From positions 1-49,577 of the forward strand of contig JAGYOL010000005.1 of the NCBI GenBank assembly GCA_018399555.1: DNA of 49,577 nt. Direction: 5' to 3'. Below the pieces are notes generated by a model. The model was not told the origin of the DNA, did no database searches, and saw nothing but the letters and a program-made list of their open reading frames with translations. This stretch comes from Kiritimatiellia bacterium (GTDB lineage: Bacteria > Verrucomicrobiota > Kiritimatiellia > RFP12 > UBA1067). A program made the position numbers and the translations under genes. Below, one piece after another: positions 1 to 49,577 of the stretch (the stretch's first letter is position 1; each line of letters begins with the position of its first letter).

Positions 1-1
1 G

Positions 2-274
2 TACGATTTCGGTGACGGTTGGGATCATATCGTTCTGCTGGAGAAAGTGCTGCCTCCCGCACCGGACAAGACTCTGCCGATCTGCGTCAAGGGCATGCGG
101 GCCTGCCCGCCTGAGGACTGCGGCGGCCTTTGGGGCTACTATAACCTGCTGAAAACCATTAACGGGCCTGACTGCACTGAGAAAGATGAGTTGCTTGAGT
201 GGGCTGGCGGTTCGATATATCCGGAAGCCTTTGACTTGGTAGCTGCCAACGTGCGTCTGAGGGAGCGGTTTTGA
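2..274 (+). CDS. pRiA4b ORF-3-like (IS1096 TnpR-like) protein, 5' truncated by window edge
   Basis: The reading frame is open from base 2 and ends in TGA at 272-274, so only the last 90 residues are visible. It begins YDFGDGWDH, the hallmark of the plasmid pRiA4b ORF-3-like family (PF07929). It continues with CPPEDCGGLWGYYNLL, the conserved C-terminal Cys-Pro-Pro-Glu-Asp-Cys-Gly-Gly segment of that family. An internal ATG at 47 is not the true start, because the conserved motif lies upstream of it. The biochemical role of the family is not established; members are common on plasmids and in accessory islands. The next sequence downstream is a DUF262 relic, which fits a decaying accessory region. 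Confidence 0.85.
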   Translation, partial: YDFGDGWDHIVLLEKVLPPAPDKTLPICVKGMRACPPEDCGGLWGYYNLLKTINGPDCTEKDELLEWAGGSIYPEAFDLVAANVRLRERF

Positions 275-301
275 TGGGTGTAATGGGCTTTATATGCTAC
301 A

Positions 302-547
302 ATCCGGTCAGATATTGCCAAGTTTGTAGATGCAGTTGTGGATAAACTTTTTCACGGTTATTACCGTTACAGATGAATTGAATGCATTTAAGGTTTTTGA
401 AACTCTGAATGCCTGTGGCGTACGTTTGTCTTCAACTGATTTGCTAAAAAACTATCTGTTTTCCGTTGTTCATGGTGAAGAACCCCATGAGCTTGAAATG
501 AAAACACTTGAGGAGCGTTCCTTGAAATTAAGCGACAAACCCCTATC
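302..547 (+). pseudogene. DUF262 (GmrSD-type) protein relic, frameshifted and truncated
   Basis: Two frames together give a recognisable piece of a DUF262 protein. The frame at 311 reads DIAKFVDAVVDKLF. After a one-base loss in the T-run near 351-354 the match continues in another frame as FTVITVTDELNAFKVFETLN, then CGVRLSSTDLLKNYLFSVV. The segment FETLNA-x-GV-LS-TDLLKNYLF is typical of DUF262, the N-terminal domain of GmrS/GmrSD-like restriction proteins. Neither the N-terminal nucleotide-binding region nor a downstream DUF1524 domain is present. The similarity fades before the end of the convergent lactate dehydrogenase gene. The ATG at 330 only opens the shifted frame and is unlikely to be a real start. 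Confidence 0.7.
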
Positions 548-1591
548 TCAGAAACAGCGTTTGTTCTGTTTTTTCAGACAGACGCTGTCGCATTTGTAAC
601 ATATCTCGTTTTTGAGATAACCGCCGTCAAAGAACTCTCTGAGATTGGACAGTGTGGTTTCCGCAATATTTTCAAGTGCCTCGCGGGTGAAAAAAGCCTG
701 GTGTGATGTTACCAGGACATTGGGAAAAACAAGCAGACGGGCCAGAATGTCATCCATGATCATTTCCATCGATCTGTCTTCAAAGAAGTAGTTGCTCTCT
801 TCTTCATAGACATCCAGACCGGCGGAACCGACTTTACCCGATTTCAAAGCTTCAATCAGATGCTGAGTGTTGATCAGTTTTCCGCGTCCCGTGTTGATCA
901 GCATCACGCCGTCTTTCATGCGGCTCAGCGAGTCGGCATTGATCATATACTCGGTCTGCGGTGTCAGGGGGCAATGCAGCGAGATAATATCTGACTCGCT
1001 GTAAATACCTTCCAGCGGAACATATTCGATCTGTTCGGCAGCCGCGTAAGCGACATCCGGGTAAGGGTCGTAAGCGAGTATACGCATGCCGTAACCCTTG
1101 AGAATCGAAATCAGGCAGCGTCCGATTTTGCCGGTACCGATTACAGCAGCAGTTTTACCGTGCATATCAAAACCCAGAAGACCGTTGAGGGAGAAGTTGC
1201 CGTCGCGGGTACGGGGATAAGCCTTGTAGATTTTACGGTTGAGCGAAATCATCAGTGCGGCGGCGTGCTCGGCAACTGCGTAGGGAGAGTAGGCTGGAAC
1301 CCGCACTACGTGAATTTTCTGATAGGCCGCTTTGAAATCGACGTTGTTGTAACCAGCACAACGCAGTGCGATGGTTTTAACATTCTGCTGATGGAGTTTG
1401 GAAATCACATCGTGATCAACCAGATCGTTGACGAAAACACAGATGCCGTCGAAGTTTCCACCCAGCATGGCAGTACGGCTGTTAAGCTTGGCTTCAAAGT
1501 AGGTGATGTCAAAATGGTAAGACTCGTTCACCGCGTTGAAAAACTGCATATCATAGGGTTTGGTGTCGAAAAATGCGATTTTCTCATTCAT
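548..1591 (-). CDS. ldhA: D-lactate dehydrogenase (D-2-hydroxyacid dehydrogenase, LdhA type)
   Basis: This 347-residue cytoplasmic enzyme should reduce pyruvate to D-lactate with NADH, reoxidising NADH during fermentation. It aligns along its whole length with E. coli LdhA as I recall it. It has the substrate-domain segment ALRCAGYNNVD (about 76-85), the VPAYSPYAVAEHA hinge and the Rossmann dinucleotide motif VIGTGKIG (150-157). The catalytic residues are Arg236 in NTGRG, Glu263 in LDVYEEE and His297 in TSHQAFF. The C-terminal tail after NEICYKC is about 12 residues longer than I would expect and runs towards the convergent DUF262 relic, so the stop may have moved. The upstream GGCGGGGG is a moderate ribosome site. 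It lies downstream of tRNA-Leu on the same strand. Confidence 0.93.
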   Translation of the reverse strand: MNEKIAFFDTKPYDMQFFNAVNESYHFDITYFEAKLNSRTAMLGGNFDGICVFVNDLVDHDVISKLHQQNVKTIALRCAGYNNVDFKAAYQKIHVVRVPAYSPYAVAEHAAALMISLNRKIYKAYPRTRDGNFSLNGLLGFDMHGKTAAVIGTGKIGRCLISILKGYGMRILAYDPYPDVAYAAAEQIEYVPLEGIYSESDIISLHCPLTPQTEYMINADSLSRMKDGVMLINTGRGKLINTQHLIEALKSGKVGSAGLDVYEEESNYFFEDRSMEMIMDDILARLLVFPNVLVTSHQAFFTREALENIAETTLSNLREFFDGGYLKNEICYKCDSVCLKKQNKRCF

Positions 1592-1631
1592 ATCAGTTGC
1601 CCCCGCCGGTGTGGTGTGGAATTTTTCAGGA

Positions 1632-1719
1632 TGGTGCCAGAGGAGGGATTCGAACCCTCACGCGGGAAACCCCGCAACGGATTTTAAGTCCGGAGTGTCT
1701 GCCATTCCACCACTCTGGC
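1632..1719 (-). tRNA. tRNA-Leu (anticodon UAA), CCA encoded
   Basis: On the minus strand the 88-base segment folds as a class II tRNA. Acceptor GCCAGAG (1713-1719) pairs with CTCTGGC (1636-1642), followed by discriminator A and an encoded CCA (1632-1634). The anticodon loop is CTTAAAA, giving UAA. There is a variable arm around CGGGGTTTCCCG, and the T-arm has GGGTTCGAATCCC. The long variable arm and the UAA anticodon identify tRNA-Leu. The first anticodon-stem pair (C/T) looks mismatched. Confidence 0.95.
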
Positions 1720-1735
1720 ACTGTGTTGAGTCGCT

Positions 1736-1764
1736 ATAATAGCTTTAACAGAGTTCAGACACAA
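1736..1764 (-). promoter_or_regulatory. sigma70-type promoter for tRNA-Leu
   Basis: Read on the minus strand, TTGTGT (1759-1764) is followed by a 17-base spacer and TATTAT (1736-1741). The -10 box lies about 16 bases upstream of the first base of the tRNA. Spacing and position fit a housekeeping promoter; the -35 box departs from TTGACA at two positions. Confidence 0.55.
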
Positions 1765-1771
1765 GTCGATT

Positions 1772-4700
1772 TCACTCTGATTCAAATCGTTCCAGAGCTT
1801 CAATCGTCTCGCCTACTCTGATACGCAGCTGCATCAGCTGATCGGGATTATGCATATTTCGGCCTGAGTAGCGTCCTCCGGCATTGGGTATTTCACAGAA
1901 ACTCAGAAAGGCAGCAAGCAGATCATGTGCCGCTTTATTGTTGTGACGCTCGGCAAGCTCAGAGAGTTTCCGCAGGTACGACCAGTCTTCAACTCCGTCA
2001 CGGGCTGCTTCGATACGGATTGATGTGACCGGTTCGGTGCCACCTCCTGTTTCTGGTGTCGGGGGGTAAATCAGGTAGCCATCGCCATTGGGATAACGCA
2101 CATGATAATACTCTCCGGGGGTGCTTGACTGATTGATATAGGTGTGCCAGCCGATTTCCCATGGGTTATGGGTGTACCAGCTTACCCCCCAGAATTCATA
2201 GACATCGACACCGTATTTAAAGGCGTAGTGCGGCAGCATACGTTCGGTTGCGAGCAGAGGTGTGTCGGTGCACATCTGGCCATCGGTTGTAAACCAGAGC
2301 TGATTGCCGATCTTCCGTTGACGTTGCATCTGTTCGACAGAAAAACAGCCGTAGTGACCGATACCCCAGACATCAATCGCGTCGTCCCACTCGGGGCAGT
2401 GGCGCCAGGTGCTGCTGTAGATGCGGATGTCGGGATCGACGGCATGAATCATATCGCAGCAGGCACGCATCTGATCAACGATATGTCGATGTGAGAAGTG
2501 CGGTTCATCCGAGATATACAGAATGAAATTATCGGAACGGCCCTTGGCTTTAATATGGTTCCAATAAAGGCGCAACGCCTCCTGATAAACCTGTTTATAC
2601 TGTGGACGCAGTTGCGATCGGTCTACACCCTGGTACGGATATTCTCCCTCGTATGGTTCTTCGCCGAGAAACTTACGTGGTGGATGACCCCAGCCGAAGA
2701 TATTGAAATTGTGTGGCATATACGAGACTCTAAATTTGAGTTCATCAAAGTAGAGTTGGCAAGCTTTGTCATATGCGGTGAAGTCGCAGGTCACTTTGCC
2801 ATCCGTATCGCGTTTCAGCGGGATGTGGTTTTGAACTGTGTCAGGCGACAACTTCTTTGTTGCCAGAAAACGCAGAGTTTTTTCGCGGGCTTGGGCTCGA
2901 TTGCGCCAGTTGGTGAAATCAATATTGCGGAAACGTACATCATAGATGGCAGAAAATTCGGGATTTTCCGGCAGATCAAAGTCCCAAACCGTGACTTTAA
3001 ACGGGCGGTTCAGAATTGTCCGGTTTCCGGCCTTGATCAGTATTTCGCCCTGATACTCACCGGGGGCGGCGTCGGTGTTGCTGTTGAAGGTGATCCACAG
3101 CGGCTGCGTACGGTTGGCGGATAATCTGAATTCAGCAGTGCTGAAGATCGGGTCGGGCCACCATCCCGGCCATCCGTCGGAGCCGTTGCGTTGCTGCGGG
3201 TATTTGAATTCCCACTCCGGTGTGCGGTGGTTGCTGTAGCAGGATGTGGTGTCGATCGGCACAAAATCCACCCGTCCGATTGAAAAATTATTCAGCACCG
3301 ACTCTGAATCGGTATGGTGTTGATCATCAGACCCGGTCAGACGCTTCCAGAGTCCGGCCAGAGTGGAACCGCTTTTTAGAGAGGGAGCGGAAATTTCTAT
3401 TTTCAAATCCTGCAAATCCACACCGGAACGCAGAGCCAGTTGCAGTGGTTCACTCTCATTTCGGGCCAGGTGAATTTCAATCGGTCGGTCTTTAACAGGC
3501 GGAAGTGTCTCACGGAAGACTTTGACAATCGGATTGACCTGCCAGAGTTTGATTTCTTTCTCCTGAGGTCTAGTTTCAGGTTCGCCAATGGTTGTGGTTA
3601 GACACTCCGCCATCAGGAAGCCGTCGTGACGCATCATGCCACTACAGTTGGCGGTGAGATGCAGCGAAAAGGAGTCATAACGCTGAGGAATTGTGATAGT
3701 GCTGAACATCGGAGTCCATTCGGTGTTGCCTGAAATAGGCGTTCCGGCTGAAAGAAAGATTGTTTTAGCTTTACGGTCCTGGGTTGAGTTGAGGTGTATG
3801 TGCAGATGACCGGTCGCAGCGAAGTTTTCAGTTGCCATCCATCCGCCGAACAGGTATGTCGAGGAAGGTTTGACAGATATAGTCTGGCGCCATCCGTGCC
3901 AGCCTGTCTCGGCTGATTCGGAGATGCGGCATTCCGCGCTGTGCCTGTTGAAAAGTGCCTTAGAGCTTTTAGCGTGCACAACACCTGGCACAGTGACGGA
4001 TTGTCCGGAAATATGCCAGTCGGCGGGTTGCGCTTCTCCCTTTTCAAAATCCGGATTTCTGATCAGGTTTAAATCACTTGCAAGCATTCGTTTGTATTCC
4101 GCCAGGTCAACCTCGTTGTCGCGGATAAGAGCCAGTTGATCAGAGGGGATGTCACTGCCCTCAATATTACCGCTCAGCAACCTGTTTTTCGGCTTTGCGC
4201 CGGAATCGGCTACATAGAGATAGCAGCGTCGTACTTTCTGCCGGTTGACGGGGACTCTGAACAGCAACAGGTTGGTCAATCGGCAGGTCTCAATCTCTTC
4301 ACCGTTGAAGGTTACTCTGAAAATCGGCGTGTGAATGCCGCGTTTCAGCAGAGCGGTTTCGATAAATACCGGCATCTCGGTGCCTTCAACGGCATCTGCT
4401 GAGGGCAGGATATTTACGGGAAAACGCATGTTCCAGTTTTTAATACCGGGCGGAGGGGCGATCCAGGGTGCCTCAGTACCCTCGATCTGAAGATCCAAAT
4501 GTTCAACCGGCGTAGTGGTGATCTTTAGCTTCACGGCATCATGAACCGGTTCGCCGCTCTCAAATCGCAGATCATCAAACCAGGCAGTACCTGATCCGCG
4601 CAACAGGGATCCGGTACGTATCATGGTGGCGTCGGGCGGAACTTTAAAGCTGATCACCAGTTCGTGCCACTCAGTTTCGGATCTTTTAATCGAGGCATGG

Positions 4701-5440
4701 CGGTTGAGCATCTGTCCATTGGTGCTGTTGCCGACATGTACAAACCAGCCAGCGGAACCTTTTAAATTTTCGGTACGCACCCGTACCCGCAATTCACATT
4801 CGGCACCCGGCGCAACCTTGATATCCGTACGGTATAAGCCAGACCAGGATTCGGAAAGAGCGGGATCGGCAATCTGCCTCAGACAGAACCTGCCGCTGTA
4901 GGGAGATTCATCTGTGCGATTGAACTGATGAGTCGGTTTAATTTCGTTTTTAAACCAGCCCAGAGGTAAATCCGAGCCGAGTTCAAAATCGCCGTTGAGC
5001 GGCAGATCGTCCGGCAGAGCATTCAGAAAATCCGCCAGCTTCCAGGCATCAGGATTGTTGAAATAGAGTGTAAATGAGGTTTTTTCGGAGGCGCCGCAGA
5101 CGAGCGGCAATGTCAGAACTGCCCCGGCGGGAATTTCACCGTCAGTGATGGTGGATGAAAAATCCGGCTGCCATATATTGAAAAGTAGCTGGGTGTTGCG
5201 ATTATTGACGACACGCAGCGAAGAAATCTCAACACCGGTCAGAGGCGCTTCGCCGTGATTATCCCCGACCTTGACCGATATTATTTTGCCCTCTATGGCC
5301 TGGTCACTCTGATTGGAGACTTCAACGGAGAAACGTGAACGCCAGAAACCGCCGTTCCCCAGCCAGAGCTTGTGATTCCACAAGTCCGCAGCGTTGAGCG
5401 AAAGTCCGAGCAATATTATAAAACTGATAATTGATTTCAT
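1772..5440 (-). CDS. Exported DUF4091 glycosidase-like protein with two jelly-roll modules
   Basis: This is a 1222-residue secreted protein. I start it at the ATG at 5440, because GAGGT lies five bases upstream and the product then begins with a clean signal peptide (MKSIISFIILLGLSLNAA). The upstream ATG at 5464 lacks such a site. Two segments beginning NGDFELGSDLPLGW (about 150-295) and IRNPDFEKGEAQPADW (about 460-600) resemble CBM4/9-type carbohydrate-binding jelly rolls. The C-terminal half has YISDEPH (Asp-Glu near 978-979), resembling the acidic pair of GH123-like enzymes. A terminal DUF4091 block contains IRIEAARDGVEDWSYLRKL. It probably attacks a complex glycan outside the cytoplasm. 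Substrate unknown. It is monocistronic and divergent from speA. Confidence 0.85.
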   Translation of the reverse strand: MKSIISFIILLGLSLNAADLWNHKLWLGNGGFWRSRFSVEVSNQSDQAIEGKIISVKVGDNHGEAPLTGVEISSLRVVNNRNTQLLFNIWQPDFSSTITDGEIPAGAVLTLPLVCGASEKTSFTLYFNNPDAWKLADFLNALPDDLPLNGDFELGSDLPLGWFKNEIKPTHQFNRTDESPYSGRFCLRQIADPALSESWSGLYRTDIKVAPGAECELRVRVRTENLKGSAGWFVHVGNSTNGQMLNRHASIKRSETEWHELVISFKVPPDATMIRTGSLLRGSGTAWFDDLRFESGEPVHDAVKLKITTTPVEHLDLQIEGTEAPWIAPPPGIKNWNMRFPVNILPSADAVEGTEMPVFIETALLKRGIHTPIFRVTFNGEEIETCRLTNLLLFRVPVNRQKVRRCYLYVADSGAKPKNRLLSGNIEGSDIPSDQLALIRDNEVDLAEYKRMLASDLNLIRNPDFEKGEAQPADWHISGQSVTVPGVVHAKSSKALFNRHSAECRISESAETGWHGWRQTISVKPSSTYLFGGWMATENFAATGHLHIHLNSTQDRKAKTIFLSAGTPISGNTEWTPMFSTITIPQRYDSFSLHLTANCSGMMRHDGFLMAECLTTTIGEPETRPQEKEIKLWQVNPIVKVFRETLPPVKDRPIEIHLARNESEPLQLALRSGVDLQDLKIEISAPSLKSGSTLAGLWKRLTGSDDQHHTDSESVLNNFSIGRVDFVPIDTTSCYSNHRTPEWEFKYPQQRNGSDGWPGWWPDPIFSTAEFRLSANRTQPLWITFNSNTDAAPGEYQGEILIKAGNRTILNRPFKVTVWDFDLPENPEFSAIYDVRFRNIDFTNWRNRAQAREKTLRFLATKKLSPDTVQNHIPLKRDTDGKVTCDFTAYDKACQLYFDELKFRVSYMPHNFNIFGWGHPPRKFLGEEPYEGEYPYQGVDRSQLRPQYKQVYQEALRLYWNHIKAKGRSDNFILYISDEPHFSHRHIVDQMRACCDMIHAVDPDIRIYSSTWRHCPEWDDAIDVWGIGHYGCFSVEQMQRQRKIGNQLWFTTDGQMCTDTPLLATERMLPHYAFKYGVDVYEFWGVSWYTHNPWEIGWHTYINQSSTPGEYYHVRYPNGDGYLIYPPTPETGGGTEPVTSIRIEAARDGVEDWSYLRKLSELAERHNNKAAHDLLAAFLSFCEIPNAGGRYSGRNMHNPDQLMQLRIRVGETIEALERFESE

Positions 5441-5613
5441 TTTGACCTCGTTTTGATATTCCACACGTTTATGATCTTATATTCCGGGGTAAAATTCAAG
5501 TCAGTAGAAACACCTGATTTCAATGGCACTGCGGGGTAGAGGCAGTGACCTTGCATCATCCGGGATAACGGAGTTTTGCTACAGTTTCTGTGGGGCTAAG
5601 ACGGGAATCTCAC

Positions 5614-5642
5614 TTGACAACCGGATGACTAAATTCTAATGT
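5614..5642 (+). promoter_or_regulatory. sigma70-type promoter for the polyamine cluster
   Basis: TTGACA (5614-5619), a 17-base spacer and TAATGT (5637-5642) match the housekeeping consensus well. They lie about 90 bases upstream of the speA start at 5733, leaving a leader of roughly 80 bases. The rest of the 292-base gap between the DUF4091 gene and speA holds only a weak hairpin (CACTGC/GCAGTG, 5527-5547) and a second TTGACA at 5681 without a good -10 box. Confidence 0.6.
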
Positions 5643-5732
5643 TCGCTGCGACACCTTATTATCTTTAATTGTTGTCGTAGTTGACATGGAACACGCGACT
5701 TTTGATGAATTTTTGATTTGCGGGAATTACGC

Positions 5733-7655
5733 ATGAATAAAGTTGAACTGCTGGGTCGATGGACCAGAACTAAATCCGAGGAGATCTACGGCATAAAAAG
5801 CTGGGGAGGCGGATATTTCAGCATCTCCGATAAGGGGGAAGTTATGGTCGATCCCTTTTTCGGTGATCAACCGGGAGTGCCTGTCAGCTTGATGGACATC
5901 ATCTCAGGGGTGCGTGAACGCGGACTGGATATGCCGGTGCTGCTACGTTTTGAAAATCTGCTGGATGCCCAGATATCACTGCTCAACGACTCTTTTCGCA
6001 AGGCTATGCAGGAGCTGAACTATTGCGGCAGTTACCAGGGAGTCTATCCGATCAAGGTCAATCAGCAGCAGCAGGTAGTCCAGGAGGTCACACGTTTCGG
6101 TCAGCGTTATCATCACGGTCTCGAAGTTGGCAGCAAGCCGGAGCTGATAGCCGCTCTCTCCGAGATGAAGGATAAACAGGCTTGTCTCATCTGCAACGGC
6201 TACAAGGATGAGGAATTCATTGATCTCGGATTGTATGCGCTTAAAATGGGGTTTCAATGCTTCTTTGTGGTTGAGTTTCCCGGAGAGGTTGATCTGATTC
6301 TTGACCGCGCTGAACGGCTGGGGGTTAAACCTAATATCGGTGTGCGCATAAAACTCTCTTCCAAGGCTGGCGGACATTGGACGGAGTCGGGGGGCGACCG
6401 CAGTATCTTCGGACTTAATATGACCCAGGTTATCGAAATGGTTGACGCTCTGAAGGAGCGTAAAATGCTTGATTCACTTAAATTAGTACACTATCATCTT
6501 GGTTCGCAGGTGCCGAATATCCGCGATATCCGGGCTGCGGTTCAGGAAGCTGCGCGGGTTTATGTTGAACTCGTCAAAGAGGGAGCTCCGATGGGGTGGC
6601 TCGATCTCGGCGGCGGTCTGGCTGTGGATTATGACGGATCCAAAACAAATTTTTCGAGCAGTCGCAACTACAGCATCCAGGAGTATTGTGCCGATGTAAT
6701 CGAAGCCGTAATGACCGTTATGGATAACAGCAGTGTTGATCATCCCGTTGTTATCACCGAATCCGGACGTGCACTGGTGGCATATTATTCCGTTCTGCTT
6801 TTCAACGTGCTTGATGTGGCCGAGTTTGAACGATACGAAATACCCGGTCAACTCGATGAATCGGTACCGGAACAGATTCGCAATCTGCACGAGGTGAATT
6901 CTCTGCTTACCCAGAAGAATTTACAGGAGTGCTACAACGATGCCCTCTATTATCGCGACAATATCAGAGATATGTTTAACCATGGACATATTTCTCTGCG
7001 TGAACGTTCGTTGGCCGAGAAGATATTCTGGAACACAATCCATAAAATTATAGAGTTGAAGGTTCGGTTGAAACGCATTCCTGGTGACTTAGTCGATCTC
7101 GAAAATGCCATTGCCGACATCTACTATTGCAACTTCTCCGTTTTTCAGTCAATCCCTGATAGCTGGGCGATAGATCAGTTGTTTCCCGTGATGCCGGTTC
7201 ACCGTTTGTTGGAGATGCCTGATCATAATGCGATCCTGGCGGATATCACCTGCGACTGCGATGGCAAAATAGACCGCTTTATTGATCCACATGATGTTCG
7301 TCGGACTCTGCCGGTGCATGCGCTCAAAGATAATTCTGACTACTATCTGGGTGCCTTTCTAGTGGGAGCCTATCAGGAGACCCTGGGTGATCTGCACAAT
7401 CTCTTTGGTGACACCAACGTGGTCAGCGTAAGAATAGAAACCGATGGGACCTTCGAGATAACCGGCGAAATCGAAGGAGACAGCGTCGAGGATGTGCTAT
7501 CCTATGTTGAGTATGACCTCAGAGCCATGCGCAATGAGTTCAGACAGACTGCTGAAGAAGCGGTGCGCAGCGGGTTGATCTCTCCCAGAGAACGCAGAGA
7601 GGTGCTCAGTTCGATTGAGGATGGACTTCGCGGCTATACCTATTACGAACGGTAG
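5733..7655 (+). CDS. speA: Biosynthetic arginine decarboxylase (SpeA, PLP fold III)
   Basis: This enzyme decarboxylates arginine to agmatine, the first step of the cluster's route to putrescine. The 640-residue product matches the usual SpeA length. YPIKVNQQ carries the PLP-binding lysine (about Lys108). HLGSQV, DLGGGLAVDYDG and ITESGRAL form the PLP and phosphate-binding barrel, and DITCDCDGKIDRF (near residue 500) is the C-terminal active-site Cys-Asp segment of the partner subunit. I start at ATG 5733, preceded by GGGA; an in-frame TTG at 5718 would add five residues (MRELR) with no better ribosome site. Agmatinase follows after about 50 bases, so the two are probably cotranscribed. Confidence 0.96.
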   Translation: MNKVELLGRWTRTKSEEIYGIKSWGGGYFSISDKGEVMVDPFFGDQPGVPVSLMDIISGVRERGLDMPVLLRFENLLDAQISLLNDSFRKAMQELNYCGSYQGVYPIKVNQQQQVVQEVTRFGQRYHHGLEVGSKPELIAALSEMKDKQACLICNGYKDEEFIDLGLYALKMGFQCFFVVEFPGEVDLILDRAERLGVKPNIGVRIKLSSKAGGHWTESGGDRSIFGLNMTQVIEMVDALKERKMLDSLKLVHYHLGSQVPNIRDIRAAVQEAARVYVELVKEGAPMGWLDLGGGLAVDYDGSKTNFSSSRNYSIQEYCADVIEAVMTVMDNSSVDHPVVITESGRALVAYYSVLLFNVLDVAEFERYEIPGQLDESVPEQIRNLHEVNSLLTQKNLQECYNDALYYRDNIRDMFNHGHISLRERSLAEKIFWNTIHKIIELKVRLKRIPGDLVDLENAIADIYYCNFSVFQSIPDSWAIDQLFPVMPVHRLLEMPDHNAILADITCDCDGKIDRFIDPHDVRRTLPVHALKDNSDYYLGAFLVGAYQETLGDLHNLFGDTNVVSVRIETDGTFEITGEIEGDSVEDVLSYVEYDLRAMRNEFRQTAEEAVRSGLISPRERREVLSSIEDGLRGYTYYER

Positions 7656-7706
7656 TCCCGTTTTATCGGATTACTGAATTTAGCTTTGGACGATGAGGAT
7701 AAACTT

Positions 7707-8561
7707 ATGCTTAAAGAACAGACACCTTTAATCCACGAGGGTATCTTCAGCAGTTATGCCGATGCTGATCTTGTGGTTGTAGGGTATCCTTATGACGGAA
7801 CGGTTTCCGGCAGGTCTGGAACCCGCATGGGTCCCCAGCATGTTCAAGCCGAACTTGATGCGCTGGAAACATGGAGTCCCTACCAGCAACGTGATCTTGT
7901 GGATTTTAAAATCTGCGATCTCGGCAGCATGGCACTCACATACGGCAGTGTCGATCGTGTGGTGGAGGCTGTTAAAGAGGATGCCCTGGATATTATAGCC
8001 GACGGCAAACGTATTCTGGGTGTCGGCGGTGAGCATCTGATAACACTGGGGTTGATCCAGGCGGTCGCACAACAGCATCGCAACCTGCAGATTATTCACT
8101 TCGACGCCCATGCCGATCTGCGTGACGACTATCTGGGGGCGAAATTGTCGCACGCCACCGTCATGCGTCGCTCGCTGGAGACTCTCGGCTCGGGTGGGCG
8201 AATCTGGCAGTTCGGCATCCGTTCCGGCACACGGGATGAGTTTGAGTTTGCTGAACGTTATACCCGAATGCGCTGTTTCGATCTGGATAATATTGAACAG
8301 GCAGTGGCTGAAATCGTTGATTCTCCGGTCTATCTGACTATCGATCTGGATGTGCTGGACCCAGCGGTTCTTTCAGGCACCGGTACGCCGGAGCCGGGCG
8401 GCGTAACCTTCAAAGAGCTGTTGGATGCTCTTTTGAAACTGCAGGGACTCAGGATAGTAGGTGCCGATATCGTGGAGCTGGCGCCGCTGCTGGATTCCAG
8501 CGGGGTGTCAACTGCCGCTGCCTGCAAAGTTTTACGTGAAGTGGCATTGTTAATGGTTTGA
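7707..8561 (+). CDS. speB: Agmatinase (SpeB, ureohydrolase family)
   Basis: This enzyme hydrolyses agmatine to putrescine and urea, taking the SpeA product one step further. All binuclear manganese ligands of the arginase/agmatinase family are visible: GGEH (His110), DAHAD (Asp133, His135, Asp137) and DLDVLD (Asp213, Asp215). The substrate-loop Glu is expected near VELAPLLD. The 284-residue length is normal. The start is ATG 7707, set by GAGG eight bases upstream; a TTG at 7686 is in frame but lies upstream of that site. The direct agmatinase route makes the AguA/AguB pathway unnecessary here. Confidence 0.95.
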   Translation: MLKEQTPLIHEGIFSSYADADLVVVGYPYDGTVSGRSGTRMGPQHVQAELDALETWSPYQQRDLVDFKICDLGSMALTYGSVDRVVEAVKEDALDIIADGKRILGVGGEHLITLGLIQAVAQQHRNLQIIHFDAHADLRDDYLGAKLSHATVMRRSLETLGSGGRIWQFGIRSGTRDEFEFAERYTRMRCFDLDNIEQAVAEIVDSPVYLTIDLDVLDPAVLSGTGTPEPGGVTFKELLDALLKLQGLRIVGADIVELAPLLDSSGVSTAAACKVLREVALLMV

Positions 8562-8605
8562 GCAGTATCCGATAAATCAGCAGAAAAATAAGGTAGGAGA
8601 AATAA

Positions 8606-9805
8606 ATGGGAAAAGCTTTAATAATCGGGGCTGGCGGTGTTGCCGGCGTGGTGATTCACAAATGCTGTCAGAATCCGGAGGTGTTCAGTGAGATCATGAT
8701 TGCCAGTCGTACCAAATCGAAGTGCGACGCTTTCAAGGAGAAGCTGGACGGAGATGCGACTGTAATTCATACAGCTCAGGTGGATGCCGACAACTGTGCG
8801 GAGCTGATCGAGTTGATCAATGAGTTTAAACCGGAAATCGTGATCAATGTGGCCTTGCCCTATCAGGATCTGACCATTATGGATGCCTGTCTGGCCACCG
8901 GTACGCATTATCTCGACACCGCCAACTATGAACCGCCGGACAATCCCAAATTCGAGTATAAATGGCAGTGGGCATATCGGGAAAAATTTGAGCAGGCCGG
9001 ATTGTGCGCCATCCTCGGTTGCGGTTTTGATCCAGGCGTTACCGGTGTGTTCTGCGCATACGCTCAAAAACATTATTTCGATGAGATTCACACCGTCGAT
9101 ATCCTGGATGCCAATGGCGGTGATCACGGTTATCCCTTTGCAACAAATTTCAATCCGGAGATCAACATCCGTGAAATCACTGCCAACGGACGCTTCTGGC
9201 GCGATGGTCAATGGATTGAAACCAAACCGCTTGAAATAAAACGCGTTTTTGATTTTGACGGTATCGGGTCGAAAGAGGCCTATCTGCTCTATCACGAGGA
9301 GTTGGAATCGCTGGCAAAGAATATACGCGGTTTGGAACAGATTCGCTTTTTCATGACCTTCTCACAGAATTACATCAATCACCTGACTGTTCTGCAGAAT
9401 GTCGGCATGACCAGTATTGAACCGATAGATTTTGAAGGTAAAAAGATTCAACCTTTGCAGTTCCTCAAGGCGGTGCTGCCTGATCCGGCTAGTCTTGGTC
9501 CGCGTACCCGGGGCAAAACCAACATCGGCTGTATCTGTCGCGGTGTTAAGGACGGTAAGCCGGCAGCATATTATGTATATAATATCTGCGATCATCAGGA
9601 GTGTTATCGTGAGGTCGGTTCGCAGGCGATTTCTTACACAACCGGAGTGCCTGCGATGATCGGTGCAAAGCTGCTGTTGCAGGGAGTCTGGAAAAAGGCG
9701 GGTGTTTACAATGTGGAAGAGTTTGATCCTGATCCTTTCATGCAGGAACTTAACGGACAGGGGTTGCCCTGGCAGGAGAATTTCAATCCGGCTTCTGTTG
9801 AGTAA
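8606..9805 (+). CDS. Carboxy(nor)spermidine synthase (saccharopine dehydrogenase family)
   Basis: This 399-residue NAD(P)H-dependent enzyme should condense putrescine (or diaminopropane) with aspartate semialdehyde to carboxyspermidine (or carboxynorspermidine). The N-terminus has the Rossmann motif IIGAGGVAG, then SRTKSKCD as the cofactor-binding loop. Other family blocks are VINVALPYQDLTIMDAC, the YLDTANYE segment and CAILGCGFDPGVTGVFCAY. It differs from true lysine-pathway saccharopine dehydrogenases, and the neighbour carboxynorspermidine decarboxylase decides the assignment. AGGAG lies eight bases before the ATG. Because SpeA and SpeB upstream supply putrescine, spermidine is the likely end product. 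Confidence 0.92.
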   Translation: MGKALIIGAGGVAGVVIHKCCQNPEVFSEIMIASRTKSKCDAFKEKLDGDATVIHTAQVDADNCAELIELINEFKPEIVINVALPYQDLTIMDACLATGTHYLDTANYEPPDNPKFEYKWQWAYREKFEQAGLCAILGCGFDPGVTGVFCAYAQKHYFDEIHTVDILDANGGDHGYPFATNFNPEINIREITANGRFWRDGQWIETKPLEIKRVFDFDGIGSKEAYLLYHEELESLAKNIRGLEQIRFFMTFSQNYINHLTVLQNVGMTSIEPIDFEGKKIQPLQFLKAVLPDPASLGPRTRGKTNIGCICRGVKDGKPAAYYVYNICDHQECYREVGSQAISYTTGVPAMIGAKLLLQGVWKKAGVYNVEEFDPDPFMQELNGQGLPWQENFNPASVE

Positions 9806-9810
9806 AACCC

Positions 9811-9868
9811 CGCAGAGAAGAGAGAATTTGAAACCACGAAAAACACGAATTTTCACGAAAAGAGAGAG
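9811..9868 (+). repeat. Dispersed AACCAC-type intergenic repeat, copy 1
   Basis: The segment carries an AATTTG box, then AACCACGAAAAACACGAA and TTTTCACGAAAAGAG. Copy 2 at 18093-18146 keeps the order GAGAG, ATTTG, AACCAC, AAC and TTCAC with A/G substitutions between. It sits between two genes of the polyamine cluster and is not coding. I recall similar AACCACNAAG repeats between genes in PVC and other bacterial genomes. Function unknown. Confidence 0.55.
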
Positions 9869-9915
9869 CTGCCGCCGGAAACACCGTCAATAAGGTCAGC
9901 AAAAATCCGCTAAAT

Positions 9916-11073
9916 ATGCCTAAATCAGAAATAGATATTTTACTTTCAGTCAAGACGCCCGCTTATGTGGTTGACAAACGGTTGCTCCGAAAAAATCTCG
10001 AACTGCTCGATTCCGTGCAGCAACGCACTGGTTGTAAAATCCTGCTGGCACTCAAGGGTTTTTCGATGCACGCCTTGTTTCCGATTATCGGCGAGTATCT
10101 GGCTGGCATCACCGCCAGTTCACTTTTTGAAGCACGGCTGGGATATGAGAAGATGGGCAAAGAGGTGCATATCTACGCACCCGCGTTTCGCGACGATGAG
10201 TTTGATGAGATTCTGAAATGCTGCAATCATATTGTTTTCAATTCAGCGGCTCAGTATCAACGTTTCAGAGGCCGGGTGGATGAGTTTAATCGTCAACATA
10301 AACGCAGCGTTCAGTGCGGGTTGCGGCTCAACCCGCAGTACTCGGAACAACGCGTTGCAATATACGATCCTTGTGCGTCCTGCTCCCGACTGGGGGCGGT
10401 CGCTTCGTCGATCACTCCGGATGATCTTGAAGGCCTCAGCGGTCTGCATTTCCACACGATGTGCGAACAGAATTCAGATACACTGGAGCGCACACTTGTC
10501 AGAGTGGAAGAGCGGTTCAGTCAATATTTCGAGGGGATAAAATGGATCAATTTCGGTGGCGGGCATCATATAACGCGGGCTGATTATGATGTTGAGCGTT
10601 TAATCAGAATTATCATAGGTTTCCGTAAGAAATACCGATTGGATGTGTATCTTGAGCCGGGGGAGGCGATTGCGCTTAATGCAGGATTTTTGGTGACATC
10701 GGTGCTGGATATTGTGGATAACGGAATGCAGTTGGCTCTGGTTGACACCTCGGCTGCCTGTCACATGCCCGATGTGCTTGAGATGCCCTACCGTCCGCAG
10801 ATTATCGGTGCCGGAGAGCCCGATGAAAAACGGTTCACCTATCGTCTGGGCGGCATGACCTGTCTGGCTGGCGATGTGATCGGCGACTACTCTTTTGATA
10901 GACCGCTGATACCGGGTGACAAGCTGATTTTCACCGATATGGCGCACTACACCATGGTTAAGAACAACATGTTCAACGGTGTGAATCTGCCGGCGATCGC
11001 CGTAATGGATGACAACGGGATTGAGATGATCCGTGAGTTTGATTTTCAGGATTACGCCGCGCGTCTCTCCTGA
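9916..11073 (+). CDS. nspC: Carboxy(nor)spermidine decarboxylase (NspC)
   Basis: This PLP-dependent fold III decarboxylase removes the carboxyl group from carboxyspermidine or carboxynorspermidine, finishing triamine synthesis. The 385-residue protein has the PLP lysine in LLALKGFSMHALF (about Lys47), LHFHTMCEQ, the glycine-rich INFGGGHHIT phosphate-binding segment, YLEPGEA, and DTSAACHMPDVLEMPY with the family's active-site residues. The start ATG has no strong ribosome site. It is separated from the synthase gene by 110 bases containing a dispersed repeat, so transcription may still be joint. The gene quartet speA-speB-synthase-nspC makes a self-contained arginine-to-spermidine pathway without S-adenosylmethionine decarboxylase. 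Confidence 0.95.
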   Translation: MPKSEIDILLSVKTPAYVVDKRLLRKNLELLDSVQQRTGCKILLALKGFSMHALFPIIGEYLAGITASSLFEARLGYEKMGKEVHIYAPAFRDDEFDEILKCCNHIVFNSAAQYQRFRGRVDEFNRQHKRSVQCGLRLNPQYSEQRVAIYDPCASCSRLGAVASSITPDDLEGLSGLHFHTMCEQNSDTLERTLVRVEERFSQYFEGIKWINFGGGHHITRADYDVERLIRIIIGFRKKYRLDVYLEPGEAIALNAGFLVTSVLDIVDNGMQLALVDTSAACHMPDVLEMPYRPQIIGAGEPDEKRFTYRLGGMTCLAGDVIGDYSFDRPLIPGDKLIFTDMAHYTMVKNNMFNGVNLPAIAVMDDNGIEMIREFDFQDYAARLS

Positions 11074-11346
11074 ACCGCAGTGTCGGTTAAGGATTCAGGA
11101 GTTGGGGGGGGAGTGAAGATTGAAGAGTGAAGCAACTAGATTCGTGCTGAGCACGAACGGCATAGGGCAGAGGGCAAAGGGTATAGGGAAGAAAATCCCC
11201 AGTGACTCGGTATCGGTAGCGATTTTGTGGGAGAGGTAACTTAAAACAGAGCCACTGAGACCCTAGCGCAGCATAGCCGCCTGTCTGCGTGCTACGCACA
11301 GGCAGGCAACCAAATTCTTTTTTAGACAGGATTGGCGCTCTCCCGC

Positions 11347-11568
11347 GATGCGCATACGCGTCAACCTAAATGGCTGAACCCGCCATACTTGTTGATTTGT
11401 GCGGAGCAGGAGGCGAGTCGCTATGCGGCTCGTCATGAAATAGATCATCTTTACCTGGTGAATGCAGCTTTTTTTATCGAGCCGCATAGCGACTCGATTC
11501 CTTTTGCTTCTCGGTAATCTCCTCAAATTGCATGATTTTCCCTTAGATTGATGCGTATGCGCGTCAAC
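11347..11568. repeat. Candidate small element bounded by 19-base direct repeats
   Basis: GATGCGCATACGCGTCAAC (11347-11365) and GATGCGTATGCGCGTCAAC (11550-11568) differ at two positions, and both are followed by CTAAAT-like or TAAAAT sequence. They enclose the 19-base inverted repeat with arms at 11414 and 11478. A second copy of the inner palindrome at 41048-41114 lacks the direct repeats. The bounded unit of 222 bases is too short to encode a transposase, so a non-autonomous element is possible. Confidence 0.4.
11414..11496. repeat. Inverted-repeat element, copy 1
   Basis: CGAGTCGCTATGCGGCTCG (11414-11432) is the exact reverse complement of 11478-11496, with a 45-base loop between. The left arm is preceded by GCAGGAGG and the right arm is followed by a CTTTTGCTTCTCGG-like tail. 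Both flanks recur in copy 2 near 41041-41126, which identifies a repeat family rather than a chance palindrome. Confidence 0.65.
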
Positions 11569-11586
11569 TAAAATTATAGCGACTAA
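11566..11586. repeat. 21-base repeat, copy 1 (identical to 35744-35764)
   Basis: The core CTAAAATTATAGCGACTA and its immediate flanks are identical over 21 bases to 35744-35764, 24 kb away. Here it overlaps the right-hand direct repeat of the candidate element. No gene starts just downstream on the plus strand. A ten-base part (TTATAGCGAC) also occurs, on the minus strand, at the tRNA-Leu promoter. Confidence 0.55.
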
Positions 11587-11663
11587 TATAAGCGGCAAAG
11601 TCGCTGAAGAGCTATAGAAGTTATGCTGGTTGATTTTGTGCAATTGTTGCAGAATGCGCTCAG

Positions 11664-12486
11664 TTATCGAATTGATATGATGGTGCAAGGAGGCGGCAGA
11701 TCACCGATGACAGCTTCCATTTTTATGTCATCAATTCGCAGAGTTGTTGCCGGTGAAGCAAAGTCCCATGCATAAAATCTGATCTGCATAGCTTGTGTGT
11801 TCAGAGGAATCAGATTTTCTTTAACGCCGTCGCTCACAACATAGCTCGGGAAGCTGTCAGCGACAACCGTGACGATTGCTTTCGGTTTTGTGAAATCATA
11901 GGCTCCCAGAGAGATCCACTGACCGCCGTTTTTGCTCTGATCGATCAAAACCTCTGTTGCGCCTGCCGCATGTTTAATCCGATACGGAACTGCGTTATAG
12001 CGGTTTCCTTGTGTGTTCCACCAGGCCGAGACCTCGTATTTCCCGGAGGTTGGGATTGGATATCAGCACATATTTGCCGTTGCTGATGCGCATGCCGAAT
12101 ATCTTGGATGTGGCATCAGGAAAGTCAGTCTGTACGGGAGTGGACCAGGTGCGTCCGTTGTCGGTGGAGAACGCACGGTAAAGATAGCCGCCACGACGGT
12201 TGTCGCGGAACAGAGCAACCAGCGATTTTCCGTCAGGCAAAGTCCACCACAGCGGTTCCTCAGCTAACAGGGCACTGTTTTTGATGGTGACGGGAAATGA
12301 CTGCCATTCATTCAGTGCTTTGAGCCCACCCACCAGAAACTCCACACCACTTTTTTTGTAATCAAATTTACGGCGGGACATCGCCCACTCACCGGATGGC
12401 ATTTTCTGCGGCGGAAAGTTATTGATGGCATTTTGAGGTTTGACTTCCATATTAGAACTGCGTAAAAATATATCAAAATCGCTCAT
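11664..12486 (-). pseudogene. Broken sialidase (BNR)-like / golvesin-like carbohydrate protein
   Basis: Two minus-strand frames belong to one decayed gene. Frame one (12486 down to 11995) has LWWTLPDGKSLVALFRDN, then STDNGRTWSTPVQTDF and GKYVLISNPN, typical of exo-alpha-sialidase BNR propellers. At about 12050 sense switches to another frame reading IPTSGKYEVSAWWNTQGNRY, then PYRIKHAAG, VLIDQSKNGGQWISLGAY and VSDGVKENL. This is the C-terminal golvesin/xanthan-lyase-like module that follows sialidase-type enzymes. The rest of the propeller is missing at the junction, so a deletion with a frameshift is more likely than a sequencing slip. The 5' end also lacks a signal peptide. It lies beside a divergent AraC regulator. 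Confidence 0.65.
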
Positions 12487-12496
12487 AGGTGAACTT

Positions 12497-13231
12497 ATGT
12501 ATGAATCATGTGTTTATATTGGTGGTGGCCGAATTCGCTTTCAAAAGCGGCAGATCATGAAAAAAAGAGCAATTAAATATTATCGGATTTTATTTATGGA
12601 GTCCGGGCAGGGGGATTTTATCGTCAACAAAATGCCTTTATCAATCACTGCCGGCAATGTTTATTTGCTGGCGCCGGGCATACGCGAGGCCCGATATTCA
12701 GGGAAAACACCGGTAGTTTATGATTACATTGAGTTTGATTTACCGCGGAAGTTGATTGATGAGCCTTTTCTTATATGCGGAATACAAGAGCCGTTTCGCG
12801 ATGCACTGATTCAGTTAATTCGTTGCACTGCGCAGGACACCGGCGCGTTGCGACATCAACTGCTGAGTGCCTCGATTGGATTGGCCCTGCATGATTCGGC
12901 AGTAAACACTGGTTCCGATCTGCGGCTGCGTCGTGTTCTTAATTTTATTGAAAAGCATCCCGACCAGCCTGTCAAAATTGGTGCACTGGTTGCGCTTGCC
13001 GGAGTTTCAGAGGCACATTTGCGTCGTATCTTTCATGCTGAACTGGGTATCAGTCCCAAGCAGTATCTTGTTCAAGCTCGCATGGAGTATGCCTGCCGAC
13101 TGTTGGTTGCAGAGGGTTTGCGTGTTGGTGAAGTGGCGGATCTGCTGGGTTTTGCTTCGCCCTTCCAATTCTCTGCCCAATTCCGCAGGTTTTATGGAGT
13201 TGCACCGAGTCGTTATACTAACGATCAGTAA
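12497..13231 (+). CDS. AraC-family transcriptional regulator
   Basis: This 244-residue regulator has an N-terminal cupin-like sensing domain (about 1-120, with ILFMESGQGDFIVNK and the turn GNVYLLAPGIREA). The C-terminal AraC DNA-binding domain has two helix-turn-helix motifs. The first is around VKIGALVALAGVSEAHLRRI and the second around VGEVADLLGFASPFQFSAQF, ending FRRFYGVAPSRY, the family signature. The start ATG 12497 has GGTGA seven to nine bases upstream; an in-frame TTG at 12440 would add 19 residues. It is divergent from the broken sialidase-like gene, its probable former target, so it may now be orphaned. Confidence 0.88.
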   Translation: MYESCVYIGGGRIRFQKRQIMKKRAIKYYRILFMESGQGDFIVNKMPLSITAGNVYLLAPGIREARYSGKTPVVYDYIEFDLPRKLIDEPFLICGIQEPFRDALIQLIRCTAQDTGALRHQLLSASIGLALHDSAVNTGSDLRLRRVLNFIEKHPDQPVKIGALVALAGVSEAHLRRIFHAELGISPKQYLVQARMEYACRLLVAEGLRVGEVADLLGFASPFQFSAQFRRFYGVAPSRYTNDQ

Positions 13232-13475
13232 TGTCTTGAGAATGCTAGCTTCAGACTCGGTAGAACGCAGGCTAATCGTTTATTTTGATTATTCACAGTA
13301 ATATCTCCTTAATTCGTGCGGGACAATAATGACATAGCGAATGGCGCAGAAAAAATAAATATACATGCCTATAATACTATTGTGTTGAAGCAAATAGGTT
13401 GCTACAATGCGCTGCGATAAGGAGATGTTCTTATCTGTTTATAAAGTGGTAGGTTTTGTTTCAAGGTGCCGGAAG

Positions 13476-13736
13476 ATGCGTGCGAGAAACTTTATTATTG
13501 ATATGTTGCGGAGATTGCGTCGCGATGAAAGTGGCGACGTGTTGCTGGAATATGTGCTTGTCACGGTTGTGATTGTTCTGCCACTGGTGGGGGCATCTAC
13601 CTATCTTTTTGATCCTGACGGTACGACCTTTGATGTCGAGGGTGCGTTGGACGGTGAAAATTTCGGTCTGCTGGGTGAAATGTTTGTTGATTTTTACAGG
13701 ATGGTTATGAGCGGCTTGTCCCTGCCCCTGCCGTAA
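13476..13736 (+). CDS. Small Flp/TadE-type pilin-like protein
   Basis: The 86-residue product has a basic N-terminus (MRARNFIIDMLRRLRRDESG) leading into a single hydrophobic helix with the type IVb pilin pattern: LLEYVLVTVVIVLPLVG, with Glu at position 5 or so of the helix. The C-terminal part is acidic and ends in a second hydrophobic patch. The start is ATG 13476, set by AAGGTG seven bases upstream; ATGs at 13407 and 13425 are in frame but have poor ribosome-site spacing. It is the first gene of the Tad locus, 60 bases ahead of the second pilin. It is probably a minor pilin or pseudopilin processed by the TadV-like peptidase. Confidence 0.75.
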   Translation: MRARNFIIDMLRRLRRDESGDVLLEYVLVTVVIVLPLVGASTYLFDPDGTTFDVEGALDGENFGLLGEMFVDFYRMVMSGLSLPLP

Positions 13737-13768
13737 TAACCCTAACTTACAAAAGGCAGGATTGGTTG

Positions 13769-13785
13769 GAGTGCCGACGGCACTC
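13769..13785 (+). promoter_or_regulatory. Hairpin abutting the flp ribosome binding site
   Basis: GAGTGCCG-A-CGGCACTC is a perfect inverted repeat; six pairs with a five-base loop can form in RNA. The very next bases are GGGAGG, the ribosome site of the flp gene at 13797. Such a position would suit a 5' stabilising hairpin or a control on pilin translation. Confidence 0.5.
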
Positions 13786-13796
13786 GGGAGGTAGTT

Positions 13797-14084
13797 ATGA
13801 GAAGTTGGAACAGAGCAAAAACCAGAAAAATGCTGTGTCGTCTGATGGGAAACAAAAACGGCGGCGTCATGATGGAGTACGTAATTCTGGCCGTGCTGAT
13901 TGCTGCGGCGGTGGTTGTCGCTGTTGCCATGTTCGGCAAAACGATAGTCGGCATGTTTGATGTAGCCGGCAAGGGTGCCACTACGCGTCACACCGAGGCC
14001 AAAAGCACGCTTGATTCCACGCGTAGTACGCAGGACAGCGATGCGGATGCAGCCAAGCAGTATCATGACAGCATGCATGAGTAG
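13797..14084 (+). CDS. flp: Flp-type pilin, probable major subunit
   Basis: This 95-residue pilin precursor has a positively charged leader ending KNGGVMMEYVILAVLIAAAV. Gly before the hydrophobic helix and Glu followed by Tyr inside it match the Flp/Tad prepilin signature (GxxxxEY). The helix covers about residues 24-46. A hydrophilic C-terminal tail rich in Thr, Ser, Asp and His (GATTRHTEAKSTLDSTRS) is longer than in minimal Flp pilins. GGGAGG precedes the ATG. The gene is bracketed by two hairpins (13769-13785 and 14086-14113), which could protect its message. It is expected to be cleaved by the adjacent A24 peptidase. Confidence 0.87.
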   Translation: MRSWNRAKTRKMLCRLMGNKNGGVMMEYVILAVLIAAAVVVAVAMFGKTIVGMFDVAGKGATTRHTEAKSTLDSTRSTQDSDADAAKQYHDSMHE

Positions 14085-14085
14085 G

Positions 14086-14113
14086 GCTAAGAGATAACAG
14101 CGTTGATCTCAGC
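14086..14113 (+). promoter_or_regulatory. Hairpin just downstream of flp
   Basis: GCT-AA-GAGAT pairs with ATCTC-AGC across a ten-base loop (14086-14113), beginning two bases after the flp stop codon. No run of T follows, so it is not a standard terminator. It may stabilise the 3' end of a processed pilin message or weaken read-through into tadV. Confidence 0.4.
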
Positions 14114-14144
14114 CGCATAAGACGCGGTCACGGAGAGTTCAGTT

Positions 14145-14663
14145 ATGAGTGCTGAAAATTTTTTAACCGTGACTGTGGTTATGGGGTGGGCCGGTTATCT
14201 GGCGTGGCATGACTGTCGGACGCGGCGGCTACCCAACATCTGGACTCTGGGTGGTGCAGTTGTTGCTCTGATATTTCGTCTGGGATATGGCGGTCTGCCG
14301 TTGCTTGTGGATGGTTTCGCGGCGGCGTGTGTGGCCGGAGCCTTTCTGCTAGTGCCGTTTCTGATGCGCGGTGCTGGCGGGGGGGATCTTAAAATGCTCT
14401 TTGCCGCTGGCGCGATAGTCGGATGGCATGCGCTTTTTGAGCTCTTGTGGATGACTTCACTGGCGGGAGTTGTGATGGCATTTGTTATGCTGGTTGCCGG
14501 TGAGCTGGACCCGATCCGGTTGAAGCATGTGCTGCGTTGCCTGTTTGACTGGCGTTATGATCGCCGGGCCAGCGTTGAGTGTCTGCCGGCCCGGGATGCC
14601 GCCCGTTTGAGGGTGCCTTTCAGTGTTCCGATTGCAGTCGGACTGTTGGCGGTGTTGCTCTGA
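14145..14663 (+). CDS. tadV: Prepilin peptidase, A24 family (TadV/CpaA)
   Basis: This 172-residue membrane aspartic peptidase should cleave the leader peptides of the Flp pilin and of TadE/TadG-like proteins in the same locus. The two catalytic aspartates are visible: Asp in YLAWHDCRTRRLPN (about residue 24) and Asp in the GGGDLK motif (about residue 84, the GxGD signature). Several hydrophobic segments surround them. It lacks the N-terminal zinc-binding domain of PilD, as expected for the TadV subfamily. GGAG precedes the start. The TGA stop overlaps a possible ATG of the next gene (TGATG at 14661-14665), so translation may be coupled. Confidence 0.9.
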   Translation: MSAENFLTVTVVMGWAGYLAWHDCRTRRLPNIWTLGGAVVALIFRLGYGGLPLLVDGFAAACVAGAFLLVPFLMRGAGGGDLKMLFAAGAIVGWHALFELLWMTSLAGVVMAFVMLVAGELDPIRLKHVLRCLFDWRYDRRASVECLPARDAARLRVPFSVPIAVGLLAVLL

Positions 14664-14704
14664 TGTTGTTGCAGATTGTCCGGTGGGCAGTGCGGAGAGT
14701 GGCA

Positions 14705-15304
14705 ATGTATCGAATTGGCAGAAAAGATGACGGATCGGTGATGCTGGAGTTTGTGCTGGCATTTCCGATTGTGCTTACCCTGATGCTGGGGTGCATGCAG
14801 TTTGCACATATCTGGATGGCCAAGCAGGTTGTGCATTATTCGGCATATTGTGCGGCGCGTGCGGTGCTGGTCTGTGAAAAAAGTGAATATCAGCGTGCAG
14901 GGCAACAGGCGGCGGAGCAGGTCTGCGCTTGGGTCGACCGCGGTATGCTAGCGGGTGAGCGCGACAAACAGATGCCTGGCTGGGGAGTCATCCCCGGTTC
15001 CGGCGGTGTAGGACGCAAAACCAAAGTGACCATCAGCGAAGAGGGCAGATGGAACATCAAAGCCACGGTTCAGAATGACTTCGCTCTGGTTTTTCCGATA
15101 GCCGGTCCGATTATCGGCTGGGGTATAAATCCATGGCAGTTTGGTAATGAGTGGCTGGAGCAGCGTGCTGATGCGAGCGGCAACATCGGCATGGCCGATC
15201 TGGTGCAGTATCCGCACATCCGTTTCACTGAAAGTGTTGTGCTACCTAAACCGTTTGTAATGCTGCCGCGCAGCGGTCTGCCCGCTCCGGGTTGGTCGGG
15301 CTGA
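14705..15304 (+). CDS. TadE-like pseudopilin
   Basis: The product (about 199 residues) has a short basic N-terminus, then DDGSVMLEFVLAFPIVLTLM, a TadE/TadG-type prepilin sequence with Glu after the Gly-Ser processing region and one membrane helix. A periplasmic domain of roughly 170 residues follows. I chose ATG 14705 because GGAGAG lies seven bases upstream. ATG 14663, which overlaps the tadV stop, would add 14 residues and remains possible. TadE-like proteins help assemble the Tad fibre; this one is larger than a minimal TadE. Confidence 0.8.
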   Translation: MYRIGRKDDGSVMLEFVLAFPIVLTLMLGCMQFAHIWMAKQVVHYSAYCAARAVLVCEKSEYQRAGQQAAEQVCAWVDRGMLAGERDKQMPGWGVIPGSGGVGRKTKVTISEEGRWNIKATVQNDFALVFPIAGPIIGWGINPWQFGNEWLEQRADASGNIGMADLVQYPHIRFTESVVLPKPFVMLPRSGLPAPGWSG

Positions 15305-15323
15305 AAGTTCCGGTTAAACAACA

Positions 15324-16883
15324 ATGTATAATGCACTTAACAGATGTGTAATAAGGTTTTGGCGAGATGAAAGCGGCGTGGTTCTCGCCGTGACAGCCAT
15401 TGTTTTTCTGACGCTCTTTATGATGGCTTCTGCGGTTTACTCTGTAGGCGAAACGGTTCGGCAGCGTATAGAACTGCAGAACGCCGCCGATGCCGGAGCC
15501 TACTCCGCCGCGATTGTCGAAGCTGACGGTCTCAGCCGCATTGCGGCGATCAACCGTGCGATGTCTTGGACCTATGTGCAGATGTGCCGGATGGAGATGG
15601 ACTACATTGTGGACAAGTGGCTGATGCTGACGGTGCAGCATTGGGAGATGGACAACCTGCGCATGATGCATTTCAATGTTCCCAGCACCTGCAACAGAGG
15701 ACTGCCCTGGTATTGTACCGGTAAAGGTGCCAGTATCGGAAACTCCGCCGCGCATAAAAAAATTCTCCTTAACCGCCGTCACCAAACTACCGTTGATGAG
15801 ATCAAAGCGGTTCGTCAGCAGGCTGCGGGAGAGGGAAAAAGCTATACTGCGCTGGCACCTGAGATCGATAGAGCACGACAGGAAATCGCAAAGATGAACG
15901 AGAAGGAACGGGAACTGATTGAAAAATTGCCCGAGCGTGTAAAGCGTTGCGTCAGGGAGGTTTTGAAAAAAAATCTGAAAGATACCTGGAACGACGGTTT
16001 CGCCGGTGGCGGAGATATTGCCTTTGTTCTTAAACAGGAGGAGAATCCGCTGGATAACAACTTCCGGGTTCTGGAAAACAGGGATGAGAATGATTTTCTG
16101 CGTCACTCCGACTACATACCCGAACAGGGCAACAATGCCGTACAGGTGCTGGAGCGCGGTACCGACGACTGGTATGTGCTGCAGTATGAAAGCGGCGGAC
16201 CCGGCATTCAGCGTCAGTATAAACGCGGTCATCCGATTCTGATTTCAGAGTGGGAGTGGGCTAGCTCACTCTGGCAGATGATCGAAGGGGTGTGTGCGTT
16301 GATCTCTCAGGTTCAGGGCAGTTCACAGGTCAAGGGTGATGACCCGCGAATTTATACCGGCAGATATTATATCTCCGAGAATGCCGAACCCCAGGTAGTG
16401 CGCGAGCGTTATTTTGCCAAAGGCGGCTCAAAGGTTGTCGCTGTAGCTCGTCGTCTCAACAATCCATTTCAGTTCATGGCAACCGGCGGTGACCTCGGCA
16501 TTATGACTCCCTTCACTGTAAAATCCGGTGAGCGTTTCATGTGGTGCGCGTCGGCGGCTGTTGCCGGTTACAACCCCAAGCCGCGCAATGAAGCGGAGGG
16601 AGAGTACGAGATCACTTATGAAGACAACAGCGGCGACAAACTCTGGAATTTAAAAACCAGTGACTGGGACGCAGTGCTGCTTTCTCTGCATCGCGCCTGG
16701 GCATCGGGAAAAGACCGCAGCTGGAACGGCGAGACCGCCGGACAGATTCTTGAGGCGGTCAGGGGAGAATGGGAACCGCTGTATAGCGGCGGCGGTGCGC
16801 CGGGCGATGAGAGCGCACCCGAATTGATGGGCGGCGAAGGCAGCGTTGCCTACGGCGGTGCCGAAGGCTGGGTGGTGCATTAG
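15324..16883 (+). CDS. TadG-like Tad locus protein (large pseudopilin-type)
   Basis: This 519-residue protein opens with a basic leader and the segment RDESGVVLAVTAIVFLTLFM, a TadG/Tad-like helix. QRIELQNAADAGAYSAA follows, the conserved stretch after the membrane helix in TadE/TadG-family proteins (D-AA-D-AA--AA). The remaining 430 residues are hydrophilic, with a charged helical region near 150-215 (AREKMNEKERELIEKL-like) and no von Willebrand A motif that I can see, unlike many TadG proteins. The start has no strong ribosome site. It is probably anchored in the inner membrane with a large periplasmic part. Confidence 0.75.
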   Translation: MYNALNRCVIRFWRDESGVVLAVTAIVFLTLFMMASAVYSVGETVRQRIELQNAADAGAYSAAIVEADGLSRIAAINRAMSWTYVQMCRMEMDYIVDKWLMLTVQHWEMDNLRMMHFNVPSTCNRGLPWYCTGKGASIGNSAAHKKILLNRRHQTTVDEIKAVRQQAAGEGKSYTALAPEIDRARQEIAKMNEKERELIEKLPERVKRCVREVLKKNLKDTWNDGFAGGGDIAFVLKQEENPLDNNFRVLENRDENDFLRHSDYIPEQGNNAVQVLERGTDDWYVLQYESGGPGIQRQYKRGHPILISEWEWASSLWQMIEGVCALISQVQGSSQVKGDDPRIYTGRYYISENAEPQVVRERYFAKGGSKVVAVARRLNNPFQFMATGGDLGIMTPFTVKSGERFMWCASAAVAGYNPKPRNEAEGEYEITYEDNSGDKLWNLKTSDWDAVLLSLHRAWASGKDRSWNGETAGQILEAVRGEWEPLYSGGGAPGDESAPELMGGEGSVAYGGAEGWVVH

Positions 16884-16958
16884 CGACACTCCGGGTGCGG
16901 CGACTATGAGTTGGTGAGTGTAAAAATTAATTGTCTCTTTGGAAAGTGCGGGTTGTAA

Positions 16959-17111
16959 ATGTTCAACGAGATTTATAATTTCAGAGATTGCAGATCGGTT
17001 GCACTGCTGACGGCTGGTGTGTTGATCTTTACGGTACTTCTAATTGAAAGAACCGATTTGAATGCCCGGGAGTATAAACGTTTTCGTAAATTTGAAGAGT
17101 GGAGTTCCTGA
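16959..17111 (+). CDS. Small single-pass membrane protein in the Tad locus
   Basis: A 50-codon frame starts ATG 16959 and ends TGA 17109-17111. The product has a polar N-terminus (MFNEIYNFRDCRS), a hydrophobic helix VALLTAGVLIFTVLLI and a basic, charged C-terminal tail (YKRFRKFEEW). A weak GGAAAG lies upstream. It fills most of the gap between the TadG-like gene and the next TadE-like gene, and it is in the direction of the operon. No family is recognised. Confidence 0.5.
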   Translation: MFNEIYNFRDCRSVALLTAGVLIFTVLLIERTDLNAREYKRFRKFEEWSS

Positions 17112-17117
17112 ATATTT

Positions 17118-17723
17118 GTGAATCGAATTATGCAGGTGATAACAATAGATAAAGATTGTTGCCGCTCCGGCTCCATAATGCTGGAGACGGTCATAGCTAT
17201 TCCGCTGTTCATGATTTTACTGGGCGGCACCTTCTGGATAGGCGAGTTGATGATTGCCCGCCAGAAACTGGTGATCTGTGACCGTTATATCGCATGGAAC
17301 AAAGGGTTGCGCTATGATGACAGCGGTGAGATTGATGCCGGCACCGTCCACCATCTGTTTTTCATCGAACCGGATGGAACCATTTTAAATAATCAGAGAG
17401 TAACCTCATCCAGCGGCACAATCGCACATAATTTCGACTGGAGCCATGCGTCCGAGGGTCAGGCGAAACTCGATATTGAGATGCCGAACTGGACACGTTT
17501 TATGTTTAACGCCGCCAATGTGATGTACAACACGGGTGAGCCCGACTATCAGGCCTTCAGCATCCAAGGGCGTGACAAGGCTGATCAGAAGCATCTGGTG
17601 GTAATGCGTACCGAAGCTGAAGCGAAATCAGAGTATATACGCAATAAATACGGCGTCAAGGAGTCTGGTGAAGTTGCGTATCAGTGGGAGAAGATTGCCG
17701 ATGAAAAGTGGCCTTATGAATAG
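17118..17723 (+). CDS. TadE-like pseudopilin 2
   Basis: This 201-residue product has the leader CCRSGSIMLETVIAIPLFMILLG, here read as GSIMLETVIAIPLF with Glu five residues after the glycine, the typical TadE processing and helix pattern. A periplasmic domain of about 150 residues follows, rich in Asp, Asn and Trp. The start at 17118 is GTG; ATG 17130 four codons later is an equally good choice. It sits between two small genes and overlaps the start of the next by a few bases, so translation is probably coupled. Two TadE-like proteins plus a TadG-like one would make a complete minor-pilin set. Confidence 0.8.
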   Translation: MNRIMQVITIDKDCCRSGSIMLETVIAIPLFMILLGGTFWIGELMIARQKLVICDRYIAWNKGLRYDDSGEIDAGTVHHLFFIEPDGTILNNQRVTSSSGTIAHNFDWSHASEGQAKLDIEMPNWTRFMFNAANVMYNTGEPDYQAFSIQGRDKADQKHLVVMRTEAEAKSEYIRNKYGVKESGEVAYQWEKIADEKWPYE

Positions 17724-18078
17724 ATGGACCGCATTGCTGATCTTTGTGTGCATGTTTATAGCAGGGCGTGGCAGTGGCGCAGCACCCGCCGTCGAGACGG
17801 TTCCCCTGCCCTCTCTGGCGCGTATTCAGTGTACGAATACGGGTGAAGACAGCTGGCGTCAGAGTGGGGTGATCAGCGGTAGCGCAGTTCTGGCTGAACG
17901 GGAATTTCGTGCCACATTGGCGCATGGCGGCTGGGTTTTAAATAAAAGCATCGAGTTGGGCCGCGGCATTCACAGCAGCGGTTTAAGCACTTGGAGCAGA
18001 AACGGAGATAAGCTTTTGCTGATGATCTGGGAGATTCGCGCCGGGATGTGCGGCTTCTCATGGGGCTACTCCTTATGA
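17716..18078 (+). CDS. Small exported protein of the Tad locus, unknown function
   Basis: The 120-residue product begins with a signal peptide (MNRWTALLIFVCMFIAG, cleavage probably near GSGAAPA). The mature part is about 95 residues with no family I recognise; it has scattered Trp and Gly and ends MCGFSWGYSL. ATG 17716 overlaps the end of the TadE-like gene by eight bases, which favours this start over in-frame ATGs at 17668 and 17701 that lie deeper in the previous gene. It may be a periplasmic accessory of pilus assembly; position is the only argument. Confidence 0.55.
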   Translation: MNRWTALLIFVCMFIAGRGSGAAPAVETVPLPSLARIQCTNTGEDSWRQSGVISGSAVLAEREFRATLAHGGWVLNKSIELGRGIHSSGLSTWSRNGDKLLLMIWEIRAGMCGFSWGYSL

Positions 18079-18092
18079 GGCGCTCTGCGGAG

Positions 18093-18203
18093 AGAGGGGA
18101 GAGGGATTTGCAACCACAAAGAACGCAGAGTTCACAAAGGGAAAAGATTGTGGGAGTTGGAGGGTTCAGGGAGTTGGAGGTTCACTCTTCACTCTTCTTT
18201 TTA
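18093..18203 (+). repeat. AACCAC-type repeat copy 2 plus purine/pyrimidine tract
   Basis: 18093-18146 repeats the order of 9811-9868 (GAGAG, ATTTG, AACCAC, AAC, TTCAC with AAG/GAA spacing). It is followed by GTTGGAGG and GGAGTTGGAGG units and a TTCACTCTTCACTCTTC tract whose complement matches the GAAGAGTGAAG tract near 11122. The block lies between the small exported protein gene and cpaB and splits the operon without coding for anything evident. Confidence 0.55.
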
Positions 18204-18270
18204 CCCTCGCAATTGCGTCGACTGTGTCGTCGCAATAAACATTTTTTAATTAGAAAGGAAATGAAATTGT

Positions 18271-19041
18271 ATGAAAAACTTTATCCCATTAATATTAGCG
18301 GTGCTACTGGGACTCGCTGCCGTTTTGGCGGTCGGACGCTTACTCCAATCTCGTCGCAAGGCCGAAGAGAAGGTCACGACCGTTGTGGCTGCAACGCGTG
18401 ATATTCAGGCGGGGGAGGTTTTCACAACTGACTCCATTATGGCCAAGAAGATTCCGGTTTCCGCGCGACCGGCTCAGGCACTTTTCTGGGCACGCTCTGA
18501 AATGGTGGTAGGACAGAAGGCACTACGCTCAATCTCTGCCGGTGACTATGTACTGCTCGCTGATGTCGGCTTGTCCCGCAGCATGGCGGATATTGTCGGT
18601 GAGGGTGAGTGGGCGGTGGCCCTGACTGTACCGGCGGGGGGAATAGCCAGAATTGTACAGCCGGGAGATGAAGTCGCGGTGATTGGCACCTTCTCAATCA
18701 AAAGTAAAGTCGAGAGTGCTGACCTTACTGCCGTCGCTCAGGAAATTGACAAGGAGGCAACCATGGTTCTTTTTCCCCGAGTGCGTGTGCTTGATGTCGG
18801 ATCACTTTCCAGCGGAGGTGAGAGCAACGCCGGTGAGTTGATTCTGGCACTGCCTCCCAGCGAGGCCCAGGTGCTGATTGCAGCGCAGCGTAAAGCTCAG
18901 TTGACTCTGGCTCTGCGGCGACCCGGTGATGATGCTGCGATCAACCGGCTGGATACCGGTATGGTTGATGAGGAGACTTTTGACAACTTAATGGAAGGCT
19001 TGAAATCCTACTCCATGCCTGAAGTTCCAGGCAGATTGTAG
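18271..19041 (+). CDS. cpaB: Flp pilus assembly protein CpaB/RcpC (SAF domain)
   Basis: This 256-residue protein has an N-terminal membrane anchor (FIPLILAVLLGLAAVLAVG), then the SAF domain beginning VVAATRDIQAGEVFTTDSI with the typical pattern of two conserved turns (IPVSARPAQALF, and GQKALRSISAGDYVLL). The RcpC/CpaB core follows, with VALTVPAGGIARIVQPGDEV. CpaB works in the periplasm with the CpaC secretin. A site resembling AAAGGA lies upstream. cpaC follows after a short GT-rich spacer, the standard Tad gene order. Confidence 0.92.
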   Translation: MKNFIPLILAVLLGLAAVLAVGRLLQSRRKAEEKVTTVVAATRDIQAGEVFTTDSIMAKKIPVSARPAQALFWARSEMVVGQKALRSISAGDYVLLADVGLSRSMADIVGEGEWAVALTVPAGGIARIVQPGDEVAVIGTFSIKSKVESADLTAVAQEIDKEATMVLFPRVRVLDVGSLSSGGESNAGELILALPPSEAQVLIAAQRKAQLTLALRRPGDDAAINRLDTGMVDEETFDNLMEGLKSYSMPEVPGRL

Positions 19042-19128
19042 AGAGTGTGTGGGTACGTGGGGATGTGTGTGGGTGTGTGAGGATTTTGGATGAGCGTACA
19101 GAACGGCATTTTTCAAAAGGAGGTTGAA

Positions 19129-20724
19129 ATGAATAAATTAAGTGGAACCAGTGCCCGTTGTTTAACGGGCATAATGGCGGCGTTGGTTTTATGCGCCGCT
19201 TTGCCGCGCAGTGCTGCCGCCGAGGCGGAGCGCCTAACGGTAAGTGTGGGACAGATGCAGCTGGTCAATGTGCCCTTTGCGGTGCAGAACTATCGGGTCG
19301 CCAATCCGCAACTTGTGGCCATTGAACTGCAGGGTGCCCGGCAACTGCGCATCATGGGTGTGGCCTCCGGAACCACCGATCTGCATGTGACGGGAGACGG
19401 TAATATGTCCGCACTGTACACTCTGGTGGTTACTGAAAATATTCAGGCGGTGCTGGCTGCTGTCAAGCGCGATCTTGACACGGTTCCAGAGGTTGAGGTG
19501 ACTATCAATCTTGACCGGATCGTGCTCAAGGGTGAAGTCAACAGTATTGCGCATTGGCAGTATCTCAACAAAGTGGTTGAACTCTACAAACATTCAGTTG
19601 CCAATCTGGCCTCTTTCCATCCTACGCCCGAGGTTATGCTGGGTCTCAAGGATTCGCTGGAGAAGGCTGGTTATACCGTTGTCACCGGCGGCGGAAATGT
19701 TGACGGAACAACACCGGGCGAGATATCACTCAATTTCTCCGGCAACAATATCTTTGTCAACGGTTCGGTTTACAGTCAGCGTGATGTTGACCGCATCAGA
19801 CAGGTTATTGATGCTCAGGACTGGCTCAAGGTTGTCGGTAATGCGGTAACGGCCGACGGTGCGGCGGCACAGCCTGCCGTTCAAACCGCATCCGCAGTGG
19901 ACGCACGCATCAAGGCCCTGTTGAACCTCACAATCATACCAACCATGCTCGAAGTGGATGTTGTTTTTGTCTCTGTTACCGACGTTGAGGAGAAACAGAT
20001 CGGCGTGAATCTCGCGAAAGCGGGATTGATTACACTGAACTCGGTTTCTGCCGGTTTTCAAGGCAACCTGGATAACAATTCGTCCGGCATGACCGGCAGC
20101 TATGCGATCAACAGCGGACTTCAGGGAGCACTCAAATTCTTTGCCGGCAGCGGACCGGGGCGCATTCGCACGGCGGGACACATGACCTTCAGGAATGATG
20201 CGCCCGAATGGCGCACCTATCATAGCGGCGGCACATTGAAGGTGCGGGTTGCCACCGATAACGCAACCTCGCTTGAAGATGTTGATTACGGCTTGATCAT
20301 GCGAATCAAAGGCGGGCTCACTGATTCAAAGAACACCGCGCTGGATGTAAATCTGGAGCTGAGTTACCCTGTGCCGATCGGTGCCGATTACGACCTTAAG
20401 CGCAATCATGTTGAAACCACCGTCAACTGTCCCGTAGGCCAGACCCTGGTGTTGGGCGGCATGAAAAATCTGGTGGAACAGACCAGTGAGGAGGGCGTTC
20501 CCTTTCTACGTTCGATTCCGGCCATCAGCTGGTTTTTTGCTGAAAAGAACAACCGCAAAGAGGACAATAAAATCCTGATTATGCTGAGTCCTCAGATTGC
20601 AGGCGCACCCCGGGCGGCAACCCCGGTTTCGCTGGAAACCGCACCGGCTGAACAGGAGGTTGAAATCGAGAACAAGGAACGCCTGAAGCAGAAACGCGGG
20701 AACAAACGCTTTTTCTTCTTCTGA
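19129..20724 (+). CDS. cpaC: Tad outer-membrane secretin CpaC/RcpA
   Basis: The 531-residue product forms the outer-membrane pore for the pilus. It has a signal peptide (ending ALPRSAAA), the N-terminal pilus-secretin domain LTVSVGQMQLVNVPFAVQNY, and a BON-like segment VTINLDRIVLKGEVNS. A second N-domain precedes the C-terminal secretin barrel, which includes TTVNCPVGQTLVLGGMKN and VPFLRSIPAISWFF, the GG and VPxLxxIPxxxxLF secretin signatures. It ends in an unusual basic tail, QKRGNKRFFFF. The start is ATG 19129, set by a strong AAAGGAGG; the in-frame ATG at 19090 precedes that site. Confidence 0.93.
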   Translation: MNKLSGTSARCLTGIMAALVLCAALPRSAAAEAERLTVSVGQMQLVNVPFAVQNYRVANPQLVAIELQGARQLRIMGVASGTTDLHVTGDGNMSALYTLVVTENIQAVLAAVKRDLDTVPEVEVTINLDRIVLKGEVNSIAHWQYLNKVVELYKHSVANLASFHPTPEVMLGLKDSLEKAGYTVVTGGGNVDGTTPGEISLNFSGNNIFVNGSVYSQRDVDRIRQVIDAQDWLKVVGNAVTADGAAAQPAVQTASAVDARIKALLNLTIIPTMLEVDVVFVSVTDVEEKQIGVNLAKAGLITLNSVSAGFQGNLDNNSSGMTGSYAINSGLQGALKFFAGSGPGRIRTAGHMTFRNDAPEWRTYHSGGTLKVRVATDNATSLEDVDYGLIMRIKGGLTDSKNTALDVNLELSYPVPIGADYDLKRNHVETTVNCPVGQTLVLGGMKNLVEQTSEEGVPFLRSIPAISWFFAEKNNRKEDNKILIMLSPQIAGAPRAATPVSLETAPAEQEVEIENKERLKQKRGNKRFFFF

Positions 20725-20802
20725 TGAAGAGTGAGTTGAAAATATGTCAGACGTGTCCCGCCGAAATCTGGGGTATTCAGGATTTTGTGTTACAGGCTGT
20801 CA

Positions 20803-22539
20803 ATGGAACTGCATCCGATGTGGTTTCAGTTTGAACAGGGGAATAATGTGGTATCGATAACAGTAAAGCATAGTGAAGGTGCGCAACCGGAACGGGTTGT
20901 TGAACTTGTTCCGGAACAGGAGTGCACTATCGGACGGTCGCCGGCAAATTCAATTGTTTTGAATGATGCCCGTGTCTCGCGGTCGCATCTGGTAATCAGC
21001 TCCGAGGGTGAGAGTTTTTTTTCGGCAGACAGGGGGAGTAAGTTCGGCACTATGCTTAATGGTTCTGTTATGAATGGGAAAAAGGTTCTTTCAAATGGAG
21101 ATACACTCTCTCTCGGCTGTTATAACCTTGTTTTCAGTACAGGCGAAACCGCTGGCGATAACAGAACCTCTCCGGCACAGCTCCGTTCCGGTGCTTCTTC
21201 AGCCAACGAGACGGATGAGATTGGACAGGATCCGGTGCTTGCCACAATGGCATTGCTCTACACCAATGAACTGATGGCTTTGAAGAAACGGATTCATGAG
21301 AAGGTTTTGCTGAAACTCAATCTGCCGGAGATTGCCACCAAGCAGCTGCAGGACGGCGAGTTGGTTGATCGACTCGAAAGTGCTCTGGATCAGGTGTTGC
21401 GCGAGGTACGGCATGAACTGCCGCTGGAACTTGATGGAGTGTTGTTTCGACAGGCACTGCTTGATGAACTGACCGGTTACGGTCCGATCACCCCGATGCT
21501 GCGTGATGATACGGTTGATGAGGTTATGGTCAACGGCCCGGATCGGATTTTTGTGGAGCGTGCCGGACGATTGTACGAGACCGGCGCCCGTTTCTTCAAT
21601 GACCGCCATCTGATCACAATCATCCAGCGCATTGTCGAACCGCTTGGCCGTCACGTCGATGAAGCCAGCCCGATGGTGGATGCACGTCTGCCCGACGGTT
21701 CCCGAGTTAACGCCGTTATCCCGCCTCTGGCACTGGATGGCTCATCCGTGACGATCCGCAAATTCTCCAAGCGCAAACTGACTACCGATGATCTAATCCG
21801 TTTCGGCAGCATGACAGAAGATATCGCCCTGTTTCTGGAGGAAGCGGTCAGAGCGCGTCAGAACATTGTAGTTTCAGGCGGAACCGGCTCGGGCAAGACA
21901 ACTCTGCTCAATGTGCTCTCGCAGTTTATTCCTCACAGTGAGCGGCTGGTCACTATCGAAGATTCAGCTGAACTGAAACTCAGCCATCGCAATATCGTGC
22001 GCATGGAAGCGCGTCCGGCCAACATCGAGGGGCGCGGACGTATCGCGATCCGTGATCTGGTTATCAACGCGTTGCGTATGCGTCCCGACCGAATTGTCGT
22101 GGGTGAGTGCCGCGGCCCTGAGGCGCTTGATATGTTGCAGGCAATGAACACCGGACATGACGGCTCACTCACAACTGTGCATGCCAATACGGCACGTGAT
22201 GCCCTGTCGCGCCTTGAAAATATGGTGATGATGGCTGGTTTTGAACTGCCCTCCGCTGCGATACGCGAGCAGATATCATCGGCAGTCAATCTGGTTGTTC
22301 AGCAGAACCGTCTGCCGGACGGCAGTCGTAAGATTGTGCAGATATCGGAAATTACCGGTCGTGAAGGCGCAACCATTCTGATGCAGGATATCTTTGTTTT
22401 TGAACAGACCGGATTCAGTGAGACCGGCAGGGTCGAGGGTCGTCTGGTGGCGACCGGCAACATTCCGTCATTTATTGAAACGCTGAAAATCAAAGGCGAT
22501 CTGCGCCTTGAGATCGGTGTGTTTGTGCCGAAGGCTTAA
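20803..22539 (+). CDS. cpaF: FHA domain-CpaF/TadA fusion, Tad assembly ATPase
   Basis: This 578-residue hybrid has an N-terminal FHA domain (about 20-110) with CTIGRS, RVSRSHLVIS and KFGTMLNG, so Gly-Arg-Ser and Ser-x-x-His are kept while the SxNGT loop reads SKFGT. The CpaF secretion ATPase follows: Walker A GGTGSGKTT (about 360-368), the Asp box IEDSAELKL, Walker B RIVVGECRG and the His box VHANTARDALSRLENM. It should power Flp pilus assembly at the inner membrane. The FHA domain would let a phosphothreonine protein dock on the ATPase. Start uncertain among TTG 20785, ATG 20803 and ATG 20818. A second CpaF without FHA lies at 34582. Confidence 0.9.
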   Translation: MELHPMWFQFEQGNNVVSITVKHSEGAQPERVVELVPEQECTIGRSPANSIVLNDARVSRSHLVISSEGESFFSADRGSKFGTMLNGSVMNGKKVLSNGDTLSLGCYNLVFSTGETAGDNRTSPAQLRSGASSANETDEIGQDPVLATMALLYTNELMALKKRIHEKVLLKLNLPEIATKQLQDGELVDRLESALDQVLREVRHELPLELDGVLFRQALLDELTGYGPITPMLRDDTVDEVMVNGPDRIFVERAGRLYETGARFFNDRHLITIIQRIVEPLGRHVDEASPMVDARLPDGSRVNAVIPPLALDGSSVTIRKFSKRKLTTDDLIRFGSMTEDIALFLEEAVRARQNIVVSGGTGSGKTTLLNVLSQFIPHSERLVTIEDSAELKLSHRNIVRMEARPANIEGRGRIAIRDLVINALRMRPDRIVVGECRGPEALDMLQAMNTGHDGSLTTVHANTARDALSRLENMVMMAGFELPSAAIREQISSAVNLVVQQNRLPDGSRKIVQISEITGREGATILMQDIFVFEQTGFSETGRVEGRLVATGNIPSFIETLKIKGDLRLEIGVFVPKA

Positions 22540-22581
22540 GCGGAAACTTATAGTGACAAGCTGTGTTTACGGAGATTAAAT

Positions 22582-23466
22582 ATGCTGAATGATCTGATGG
22601 TGCTTTTACTGGTATTTGCCGCAGTCACCTGGGGTGTCTGGATTGTGGCACCAATGCTGGCGCAGATCGGGCTGGAGCGTTCGGACAGTCAATATGTGCG
22701 GGTCGATGCCACCGCCCAGCTTGCGCCGATTTACCGCTTTACCACTCCGCAGCGACTGGCGCAAGCCTGCTGGTGGTCGGCTTTACTGGGGTCAGGTCTG
22801 TTGTTGGCAGTTCTGATAGCTTTTAATGTGCTCAGTGTTTATATCATCTCATTTTGCTGTTTTCTGAGTGGTCTGCTGAGTTTTCATATTCCTAAGTGGT
22901 GGCTGAAACGTCGCATCCGTAAACGTCAGGCTGCCTTTGACGCACGTTTAACCGATTTAACGCTCGGTCTTGCCAATGGTTTGCGCTCCGGCGCCGCTCT
23001 GCCGCAAAGTCTTGAAATTGTATCACGGGATATCGGCGGCCCTATGACCGAAGAGATGTCGCTGGTGCTGCATGAATATCGGCTAGGTATTGATTTGCCC
23101 GAGAGTCTGGAACGTCTGACCAGGCGGATGCCCGGTGAAGACTTAGCACTGCTGGTTACGGCGATCCGTCTGACGATGCAATCCGGCGGCTCCCTGGCCG
23201 AGGTACTGGACCGGATAACCGATACCATTAGACATCGCGTTGACTTTCAGGATCGACTCGCCACAATGACCGCCCAGGGACGCTTTGAAGCAATCGCGAT
23301 GGCCTCCGCGCCGCTGGTCGCATTTCTGATCCTTTTTTTGCTCGATCGGCAGCTCATGGAGCCGCTGATCACAACCAGAATCGGCTGGTCGGCTCTCGGT
23401 GTGGTTGCGCTGCTTGAAATAACCGGTTTTCTGGTGATCAACAAGATTGTCACGATCAAGGTGTAG
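22582..23466 (+). CDS. tadB: Tad inner-membrane platform protein TadB
   Basis: This 294-residue type II secretion F-domain protein has membrane helices at about 5-27, 70-105, 235-255 and 265-288. The cytoplasmic F domain lies between them, with ARLTDLTLGLANGLRSGAAL, then SLVLHEYRLGIDLPESLERL and LLVTAIRLTMQSGGSLAEVL, which are TadB signatures. CGGAG precedes the ATG. It is followed after ten bases by tadC, the usual pair that forms the platform for the CpaF ATPase. Confidence 0.92.
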   Translation: MLNDLMVLLLVFAAVTWGVWIVAPMLAQIGLERSDSQYVRVDATAQLAPIYRFTTPQRLAQACWWSALLGSGLLLAVLIAFNVLSVYIISFCCFLSGLLSFHIPKWWLKRRIRKRQAAFDARLTDLTLGLANGLRSGAALPQSLEIVSRDIGGPMTEEMSLVLHEYRLGIDLPESLERLTRRMPGEDLALLVTAIRLTMQSGGSLAEVLDRITDTIRHRVDFQDRLATMTAQGRFEAIAMASAPLVAFLILFLLDRQLMEPLITTRIGWSALGVVALLEITGFLVINKIVTIKV

Positions 23467-23476
23467 GAGTGTTTAA

Positions 23477-24379
23477 ATGGGTGCACAGGTCGCTGTTATT
23501 CAAATTATGGTCTTTTTTGCGGTGCTCTCTCTGGTTACCGGATTGAATGCCGTTATCCGGCGCGAGTATGTGACTTTGGATGTCAGGAAACCGTGGATAT
23601 TCAAGGTGTTTTACGCCGAGATCGAGGTGCTAGGCAAAATGACAGCCACCCGGTTTGAGCAGGCCTTTCCGATGCAGAGCCGCCAGATTGTGCGTGATAT
23701 CGTTGCCGGTGCCATACCTGTCTCGCTGACTGAGGTGCGCGGGGTTCAGACCTTTGCCGGTATAGTCTGTAGTGCGCTTGCCGCGATTATCACCTTTATT
23801 ATTACCTTGAACACGCTTTATGCGGTGTGTGCCGGCTTTTTTTTACTGCTGCTCGGCTGGTATTATCCTCTTTCCTGGGTTGCGCGTCTGGCATTTCAAC
23901 GCAAAGAAGAGATGTCACGCGCTCTTCCTTATGCGATTGATCTTATCACTGTGGCCATGGAGGCAGGTCAGGATTTCGGTGCGGCGGTGCGTAACCTGGT
24001 CAATCAGGGACCTTCCGGTGCTTTGCGTGATGAATTCGGCGTTATGCTGCGAGAGACTGAGCTGGGCAAATCGCGCGTTGAAGCGTTGCAGGTTATGTCC
24101 GAAAAGATACAACTTGATGAATTCCGCTCTCTGGTAACCGCTGTTGTGCAGAGCAGTGAAATGGGCTCCAGCATATCAGGAACGTTGAAACTGCAGGCGG
24201 AAGAGATCCGCCGGCGACGTTACAATAAAGCGGAGCGACAAGCAGCCCGCGCACCTTCATTGATGCTGATTCCGACCGCCCTTTTCATTCTGCCTGCAGT
24301 TTTTATCATCATTATAGTTCCAATTGCCATTAAAGCCATGGAGTCAGGCATCTCTGATTACATGAGCAGGGGAGGTTGA
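23477..24379 (+). CDS. tadC: Tad inner-membrane platform protein TadC
   Basis: This 300-residue partner of TadB has the F domain with ALPYAIDLITVAMEAGQDFG and LGKSRVEALQVMSEKI, then FRSLVTAVVQSSEMGSSI and RYNKAERQAARAPSLMLIPT, the most conserved TadC stretch. Membrane helices lie near the N-terminus, about 95-130, and at the C-terminus (LFILPAVFIIIIVPIAI). AGGAG lies upstream. The TGA stop at 24377-24379 is just ahead of the start of the next, FHA-domain gene, so the signalling block continues the same transcript. Confidence 0.92.
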   Translation: MGAQVAVIQIMVFFAVLSLVTGLNAVIRREYVTLDVRKPWIFKVFYAEIEVLGKMTATRFEQAFPMQSRQIVRDIVAGAIPVSLTEVRGVQTFAGIVCSALAAIITFIITLNTLYAVCAGFFLLLLGWYYPLSWVARLAFQRKEEMSRALPYAIDLITVAMEAGQDFGAAVRNLVNQGPSGALRDEFGVMLRETELGKSRVEALQVMSEKIQLDEFRSLVTAVVQSSEMGSSISGTLKLQAEEIRRRRYNKAERQAARAPSLMLIPTALFILPAVFIIIIVPIAIKAMESGISDYMSRGG

Positions 24380-24384
24380 TTCGT

Positions 24385-25908
24385 ATGCTAAAACTTATTA
24401 TCACCAATGGTGAGTCGGTCGGGAGAGAGTTTGTGCTCCGTCAGGGCGAAAATTTGATCGGACGCTCACGTTCAACCGATATCCGCCTGAGTTCGATGGA
24501 TGTTTCCGGACGGCATGCGCGTCTGATGGTCGAAGGCGATTGTCTATATGTTGAGAATCTGAGTCAGTACAACACCTTTGTTGATGGTGAGACCATAACC
24601 GAACGCACTCGTCTTCTGCCGGGTCAGTGTTTGAAAACAGGCAAGACGGTTGAATTCAAGTTAAATCTCGTCGATGCGACGGTTGAGACACAAAGTGGTG
24701 GCGGCGCGGCAGGAGTATCAGAGCCGCCTGCTGAAGCTGACACCGGCGAAGGTTTAACTGCCGCCGCCGGTGCAACCGGCACTTTCGACAATGATCTGAC
24801 TATGGATGCCACTGCGGCGGCTTTTGCCGAAGATGAGGAGGGGGCCACCCGTGCGATGCACACCCGCGCCGCCACCCCGGATGAAATCGAACATCTCAAA
24901 ATCAAAGAGACCCAGCGGATCAGATACCGCATGTTCATGATTATCGGCGGTGTCGCGGTGCTGCTGACTCTGGGGGTAATCTTCCGTCCGCGCACTCAGG
25001 CGCCTGAACTCGAATTGCGCTGGCCGGTAAATGAGCAGGACCTCTATCTTAACAGCTTTGAACCAAGCCGCGCCGGCGGCCGGGAAAAGGGGGATTATGA
25101 CATCAGATATCCGGCCAACGGAACTTTCACTAAAAGTGATTCCCCTGGCGGCTTCACGCTGGCCGGCTTTGTCGGAAGGAATCGTGATGTGCCGATGCGC
25201 ATTATAGTACAGGAAGAGCTGGATCTGCGCTTCGCTTCTATGAGCAGCGATGAGATCGTCCGTGACTGGATAGATATGATTTCAGCCGGCGGCAAAGCCT
25301 GGCGCATCGATAAACCTTCGGCATTGACACTCTTTTTCGGCGATAAAAACGGCGTTCCCTATACCCGCACCAGTTATCTGCGCGATGACGCCGGTGCATC
25401 CTGGTTCGGCATAGCCAATATTTTCCGTCACGGACGTCGGCGGATCGTCGTCCGGTCTGAAGCACCGGCTGTCGAACAGACCCGAGTTGAATCGCTGCTG
25501 ACTTCACGCTTGGTGTATGTGGCCGATGAGTTTCAGTTTTCGTACTGGCCATATGTCAGAATTGGAGAGAGTGTGCCGGTTGAAACTCTGTTGGAACAGG
25601 TACGGCGTGACATGGAGCGTATGGCACCGGGCACCTGGATGTCAATCAACAGAATGCTCTGCGGTATACTCAGCCGCGTGGTGCCGGCACAGGATGCTGA
25701 ATCTGAAAAGGAATCGCTGCGCCTGCTGCGCAAACTGCGCGGAAACGAAGCACTTTGGTTCAATAGCCAACAGCTTGCCTTTGAATCAGCCGTTTTCCGC
25801 GGCGATCTAAAACATGCCAAAAAGGTGATGGTCTTCACCAAAGGGGTCTTTTCAGATATGAGCGACCAACGCTACTATACAGTGAGAAAATGGAATGTGG
25901 AGCTCTGA
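24385..25908 (+). CDS. FHA-domain single-pass membrane protein, Tad locus
   Basis: The 507-residue product starts at ATG 24385, set by GGGAGG nine bases before; the TTG at 24376 overlaps the tadC stop. The N-terminal FHA domain (about 1-95) has NLIGRSRSTDIRL, MDVSGRHARL and QYNTFVDG, so the phosphothreonine-contacting Arg, Ser-x-x-His and Asn are present. A Thr-rich acidic linker (GTFDNDLTMDATAAAF, GATRAMHTRAATPDE) could carry phosphorylation sites. One membrane helix (MFMIIGGVAVLLTLGVIF, about 183-203) and a 300-residue domain beyond it with no recognised family complete it. It could connect cytoplasmic phosphorylation to the periplasm. Confidence 0.8.
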   Translation: MLKLIITNGESVGREFVLRQGENLIGRSRSTDIRLSSMDVSGRHARLMVEGDCLYVENLSQYNTFVDGETITERTRLLPGQCLKTGKTVEFKLNLVDATVETQSGGGAAGVSEPPAEADTGEGLTAAAGATGTFDNDLTMDATAAAFAEDEEGATRAMHTRAATPDEIEHLKIKETQRIRYRMFMIIGGVAVLLTLGVIFRPRTQAPELELRWPVNEQDLYLNSFEPSRAGGREKGDYDIRYPANGTFTKSDSPGGFTLAGFVGRNRDVPMRIIVQEELDLRFASMSSDEIVRDWIDMISAGGKAWRIDKPSALTLFFGDKNGVPYTRTSYLRDDAGASWFGIANIFRHGRRRIVVRSEAPAVEQTRVESLLTSRLVYVADEFQFSYWPYVRIGESVPVETLLEQVRRDMERMAPGTWMSINRMLCGILSRVVPAQDAESEKESLRLLRKLRGNEALWFNSQQLAFESAVFRGDLKHAKKVMVFTKGVFSDMSDQRYYTVRKWNVEL

Positions 25909-25913
25909 AAAAA

Positions 25914-28193
25914 ATGCTGATACGTCTTGAATTTAACGACAGAGTCATTCATCAGATAAAAGCTGCCGACATAACCGGTGAAATTGTAATCGGCCGTTCC
26001 TCATCCTGCACCTGGAGTGTGCCCAAGGAGGATAAACTGGCCAGTTCCAGACACCTCGCAATTTCATTGCGCGGCAAACATGTGTATGTAAAAGATCTTC
26101 AAAGTACCAACGGCAGCTTCTTCAACGGCAAACGGATTACGGAACGCAACTTGGCTGAAGGTGATAAAATCGGGGTCGGAAATTGCATTCTCTATGCGCT
26201 GCCGGATTCCGGCAGCAGTAAAAACCGCTGCTCGGAGTTGCTGGTGCTCTCTGGTAAAGAGCGCAATAAAAAGAAAAAACTGGTTCCGCCGCTCTTCACC
26301 ATCGGTTCAGATCCGGCTTCGTCGCTTGTATTTCTTGATATGCTGATCTCACGCAATCATGCGCAGATTGCAATCAATGATGATGGCAGCTGCTGGCTCA
26401 AGGATCTTAACAGCAAAAACGGCACATCGGTTAACGGGGTTCCACTACGCTCGGAGAAGGAGCGCCTGCTCAAAGACGGTGATAAAATCAGTTTTTCGCA
26501 GATGGAGGTTGAGTTTCATGACGGTGCGGTTGCACGCACAACCTCGCATGTCTGGCTGAAACTCGCCATAATTGTGATGACGGCTGTTCTGGCACTGGGA
26601 AGTTATAATCTCTATAAGCGGTGGCAACCATCCGCCGCGTTTTACATCGCTGAGTGTCGTAAACTGGCGGCTGAAGAGCAGTTTGACGAAGCCGCCCGGA
26701 TGCTGCTTAAAGCTGAAAATGCGCATCATGCTCAAGCGCAGCAAGTTGAGATTTTACAGTTACGCCGACTGCTGGAGATATGGCAACGCACATCCCGAAT
26801 GTGGTATGAGACGCGCGACCTGCTCAAATCGGAGAAGTGGACAGCGGTGTCGAGGAATCTCGGCCAATTGCAGAGTGAAAAATCCGAGGCTTGGGAGTGG
26901 AACAAAAAGGCAGGCGCACAAAAAGATCAGGCGCTTTTTTGCAAATCGATGCTGGACGCGCGTTCGCGTTTTCTGGCGATGCTGGCACGTGACAGTGTGC
27001 GACTGGATCAGCTGCGTGAGCTCTCCGACGATGCTGCCGCCCTGCTGCAGCAGCAGCCGGCGGATGATTTGCCGGAATATCTTCAGCCATTACACGGTGA
27101 ACTGGCAGAGGCAAACCTGCAGTTGAATGAGTTGCTGGTGAACGTGCAGAGTGTTGAAGCGGCACTGGACAAGCTTGTGCTGGATCAACCACCCTTTGCA
27201 GAAATTGAAGTAGTGCTTGAACAGGCCGGTAAATCCAAAAAACGTGTTGTGAAAAACATGGCTTCTAAAATGGTGCCGGTTGTGGCCGGGCTCGCGGAGA
27301 GTGACGCCGTTCTGCGCAAGGTGATTGCCGCAGTGCAGGCGCTGGACACGCAGAGCGTGCGCTCAAGCGATCTGAATCTCCCCTCCGCAGATGTCTGTGC
27401 GCTAGATCCGCGGGCGTCCACCGCCCGGCAGTCGCTTGAGAAAAAACATACAGAGATTCGTCTTCAGGGTTCTCAGGCACTGCTTTTCTTCCAAGCCGTC
27501 GATGAGATTATCGGGCGTGCCGGTACAGATATTCCCCATCTGGCTGAATTTAGAAGCAAAGATGTGATGCACAATGTGCTGGCCTGTGACTCTCTTGAGC
27601 GTCCTTTGCCGCGCCGCAGCCGCAAACAGGCCTCAGGTGATTATGACCGTATGCTCGGGGTGGAGGAGTTCTACGCCTGGATGGATGCCCTGCCTGAACC
27701 GCTTGATCCGGCATTCGTTTCCGATATCGCCTTCCGACCACTTCTGACTCAGGCTGGCGAGCTATGGAAAAAGATCGCTCTGTTCATAACTTTCGTCGAA
27801 CAGCCGGCTAACAACTGGATGGTGTCCGGAGAGTTGCAGAGTCAGTTGGAACGTTGTAAAAGTCTGGTGGCACTGCGTGACGAACTGGTACACGGATTGC
27901 TTGAGAAAGCGCGCAGCTCCGCCGGACGCGAGGCCCTGATCGCCGCAGGTACAGCCTGCCGCATGCTCGGTAACAATAATGCAACCACCTTTATGGATAA
28001 ACCTCTGGCAGAGTGGATTGATGGAGAATTCAGTACGTATCGCCGCGGTCTGATCAAGCTGAATGAAGAGTTTTCTTTGGCATCCCTTGAGCAAAAGGTT
28101 ACAATACGCGACAAGGTTATGGTTGTGGGTCTGCCGGGTGATCCGATTGTCAGGAGAATGTGGGCCATGCGTGATGCCTCACGCGGAAAATAG
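25914..28193 (+). CDS. Double-FHA membrane protein with long helical periplasmic region
   Basis: This 759-residue protein has two FHA domains. The first (about 1-100) keeps IVIGRSS, ASSRHLAIS and STNGSFFNG. The second (about 115-205) reads FTIGSDP in place of GR, with ISRNHAQI and SKNGTSVNG intact, so it may bind phosphopeptides differently. A membrane helix follows (LAIIVMTAVLALGSYNLY, about 217-236), then some 520 residues rich in Leu, Glu, Lys and Ala with predicted helical or coiled character and no catalytic motif. ATG 25914 is preferred, although ATG 25890 is also in frame and would overlap the previous gene. Perhaps a scaffold. Confidence 0.8.
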   Translation: MLIRLEFNDRVIHQIKAADITGEIVIGRSSSCTWSVPKEDKLASSRHLAISLRGKHVYVKDLQSTNGSFFNGKRITERNLAEGDKIGVGNCILYALPDSGSSKNRCSELLVLSGKERNKKKKLVPPLFTIGSDPASSLVFLDMLISRNHAQIAINDDGSCWLKDLNSKNGTSVNGVPLRSEKERLLKDGDKISFSQMEVEFHDGAVARTTSHVWLKLAIIVMTAVLALGSYNLYKRWQPSAAFYIAECRKLAAEEQFDEAARMLLKAENAHHAQAQQVEILQLRRLLEIWQRTSRMWYETRDLLKSEKWTAVSRNLGQLQSEKSEAWEWNKKAGAQKDQALFCKSMLDARSRFLAMLARDSVRLDQLRELSDDAAALLQQQPADDLPEYLQPLHGELAEANLQLNELLVNVQSVEAALDKLVLDQPPFAEIEVVLEQAGKSKKRVVKNMASKMVPVVAGLAESDAVLRKVIAAVQALDTQSVRSSDLNLPSADVCALDPRASTARQSLEKKHTEIRLQGSQALLFFQAVDEIIGRAGTDIPHLAEFRSKDVMHNVLACDSLERPLPRRSRKQASGDYDRMLGVEEFYAWMDALPEPLDPAFVSDIAFRPLLTQAGELWKKIALFITFVEQPANNWMVSGELQSQLERCKSLVALRDELVHGLLEKARSSAGREALIAAGTACRMLGNNNATTFMDKPLAEWIDGEFSTYRRGLIKLNEEFSLASLEQKVTIRDKVMVVGLPGDPIVRRMWAMRDASRGK

Positions 28194-28275
28194 TGCAATC
28201 TGCGCTGGCAAAGTGATGAAGTTTTGCGCGTGGATAAATTTCAGTTTGAATGTTTTTCAGGAGCTGGCGGATAAT

Positions 28276-30216
28276 ATGATTTTAAAAGATAGATTCTTTC
28301 TTCCGATTGTTCAGAGTATCAGAGCGGCGGTCGTCAGTTTACTGATTGCCGGCTGCGTTTCAAACAATGTCTTTGACGACGGACGTGACGACGTTGCCAA
28401 TTATGAGTCGCTGGAGTTGTCAGCCGCTTTGCCGCCCCCGCGCGATATCTCATTAAAAGGAGACGGACTGCGCTGTGTCGAATTGAGATGGACCGCACCG
28501 GAGGTAAAGGTTTTTCGCTATCGTATTGAACGTTCGCAAAAAAGTGACGGCGACTTTGACTTTGTCGCTAATGTCGATCCTGGACTGGGCGGTTATGTGG
28601 ATGGTGCCCACCCCGATCATCGTCTCCAGGACAGCACCACATATTATTACCGGCTGGTCTCTGTTGAAACGGCGGAGGGTCCGCGTTCGCAACCCTGTGA
28701 GGTGCTGAGCACCACAACCGCCCCGCCGCCGGGAGCGGTAAGAAATCTGCGTGTCCATGCCGCTGGCTCGCGGGAGAACAAGTTGAGTTGGGAATCTGCG
28801 TCCGGCGCGGGTTCCCTGACATACCGTATCGAACGATCTGCAGCGGAGACGCCTGACAAATTTGAACGAGTCGGCACCACCCATGCGATGACTTATGTGG
28901 ATGGCGGAACTCCCTCCGCAACGCTGAAAGACAGTTCCGAATATCTCTACCGGGTGATCACGCTTAATGAAGTCGGCGCAGAAAGCGAAGCATCGGAATC
29001 CGTGGATGTCGTCACCTTTCCACCGCCAACAGTTGTTCAGGGATTTGAAGCTCTTTCCGGTGAGGTCCGCTGCGTTCCGCTCAAATGGCGGGCGGCCCCC
29101 GAAGATGATGTTGTCGAATATCACATTTTCAGCGCACGCGCTCTCGATGAAGAGTTTGAAAAAATTGCGGTAATCAAAGGAAGAAGCGTCACGGAATTTC
29201 TGCACGGCAATTCAAATCCCGGTGAACTTGAAGATGAAGCGACATACTATTATCGGATTTGCGCAGTCAACGATGTCGGCTCCAGCAGCGAACTTACCGA
29301 ACCGGTCAAGGTCGCCACCCGTCATATACCTCCGGTCGTCAGCGGTGTGACGGTGGAGTCGGGATGTCCGCGCGAGGTGCCGGTCGCTTGGGATGCCTCC
29401 GCCGATACCGCAGTCTGCGGTTATGAAGTCTGGCGATCACTTGAGGGTGATGATGAATGGCAACAGATCAGGGTGCTCAACGACCCCAAAGTTGTGAAAT
29501 ATCTGGATCGTGGCGGTGTTTCAGAGAACGACAAGCTTGGGGGGCTGCTTGACGGCACAAACTATGCTTACCGAATTATCGCCTTCAATGCGGGTGGTGT
29601 GCGTTCATCAGCATCTGAACCGGTTACGGCCACCACGAAATTCCTGCCAGCAACACCGCAATCTCTTCAGGCGACCGGCGGATTGGCCGGTGTCATAAAA
29701 CTGCAGTGGGCTGCAAACCCCGAAAGTGACATCAAGGGCTATGCAGTGGAGGTGTCGTCACGTGAGGAACGGGGGTTTAAGGAACTCTGTTATGTGAGGG
29801 CTGCAGCGGCTGGTGAGAAGCTGACGACGCATGAGACGGACCTTGAGGTTGAGACCACTCGTTATTACCGTATCAAAGCCCTCGACATCGAAGGACTTGA
29901 AAGTCGTTGGAGTGCTGTGGTCGGTGCCACTACCAAGGCATTGCCGCAAACGCCGGCGTCGTTGCAGCTGACCGACGCAGCGGATGCTTTGGTGCTACGC
30001 TGGGAAAAACCGCCGCAGAATGATATTGTCAAATACAACGTCTGGTCGCGTCAGTTGCTCGGCTGGAAGCAGATCGGTGAGTCCGACAGATGTGAGTTCA
30101 CGCTCGATAAAAAATCACTGCAAGAGATTGTTTCTCTGGCGGTCTCGGCTGTCGATCAGGATGGCCTCGAGAGTGCAAAGAGTGAGCCGATTAAACAGAG
30201 TATCAGCGTTGAATAG
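28276..30216 (+). CDS. Lipoprotein with six fibronectin type III repeats
   Basis: The 646-residue product has a lipoprotein signal ending SLLIAGC (Cys27), so it should be anchored in a membrane facing the periplasm or the surface. After a short acidic linker come six Fn3-like repeats of roughly 95-105 residues. Their starts are marked by PPPRDISLKG, AVRNLRVHAAG, VVQGFEALSG, VVSGVTVESG, TPQSLQATGG and TPASLQLTDA. The tyrosine corner is visible (TTYYYRLVSV, YLYRVITLNE, TYYYRICAVN, NYAYRIIAFN, RYYRIKALD) and is lost in the last repeat. ATG 28276 is chosen because it starts the signal peptide, with CAGGAG upstream. It may bind polysaccharide, protein or the pilus. Confidence 0.85.
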   Translation: MILKDRFFLPIVQSIRAAVVSLLIAGCVSNNVFDDGRDDVANYESLELSAALPPPRDISLKGDGLRCVELRWTAPEVKVFRYRIERSQKSDGDFDFVANVDPGLGGYVDGAHPDHRLQDSTTYYYRLVSVETAEGPRSQPCEVLSTTTAPPPGAVRNLRVHAAGSRENKLSWESASGAGSLTYRIERSAAETPDKFERVGTTHAMTYVDGGTPSATLKDSSEYLYRVITLNEVGAESEASESVDVVTFPPPTVVQGFEALSGEVRCVPLKWRAAPEDDVVEYHIFSARALDEEFEKIAVIKGRSVTEFLHGNSNPGELEDEATYYYRICAVNDVGSSSELTEPVKVATRHIPPVVSGVTVESGCPREVPVAWDASADTAVCGYEVWRSLEGDDEWQQIRVLNDPKVVKYLDRGGVSENDKLGGLLDGTNYAYRIIAFNAGGVRSSASEPVTATTKFLPATPQSLQATGGLAGVIKLQWAANPESDIKGYAVEVSSREERGFKELCYVRAAAAGEKLTTHETDLEVETTRYYRIKALDIEGLESRWSAVVGATTKALPQTPASLQLTDAADALVLRWEKPPQNDIVKYNVWSRQLLGWKQIGESDRCEFTLDKKSLQEIVSLAVSAVDQDGLESAKSEPIKQSISVE

Positions 30217-30231
30217 GAGCCTGCAGACACA

Positions 30232-31332
30232 ATGAGTGATTCATTTAAATATCTTGAGGCGGTAACGCGCACCGACATCGGACGTAAACGCAAAAACAAT
30301 GAGGATTCGCTGATCGCTCTGCCCGAATACGGCGTGTACTGCGTGGCTGACGGCATGGGGGGCGCACAAGACGGAGAGGTTGCCTCGCAGGCTGTGGTGG
30401 ATGCCCTGGAAGAGCGCTTTGTGGCCGGTTCCGATTCCGCCTACGCGGTTACAGCTGCAGCCTCCTCCAAGATCGTCGCCATGGCACTCAATAAAGCTAG
30501 CAGTTGGATTGAACAGCGGTCACAGCAGCGCGGAATTCAGGGATGCGGCAGTACGGCGGTGGTTATGGTTTTCGACAAAGTCATGCCCGGGCGCGCAGTT
30601 ATCCTGCACGCCGGTGACAGCCGAGCATATCAGTTTCGCAACCGCAAACTTTCACAGATCACCGTCGATCACTCGGTTGCAGCAGAGGCGGGAGTCGCGG
30701 ATGAGAACGATCTGCCGCCGATGCTGCGGGGCGTCATAACCCGTGCTGTCGGGCTCAAGCCACAGGTCGATACCGATCAGATTTCAGTGGAACTGCTTAG
30801 GGATGACATCTACATGCTCTGTTCCGACGGTCTGTCGCGTATGTTAAGCGACAAAAAGGTTGCAGCGATCTTTAAAAAATATGGCGGTGGTGATTTACAG
30901 CTTTTGCTGGATCATCTTGTTGACAGTGCGCTTGAGGCTGGTGGTAAGGACAACATTTCGGTAATTTTGATCAGAGTGGTCGGGCCGTTGCCGCAGGGTC
31001 CGACTATGCCGGTTTCCGATGAAACCCGCAGACTTGAAACTCTCAAGCTCGGAGTTACAGATGAAGAACTTCAGAGTTCAACGACTGCAGTGACAGGCGG
31101 TGAATCCACCGGTGAGCATTCCGCGGAGTCGGGAGAGGATGTTGTGGAGTGCGTGACACCCGGCGGCGGCAGCACTGAAAACGGGAGACGTACGGTGACC
31201 GATAACGATCCTGCTGCAATTCCCGACGCAACACGCGGCAGAAAGCGGCTGCCCATAATTCTGTGTGTCGCACTTGCTCTGGCTGTGCTGTTGATTGCGC
31301 TCTTTTTTGCAGTAGACTTCTTTCTGCAGTAA
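30232..31332 (+). CDS. PP2C-family serine/threonine phosphatase, membrane anchored
   Basis: This 366-residue phosphatase should remove phosphate from Ser/Thr residues and so oppose the neighbouring kinase. All PP2C metal-ligand motifs are visible: NNEDS, VADGMGG, GSTAVVM, LHAGDSRAY, TVDHS, CSDGLSRML and GGKDNISV. An extended Thr/Ser/Glu-rich linker (about 260-335) leads to a C-terminal membrane helix (IILCVALALAVLLIALFFAV), so the catalytic domain stays in the cytoplasm. The membrane anchor is at the C-terminus, as in some stand-alone PP2C enzymes. The kinase gene begins 23 bases after its stop. Confidence 0.93.
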   Translation: MSDSFKYLEAVTRTDIGRKRKNNEDSLIALPEYGVYCVADGMGGAQDGEVASQAVVDALEERFVAGSDSAYAVTAAASSKIVAMALNKASSWIEQRSQQRGIQGCGSTAVVMVFDKVMPGRAVILHAGDSRAYQFRNRKLSQITVDHSVAAEAGVADENDLPPMLRGVITRAVGLKPQVDTDQISVELLRDDIYMLCSDGLSRMLSDKKVAAIFKKYGGGDLQLLLDHLVDSALEAGGKDNISVILIRVVGPLPQGPTMPVSDETRRLETLKLGVTDEELQSSTTAVTGGESTGEHSAESGEDVVECVTPGGGSTENGRRTVTDNDPAAIPDATRGRKRLPIILCVALALAVLLIALFFAVDFFLQ

Positions 31333-31355
31333 TTTTTGAATCTGGGTTTTTGGAA

Positions 31356-34300
31356 ATGGATGATATTTCAGCAAAACAAATCGGGGATTATCAGCTGCTG
31401 TCAATTATCGGTGATGGTGCACAAGGCAGGGTTTATAAAGCCTGTGCTGTGATGGATTTACCCTGCGGTCTTAAAAAGAACGATGCGGTTGCGCTGAAGG
31501 TTGTGAATATAGCGGGTGAAGATGAAACGCTGCGGCAGAAGTTTCAGGCGCAAGCCGACATTCTGCGACGTCTCTCACATGAAAGCATTGTCAAATATAT
31601 CGACAGTTTCATTTGGCACACTGGTGAGCTGGATGAATGTCAATGTCTTGTGATGGAGTATCTCGAGGGTGAAGATTTGACCGCCCGGGTGCGGAATATG
31701 AGCGGCGGTCTGACCTGGCCGCAGGTCGAGGATATTTTTGAAAAGTGTCTCGCTGCGCTGATTCACGCGCGCGAGTGCGGTATTACACATCGTGACATAA
31801 AACCTTCGAATATCTATCTGACCAGAGATGGCAAAGTTAAACTGATTGATTTTGATATCGCCCGCCGTGATGACAGCGAACAGTTGAGTACTGCCGGATG
31901 GAAGGGCACCTTTGATTACATGGCTCCCGATTTCATTACGCTCGAAGGTTTTCATGGTGATGAAATATCCGACATCTTCAGCCTGGGTGTCTGTTTTTAT
32001 CAGGCACTGACCGGAGCACTGCCTTATGAACCGCTGGGTTCCAACGCACACATCGGTTATGTGAACCGCTGGCACTCGGGGAACGGCAAGCCCCCATCAT
32101 TCCGTTTCGGCGTTTTTCGCGTACTGGCTGGCGCAAAGAGTTTTGTCGCCCGGGCACTGGCGGTCAAGCGTGAGGAGCGCTATCATAGTTTCACAGCCAT
32201 GCTTGAGGATTTTCGCAGAATTCATTATCGGGTTGTGCGTCACAAAGGCAAAGAGGATTACGAATTGATAGCCCTGCTGGGACGCGGCGGTTTCGGTGAG
32301 GTTTTCAAGGCCAGATGTGTGAGTGATGGACGATTGGTTGCCGTTAAACACCTCTTTTCCGCTCAGCAATCCGGACGTTTTATCAAAGAGGCAAAAATTC
32401 TGCAGCGTTACAATCATGAAAATCTGGTGCAGTATGTCGATTTTATGACGCAGGAAACCAATACCGGAGAGCAGCAGTTTTTTCTGGTTATGGAGCATCT
32501 CGAGGGTATGCCCGGCTGGACATTGCGCACCCGCATTAAAAATGAGGGGCGCATTGGCGTGCAGGAGTGCATAAAACTTTTTCATGCATATCTGCAAGCA
32601 CTGGATTTTCTGCACGGCAATGCCCGTCCTATTATCCACCGCGATATCAAGCCCGGCAATCTTTACGCACCGGTAGGAAGACCTGAAAAGGGTAAAATAT
32701 TCGATCTGGGGGTGGCGCGCGATGTAAGCGGCACTGTAACGGTGGGAGGAGTGCCGGGAACGCTGGATTACATGGCCCCGGAATTCGCCGACGCCTCGGG
32801 CGACCGCGGTTCCCCGCGATCCGACCTTTACGCTCTCGGGTTGTGCCTGTATGAGGCGCTCACCGGTAAAACTGTATATGAACGTCTGCCGAAAGATATC
32901 AATTCAGCCTGGAGCGGCTTTCTGACCCGCATGAAAACACCGCCGGCTGTTGATTTTTCTGATCCGGTTTTTACGGATTATCCCCGTCTTGTATTTATTG
33001 TGAAACGCATGATCGCAATCAACCCGGCTGAGCGGTTTGCCACCGCCGGAGAGTTGAGTGCTGAGCTTGAGCGGGCACTTCTGCCGCCTGAAGCAGAGGG
33101 GTTGAAAGATGACTGTTTTGATGATGTCGAGGTGACCATGGCAACCACCCCGGGCGGAGAGGGGGTAACGCTGGGAACGCGTCCGATGCAGGGCGATATC
33201 AACCAATATCTCGAAGACATAGGCATCGCCGGCAGATCAGCAAAAAAATCAAAACGGACTCTGTTCACAGGCAGAGCTGCCGTGCTGGTTCTTGTTGCGT
33301 CAGTTGCTGTAACAGCCTTTGTATTTGCGATTGCCGCACTGCGGAGCAAAAAGGAAACGGCAATGCCCTCAGAGATGCCCAGTCTCAGAGAACAACCTGT
33401 TCCTAAAACGGAAACGATAGTTAAGCAGCTTGTAAGTGTCGCCGACTATCTCCCGGCCAAAGAGATAGCAGCCCTGGTGCCGGGCGGCATGAAAAGCCGT
33501 ACCGCAATCAAAAATGGTGAAAAAGCCATGCGGTTGCTTGCCGAACAGGAACAGCTTGAGTGGCAAGATGTGGATAAGAACGACAAAGAAAAATTCATTG
33601 CCTCCGAACGTGCGAAACTAAAGGTCGGCATTACCGACAGGATCAAAAACGATGCACTGGAAATTGTTAATCTCAGTGCGGCTGGCAAGAATGCGGAGGA
33701 GAATTACAACGCACTGCTGGATCTGAGAAATGAAGCCCCCTTGCTGATTGCCGGTGTAAAAGATCTCTATCAGCAGTGTTGCGAAGACGCCGATCGTGCA
33801 ATCAAGCGCAAACTGGTGACCGATACGGTCGCATCAATGACAGCCAAAGCTGGCAAAGCCGCCGGAACGGCGGAGTTGGTCGAACTCCTCGCGGGCTTCA
33901 GCAAGCTGGAAGCCATGCCTCAGGTGGAAATTCCTGCGGCACAGCGGGGTGCCTTTAAAACGGTGGCGAAAGAGCGCTCTCTAACTCTGGCAACACAACT
34001 TTTCGAAGCGTTCAAAATAGCTGTCAACGCCTTTCAACTGGAGAAATCCGAAGCGTTGCGCAAGGAATTTGAGCTACTTCACGCGGCGGTCAACAACGAC
34101 TACGGCAAGGCGGAATTCGATGAACTTGCACCGCAATTTGATGCCTTTGTAAAAGATGCGCAACAGCGTAAAACGGCAGCTGCGGTGCCGCCGGTTGAAA
34201 AAAAACAAGAACCCGCCACCGTTGAGAGGATTGATGCTGTTGTCAAACCGGATAAAGAGGAAACTGTACCAGCAGCGACACCTATCGTAAAAATTCAAGA

Positions 34301-34568
34301 TAAGCCGCCGAAGATCGACAAGGCTGCTGACAAAGGGAAGAGTTATCTGGAGATAACCGTCTCGCCGGACAAAGCCACGGTGCAGATCAACGGCGAAGAT
34401 TTCACTGTCGGCAGAGTTGAAGTTGAACCCGGAACAAACCATCGGGTAGATATCTCCTGCCCGGGTTATCAGTCGGTGCGGCAGTTTTACCGTGTCGAGA
34501 AGGGTAAAACCCGCAAGGTTGATATCCTGCTGCAAAAGGGGAAATCACGCTCGCTGTTCGGCTTTTAA
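31356..34568 (+). CDS. Tandem Hanks-type Ser/Thr kinase, membrane protein with PEGA domain
   Basis: This 1070-residue protein holds two kinase domains, one membrane helix (about 639-663), a charged helical region and a C-terminal PEGA domain (about 996-1065, with VSPDKATVQING and CPGYQSVRQFY). Kinase 2 (about 302-590) is canonical: GRGGFGEVF, Lys331, Glu345, HRDIKPGN, DLG, APE. Kinase 1 (about 12-290) keeps Lys48 and HRDIKPSN. However, the alpha-C Glu is Gln66, DFG is DFD (165-167) and APE is APD (190-192), so it may be a regulatory or weakly active domain. The start ATG 31356 excludes an upstream frame extension inside the phosphatase gene. Likely targets are the FHA proteins and pilus ATPase of the same locus. 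Confidence 0.92.
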   Translation: MDDISAKQIGDYQLLSIIGDGAQGRVYKACAVMDLPCGLKKNDAVALKVVNIAGEDETLRQKFQAQADILRRLSHESIVKYIDSFIWHTGELDECQCLVMEYLEGEDLTARVRNMSGGLTWPQVEDIFEKCLAALIHARECGITHRDIKPSNIYLTRDGKVKLIDFDIARRDDSEQLSTAGWKGTFDYMAPDFITLEGFHGDEISDIFSLGVCFYQALTGALPYEPLGSNAHIGYVNRWHSGNGKPPSFRFGVFRVLAGAKSFVARALAVKREERYHSFTAMLEDFRRIHYRVVRHKGKEDYELIALLGRGGFGEVFKARCVSDGRLVAVKHLFSAQQSGRFIKEAKILQRYNHENLVQYVDFMTQETNTGEQQFFLVMEHLEGMPGWTLRTRIKNEGRIGVQECIKLFHAYLQALDFLHGNARPIIHRDIKPGNLYAPVGRPEKGKIFDLGVARDVSGTVTVGGVPGTLDYMAPEFADASGDRGSPRSDLYALGLCLYEALTGKTVYERLPKDINSAWSGFLTRMKTPPAVDFSDPVFTDYPRLVFIVKRMIAINPAERFATAGELSAELERALLPPEAEGLKDDCFDDVEVTMATTPGGEGVTLGTRPMQGDINQYLEDIGIAGRSAKKSKRTLFTGRAAVLVLVASVAVTAFVFAIAALRSKKETAMPSEMPSLREQPVPKTETIVKQLVSVADYLPAKEIAALVPGGMKSRTAIKNGEKAMRLLAEQEQLEWQDVDKNDKEKFIASERAKLKVGITDRIKNDALEIVNLSAAGKNAEENYNALLDLRNEAPLLIAGVKDLYQQCCEDADRAIKRKLVTDTVASMTAKAGKAAGTAELVELLAGFSKLEAMPQVEIPAAQRGAFKTVAKERSLTLATQLFEAFKIAVNAFQLEKSEALRKEFELLHAAVNNDYGKAEFDELAPQFDAFVKDAQQRKTAAAVPPVEKKQEPATVERIDAVVKPDKEETVPAATPIVKIQDKPPKIDKAADKGKSYLEITVSPDKATVQINGEDFTVGRVEVEPGTNHRVDISCPGYQSVRQFYRVEKGKTRKVDILLQKGKSRSLFGF

Positions 34569-34581
34569 AAGGATATCTAAC

Positions 34582-35670
34582 ATGCATGATACCAACGATT
34601 ATCTGAGTTTATTTTTTGAGCCCATCCGTGAGTATCTTGAAGATGACACGGTTTCGGAAATTCTGATCAACGGAGCCGCTCAGATTTATATCGAACGCAA
34701 AGGGCGCCTTGAATTAACCCCGCAGAGGTTCATCAGCGAACCCGCGCTGAAAGCGGCGGCGGTCAATGTCGCCAAAAGTGTCGGTCGGCTTCTGAATGAA
34801 GAGAACCCGCGTCTGGATGCGCGTCTGCCTGATGGCTCACGTGTGCACGCAGTCATCCCGCCGCTTGCGCGTAACGGCACTGTTATTGCTATTCGCAAAT
34901 TCACCAAAGAACGGCTTACAATCGAGCAGCTGATCACCTTCGGCAGTATCACGCCGGAGGGTGCGCGCTTAATCGACACCTGTGTCAAGCTACACAGAAA
35001 TATGATTGTTTCAGGCGCAACCTCATCCGGGAAAACATCGGTTCTGAATGTACTCAGTGCTTATATTCCTGATAACGAGAGAATTCTGGTAATCGAGGAC
35101 TCCAGTGAGTTGCAGCTTCAGCAGAATCATATCGTCGGCTTTGAAACCCGCAAACCGGATAAGAACGGCAATGGCGAGGTCACTATTCGTGATCTGATTC
35201 ATTCATCATTGCGTTTGCGTCCTGATCGTCTGGTGATCGGGGAGATCCGCGGCGGTGAAGCACTGGATCTGCTGCAGGCTCTCAACACCGGACATGCTGG
35301 AAGTATGTCCACAATTCATGCCAATAATCCACATGACTGCCTTTTCCGTATCGAGACCTGCGCACTTTTAAGCGGCATTGATATTCCTCTCAGCGCGTTA
35401 CGTGCCCAGGTGGCTTCCGCCATCGATGTGGTGGTGCATACCGCACGCCTGACCGACGGTTCACGTAAAATCGTGGCGATTTCAGAGGTGTTGGGACTGA
35501 AAGACGGTGAATATCAGTTGAACGATCTGTACGCTTTCAAGATCAAGGGCATATCGCCGGCGGGAATGATCACCGGCAACTTCGCGGGATGCGGCAAACA
35601 TCCCTCTTTCCTGGAGGAAGCCGGACTGATGGGCATCACGCTTGATCCGGAGATTTTCGAGGCAGGATAA
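34582..35670 (+). CDS. Second CpaF/TadA-type secretion ATPase, without FHA domain
   Basis: The 362-residue product is a shorter CpaF: ATPase N-domain (DTVSEILINGAAQIYIE), Walker A GATSSGKTS (about 147-155), Asp box VIEDSSELQL, Walker B RLVIGEIRG and His box IHANNPHDCLFRIE. AAAGGA lies upstream of ATG 34582. It has about 55-60% of the length of the FHA-CpaF at 20803, and lacks the N-terminal helical bundle as well as the FHA domain. Two assembly ATPases in one Tad locus suggest either extension and retraction functions or a second motor mode chosen by signalling. It ends the locus. Confidence 0.92.
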   Translation: MHDTNDYLSLFFEPIREYLEDDTVSEILINGAAQIYIERKGRLELTPQRFISEPALKAAAVNVAKSVGRLLNEENPRLDARLPDGSRVHAVIPPLARNGTVIAIRKFTKERLTIEQLITFGSITPEGARLIDTCVKLHRNMIVSGATSSGKTSVLNVLSAYIPDNERILVIEDSSELQLQQNHIVGFETRKPDKNGNGEVTIRDLIHSSLRLRPDRLVIGEIRGGEALDLLQALNTGHAGSMSTIHANNPHDCLFRIETCALLSGIDIPLSALRAQVASAIDVVVHTARLTDGSRKIVAISEVLGLKDGEYQLNDLYAFKIKGISPAGMITGNFAGCGKHPSFLEEAGLMGITLDPEIFEAG

Positions 35671-35743
35671 CAGGAACGACTTTTAACAAATCATCGATTT
35701 GCGCCGCAAGGAGCATATTTGATCGTTTGAATTTTACGACAGA

Positions 35744-35764
35744 AACTAAAATTATAGCGACTAA
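35744..35764. repeat. 21-base repeat, copy 2 (identical to 11566-11586)
   Basis: The core CTAAAATTATAGCGACTA is identical to the copy at 11566-11586. Here it lies 49 bases upstream of the start of a secreted beta-helix protein, where an operator or promoter element would sit. TTATAG inside the motif could act as a -10 box, but no clear -35 box lies at the right distance. Confidence 0.5.
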
Positions 35765-35813
35765 ACTCGGCATTGTATCTGGATTACGAACACCTGAAAA
35801 GGATGGAATGGGA

Positions 35814-37697
35814 ATGAAAATTTTTTTTGTCGCACTGAGTGGTGCTCTGTTTTTTACGACAGCTTCAAATCTGAAAGCTGAACGTTTTGAAGTTGGCTCG
35901 AAAAAACCGTACAAGACGATATCATCGGCGTTGGAATGCATGCGTGATGGTGATCTAGTTGTGGTGAGTGAGGGAATCTATCGGGAGTCAATCGAGATTA
36001 AAAACAACAATATCAAGCTGGTGGGTGAAGGTCATGTGATCATAAGTGGCTGTGATATTGTGAACGGATTGCAACCTTGTGAAGTGAACGGCGTGCCGGC
36101 ACTCAAGGGGGTCACGGAATCACCCGTTTACGACCTGTTCTGCGGCGGGCGATATCTTATGCCGGCGCGCTTTCCGGATAAAACTGCTCCTATGACCTCT
36201 AATGAAGACTGGACTGAAAGTTTTATCGGTCCTCAGGGCAATATCAATGTTCCGGCGTTACAACATACCCGCGGCAAACTCTCTGATGGCTATTATGTGG
36301 GCATGCACGGCAGTGCCAGGGCTCGTCACGGTAAACTTTCCAGCTGGTATTCGATTACCTTGCCTATAACCAATGTTACTGATACCGGGTATATCTGCGT
36401 TGATGCGAACAACGCCTCATCCGGTTTCCTGGGACAATTCGGACTTGGTAAAGGACTCGGTTACATCATCGGAACCAAAGCCGTTCTCGATGCTCCCGGG
36501 GAATGGTATTCGGATGGCAGAAATCTGTATATTATTCCAACTGATGGCTCAGACAACAGTTGTGAATGCCGTACCCGCCTTTATGGAGCACTTGTCAGTG
36601 GAAGCAATGTGCATCTTGAAAACATCTGTTTCAAAGCCGCAACGGCACATATCAGTGGAGATCATGTCAGTTTACGAAAATGTGCCTTTGAATATATCTC
36701 TCCATTTCAGCACAACGCTAACAATAATCCGCAAAATAAACGCGGTCAGAGTCTGGTCAGCGGCTGGGGAGACCCTGAAAACGGCACAGCTGGTGTTTAT
36801 GTGACAGGAGATCATTTTACTGCGGAAAACTCTCGTTTCTCTAAAAGCTGGTGGTGCGGAATGACGGTTCGTGGCAGCAATGCCCGGATTGAGAATTGTG
36901 TCGTTGAGGATATGAACTGGATTGCCAAACGCTGCGCCGGAATTTTTTCGTGGGGCGATAGCAACATTGTCAGGCACTGTACGCTGAGGAATCTGGGAGG
37001 CGCTGGAATCGAGGGCGGCAACGCCGGCTGGATAAAGCAGTATGCTAAAAACAATATATGGGAATATAACTATCTTGAAAATGTCTGCCGGATGATTGTG
37101 GACCAGGGGTTCTTCTATGTGAATCATCAGGCCGGAGATAATCCCAAAGCCAACTCTGTCTGGCGATACAATGTCGGCAAAGGTTCACGCGGCCCGCTTA
37201 AAGGCGAATGGACAAATACAACTGTTGGCTACTATGTGGATAATTCATCTTCGGGGTATCACATTCATAATAATATCGCCGTTGATGCCAATGAGGCTAT
37301 TCGCTATAACGATACGCAGGATGGTCTCAAAGCGGGCAAAGATATCCTGTACCATAACAACACCTTTTATAACTGCGATGAGCTTGGCTTCGGGTGCTGG
37401 TCCAGTGGCGGAAAGGCCCAAACTGATGCGGAAGTTATGCTGATCAATAATCTGTCGCTGCCGGAAACAGAACTCGATTTCAATCTGCGTGCCAAGCAGT
37501 ATAACTGGAAAAATAATCTGCAGAACCAGCCTGATTCAGCCGTGAGAAATCCCGCAAAAATGGATTTCACCCCTGTCGCGGACAACTTGAGAACCGGCGG
37601 CATTTCCGTGCTGGGACAGGAGATGAAATATATCGGTGCCGTTGATCCGGAAAAGGGAATGTGGAAGTACGGTGCAGAAGAATCAGAGCTGCCTTGA
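35814..37697 (+). CDS. Secreted right-handed beta-helix protein (pectate lyase-like fold)
   Basis: The 627-residue product has a signal peptide (MKIFFVALSGALFFTTASNLKA). AAAAGGA ten bases before ATG 35814 supports this start over the ATG at 35808 and longer frames. After VGSKKPYKTISSALECMRDG, the usual entry into a parallel beta-helix, come repeats of the pectin-lyase fold: GVYVTGDHFTAENSRFSKSW, RIENCVVEDMNW and NIVRHCTLRNLGGAGIEGG. It resembles predicted polysaccharide lyases or glycosidases of this fold, but I see no decisive catalytic motif. The GH78 gene follows in the same direction, so both may act on rhamnose-rich pectin. Confidence 0.85.
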   Translation: MKIFFVALSGALFFTTASNLKAERFEVGSKKPYKTISSALECMRDGDLVVVSEGIYRESIEIKNNNIKLVGEGHVIISGCDIVNGLQPCEVNGVPALKGVTESPVYDLFCGGRYLMPARFPDKTAPMTSNEDWTESFIGPQGNINVPALQHTRGKLSDGYYVGMHGSARARHGKLSSWYSITLPITNVTDTGYICVDANNASSGFLGQFGLGKGLGYIIGTKAVLDAPGEWYSDGRNLYIIPTDGSDNSCECRTRLYGALVSGSNVHLENICFKAATAHISGDHVSLRKCAFEYISPFQHNANNNPQNKRGQSLVSGWGDPENGTAGVYVTGDHFTAENSRFSKSWWCGMTVRGSNARIENCVVEDMNWIAKRCAGIFSWGDSNIVRHCTLRNLGGAGIEGGNAGWIKQYAKNNIWEYNYLENVCRMIVDQGFFYVNHQAGDNPKANSVWRYNVGKGSRGPLKGEWTNTTVGYYVDNSSSGYHIHNNIAVDANEAIRYNDTQDGLKAGKDILYHNNTFYNCDELGFGCWSSGGKAQTDAEVMLINNLSLPETELDFNLRAKQYNWKNNLQNQPDSAVRNPAKMDFTPVADNLRTGGISVLGQEMKYIGAVDPEKGMWKYGAEESELP

Positions 37698-37793
37698 AAA
37701 ATGCTTGATTGTCCACCATGAATTTTTCTCTGTCAAAAAAACCGTTGTAATTGTATGCTGATACTTATTTTTTAAATTAAATGGAGGTATTGC

Positions 37794-40700
37794 ATGCGTT
37801 GGTGTACATCGTTTCTTGTATTGGTAACCGCATTTTTGTGCGGCTGTTCCCTGCTGAATATCCGGAAAAACGCCGACCTTAAGGCACCGGTTGCCCTGCG
37901 GGTTGAAAATATGGCTTCGCCGGTAGGTATTGACGTGCAGAAGCCGCGTCTGAGCTGGAAGCTGGTGGCGGGCAGGGGACGTTTTAATCTTAAACAGCAC
38001 TCATATCAGATAAAGGTGGCCGATTCTCTCGAAAAGCTCGAAAGTGGAGCAGCATGGAACAGCGGACGCGTGGTTTCGGAAGCGCAATTCAATATACGCT
38101 ATGACGGCGAGGAGTTACGCAGTTCTCAACGTTATTACTGGAAGGTGCGGGTGTGGAGTACGGCTCAGGCTGAACCGACGGATTGGAGTGAGCCTGTTTG
38201 CTGGATGACCGGTATCATGCAACTACATGAATGGCGTGCACAGTGGATTGGCCCGAACAGAATCACCCGTCCCGATTATGATCTGAAGGGAGCCCGCTGG
38301 ATATGGCACGGCTTCGACCGGACATTGGAAGATTGTGCCGCAGGTAACACTTTCTACTACGCCTCCTTCAAGGCACCCGATGATGTCAGCACACGCAATA
38401 TGATTATGGCCTTGACCGCCGATGACACCTATGAGGTACACATTAACGGTGAGCTGGCTGCAAAATGCTGGGGCCACCTTAATGACTGGAAATGGATGCG
38501 TTTCATCGCTGTCGGGCGTTACCTGAAACCGGGAATAAACACCATTGCGGTGCGGGTTGAGAACAAGGAACGCGGTCCCACCGGAGTGCTGATGGTTATC
38601 AGGGACGAGCGTGATGTTCTGCTGCGCAGCGACAGCGCCTGGAAGGTTGCCAGAAATAGCGGCAAAGATTGGTTTAAACCTGAATCCGCCGCAAGAGCCG
38701 AATCCGCAACAGTAAAGATTGCAGGCGAGGTTGATTGCGCACCGTGGGGCAAAATCGAACGCCGTTTTGAAACTGCAACTCCGGCTTTCGAGAAGAGCTT
38801 TGCGGTTGTCGATAAACCCTTTGAACGGGCGGTGCTGCACATTAGCGGATTGGGTTTCTACGAAGCCTCACTCAACGGTGAAAAGATCGGGCGCAAGGTG
38901 CTCGATCCCAACCCCACCAGGTATGACCGGCGGGTGCTCTACTCCAGTTATGACATCTCAGATTCACTGTGCAAGGGGCTGAACGACATTGCAGTGACGC
39001 TGGGACACGGCTGGTACGATCTGCGCTCAGTTTCGGTTTGGAATTTTGACAACGCTCCCTGGCGTGATTTTCCGCGTATGATTGCGCAACTTGAAATTTA
39101 CTATGAAGATGGAACAACTCAGCGTGTCTGTTCCGATTCAAGCTGGCGTCAGATCAGTACACCGCTCGGCTACGACTGTATTCGTGAAGGCGTGGTGGTC
39201 GGCAAAAACCATCCAGACGCTCCTGATTTAACCCGGCAGGTTGTGATGGCCGAGGTTGTCAGCGCACCCGAAGGCAGGCTCTCTGCATCCATGCTGCCGC
39301 CGACCGTGGTTTCACAACGCTTTAAACCGGCAAATGTCAGAAAACTCGGTGATAAACGCTGGCTGATTGATTTCGGTCAGAACATGGCCGGCTGGGTTGA
39401 TATCAAAGTTGAAGGACAATCGGAGGGTGATGTTATAACGCTGCTTTACGGTGAGCGTGTCAATGAAGATGGCACCTTGAATAACAAGAGTATCAGCGCG
39501 CACTTTCGCTATCCGGCTTCAACCGCACTGGTTAAAGATGGTTATTTTCAGAAGGATCACATTATCTGCGACGGTCGGGATGGTTGGGTCGAATATCCTC
39601 ATTTCGTCTATCACGGCTTTCAATATGTAGAGATCGAGGGACTCAACAGGCGACCCGACGCGGATAACATAGCGGCCTCGGTTATCCAGACTGATTTTGA
39701 GAAGTGCGGCAACTTTCACTGCTCAAATGAACTGCTCAACAAGCTGCAGCGTGCCGCTGTATGGGCCTATATAGGCAATTTCTCCAATGGGTATCCGACA
39801 GATTGCCCACATCGTGAAAAGAACGGCTGGACCGGTGATGCCTCGCTGGCAGCTGAAATGGGTATGTATAACTTCGATAACATCGCGGCATACGAAAAAT
39901 GGATTCAGGATATCATGGACGAACAGCGTCCGGATGGAAACTTCGCCGCGATTATTCCCACCAGCGGATGGGGATATAAATGGGGTAACGGCCCTGCCTG
40001 GGACAGCGCTCTGCTTACAATACCTTGGGCATTGTATATATACAAAGGTGATCTTGCCATACTTGAGCACGCCTACGACAGCATGCGTAAATATGTCGAT
40101 TATATGACCTCGAAATCCAGCGGACATCTTGTCACTCACGGTCTCGGCGACTGGGTGCCGGCAAAATCAAAAGTGCCCGCTGAGGTCACTTCATCCGCTT
40201 ATTTCTATCTGGACGCACTTATTGTTTCACGCAGCGCGAAGTTGCTCGGCAAAGAGGATGATGCACGTAACTACGCAAATCTGGCGGATCGCATTAAACG
40301 GGCATTCAACGCCAGGCATTACAAGGGCGACGGTATCTACTCGATCGGAACGCAGACCGCTCTCTCCTGCGCATTGCACCAGGGTATCGCGGCAGATGAT
40401 ATGATCGGCCCGACGCGTCGCGCTCTGATCAGATTGGTGGAGGAACGCGACAAATGTGTAATGGATTTTGGCATCCTCGGCTCGAAGTATATATTTCGTT
40501 CGCTGAGCGACGCCGGGCGCTCGGATATTGCATACCGAATGCTTTGCACTACCGACAAGCCCTCGTTCGGCAGATGGATCACCGAGGAAAACGCCACCAC
40601 CCTCTGGGAGGACTGGGAGAAAGGGCAATCACGCAATCATATCATGTTCGGAGACTTTTCGGCTTGGATGTATCAATATCTGGGCGGTATCCGCCTGAGT

Positions 40701-41036
40701 GATGATGTCTGCGCCGTGGCCAGCAGGATTGATCCCGCGAAGATTGCGTTCAAAGAGTTTGTCATTGCTCCTGAACCGGTGGAGGATTTAACCCACGTCC
40801 GGGCGCATCATGATTCACCCTACGGAGTTATAGCATCCGAATGGAAGATTGAAGATGGTGAATTCACGCTGAAAGTCTCCATCCCGGTCAATACAACCGC
40901 AACCATCTATCTTCCGGTGACACCGGGAACAGATGGTGTTGAAAGCAGTGTGCCGGAGGTGAAATCAGATCGTGCGCGCGCGGCTTTTGCAGTCGGTTCG
41001 GGTGATTACGTGTTTTCCATTCCGAATTTCAGGTGA
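37794..41036 (+). CDS. Alpha-L-rhamnosidase, GH78 family, lipoprotein
   Basis: This 1080-residue enzyme should release terminal alpha-L-rhamnose from glycans outside the cytoplasm. It begins with a lipoprotein signal (FLCGC, lipid Cys18). An Ig-like Fn3-type domain follows (LRVENMASPVGIDVQKPRLS, about 35-130), then the Bac_rhamnosid N-terminal jelly roll (EASLNGEKIGRKVLDPNPTR) and the (alpha/alpha)6 catalytic barrel. That barrel contains DCPHREKNGWTGDASL, whose Glu (about 675) is the expected general acid. A second conserved Glu lies in TTLWEDWEKG (about 939). A C-terminal beta-sandwich completes the fold. GGAGG lies before the ATG. The preceding beta-helix gene supports pectin or rhamnogalacturonan use. 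Confidence 0.94.
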   Translation: MRWCTSFLVLVTAFLCGCSLLNIRKNADLKAPVALRVENMASPVGIDVQKPRLSWKLVAGRGRFNLKQHSYQIKVADSLEKLESGAAWNSGRVVSEAQFNIRYDGEELRSSQRYYWKVRVWSTAQAEPTDWSEPVCWMTGIMQLHEWRAQWIGPNRITRPDYDLKGARWIWHGFDRTLEDCAAGNTFYYASFKAPDDVSTRNMIMALTADDTYEVHINGELAAKCWGHLNDWKWMRFIAVGRYLKPGINTIAVRVENKERGPTGVLMVIRDERDVLLRSDSAWKVARNSGKDWFKPESAARAESATVKIAGEVDCAPWGKIERRFETATPAFEKSFAVVDKPFERAVLHISGLGFYEASLNGEKIGRKVLDPNPTRYDRRVLYSSYDISDSLCKGLNDIAVTLGHGWYDLRSVSVWNFDNAPWRDFPRMIAQLEIYYEDGTTQRVCSDSSWRQISTPLGYDCIREGVVVGKNHPDAPDLTRQVVMAEVVSAPEGRLSASMLPPTVVSQRFKPANVRKLGDKRWLIDFGQNMAGWVDIKVEGQSEGDVITLLYGERVNEDGTLNNKSISAHFRYPASTALVKDGYFQKDHIICDGRDGWVEYPHFVYHGFQYVEIEGLNRRPDADNIAASVIQTDFEKCGNFHCSNELLNKLQRAAVWAYIGNFSNGYPTDCPHREKNGWTGDASLAAEMGMYNFDNIAAYEKWIQDIMDEQRPDGNFAAIIPTSGWGYKWGNGPAWDSALLTIPWALYIYKGDLAILEHAYDSMRKYVDYMTSKSSGHLVTHGLGDWVPAKSKVPAEVTSSAYFYLDALIVSRSAKLLGKEDDARNYANLADRIKRAFNARHYKGDGIYSIGTQTALSCALHQGIAADDMIGPTRRALIRLVEERDKCVMDFGILGSKYIFRSLSDAGRSDIAYRMLCTTDKPSFGRWITEENATTLWEDWEKGQSRNHIMFGDFSAWMYQYLGGIRLSDDVCAVASRIDPAKIAFKEFVIAPEPVEDLTHVRAHHDSPYGVIASEWKIEDGEFTLKVSIPVNTTATIYLPVTPGTDGVESSVPEVKSDRARAAFAVGSGDYVFSIPNFR

Positions 41037-41047
41037 TAAGCAGGAGG

Positions 41048-41147
41048 CGAGTTGCTGTGCGGCTCGCTACAGCGAAGCAACCAGCTTGCGTACAACGGAC
41101 CGCACAGTAACTTGCTTCTTTTTTTCGTCCACCGCTACGCCGGTGGA
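41048..41147. repeat. Inverted-repeat element copy 2 and adjoining hairpin
   Basis: CGAGTTGCTGTGCGGCTCG (41048-41066) pairs with 41096-41114 at 15 of 19 positions. Outer flanks match copy 1 near 11406: GCAGGAGG on the left and a CTTCTTTTTTTCG tail on the right. Compared with copy 1, A-T in the stem is changed to G-C on both arms. A second perfect hairpin TCCACCG/CGGTGGA with a six-base loop follows at 41128-41147. No T-run after it marks a terminator. Confidence 0.6.
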
Positions 41148-41207
41148 TATCTTCAGTGTTTTTATCGCAAATCTAAAGTTATTAATGGTGCCTAACCCAG
41201 ATCCAGA

Positions 41208-43175
41208 ATGGAAAACACTTTCCACATAGAGTCGCGTTATAAACCGACCGGTGATCAGCCCGTGGCGATTGGCAAGATCGTCGACGGACTGCGTGCCGGT
41301 CGGGAAAGACTGGTGCTGGAAGGTGTGACCGGCTCAGGTAAGACCTTCACAATGGCCAACGTCATCGCTCAGTGGGGTAAACCCACTCTTGTGCTTTCAC
41401 ATAACAAAACGCTGGCAGCGCAGCTCTTTGCTGAATTGAAAAGTTTTTTCCCCGACAACGCGGTCGAATATTTCATCAGCTACTACGACTATTATCAGCC
41501 TGAGGCTTATATTCCCCAGACCGACACCTACATTGAAAAAGATGCCTCTATCAACGAAGAGATTGAGCGCTATCGACTATCCGCCACCAATTCGCTGCTA
41601 GGACGTCGCGATGTGATTATTGTCGCCTCGGTCTCTTGTATCTATGGACTGGGTTCTCCGGAAGATTACCGTGAAATGCTGGTCGATCTGCGTGAGGGTG
41701 CAGAATTGGAACGTGATGCCGTTCTGACAAAACTGGTCGATATTCAATACACCCGTAACGACTATGAATCTTCGCCCGGGACATTTCGTGTGCGCGGCGA
41801 CACCGTTGATATTTTTCCTTCCTATGAGCAGAGCGGCTATCGCATATCGTTTTTCGGTGATCAGATCGAAGATATCCGTCGCTTTGAACCGGTGAGCGGT
41901 AAAACGGGTCCGCCGCTGCTGCGGGCTGTCATCTCGCCGGCCAAACATTTCGTTATGCCGCAGGAAAAGGTGGTGGTAGCACTCGATGATATTTATGCCG
42001 AGCTTGACGAACGTGTTGCGTGGTTTGAACAGCACGGCAAACTGATCGAAGCGCAGAGGATCAAACAACGCACCGAATTTGACATGGAGATGCTCAGAGA
42101 ACTGGGTTACTGCAGCGGAATAGAAAACTACTCACGCCATCTGGCACGCCGCCGACCCGGTGAGACTCCAGCCTGCCTGCTTGATTACTTCGACGGTGAA
42201 TTCCTGACGATCATCGATGAATCACATGTGACACTGCCGCAGTTACGCGCCATGTACAACGGCGACCAGGCCCGCAAAGGCACTCTGATCGAGCATGGCT
42301 TCCGGCTGCCATCAGCACGGGATAACCGCCCGCTCAATTTTGAAGAATTTATGTGTAAAACCAGCGCAATCATATTTGCCTCCGCCACACCGGCTTTTTA
42401 TGAGCGCGAAACGAGTGATCTCCTCGCTCAGCAGATCATCAGACCTACCGGACTGCTTGACCCGCCTGTTGAGGTGCGTCCGCTGAAGAATCAGATTGAT
42501 GATCTGATGGAGCAGATTCAACGCACAGTGGAAACGGGAGGACGGGTTTTGGTTACCACCCTCACCAAGCGCAGTTCGGAAGATTTGACTGCCTATCTGC
42601 GGGAAACCGGTGTGCGGGTGGAGTATCTGCACAGCGATATCGACGCAATCGAGCGGGTTGAGATACTGGGACGGCTGCGCTCCGGTGAATTCGACTGTCT
42701 GATTGGCATAAATCTGCTGCGTGAAGGACTCGACCTGCCGGAAGTTTCACTGGTGGCGGTGCTGGATGCGGACAAGGAGGGTTTTCTGCGGTCGGCCACA
42801 GCTCTGATGCAGACCGCCGGACGGGCCGCCCGTCACGAGAAAGGGCGGGTTGTGCTCTATGCCGACAGGATCACCGCCGCGATACGCGACATGATCGATA
42901 TCACCTCTGCCCGCAGAACGCGTCAGAAACAATATAATGCCGAATATGGCATTACACCGCGCAGTGTGATTCGCGAGATCAGTGAAACAATGGCTGTTTA
43001 TCGCGAAGGTAAGCGGGTTGAAAGGTCGATTGTCGCGACAGACGATGAGCACTACGACATACATGAAGCTGTCAACCAGCTGGAGCGTGAGATGCTCGCT
43101 GCCGCCGATGCTCTCGAGTTCGAACGCGCCGCAGTTTTGCGTGATGAAATCAAAGAGCTTAAACAAATGATTTAA
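41208..43175 (+). CDS. uvrB: Excinuclease ABC subunit B (UvrB)
   Basis: This 655-residue nucleotide-excision-repair helicase-like protein receives damaged DNA from UvrA and recruits UvrC. It has Walker A in LEGVTGSGKT (about 36-46), the beta-hairpin segment YYDYYQPEAYIPQTDTY, DESHVTLPQ as motif II, and the helicase C-terminal part with GRVLVTTLTKRSSEDLT and GRAARHEKGRVVLYAD. A C-terminal UVR motif HEAVNQLEREMLAAADALEF completes it and binds UvrC. Length is normal. The start lacks an evident ribosome site. No uvrA or uvrC neighbour is seen in this window. Confidence 0.97.
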   Translation: MENTFHIESRYKPTGDQPVAIGKIVDGLRAGRERLVLEGVTGSGKTFTMANVIAQWGKPTLVLSHNKTLAAQLFAELKSFFPDNAVEYFISYYDYYQPEAYIPQTDTYIEKDASINEEIERYRLSATNSLLGRRDVIIVASVSCIYGLGSPEDYREMLVDLREGAELERDAVLTKLVDIQYTRNDYESSPGTFRVRGDTVDIFPSYEQSGYRISFFGDQIEDIRRFEPVSGKTGPPLLRAVISPAKHFVMPQEKVVVALDDIYAELDERVAWFEQHGKLIEAQRIKQRTEFDMEMLRELGYCSGIENYSRHLARRRPGETPACLLDYFDGEFLTIIDESHVTLPQLRAMYNGDQARKGTLIEHGFRLPSARDNRPLNFEEFMCKTSAIIFASATPAFYERETSDLLAQQIIRPTGLLDPPVEVRPLKNQIDDLMEQIQRTVETGGRVLVTTLTKRSSEDLTAYLRETGVRVEYLHSDIDAIERVEILGRLRSGEFDCLIGINLLREGLDLPEVSLVAVLDADKEGFLRSATALMQTAGRAARHEKGRVVLYADRITAAIRDMIDITSARRTRQKQYNAEYGITPRSVIREISETMAVYREGKRVERSIVATDDEHYDIHEAVNQLEREMLAAADALEFERAAVLRDEIKELKQMI

Positions 43176-43317
43176 AAACCTCCAGGCAGAATCACCGGCG
43201 TTTCAACTTCGTAGGTCCGGCATGAAACCGGAGCTGCATGAGCACCGCCCAGCGCAGCGCAGCTACTGGTCTGATAAGGTCGTTATTCCAACTTTTGATT
43301 TTTTTTTATTTATCTGC

Positions 43318-43346
43318 TTGACTATCCGGATGCGCCTTTCTACCCT
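43318..43346 (+). promoter_or_regulatory. Candidate promoter for the CBS-domain gene
   Basis: TTGACT (43318-43323), a 17-base spacer and TACCCT (43341-43346) resemble a housekeeping promoter; the -10 box is weak. A ten-base perfect palindrome TGTGATCACA follows at 43378-43387, about 35 bases before the start codon, where a repressor could sit. The remaining gap after uvrB (43176-43317) shows no gene. Confidence 0.4.
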
Positions 43347-43422
43347 AGTTCCGAAACTGGTAATCTTTGTGTGACGATGTGATCACATAATATTATGAAA
43401 AAATGATATAAGGGAACTATCT

Positions 43423-43872
43423 ATGAAAATGAGTACACCGGTAAGTCAACTGTTGTCAAGCAAGGGAACCGAAATTTTTAAGATTACTCCGGATGAGAGT
43501 GTATACAATGCGGTTAAGCTGATGGATGAGAAGGCAGTCGGCTCTCTGCTGGTGCTTGACGAGGATGAGCAACTTATCGGAATTTTTTCTGAACGTGATT
43601 GTTTTCGTAAAGTGGTGCTGGAGGGGCGTCGTTCGATGGATGTCAAGGTGGATGAGGTGATGACCAAAAAGGTCGTTTACGTTTCGCCGGATAACACAGT
43701 CGATGAATGTATGGCCCTTATGACCGAAAAACGGTTCAGGCACCTGCCGGTGATTGATGACAAGGGCTCGATTCTCGGCGTGATTTCCAGCGGGGACCTG
43801 GTCAAACATGTTGCCTCGGAAGAAGAGTTCCTTATTCAGAACCTTGAGAAGTACATCCAGGGTTCGCTCTGA
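43423..43872 (+). CDS. Two-CBS-domain protein
   Basis: This 149-residue cytoplasmic protein is made almost only of a CBS pair. CBS1 (about 5-65) has DESVYNAVKLMDEKAVGSLL and LIGIFSERDC. CBS2 (about 75-137) has VMTKKVVYVSPDNTVDECMA and LGVISSGDLV. Such pairs bind adenosyl nucleotides (AMP, ATP, SAM or NAD(H)) in the cleft and regulate partner enzymes, but the partner is unknown. A GGGA element precedes the ATG. It lies about 110 bases upstream of the hydrogenase operon on the same strand, so an energy-sensing role towards it is possible but not shown. Confidence 0.9.
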   Translation: MKMSTPVSQLLSSKGTEIFKITPDESVYNAVKLMDEKAVGSLLVLDEDEQLIGIFSERDCFRKVVLEGRRSMDVKVDEVMTKKVVYVSPDNTVDECMALMTEKRFRHLPVIDDKGSILGVISSGDLVKHVASEEEFLIQNLEKYIQGSL

Positions 43873-43949
43873 TATAACTGCGGTTTTTAAGTACTGATTC
43901 TCCCGTTCCGGCATCGATTCTGTTTTGATGCTGGACACCAACTCATAAA

Positions 43950-43976
43950 CCTGAAGCATCTTTGTGCTTCTTCAGG
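43950..43976 (+). promoter_or_regulatory. Hairpin overlapping the hydC ribosome binding site
   Basis: CCTGAAG (43950-43956) pairs with CTTCAGG (43970-43976); an inner GAAGCA/TGCTTC stem is an alternative. The last three bases of the 3' arm belong to AGGAGGT (43974-43980), the ribosome site of hydC at 43985. Folding would hide part of that site, so translation of the operon could respond to RNA structure, protein binding or temperature. Confidence 0.5.
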
Positions 43977-43984
43977 AGGTATAA

Positions 43985-44539
43985 ATGTCCATTGATGATT
44001 CAAACGCGGGTGCCTGCGCATGTGCATGTTCGGAACCGCCCTCAGAGGCTGAACAGTTCTCTCGGTTGGATGAGGTGATAGCGGAGTATCGCAACAAAGC
44101 GGGGGGGTTGATTCCGGCACTTCAGATAGCTCAGTCGCTCTTTGGATATCTACCTGACACAGTAGTCAACCGAATTGCCGAAGGTTTCGGTAAGACCGTC
44201 AGTGAGGTGGCAGGTGTCATCTCATTCTACTCCTTTTTCACTCGCAATCCGCGCGGAAAATATCTTATCCGTGTATGTCTCGGAACCGCCTGCTATGTCC
44301 GCGGCGGTAAAGAGGTTCTGGATGCTCTCAAAAAGAAACTTTCGATCGATGTGGGCGAAACAACCGAGGACCGTTTGTTTTCGCTTGAAGTGGGCCGCTG
44401 TTTCGGAGCCTGCGGCATGGCACCGGTTGTGATGGTCAATGACGAAACCTATCAGAGGGTTAAACCCGCACGTATCAATGAGTTGCTGATGCAGGTTACA
44501 GCTGATGACAATGAGTCGGAACAGGGGGATGCACAATGA
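43985..44539 (+). CDS. hydC: [FeFe] hydrogenase HydC subunit (NuoE-like, [2Fe-2S])
   Basis: This 184-residue subunit has the thioredoxin-like NuoE fold with four [2Fe-2S] ligands: Cys98 and Cys103 in RVCLGTACYVRGG, Cys139 and Cys143 in GRCFGACGMAPVV. IPALQIAQSLFGYLPDTVV and VISFYSFFTRNPRG are conserved NuoE blocks. It passes electrons between HydB and the rest of the complex in trimeric bifurcating hydrogenases. An extra Cys-rich N-terminus (ACACACSE, Cys11, 13 and 15) is not a standard NuoE feature. A strong AGGAGGT fixes the start. Its stop overlaps the hydB ATG by four bases (ATGA), so translation is coupled. Confidence 0.93.
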   Translation: MSIDDSNAGACACACSEPPSEAEQFSRLDEVIAEYRNKAGGLIPALQIAQSLFGYLPDTVVNRIAEGFGKTVSEVAGVISFYSFFTRNPRGKYLIRVCLGTACYVRGGKEVLDALKKKLSIDVGETTEDRLFSLEVGRCFGACGMAPVVMVNDETYQRVKPARINELLMQVTADDNESEQGDAQ

Positions 44540-47500
44540 GCGACAATAAATTGACGAAAATTTGCACGGCATCGGATTTGACAGCTCTGCGGGAAAAACT
44601 GCAGGCCGAGACTCAAAACTCCGCACAGCAGCAGAAAAAACAGATTCTGATCTGTTTTGGAGGCAGTTGTCTGGCATCCGGTGCCATGCAGTTCCGTGAC
44701 GCACTGCGTGACGAACTGGGAAAGGCGGGCCTCTCCGAACAGGTGGCGATTGTGGAAACCGGCTGTATGGGACCATGCGTGGCCGGCCCGGTGGCACTGA
44801 TCGGCGAAGATCGCACATTTTATCAGGGTCTTAAAGCGGAGGATGCAGCGGAGATCGTTCAATCTCATATCATCGGCGGCAAACGTGTTGAGCGTCTGCT
44901 TGCCAGTTCAGTCGACGGCAAGGTGCCGACACCCTGTCAGCAGGACATGGATTTCTTCAAACGCCAGACCCGGATTGTACTGCGTAACTGCGGCTGGATT
45001 GATCCGACGCGTATTCATGAGACCATTGAACGTGATGGCTACGCCGCATTGGCGCGGGCGCTCAGTGAACTTTCGCCTGATCAGATTGTAGAAGAGATGG
45101 AGCTTTCCGGGTTGCGGGGCCGGGGTGGGGCCGGTTTCCCGACCTTTCTAAAGTGGAAGTTCGCCAAGGATTGTCCCTCGGAGGTACGCTACGTGCTGTG
45201 TAATGCGGATGAAGGTGATCCTGGAGCGTATATGGATCGCTCAGTACTGGAGGGAGATCCGCATGCTGTGATCGAGGGTATGGCACTGGCAGCTTACGCC
45301 ATCGGTGCCCGACAGGGTTATGTGTATGTGCGGGCGGAGTATCCGTTGGCCGTCGAACGTCTGAACATAGCTATCGAACAGGCACGCGCTTGCGGTCTGC
45401 TGGGTGAAAAGATTCTTGGCAGTGATTTCTGCTTCGATCTGGAGATTCGTATGGGTTCCGGCGCATTCGTCTGCGGCGAGGAAACCGCGTTGATAGCTTC
45501 GATCGAAGGTAAACGCGGTGAGCCGCGTCCGCGTCCGCCATTTCCCGCACACAAGGGTTTATGGGGTAAGCCGACTGTCCTTAACAATGTTGAAACTTAT
45601 GCCAATGTGCCGGCGATAATTCTCAAGGGCGGCGAATGGTATGCCGAACTGGGCACCGATAAAAGCAAGGGCACCAAGGTTTTCGCACTGGCTGGTGCTG
45701 TGAAAAACACCGGCCTGGTGGAGGTGCCGATCGGCACCTCCCTGGGTGAGCTGGTTTATGATATCGGCGGCGGCATCCCGAACGGTAAAAACTATAAGGC
45801 AGCGCAGATCGGAGGACCATCGGGAGGGTGCATCCCGCGTGAACATCTCAATGTGCCGCTGGACTATGAGTCGCTGGCTGAACTGGGCGCAATTATCGGT
45901 TCAGGTGGTCTGATTGTGATGGATGAGGACACCTGTATGGTGGATGTGGCACGATTTTTCATTGAGTTCGTGCAGGAGGAAAGCTGCGGCAAGTGTGTGC
46001 CCTGTCGTGTCGGAACACGTCGGATGCTCGAGATTCTCGACCGAATCTGCACCGGTAAAGGCGAAATAGAGGATATCGACCGGTTGATCGAGCTGGGTGA
46101 ATTCATTAAAAAGGCTTCGCTGTGCGGACTCGGTCAGACTGCACCTAATCCGGTTCTCTCCACAATTCGCCACTTCCGCAAAGAGTATGAACAACATATC
46201 ATTGACAAGCATTGCGAAGCAGGGGTATGTCCTGAACTGGTGCGTGCACCCTGCCTGAGTGCCTGCCCATGCGGCGTGGATGTGCCGGGCTTCGTCTCGC
46301 TGGTCGGCGACCAACGTTACGAAGAGGCACTCAAGTTGCATCGTGAACGCAATCCCTTCGCCTCGGTCTGCGCACGGGTCTGTTTTCACACCTGCGAGGA
46401 TAAGTGTCGCCGGGCAAGTCTTGATGCGCCGGTTTCCATCCGTGCAATCAAACGTTTCATGGTGGATCAGGAGGTTACACCGCAGATACCGGAGGTTCAT
46501 GAAAACGCTGAAAATGCAAGTCGCCGAATCGCCATTGTCGGAGCCGGTCCGGCCGGTTTGTCATGCGCCTATTTTCTGGCGCGGCTGGGTTACAAGCCGG
46601 TTGTGTTTGAGAGTGAACCGCGTCCCGGAGGAATGCTGGTACAGGCCATACCGGCCTACCGGCTGCCGCGTGAGGAGCTGGCACGAGAAATCCGCCTGAT
46701 CGAAGAGCTCGGTGTTGATATCAGAACCAGACAGAGTCTGGGCCGTGATTTCACACTTCAGAGTCTAAAAGAGAGTGGTTTTGAACTTGTTTATCTGGCA
46801 GTCGGTGCTCCTCAGGGTGTTGACTTGCAGGTTGAAGGCAATGATGCCGAAGGCGTGACCGAAGCGATGAGCTTCCTGCGTGAGTACAATATCCGCGGTT
46901 CGGTGCCGGTGGGACAAAAGGTTGCGGTGATCGGCGGCGGTAACGCGGCGATCGATGCCGCCCGCACCGCGTTGCGACTGGGTGCTGAAGAGGTGACGGT
47001 TATTTACCGTCGCACACGTGGTCAAATGCCGGCCTACGCGGAGGAGATTGAAGATGCTCTGCTTGAAGGTGTCAGGTTGCGTACCCTGCTTAATCCTGCG
47101 GAATTTGTAATTGAAAACGGCAGGGTGAGCGGAGTGAAATGCCGACCGATGAAGCTGGGTGAGTTCGATCGCTCCGGACGACGCCGAGCACGGGACGATC
47201 AGGCCGTTGAGGACGAAATCGTGCAGGCGGACCAGGTTATCATGGCGATAGGCCAGGCACTGGACCGTAATATGGTATGTTCCGGGATCGAAGTGGAGTT
47301 CGACGAAAAAGGCTGGGTTAAGGCCGATCCGCGTAACGGAGCAACCTCGATACCTTGGTTGTTCGCCGGAGGTGACGCCGTGACCGGTCCTTCCTCGGTG
47401 GCGGAAGCCATCGGAGCCGGTGAAAAAGCGGCGGTGGCAATGGATGCGCAACTGACCGGTAACTGGCACGCTTTCTGGCGTGGTTACCGCGATCGCGGAG

Positions 47501-47691
47501 TGCACTTCGATCCTGATGCCGACCCGCTCAATTATGCGCGTGAGAAACTGCCGACCATTGCGGTTGCGAAACGACGTCATAATTTCAGTGAGGTGGAACA
47601 ACCATGGACCGAGGCCGCCGCCATACGGCAGGCCAGAAGATGTTTGCGTTGCGACTATGGCAAACAACCGTGCGAATGTGAATGTGAATAG
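44536..47691 (+). CDS. hydB: HydB (NuoF-like) fused to a GltD/NfnB-like FAD-NADPH module
   Basis: This 1051-residue flavoprotein joins two electron-transfer units. Residues 1-125 form a thioredoxin-like [2Fe-2S] domain (Cys40, 45, 77, 81). About 150-555 is NuoF-like: FMN/NADH site SGLRGRGGAGFPTFLKW, SLBB region, and a 4Fe-4S site with Cys484, 487, 490 and 530. KHCEAGVC follows. HydB then normally carries a 2x[4Fe-4S] ferredoxin domain. Here PCLSACPCGVDVPGF and CARVCFHTCEDKCRR introduce a GltD/NfnB-type oxidoreductase with FAD motif AIVGAGPAGLSCAYF (about 666-680) and NADPH motif VIGGGNAAIDAARTA (about 798-812). A Cys-rich tail (CLRCDYGKQPCECECE) ends it. It probably couples NADH and NADPH to ferredoxin and H2. 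Confidence 0.93.
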   Translation: MSDNKLTKICTASDLTALREKLQAETQNSAQQQKKQILICFGGSCLASGAMQFRDALRDELGKAGLSEQVAIVETGCMGPCVAGPVALIGEDRTFYQGLKAEDAAEIVQSHIIGGKRVERLLASSVDGKVPTPCQQDMDFFKRQTRIVLRNCGWIDPTRIHETIERDGYAALARALSELSPDQIVEEMELSGLRGRGGAGFPTFLKWKFAKDCPSEVRYVLCNADEGDPGAYMDRSVLEGDPHAVIEGMALAAYAIGARQGYVYVRAEYPLAVERLNIAIEQARACGLLGEKILGSDFCFDLEIRMGSGAFVCGEETALIASIEGKRGEPRPRPPFPAHKGLWGKPTVLNNVETYANVPAIILKGGEWYAELGTDKSKGTKVFALAGAVKNTGLVEVPIGTSLGELVYDIGGGIPNGKNYKAAQIGGPSGGCIPREHLNVPLDYESLAELGAIIGSGGLIVMDEDTCMVDVARFFIEFVQEESCGKCVPCRVGTRRMLEILDRICTGKGEIEDIDRLIELGEFIKKASLCGLGQTAPNPVLSTIRHFRKEYEQHIIDKHCEAGVCPELVRAPCLSACPCGVDVPGFVSLVGDQRYEEALKLHRERNPFASVCARVCFHTCEDKCRRASLDAPVSIRAIKRFMVDQEVTPQIPEVHENAENASRRIAIVGAGPAGLSCAYFLARLGYKPVVFESEPRPGGMLVQAIPAYRLPREELAREIRLIEELGVDIRTRQSLGRDFTLQSLKESGFELVYLAVGAPQGVDLQVEGNDAEGVTEAMSFLREYNIRGSVPVGQKVAVIGGGNAAIDAARTALRLGAEEVTVIYRRTRGQMPAYAEEIEDALLEGVRLRTLLNPAEFVIENGRVSGVKCRPMKLGEFDRSGRRRARDDQAVEDEIVQADQVIMAIGQALDRNMVCSGIEVEFDEKGWVKADPRNGATSIPWLFAGGDAVTGPSSVAEAIGAGEKAAVAMDAQLTGNWHAFWRGYRDRGVHFDPDADPLNYAREKLPTIAVAKRRHNFSEVEQPWTEAAAIRQARRCLRCDYGKQPCECECE

Positions 47692-47712
47692 ACTTTAAGC
47701 GGAGATTTTAAG

Positions 47713-49494
47713 ATGATTAACTTGGAAATTAACAATCAGCCGTTACAGGTTCCGGAAGGAGCCACAATTCTGGAAGCGGCCCGTCAGATCAATGTGCAGA
47801 TACCCACTCTTTGCCATATGGAAAACCGCGAGCCGATCGGTGCCTGTCGGGTGTGCGTGGTTGAAGTTGAGGGTGCTAAAACCCTCATGGCCGCCTGTTC
47901 AACACCGGCAACCGAGGGCATGGTGATTAAAACACACAGCAGGGCGGCGCGTTCGGCAAGGCGTAATGTGGTGGAATTGCTGCTTTCGGAGCATGACGGC
48001 AACTGCCAGACCTGCGAGCGCGGCAGCGACTGCGAACTGCGGAAACTGGCTGAAGAGATGGGTATCGGTGATGTGGTCTATGAAGGTGCCAAGGCCAGAG
48101 CGCATTTTGATGATTCAACACCCGCCTTGGTGCGTGACAATGCCAAGTGCATCAAATGCCGCCGATGTGTGACCGTCTGCAACGAGATTCAGGGTGTCGG
48201 TGCTCTATTTCCGCAGGATCGCGGTTTTGACACAATTATCGGGCCGGCCTTCGCACTTGATCTCAAAGATGTAGCCTGCGTTCAATGCGGCCAGTGTGCC
48301 GCAGTTTGTCCGGTAGGGGCCATAGTCGAAAAAAACAGCATCGATGATGTCTGGAAGGCGATCGAAAATCCCGATTTGCATGTTGTTGTACAGACTGCTC
48401 CGGCCATCCGGGCGGCACTGGGTGAGGAATTTGGACTGGAACCGGGCAGCCGGGTGACAGGGCAGATGGTCGCCGCACTGCGCCGTCTCGGCTTCGATGC
48501 AATCTTCGACACCAACTTCACCGCCGACCTGACAATCATGGAGGAGGGTAACGAGTTGCTTACCCGTCTGAAGAAGGCTCTGGTGAACAAAGAGGATGTG
48601 GCTCTGCCGATGTTCACAAGCTGCTCGCCGGGGTGGATCAACTTTGCCGAGTTCTATTATCCGCAATTCCTGCCCAATATCTCAACCTGTAAATCACCTC
48701 AGCAGATGTTCGGCGCGGTAGCTAAGAGTTATTACGCACAGAAAATCGGAGTTGAACCGAAAAACATGGTGGTGGTTTCGGTGATGCCCTGCACCGCAAA
48801 GAAATTTGAGTGTCAGCGACCCGAAATGACCGCCAGCGGCGTACAGGATGTCGACTATGTTCTGACTACCCGCGAGTTGGCCCGCATGATCAAGGAGGCC
48901 GGGCTCGATTTCAACAGCCTGCCGGATGAACAGATGGATGCACCGCTTGGTCTCTCCAGCGGAGCGGCGGATATTTTCGCCAACACCGGCGGTGTTATGG
49001 AAGCCGCGCTGCGTACCGCTTACGAAATTGTCACCGGCAGAGAACTGCCGGTTGATAACCTGCACATTAAACCGGTGGCCGGTCTGGAAGGCATTAAACA
49101 CGCTTCGCTTAAGGTAACCGATACGCTTGCGGACTGGAAATTTCTTGAGGGGGTTGAGTTAAAAGTGGCGGTCTGCCACGGTCTCGGCAACACACGCAAG
49201 CTGCTTGAGTATATAAAACTGCATGGAACGCCCTATCACTTTGTCGAGGTGATGACCTGTCCGGGCGGCTGCATCGGCGGCGGCGGTCAACCGCGCTACA
49301 CCGATGACTCAGTGCGTCTGAAAAGGATTGCAGGCATCTATGCGGAGGATGAAGGCAAGGAACTGCGTAAATCACATGAAAACCCGGATATACAAAAGCT
49401 CTATGCCGAGTTTCTGGGAGTTCCGCTGGGTGATAAAGCGCACCATCTGCTGCATACTCATTACAAGGCCAAACAAAAAACGGTTGAAGACTAA
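47713..49494 (+). CDS. hydA: [FeFe] hydrogenase catalytic subunit HydA
   Basis: This 593-residue enzyme makes or consumes H2 at an H-cluster. Accessory clusters come in order: [2Fe-2S] with Cys34, 45, 48 and 62; a His-ligated 4Fe-4S (His94, Cys98, 101, 107); and two ferredoxin-type 4Fe-4S sites, CIKCRRCVTVC (146-156) and CVQCGQCAAVCP (189-200). The H-cluster domain has L1 FTSCSPGW (Cys304, Ser305), L2 MPCTAKKFE (Cys360) and L3 EVMTCPGGCIGGGGQP (Cys516, 520). The small-subunit-like C-terminal helix is present (KSHENPDIQKLYAEFLG). The extra C-terminal [2Fe-2S] domain that I recall in Thermotoga-type HydA is absent. The gene follows hydB by 21 bases. Maturases HydEFG are not in this window. Confidence 0.95.
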   Translation: MINLEINNQPLQVPEGATILEAARQINVQIPTLCHMENREPIGACRVCVVEVEGAKTLMAACSTPATEGMVIKTHSRAARSARRNVVELLLSEHDGNCQTCERGSDCELRKLAEEMGIGDVVYEGAKARAHFDDSTPALVRDNAKCIKCRRCVTVCNEIQGVGALFPQDRGFDTIIGPAFALDLKDVACVQCGQCAAVCPVGAIVEKNSIDDVWKAIENPDLHVVVQTAPAIRAALGEEFGLEPGSRVTGQMVAALRRLGFDAIFDTNFTADLTIMEEGNELLTRLKKALVNKEDVALPMFTSCSPGWINFAEFYYPQFLPNISTCKSPQQMFGAVAKSYYAQKIGVEPKNMVVVSVMPCTAKKFECQRPEMTASGVQDVDYVLTTRELARMIKEAGLDFNSLPDEQMDAPLGLSSGAADIFANTGGVMEAALRTAYEIVTGRELPVDNLHIKPVAGLEGIKHASLKVTDTLADWKFLEGVELKVAVCHGLGNTRKLLEYIKLHGTPYHFVEVMTCPGGCIGGGGQPRYTDDSVRLKRIAGIYAEDEGKELRKSHENPDIQKLYAEFLGVPLGDKAHHLLHTHYKAKQKTVED

Positions 49495-49577
49495 CCCAGC
49501 GTAGCCGGAACCAAGCGGGGTCGTAGTTAAATATTTGACATTTGTTTTGATATTTTTGAACAATAAGTGCGCCATTC

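Follow-up and report, generated by a model that had tools for sequence, protein, structure and literature searches.

The kinase gene and its product

The window analyzed here is a 49,577-nucleotide stretch of DNA from a Kiritimatiellae-type MAG (assembly of 2.86 Mb, 82% complete). The gene of interest occupies positions 31356-34568 as an ATG-started open reading frame of 1070 aa; this gene and all of the operon genes described below are on the forward (+) strand. Pfam analysis of the product revealed two Pkinase domains and a C-terminal PEGA domain, and the predicted order along the chain is kinase 1, kinase 2, transmembrane stretch, helical rod, disordered linker and PEGA. Kinase domain 1 (residues ~9-285, 31380-32210) has the beta-3 (VAIK) lysine, Lys48 (31497-31499), Gln66 at the alpha-C Glu position (31551-31553), DFD at residues 165-167 in place of DFG (31848-31856), APD at residues 190-192 in place of APE (31923-31931) and Arg275 (32178-32180), which is expected to form a salt bridge with the APE/APD acid. 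Kinase domain 2 (residues ~300-565, 32253-33050) has a canonical set of motifs (K331, E345, HRD, DLG and APE). Based on their Gly loop, VAIK Lys, HRDxxxxN motif, DFG Asp and Pkinase fold, both domains belong to the Hanks-type Ser/Thr kinases, and domain 2 is an ordinary member of that group. Structure prediction of the kinase part using AF2 (pLDDT 85.6, pTM 0.81) returned a kinase fold for each of the two domains.

A single hydrophobic stretch, at about residues 641-661 (33276-33338), lies between the kinase pair and the C-terminal part and is predicted by hydrophobicity to span the membrane. In the AF2 model of the ectodomain (mean pLDDT 84.8, pTM 0.57), a long helical rod leads through a disordered linker to a beta domain, which coincides with PEGA. 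The predicted extracytoplasmic rod (about residues 699-943, 33450-34184) is poorly conserved in sequence; strong conservation is confined to the PEGA end (residues 998-1062, 34347-34541), where it is highest for the ectodomain, and to the RSLFGF-like tail at the terminus. In a fold search, nothing matched the ectodomain at E ≤ 0.001, and the top hits were to the small beta domain. The gene product is best explained as a Ser/Thr kinase that crosses the membrane once, with both kinase domains in the cytoplasm and a rod-plus-PEGA ectodomain, and the topology predicted from the one transmembrane stretch, Pfam and AF2 agrees with the original prediction, made from the DNA sequence of the window, that PEGA is across the membrane from the kinases. 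The kinase falls short of the PknB/PASTA family model NF033483, with a score of 312 bits against a cut-off of 450, and has PEGA and no PASTA domain. Its nearest named relatives are from Kiritimatiellae/Verrucomicrobia MAGs, the closest having 79% identity over the kinase part, and a tblastn search of plasmids found only kinases of <60% identity. PADLOC matches (mad6, PD-T4-6 and others) proved to be general matches to the kinase fold, and a role in defense was rejected. We found no literature on bacterial tandem or PEGA kinases, or on Kiritimatiellae Tad kinases.

The Tad operon around the kinase

The kinase gene is located in a Tad (type IVc) pilus locus. This locus includes ORFs for a Flp-like pilin, a prepilin peptidase, TadE, and Tad/TadG-like and TadE-like proteins (13797-17723), followed by two ORFs for CpaB/RcpC and the secretin CpaC/RcpA (18271-20724), a TadA/CpaF ATPase with an N-terminal FHA domain (20785-22539) and two ORFs for the T2SSF platform proteins TadB and TadC (22582-24379). 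Next are membrane proteins with one (24376-25908) and two (25890-28193) FHA domains, an fn3-repeat protein with a possible lipobox, LLIAGC (28276-30216), and, directly upstream of the kinase, a PP2C phosphatase with intact metal motifs and a C-terminal transmembrane segment (30232-31332). A second TadA/CpaF-type ATPase, which has no FHA domain, starts 13 bp downstream of the kinase (34582-35670), giving this one Tad locus two motor ATPases. From CpaB to this second CpaF the gaps between genes are at most 82 bp and two gene pairs overlap. All of the components that define a Tad locus were identified (TadA, TadB, TadC, secretin, CpaB, prepilin peptidase, TadE/G and Flp pilin), with the Flp pilin candidate scoring below its Pfam cut-off.

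The FHA domains of the operon have most of the usual GR, SxxH and NG residues. That of the FHA-TadA is at residues 47-111, and this protein conforms to class III CpaF, which is defined by an N-terminal FHA domain (PMC12019362). The operon of the machine thus contains kinase, PP2C and FHA protein together, the combination that characterizes a Thr phosphorylation pathway of the PpkA/PppA/Fha type. Elsewhere in the window, Rfam identified a tRNA and nothing else. The Tad region is flanked by an alpha-L-rhamnosidase on one side and, on the other, a GH123-like protein that has a carbohydrate-binding module (37794-41036 and 1772-5464). The genes at 43985-49494 probably encode an electron-bifurcating [FeFe]-hydrogenase, with subunits that are NuoE-like, NuoF-like and of the iron-only hydrogenase type; the middle subunit carries a fused pyridine-nucleotide oxidoreductase domain.

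The divergence of kinase domain 1 is conserved

The original prediction described domain 1 as degenerate, and its residue calls (K48, Q66, DFD, APD and E345) are all correct. Gln66 is at the alpha-C Glu position in the family alignment and under the Glu of FRREA in the phmmer alignment to PknB, and the alpha-C helices of the AF2 model span 57-71 and 336-351, with Q66 and E345, respectively, each nine residues beyond the first. An alignment of homologous tandem kinases, in which 40 homologs include domain 1 (a 41st row being a contig fragment without it), revealed that the alpha-C position of domain 1 is non-Glu in 40 of 40, with Gln in close homologs and mostly Arg in distant ones. The alpha-C Glu of domain 2 is kept in those proteins with the exception of L040. 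Domain 1 is thus consistently divergent beside a canonical domain 2.

We also examined a wider set of 186 kinase domains that includes 49 domain-1 and 48 domain-2 sequences, the former being as little as 36% identical to the window's tandem kinase. In trees the two domains form separate clades, apart from the unsure L083. The alpha-C residue of the domain-1 sequences is Arg in 23, Gln in 16, Glu in four and another residue in six, and the DFG motif reads DFE in 23, DFD in 15 and DFG in 11. Since Q66 and DFD recur in all close orthologs (~64-79% identity), and Glu is missing from 45 of the 49 domain-1 sequences but from only one of the 48 for domain 2, the changes cannot be attributed to chance. 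The canonical status that had been proposed for domain 2 was likewise borne out, with E345, DLG and APE present and Glu in 47 of 48 sequences. Of the four domain-1 sequences with Glu, the one from L083 proved to be a second domain. Those of L079, L080 and L081 leave no doubt when inspected (RREA, QREL and EREI, respectively) and likewise come from tandem kinases. Therefore, when orthologs are searched for canonical motifs, the close ones uphold the divergence of domain 1, but these three deeper ones, which have both alpha-C Glu and DFG, go against it.

Other features of domain 1 show strict conservation. Lys48, the HRD Asp147, Asn152 and the DFG Asp165 are invariant in all 49 sequences, and domain 1 also has a Gly loop, which, as with the DFG Asp, was a point absent from the original prediction. 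Over a 39-sequence alignment H145, F166, D206 and R275 are invariant and L70 nearly so; we take L70, H145, F166 and D206 to be the regulatory-spine positions and R275 to be the usual partner of the APE acid. The change from APE to APD, found in 36 of the 49 sequences, is by these residues conservative, with the acid kept and its expected partner Arg275 invariant. A truly degenerate domain, such as the additional N-terminal one in L064 with its LAARN and NLA, provides a contrast.

Some of the homologs have expanded architectures. The 2281-aa protein of L064 (6990-13832) has its N-terminal degenerate kinase domain followed by a domain 1-domain 2 pair and then a further kinase domain, and the proteins of L016, L017, L025 and L027 (G024:C126, G010:C28), of 2407 and 2783 aa, have two such pairs, in which the second domain 1 combines an alpha-C Ile with DFE.

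Loss of the alpha-C Glu is coupled to an acidic DFG residue

Among the 186 domains, an acidic third DFG residue was found in none of the 134 that have the alpha-C Glu and in 41 of the 52 that do not (Fisher p = 2e-31, a calculation that ignores relatedness). Within domain 1, Arg occurs with DFE (20 sequences) and Gln with DFD (13 sequences), and these were never crossed. The same pairing was identified in L152 and L157, which are of an unrelated lineage, another kinase family in the class, and have a beta-3 Arg, an alpha-C Gly, DFD and HLD; judged from these motifs, they are an independent DYD-like set. L022 was placed by trees inside the tandem-kinase family. A phylogenetic independent-pairs test of the coupling had five pairs only and was not significant, and the quick and the careful trees disagree on the order and number of the changes, so the coupling rests on few independent events. 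In addition, seven of the 11 domain-1 sequences that keep DFG have no alpha-C Glu, which demonstrates that the loss of Glu is tolerated without the acid.

We infer that the ion pair of Lys48 has moved from the alpha-C helix, where Glu became Gln66, to the third DFG residue, where Gly became Asp167, the proposed substitute partner. Because the pattern matches that of the DYD kinases and POMK (discussed below), Gln66 and Asp167 are more plausibly a single swap than two separate defects. An alternative is that both domains are ordinary active kinases and that the three differences in domain 1 represent near-neutral drift within tolerated limits. The conservative nature of APD would fit with this, as would the retention of DFG in 11 domain-1 sequences and the three tandem kinases that have alpha-C Glu with DFG. 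However, the changes extend across the clade and are without exception among the close orthologs, the two kinds of residue at position 66 each have their own acid (Asp with Gln in one set, Glu with Arg in another), and domain 2 has undergone no such drift, all of which makes drift very unlikely.

Is domain 1 a pseudokinase?

The usual sequence test for a pseudokinase is loss of the VAIK Lys, the HRD Asp or the DFG Asp. Domain 1 retains all three and is therefore not a pseudokinase by that definition. The proposal of a pseudokinase-kinase pair is at odds with the invariance of these residues, and of the Asn, across the family, and its premise that three changed motifs signify degeneracy does not hold in that Gln66 and Asp167 are coupled and APD is conservative, so that they are not three independent defects. 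Domain 1 probably binds ATP and Mg and is probably catalytically active, altered rather than dead.

Potentially, domain 1 could still be a functional pseudokinase that binds ATP without phosphate transfer and allosterically switches domain 2. A precedent is Fam20A, in which Gln replaces the catalytic Glu and which binds ATP without catalysis and activates Fam20C (PMC5413348). This would be consistent with the conserved loss of the alpha-C Glu beside a canonical partner, and with the modeling of both domains as one confident assembly (pTM 0.81). On the other hand, a non-catalytic regulator need not keep the HRD Asp, Asn and DFG Asp, which are invariant in 49 of 49 sequences, and the coupled acid at DFG, together with the intact Lys and DFG Asp, also argues against it. 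We consider such a regulator rather unlikely, albeit a serious possibility. A rewired and probably active domain 1, a canonical domain 2, and control of the Tad machine via PP2C and FHA proteins together form the best explanation of the locus, and one that we favor with slight confidence over its being wrong. With its acid on DFG, domain 1 would depend less on alpha-C movement; it could be constitutively active toward domain 2 as its substrate, or specialized for one particular target.

Linkage of the kinase to the Tad machine

Comparison of homologous loci revealed that PP2C adjoins the kinase in most of them, that an fn3 protein is upstream of the PP2C-kinase genes in several orthologous loci, and that a second-type CpaF is beside or near the kinase in seven loci, including that in the window. 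In four loci (L054, L055, L058 and L062) the fn3-PP2C-kinase trio is away from recognizable Tad genes in the stretch seen, indicating that the trio is the tighter unit. We also compared the occurrence of the kinase with that of the window's FHA-TadA type, defined by at least 58% identity, in 115 genomes of the host's family: 20 have both, three the kinase alone, three the TadA alone and 89 neither, in genomes that are incomplete and with occurrences that are clustered by kinship. A second TadA-type ATPase in the genome of the window (G000:C13:2483-4177) has 48% identity to the window's FHA-TadA, and this other type is present in most genomes of the family.

Based on the gene content of the operon and its analogy to known systems, the likely role of the kinase is reversible Thr-phosphorylation control of this Tad machine. 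The tandem kinase would be the writer and the PP2C the eraser, with the FHA membrane proteins and the FHA domain on the TadA motor ATPase as phosphothreonine readers, and reversible phosphorylation would govern how the Tad machine of this operon is assembled or fired; the substrates and the direction of control are ones that we infer from this arrangement. Alternatively, the kinase and phosphatase may be a general envelope-stress pair that is merely beside Tad, whose proteins would not be its targets. This alternative concerns the role and is compatible with any reading of domain 1. It could account for the four loci in which the trio is away from Tad genes, and PEGA, as an ectodomain, could monitor the envelope. 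Against it are the co-occurrence with the FHA-TadA type (20/3/3/89), the second-type CpaF near the kinase in seven loci or the three FHA proteins in the operon, and we regard it as unlikely.

More generally, and only tentatively, we suggest a Kiritimatiellae-centered family of Tad-linked tandem receptor kinases in which an acidic DFG residue replaces the alpha-C Glu pair, domain 1 would be active with no alpha-C switch, and control of a pilus or secretion machine would be read by FHA domains, one of them fused to the motor. Members of this one kinase family have the ion pair in place (L079-L081), lack it (L065, L074, L076 and L077) or apparently have a replacement for it (DFD and DFE), and the canonical domain 2 serves as an internal control. 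This natural series would let one ask if the alpha-C Glu is dispensable when DFG carries an acid, and it bears on how far a pseudokinase can be called from sequence.

Comparison with known systems

The DYD kinases of Actinobacteria and Firmicutes, in which the second Asp was modeled as bridging to the beta-3 residue (O'Boyle et al. 2025; PMC12599244), resemble domain 1 in having no alpha-C Glu and an acidic third DFG residue. They differ in that DYD pseudokinases have Arg for the beta-3 Lys, whereas domain 1 has Lys in 49 of 49 sequences, and in that the kinases described here have DFD or DFE in one domain of a tandem pair and are from Kiritimatiellae hosts. POMK (SgK196) is active although it was once classed as a pseudokinase, and in its crystal structure the catalytic Lys is paired with an Asp that occupies the place of the DFG Gly (PMC5142810). 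As in domain 1, the alpha-C Glu has been lost (it is Gly in POMK) and an Asp has been gained at the DFG Gly position. Unlike domain 1, where the other catalytic residues are in place, POMK also has a moved Lys, an altered catalytic loop and a sugar substrate. Mutation of its replacement Asp to Gly gave no drop in activity (PMC5142810), and therefore the putative Lys48-Asp167 ion pair may not matter.

Two other systems involve paired kinases or kinase domains. As in the tandem kinase, one partner of Fam20A-Fam20C has Gln in place of the catalytic Glu, but Fam20A and Fam20C are separate proteins of the secretory pathway, and ATP binds to Fam20A in an inverted orientation that does not involve divalent cations. 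JAK JH2-JH1 has, as here, two kinase domains per chain with the atypical one first. A JAK-like interdomain arrangement was considered and found no support, as the Foldseek fit over both domains had an rmsd of 19 Å and the arrangement therefore differs from that of JAK in the model.

The operon has counterparts in two secretion-related systems. In T6SS, secretion is turned on by FHA binding together with the PpkA-dependent phosphorylation of a core component on Thr (PMC3953482), and the PpkA-PppA-Fha set is similar to that described here in associating a Ser/Thr kinase, a PP2C and an FHA reader with a secretion machine. It differs in that a Tad machine is involved here and in that the kinase has tandem kinase domains and an ectodomain with PEGA. 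The Tad-like Kil apparatus of M. xanthus also has an FHA-fused CpaF (KilF) and several FHA proteins, and a signaling cascade was inferred for this FHA-rich system (PMC8460266). The main text of that paper mentions no kinase or phosphatase for Kil, whereas here both are in the operon. The tandem kinase, PP2C and FHA proteins are thus a candidate for the kind of cascade inferred for Kil, potentially supplying a kinase and a phosphatase of the sort suggested as needed by FHA-rich Tad-like systems such as that of Myxococcus.
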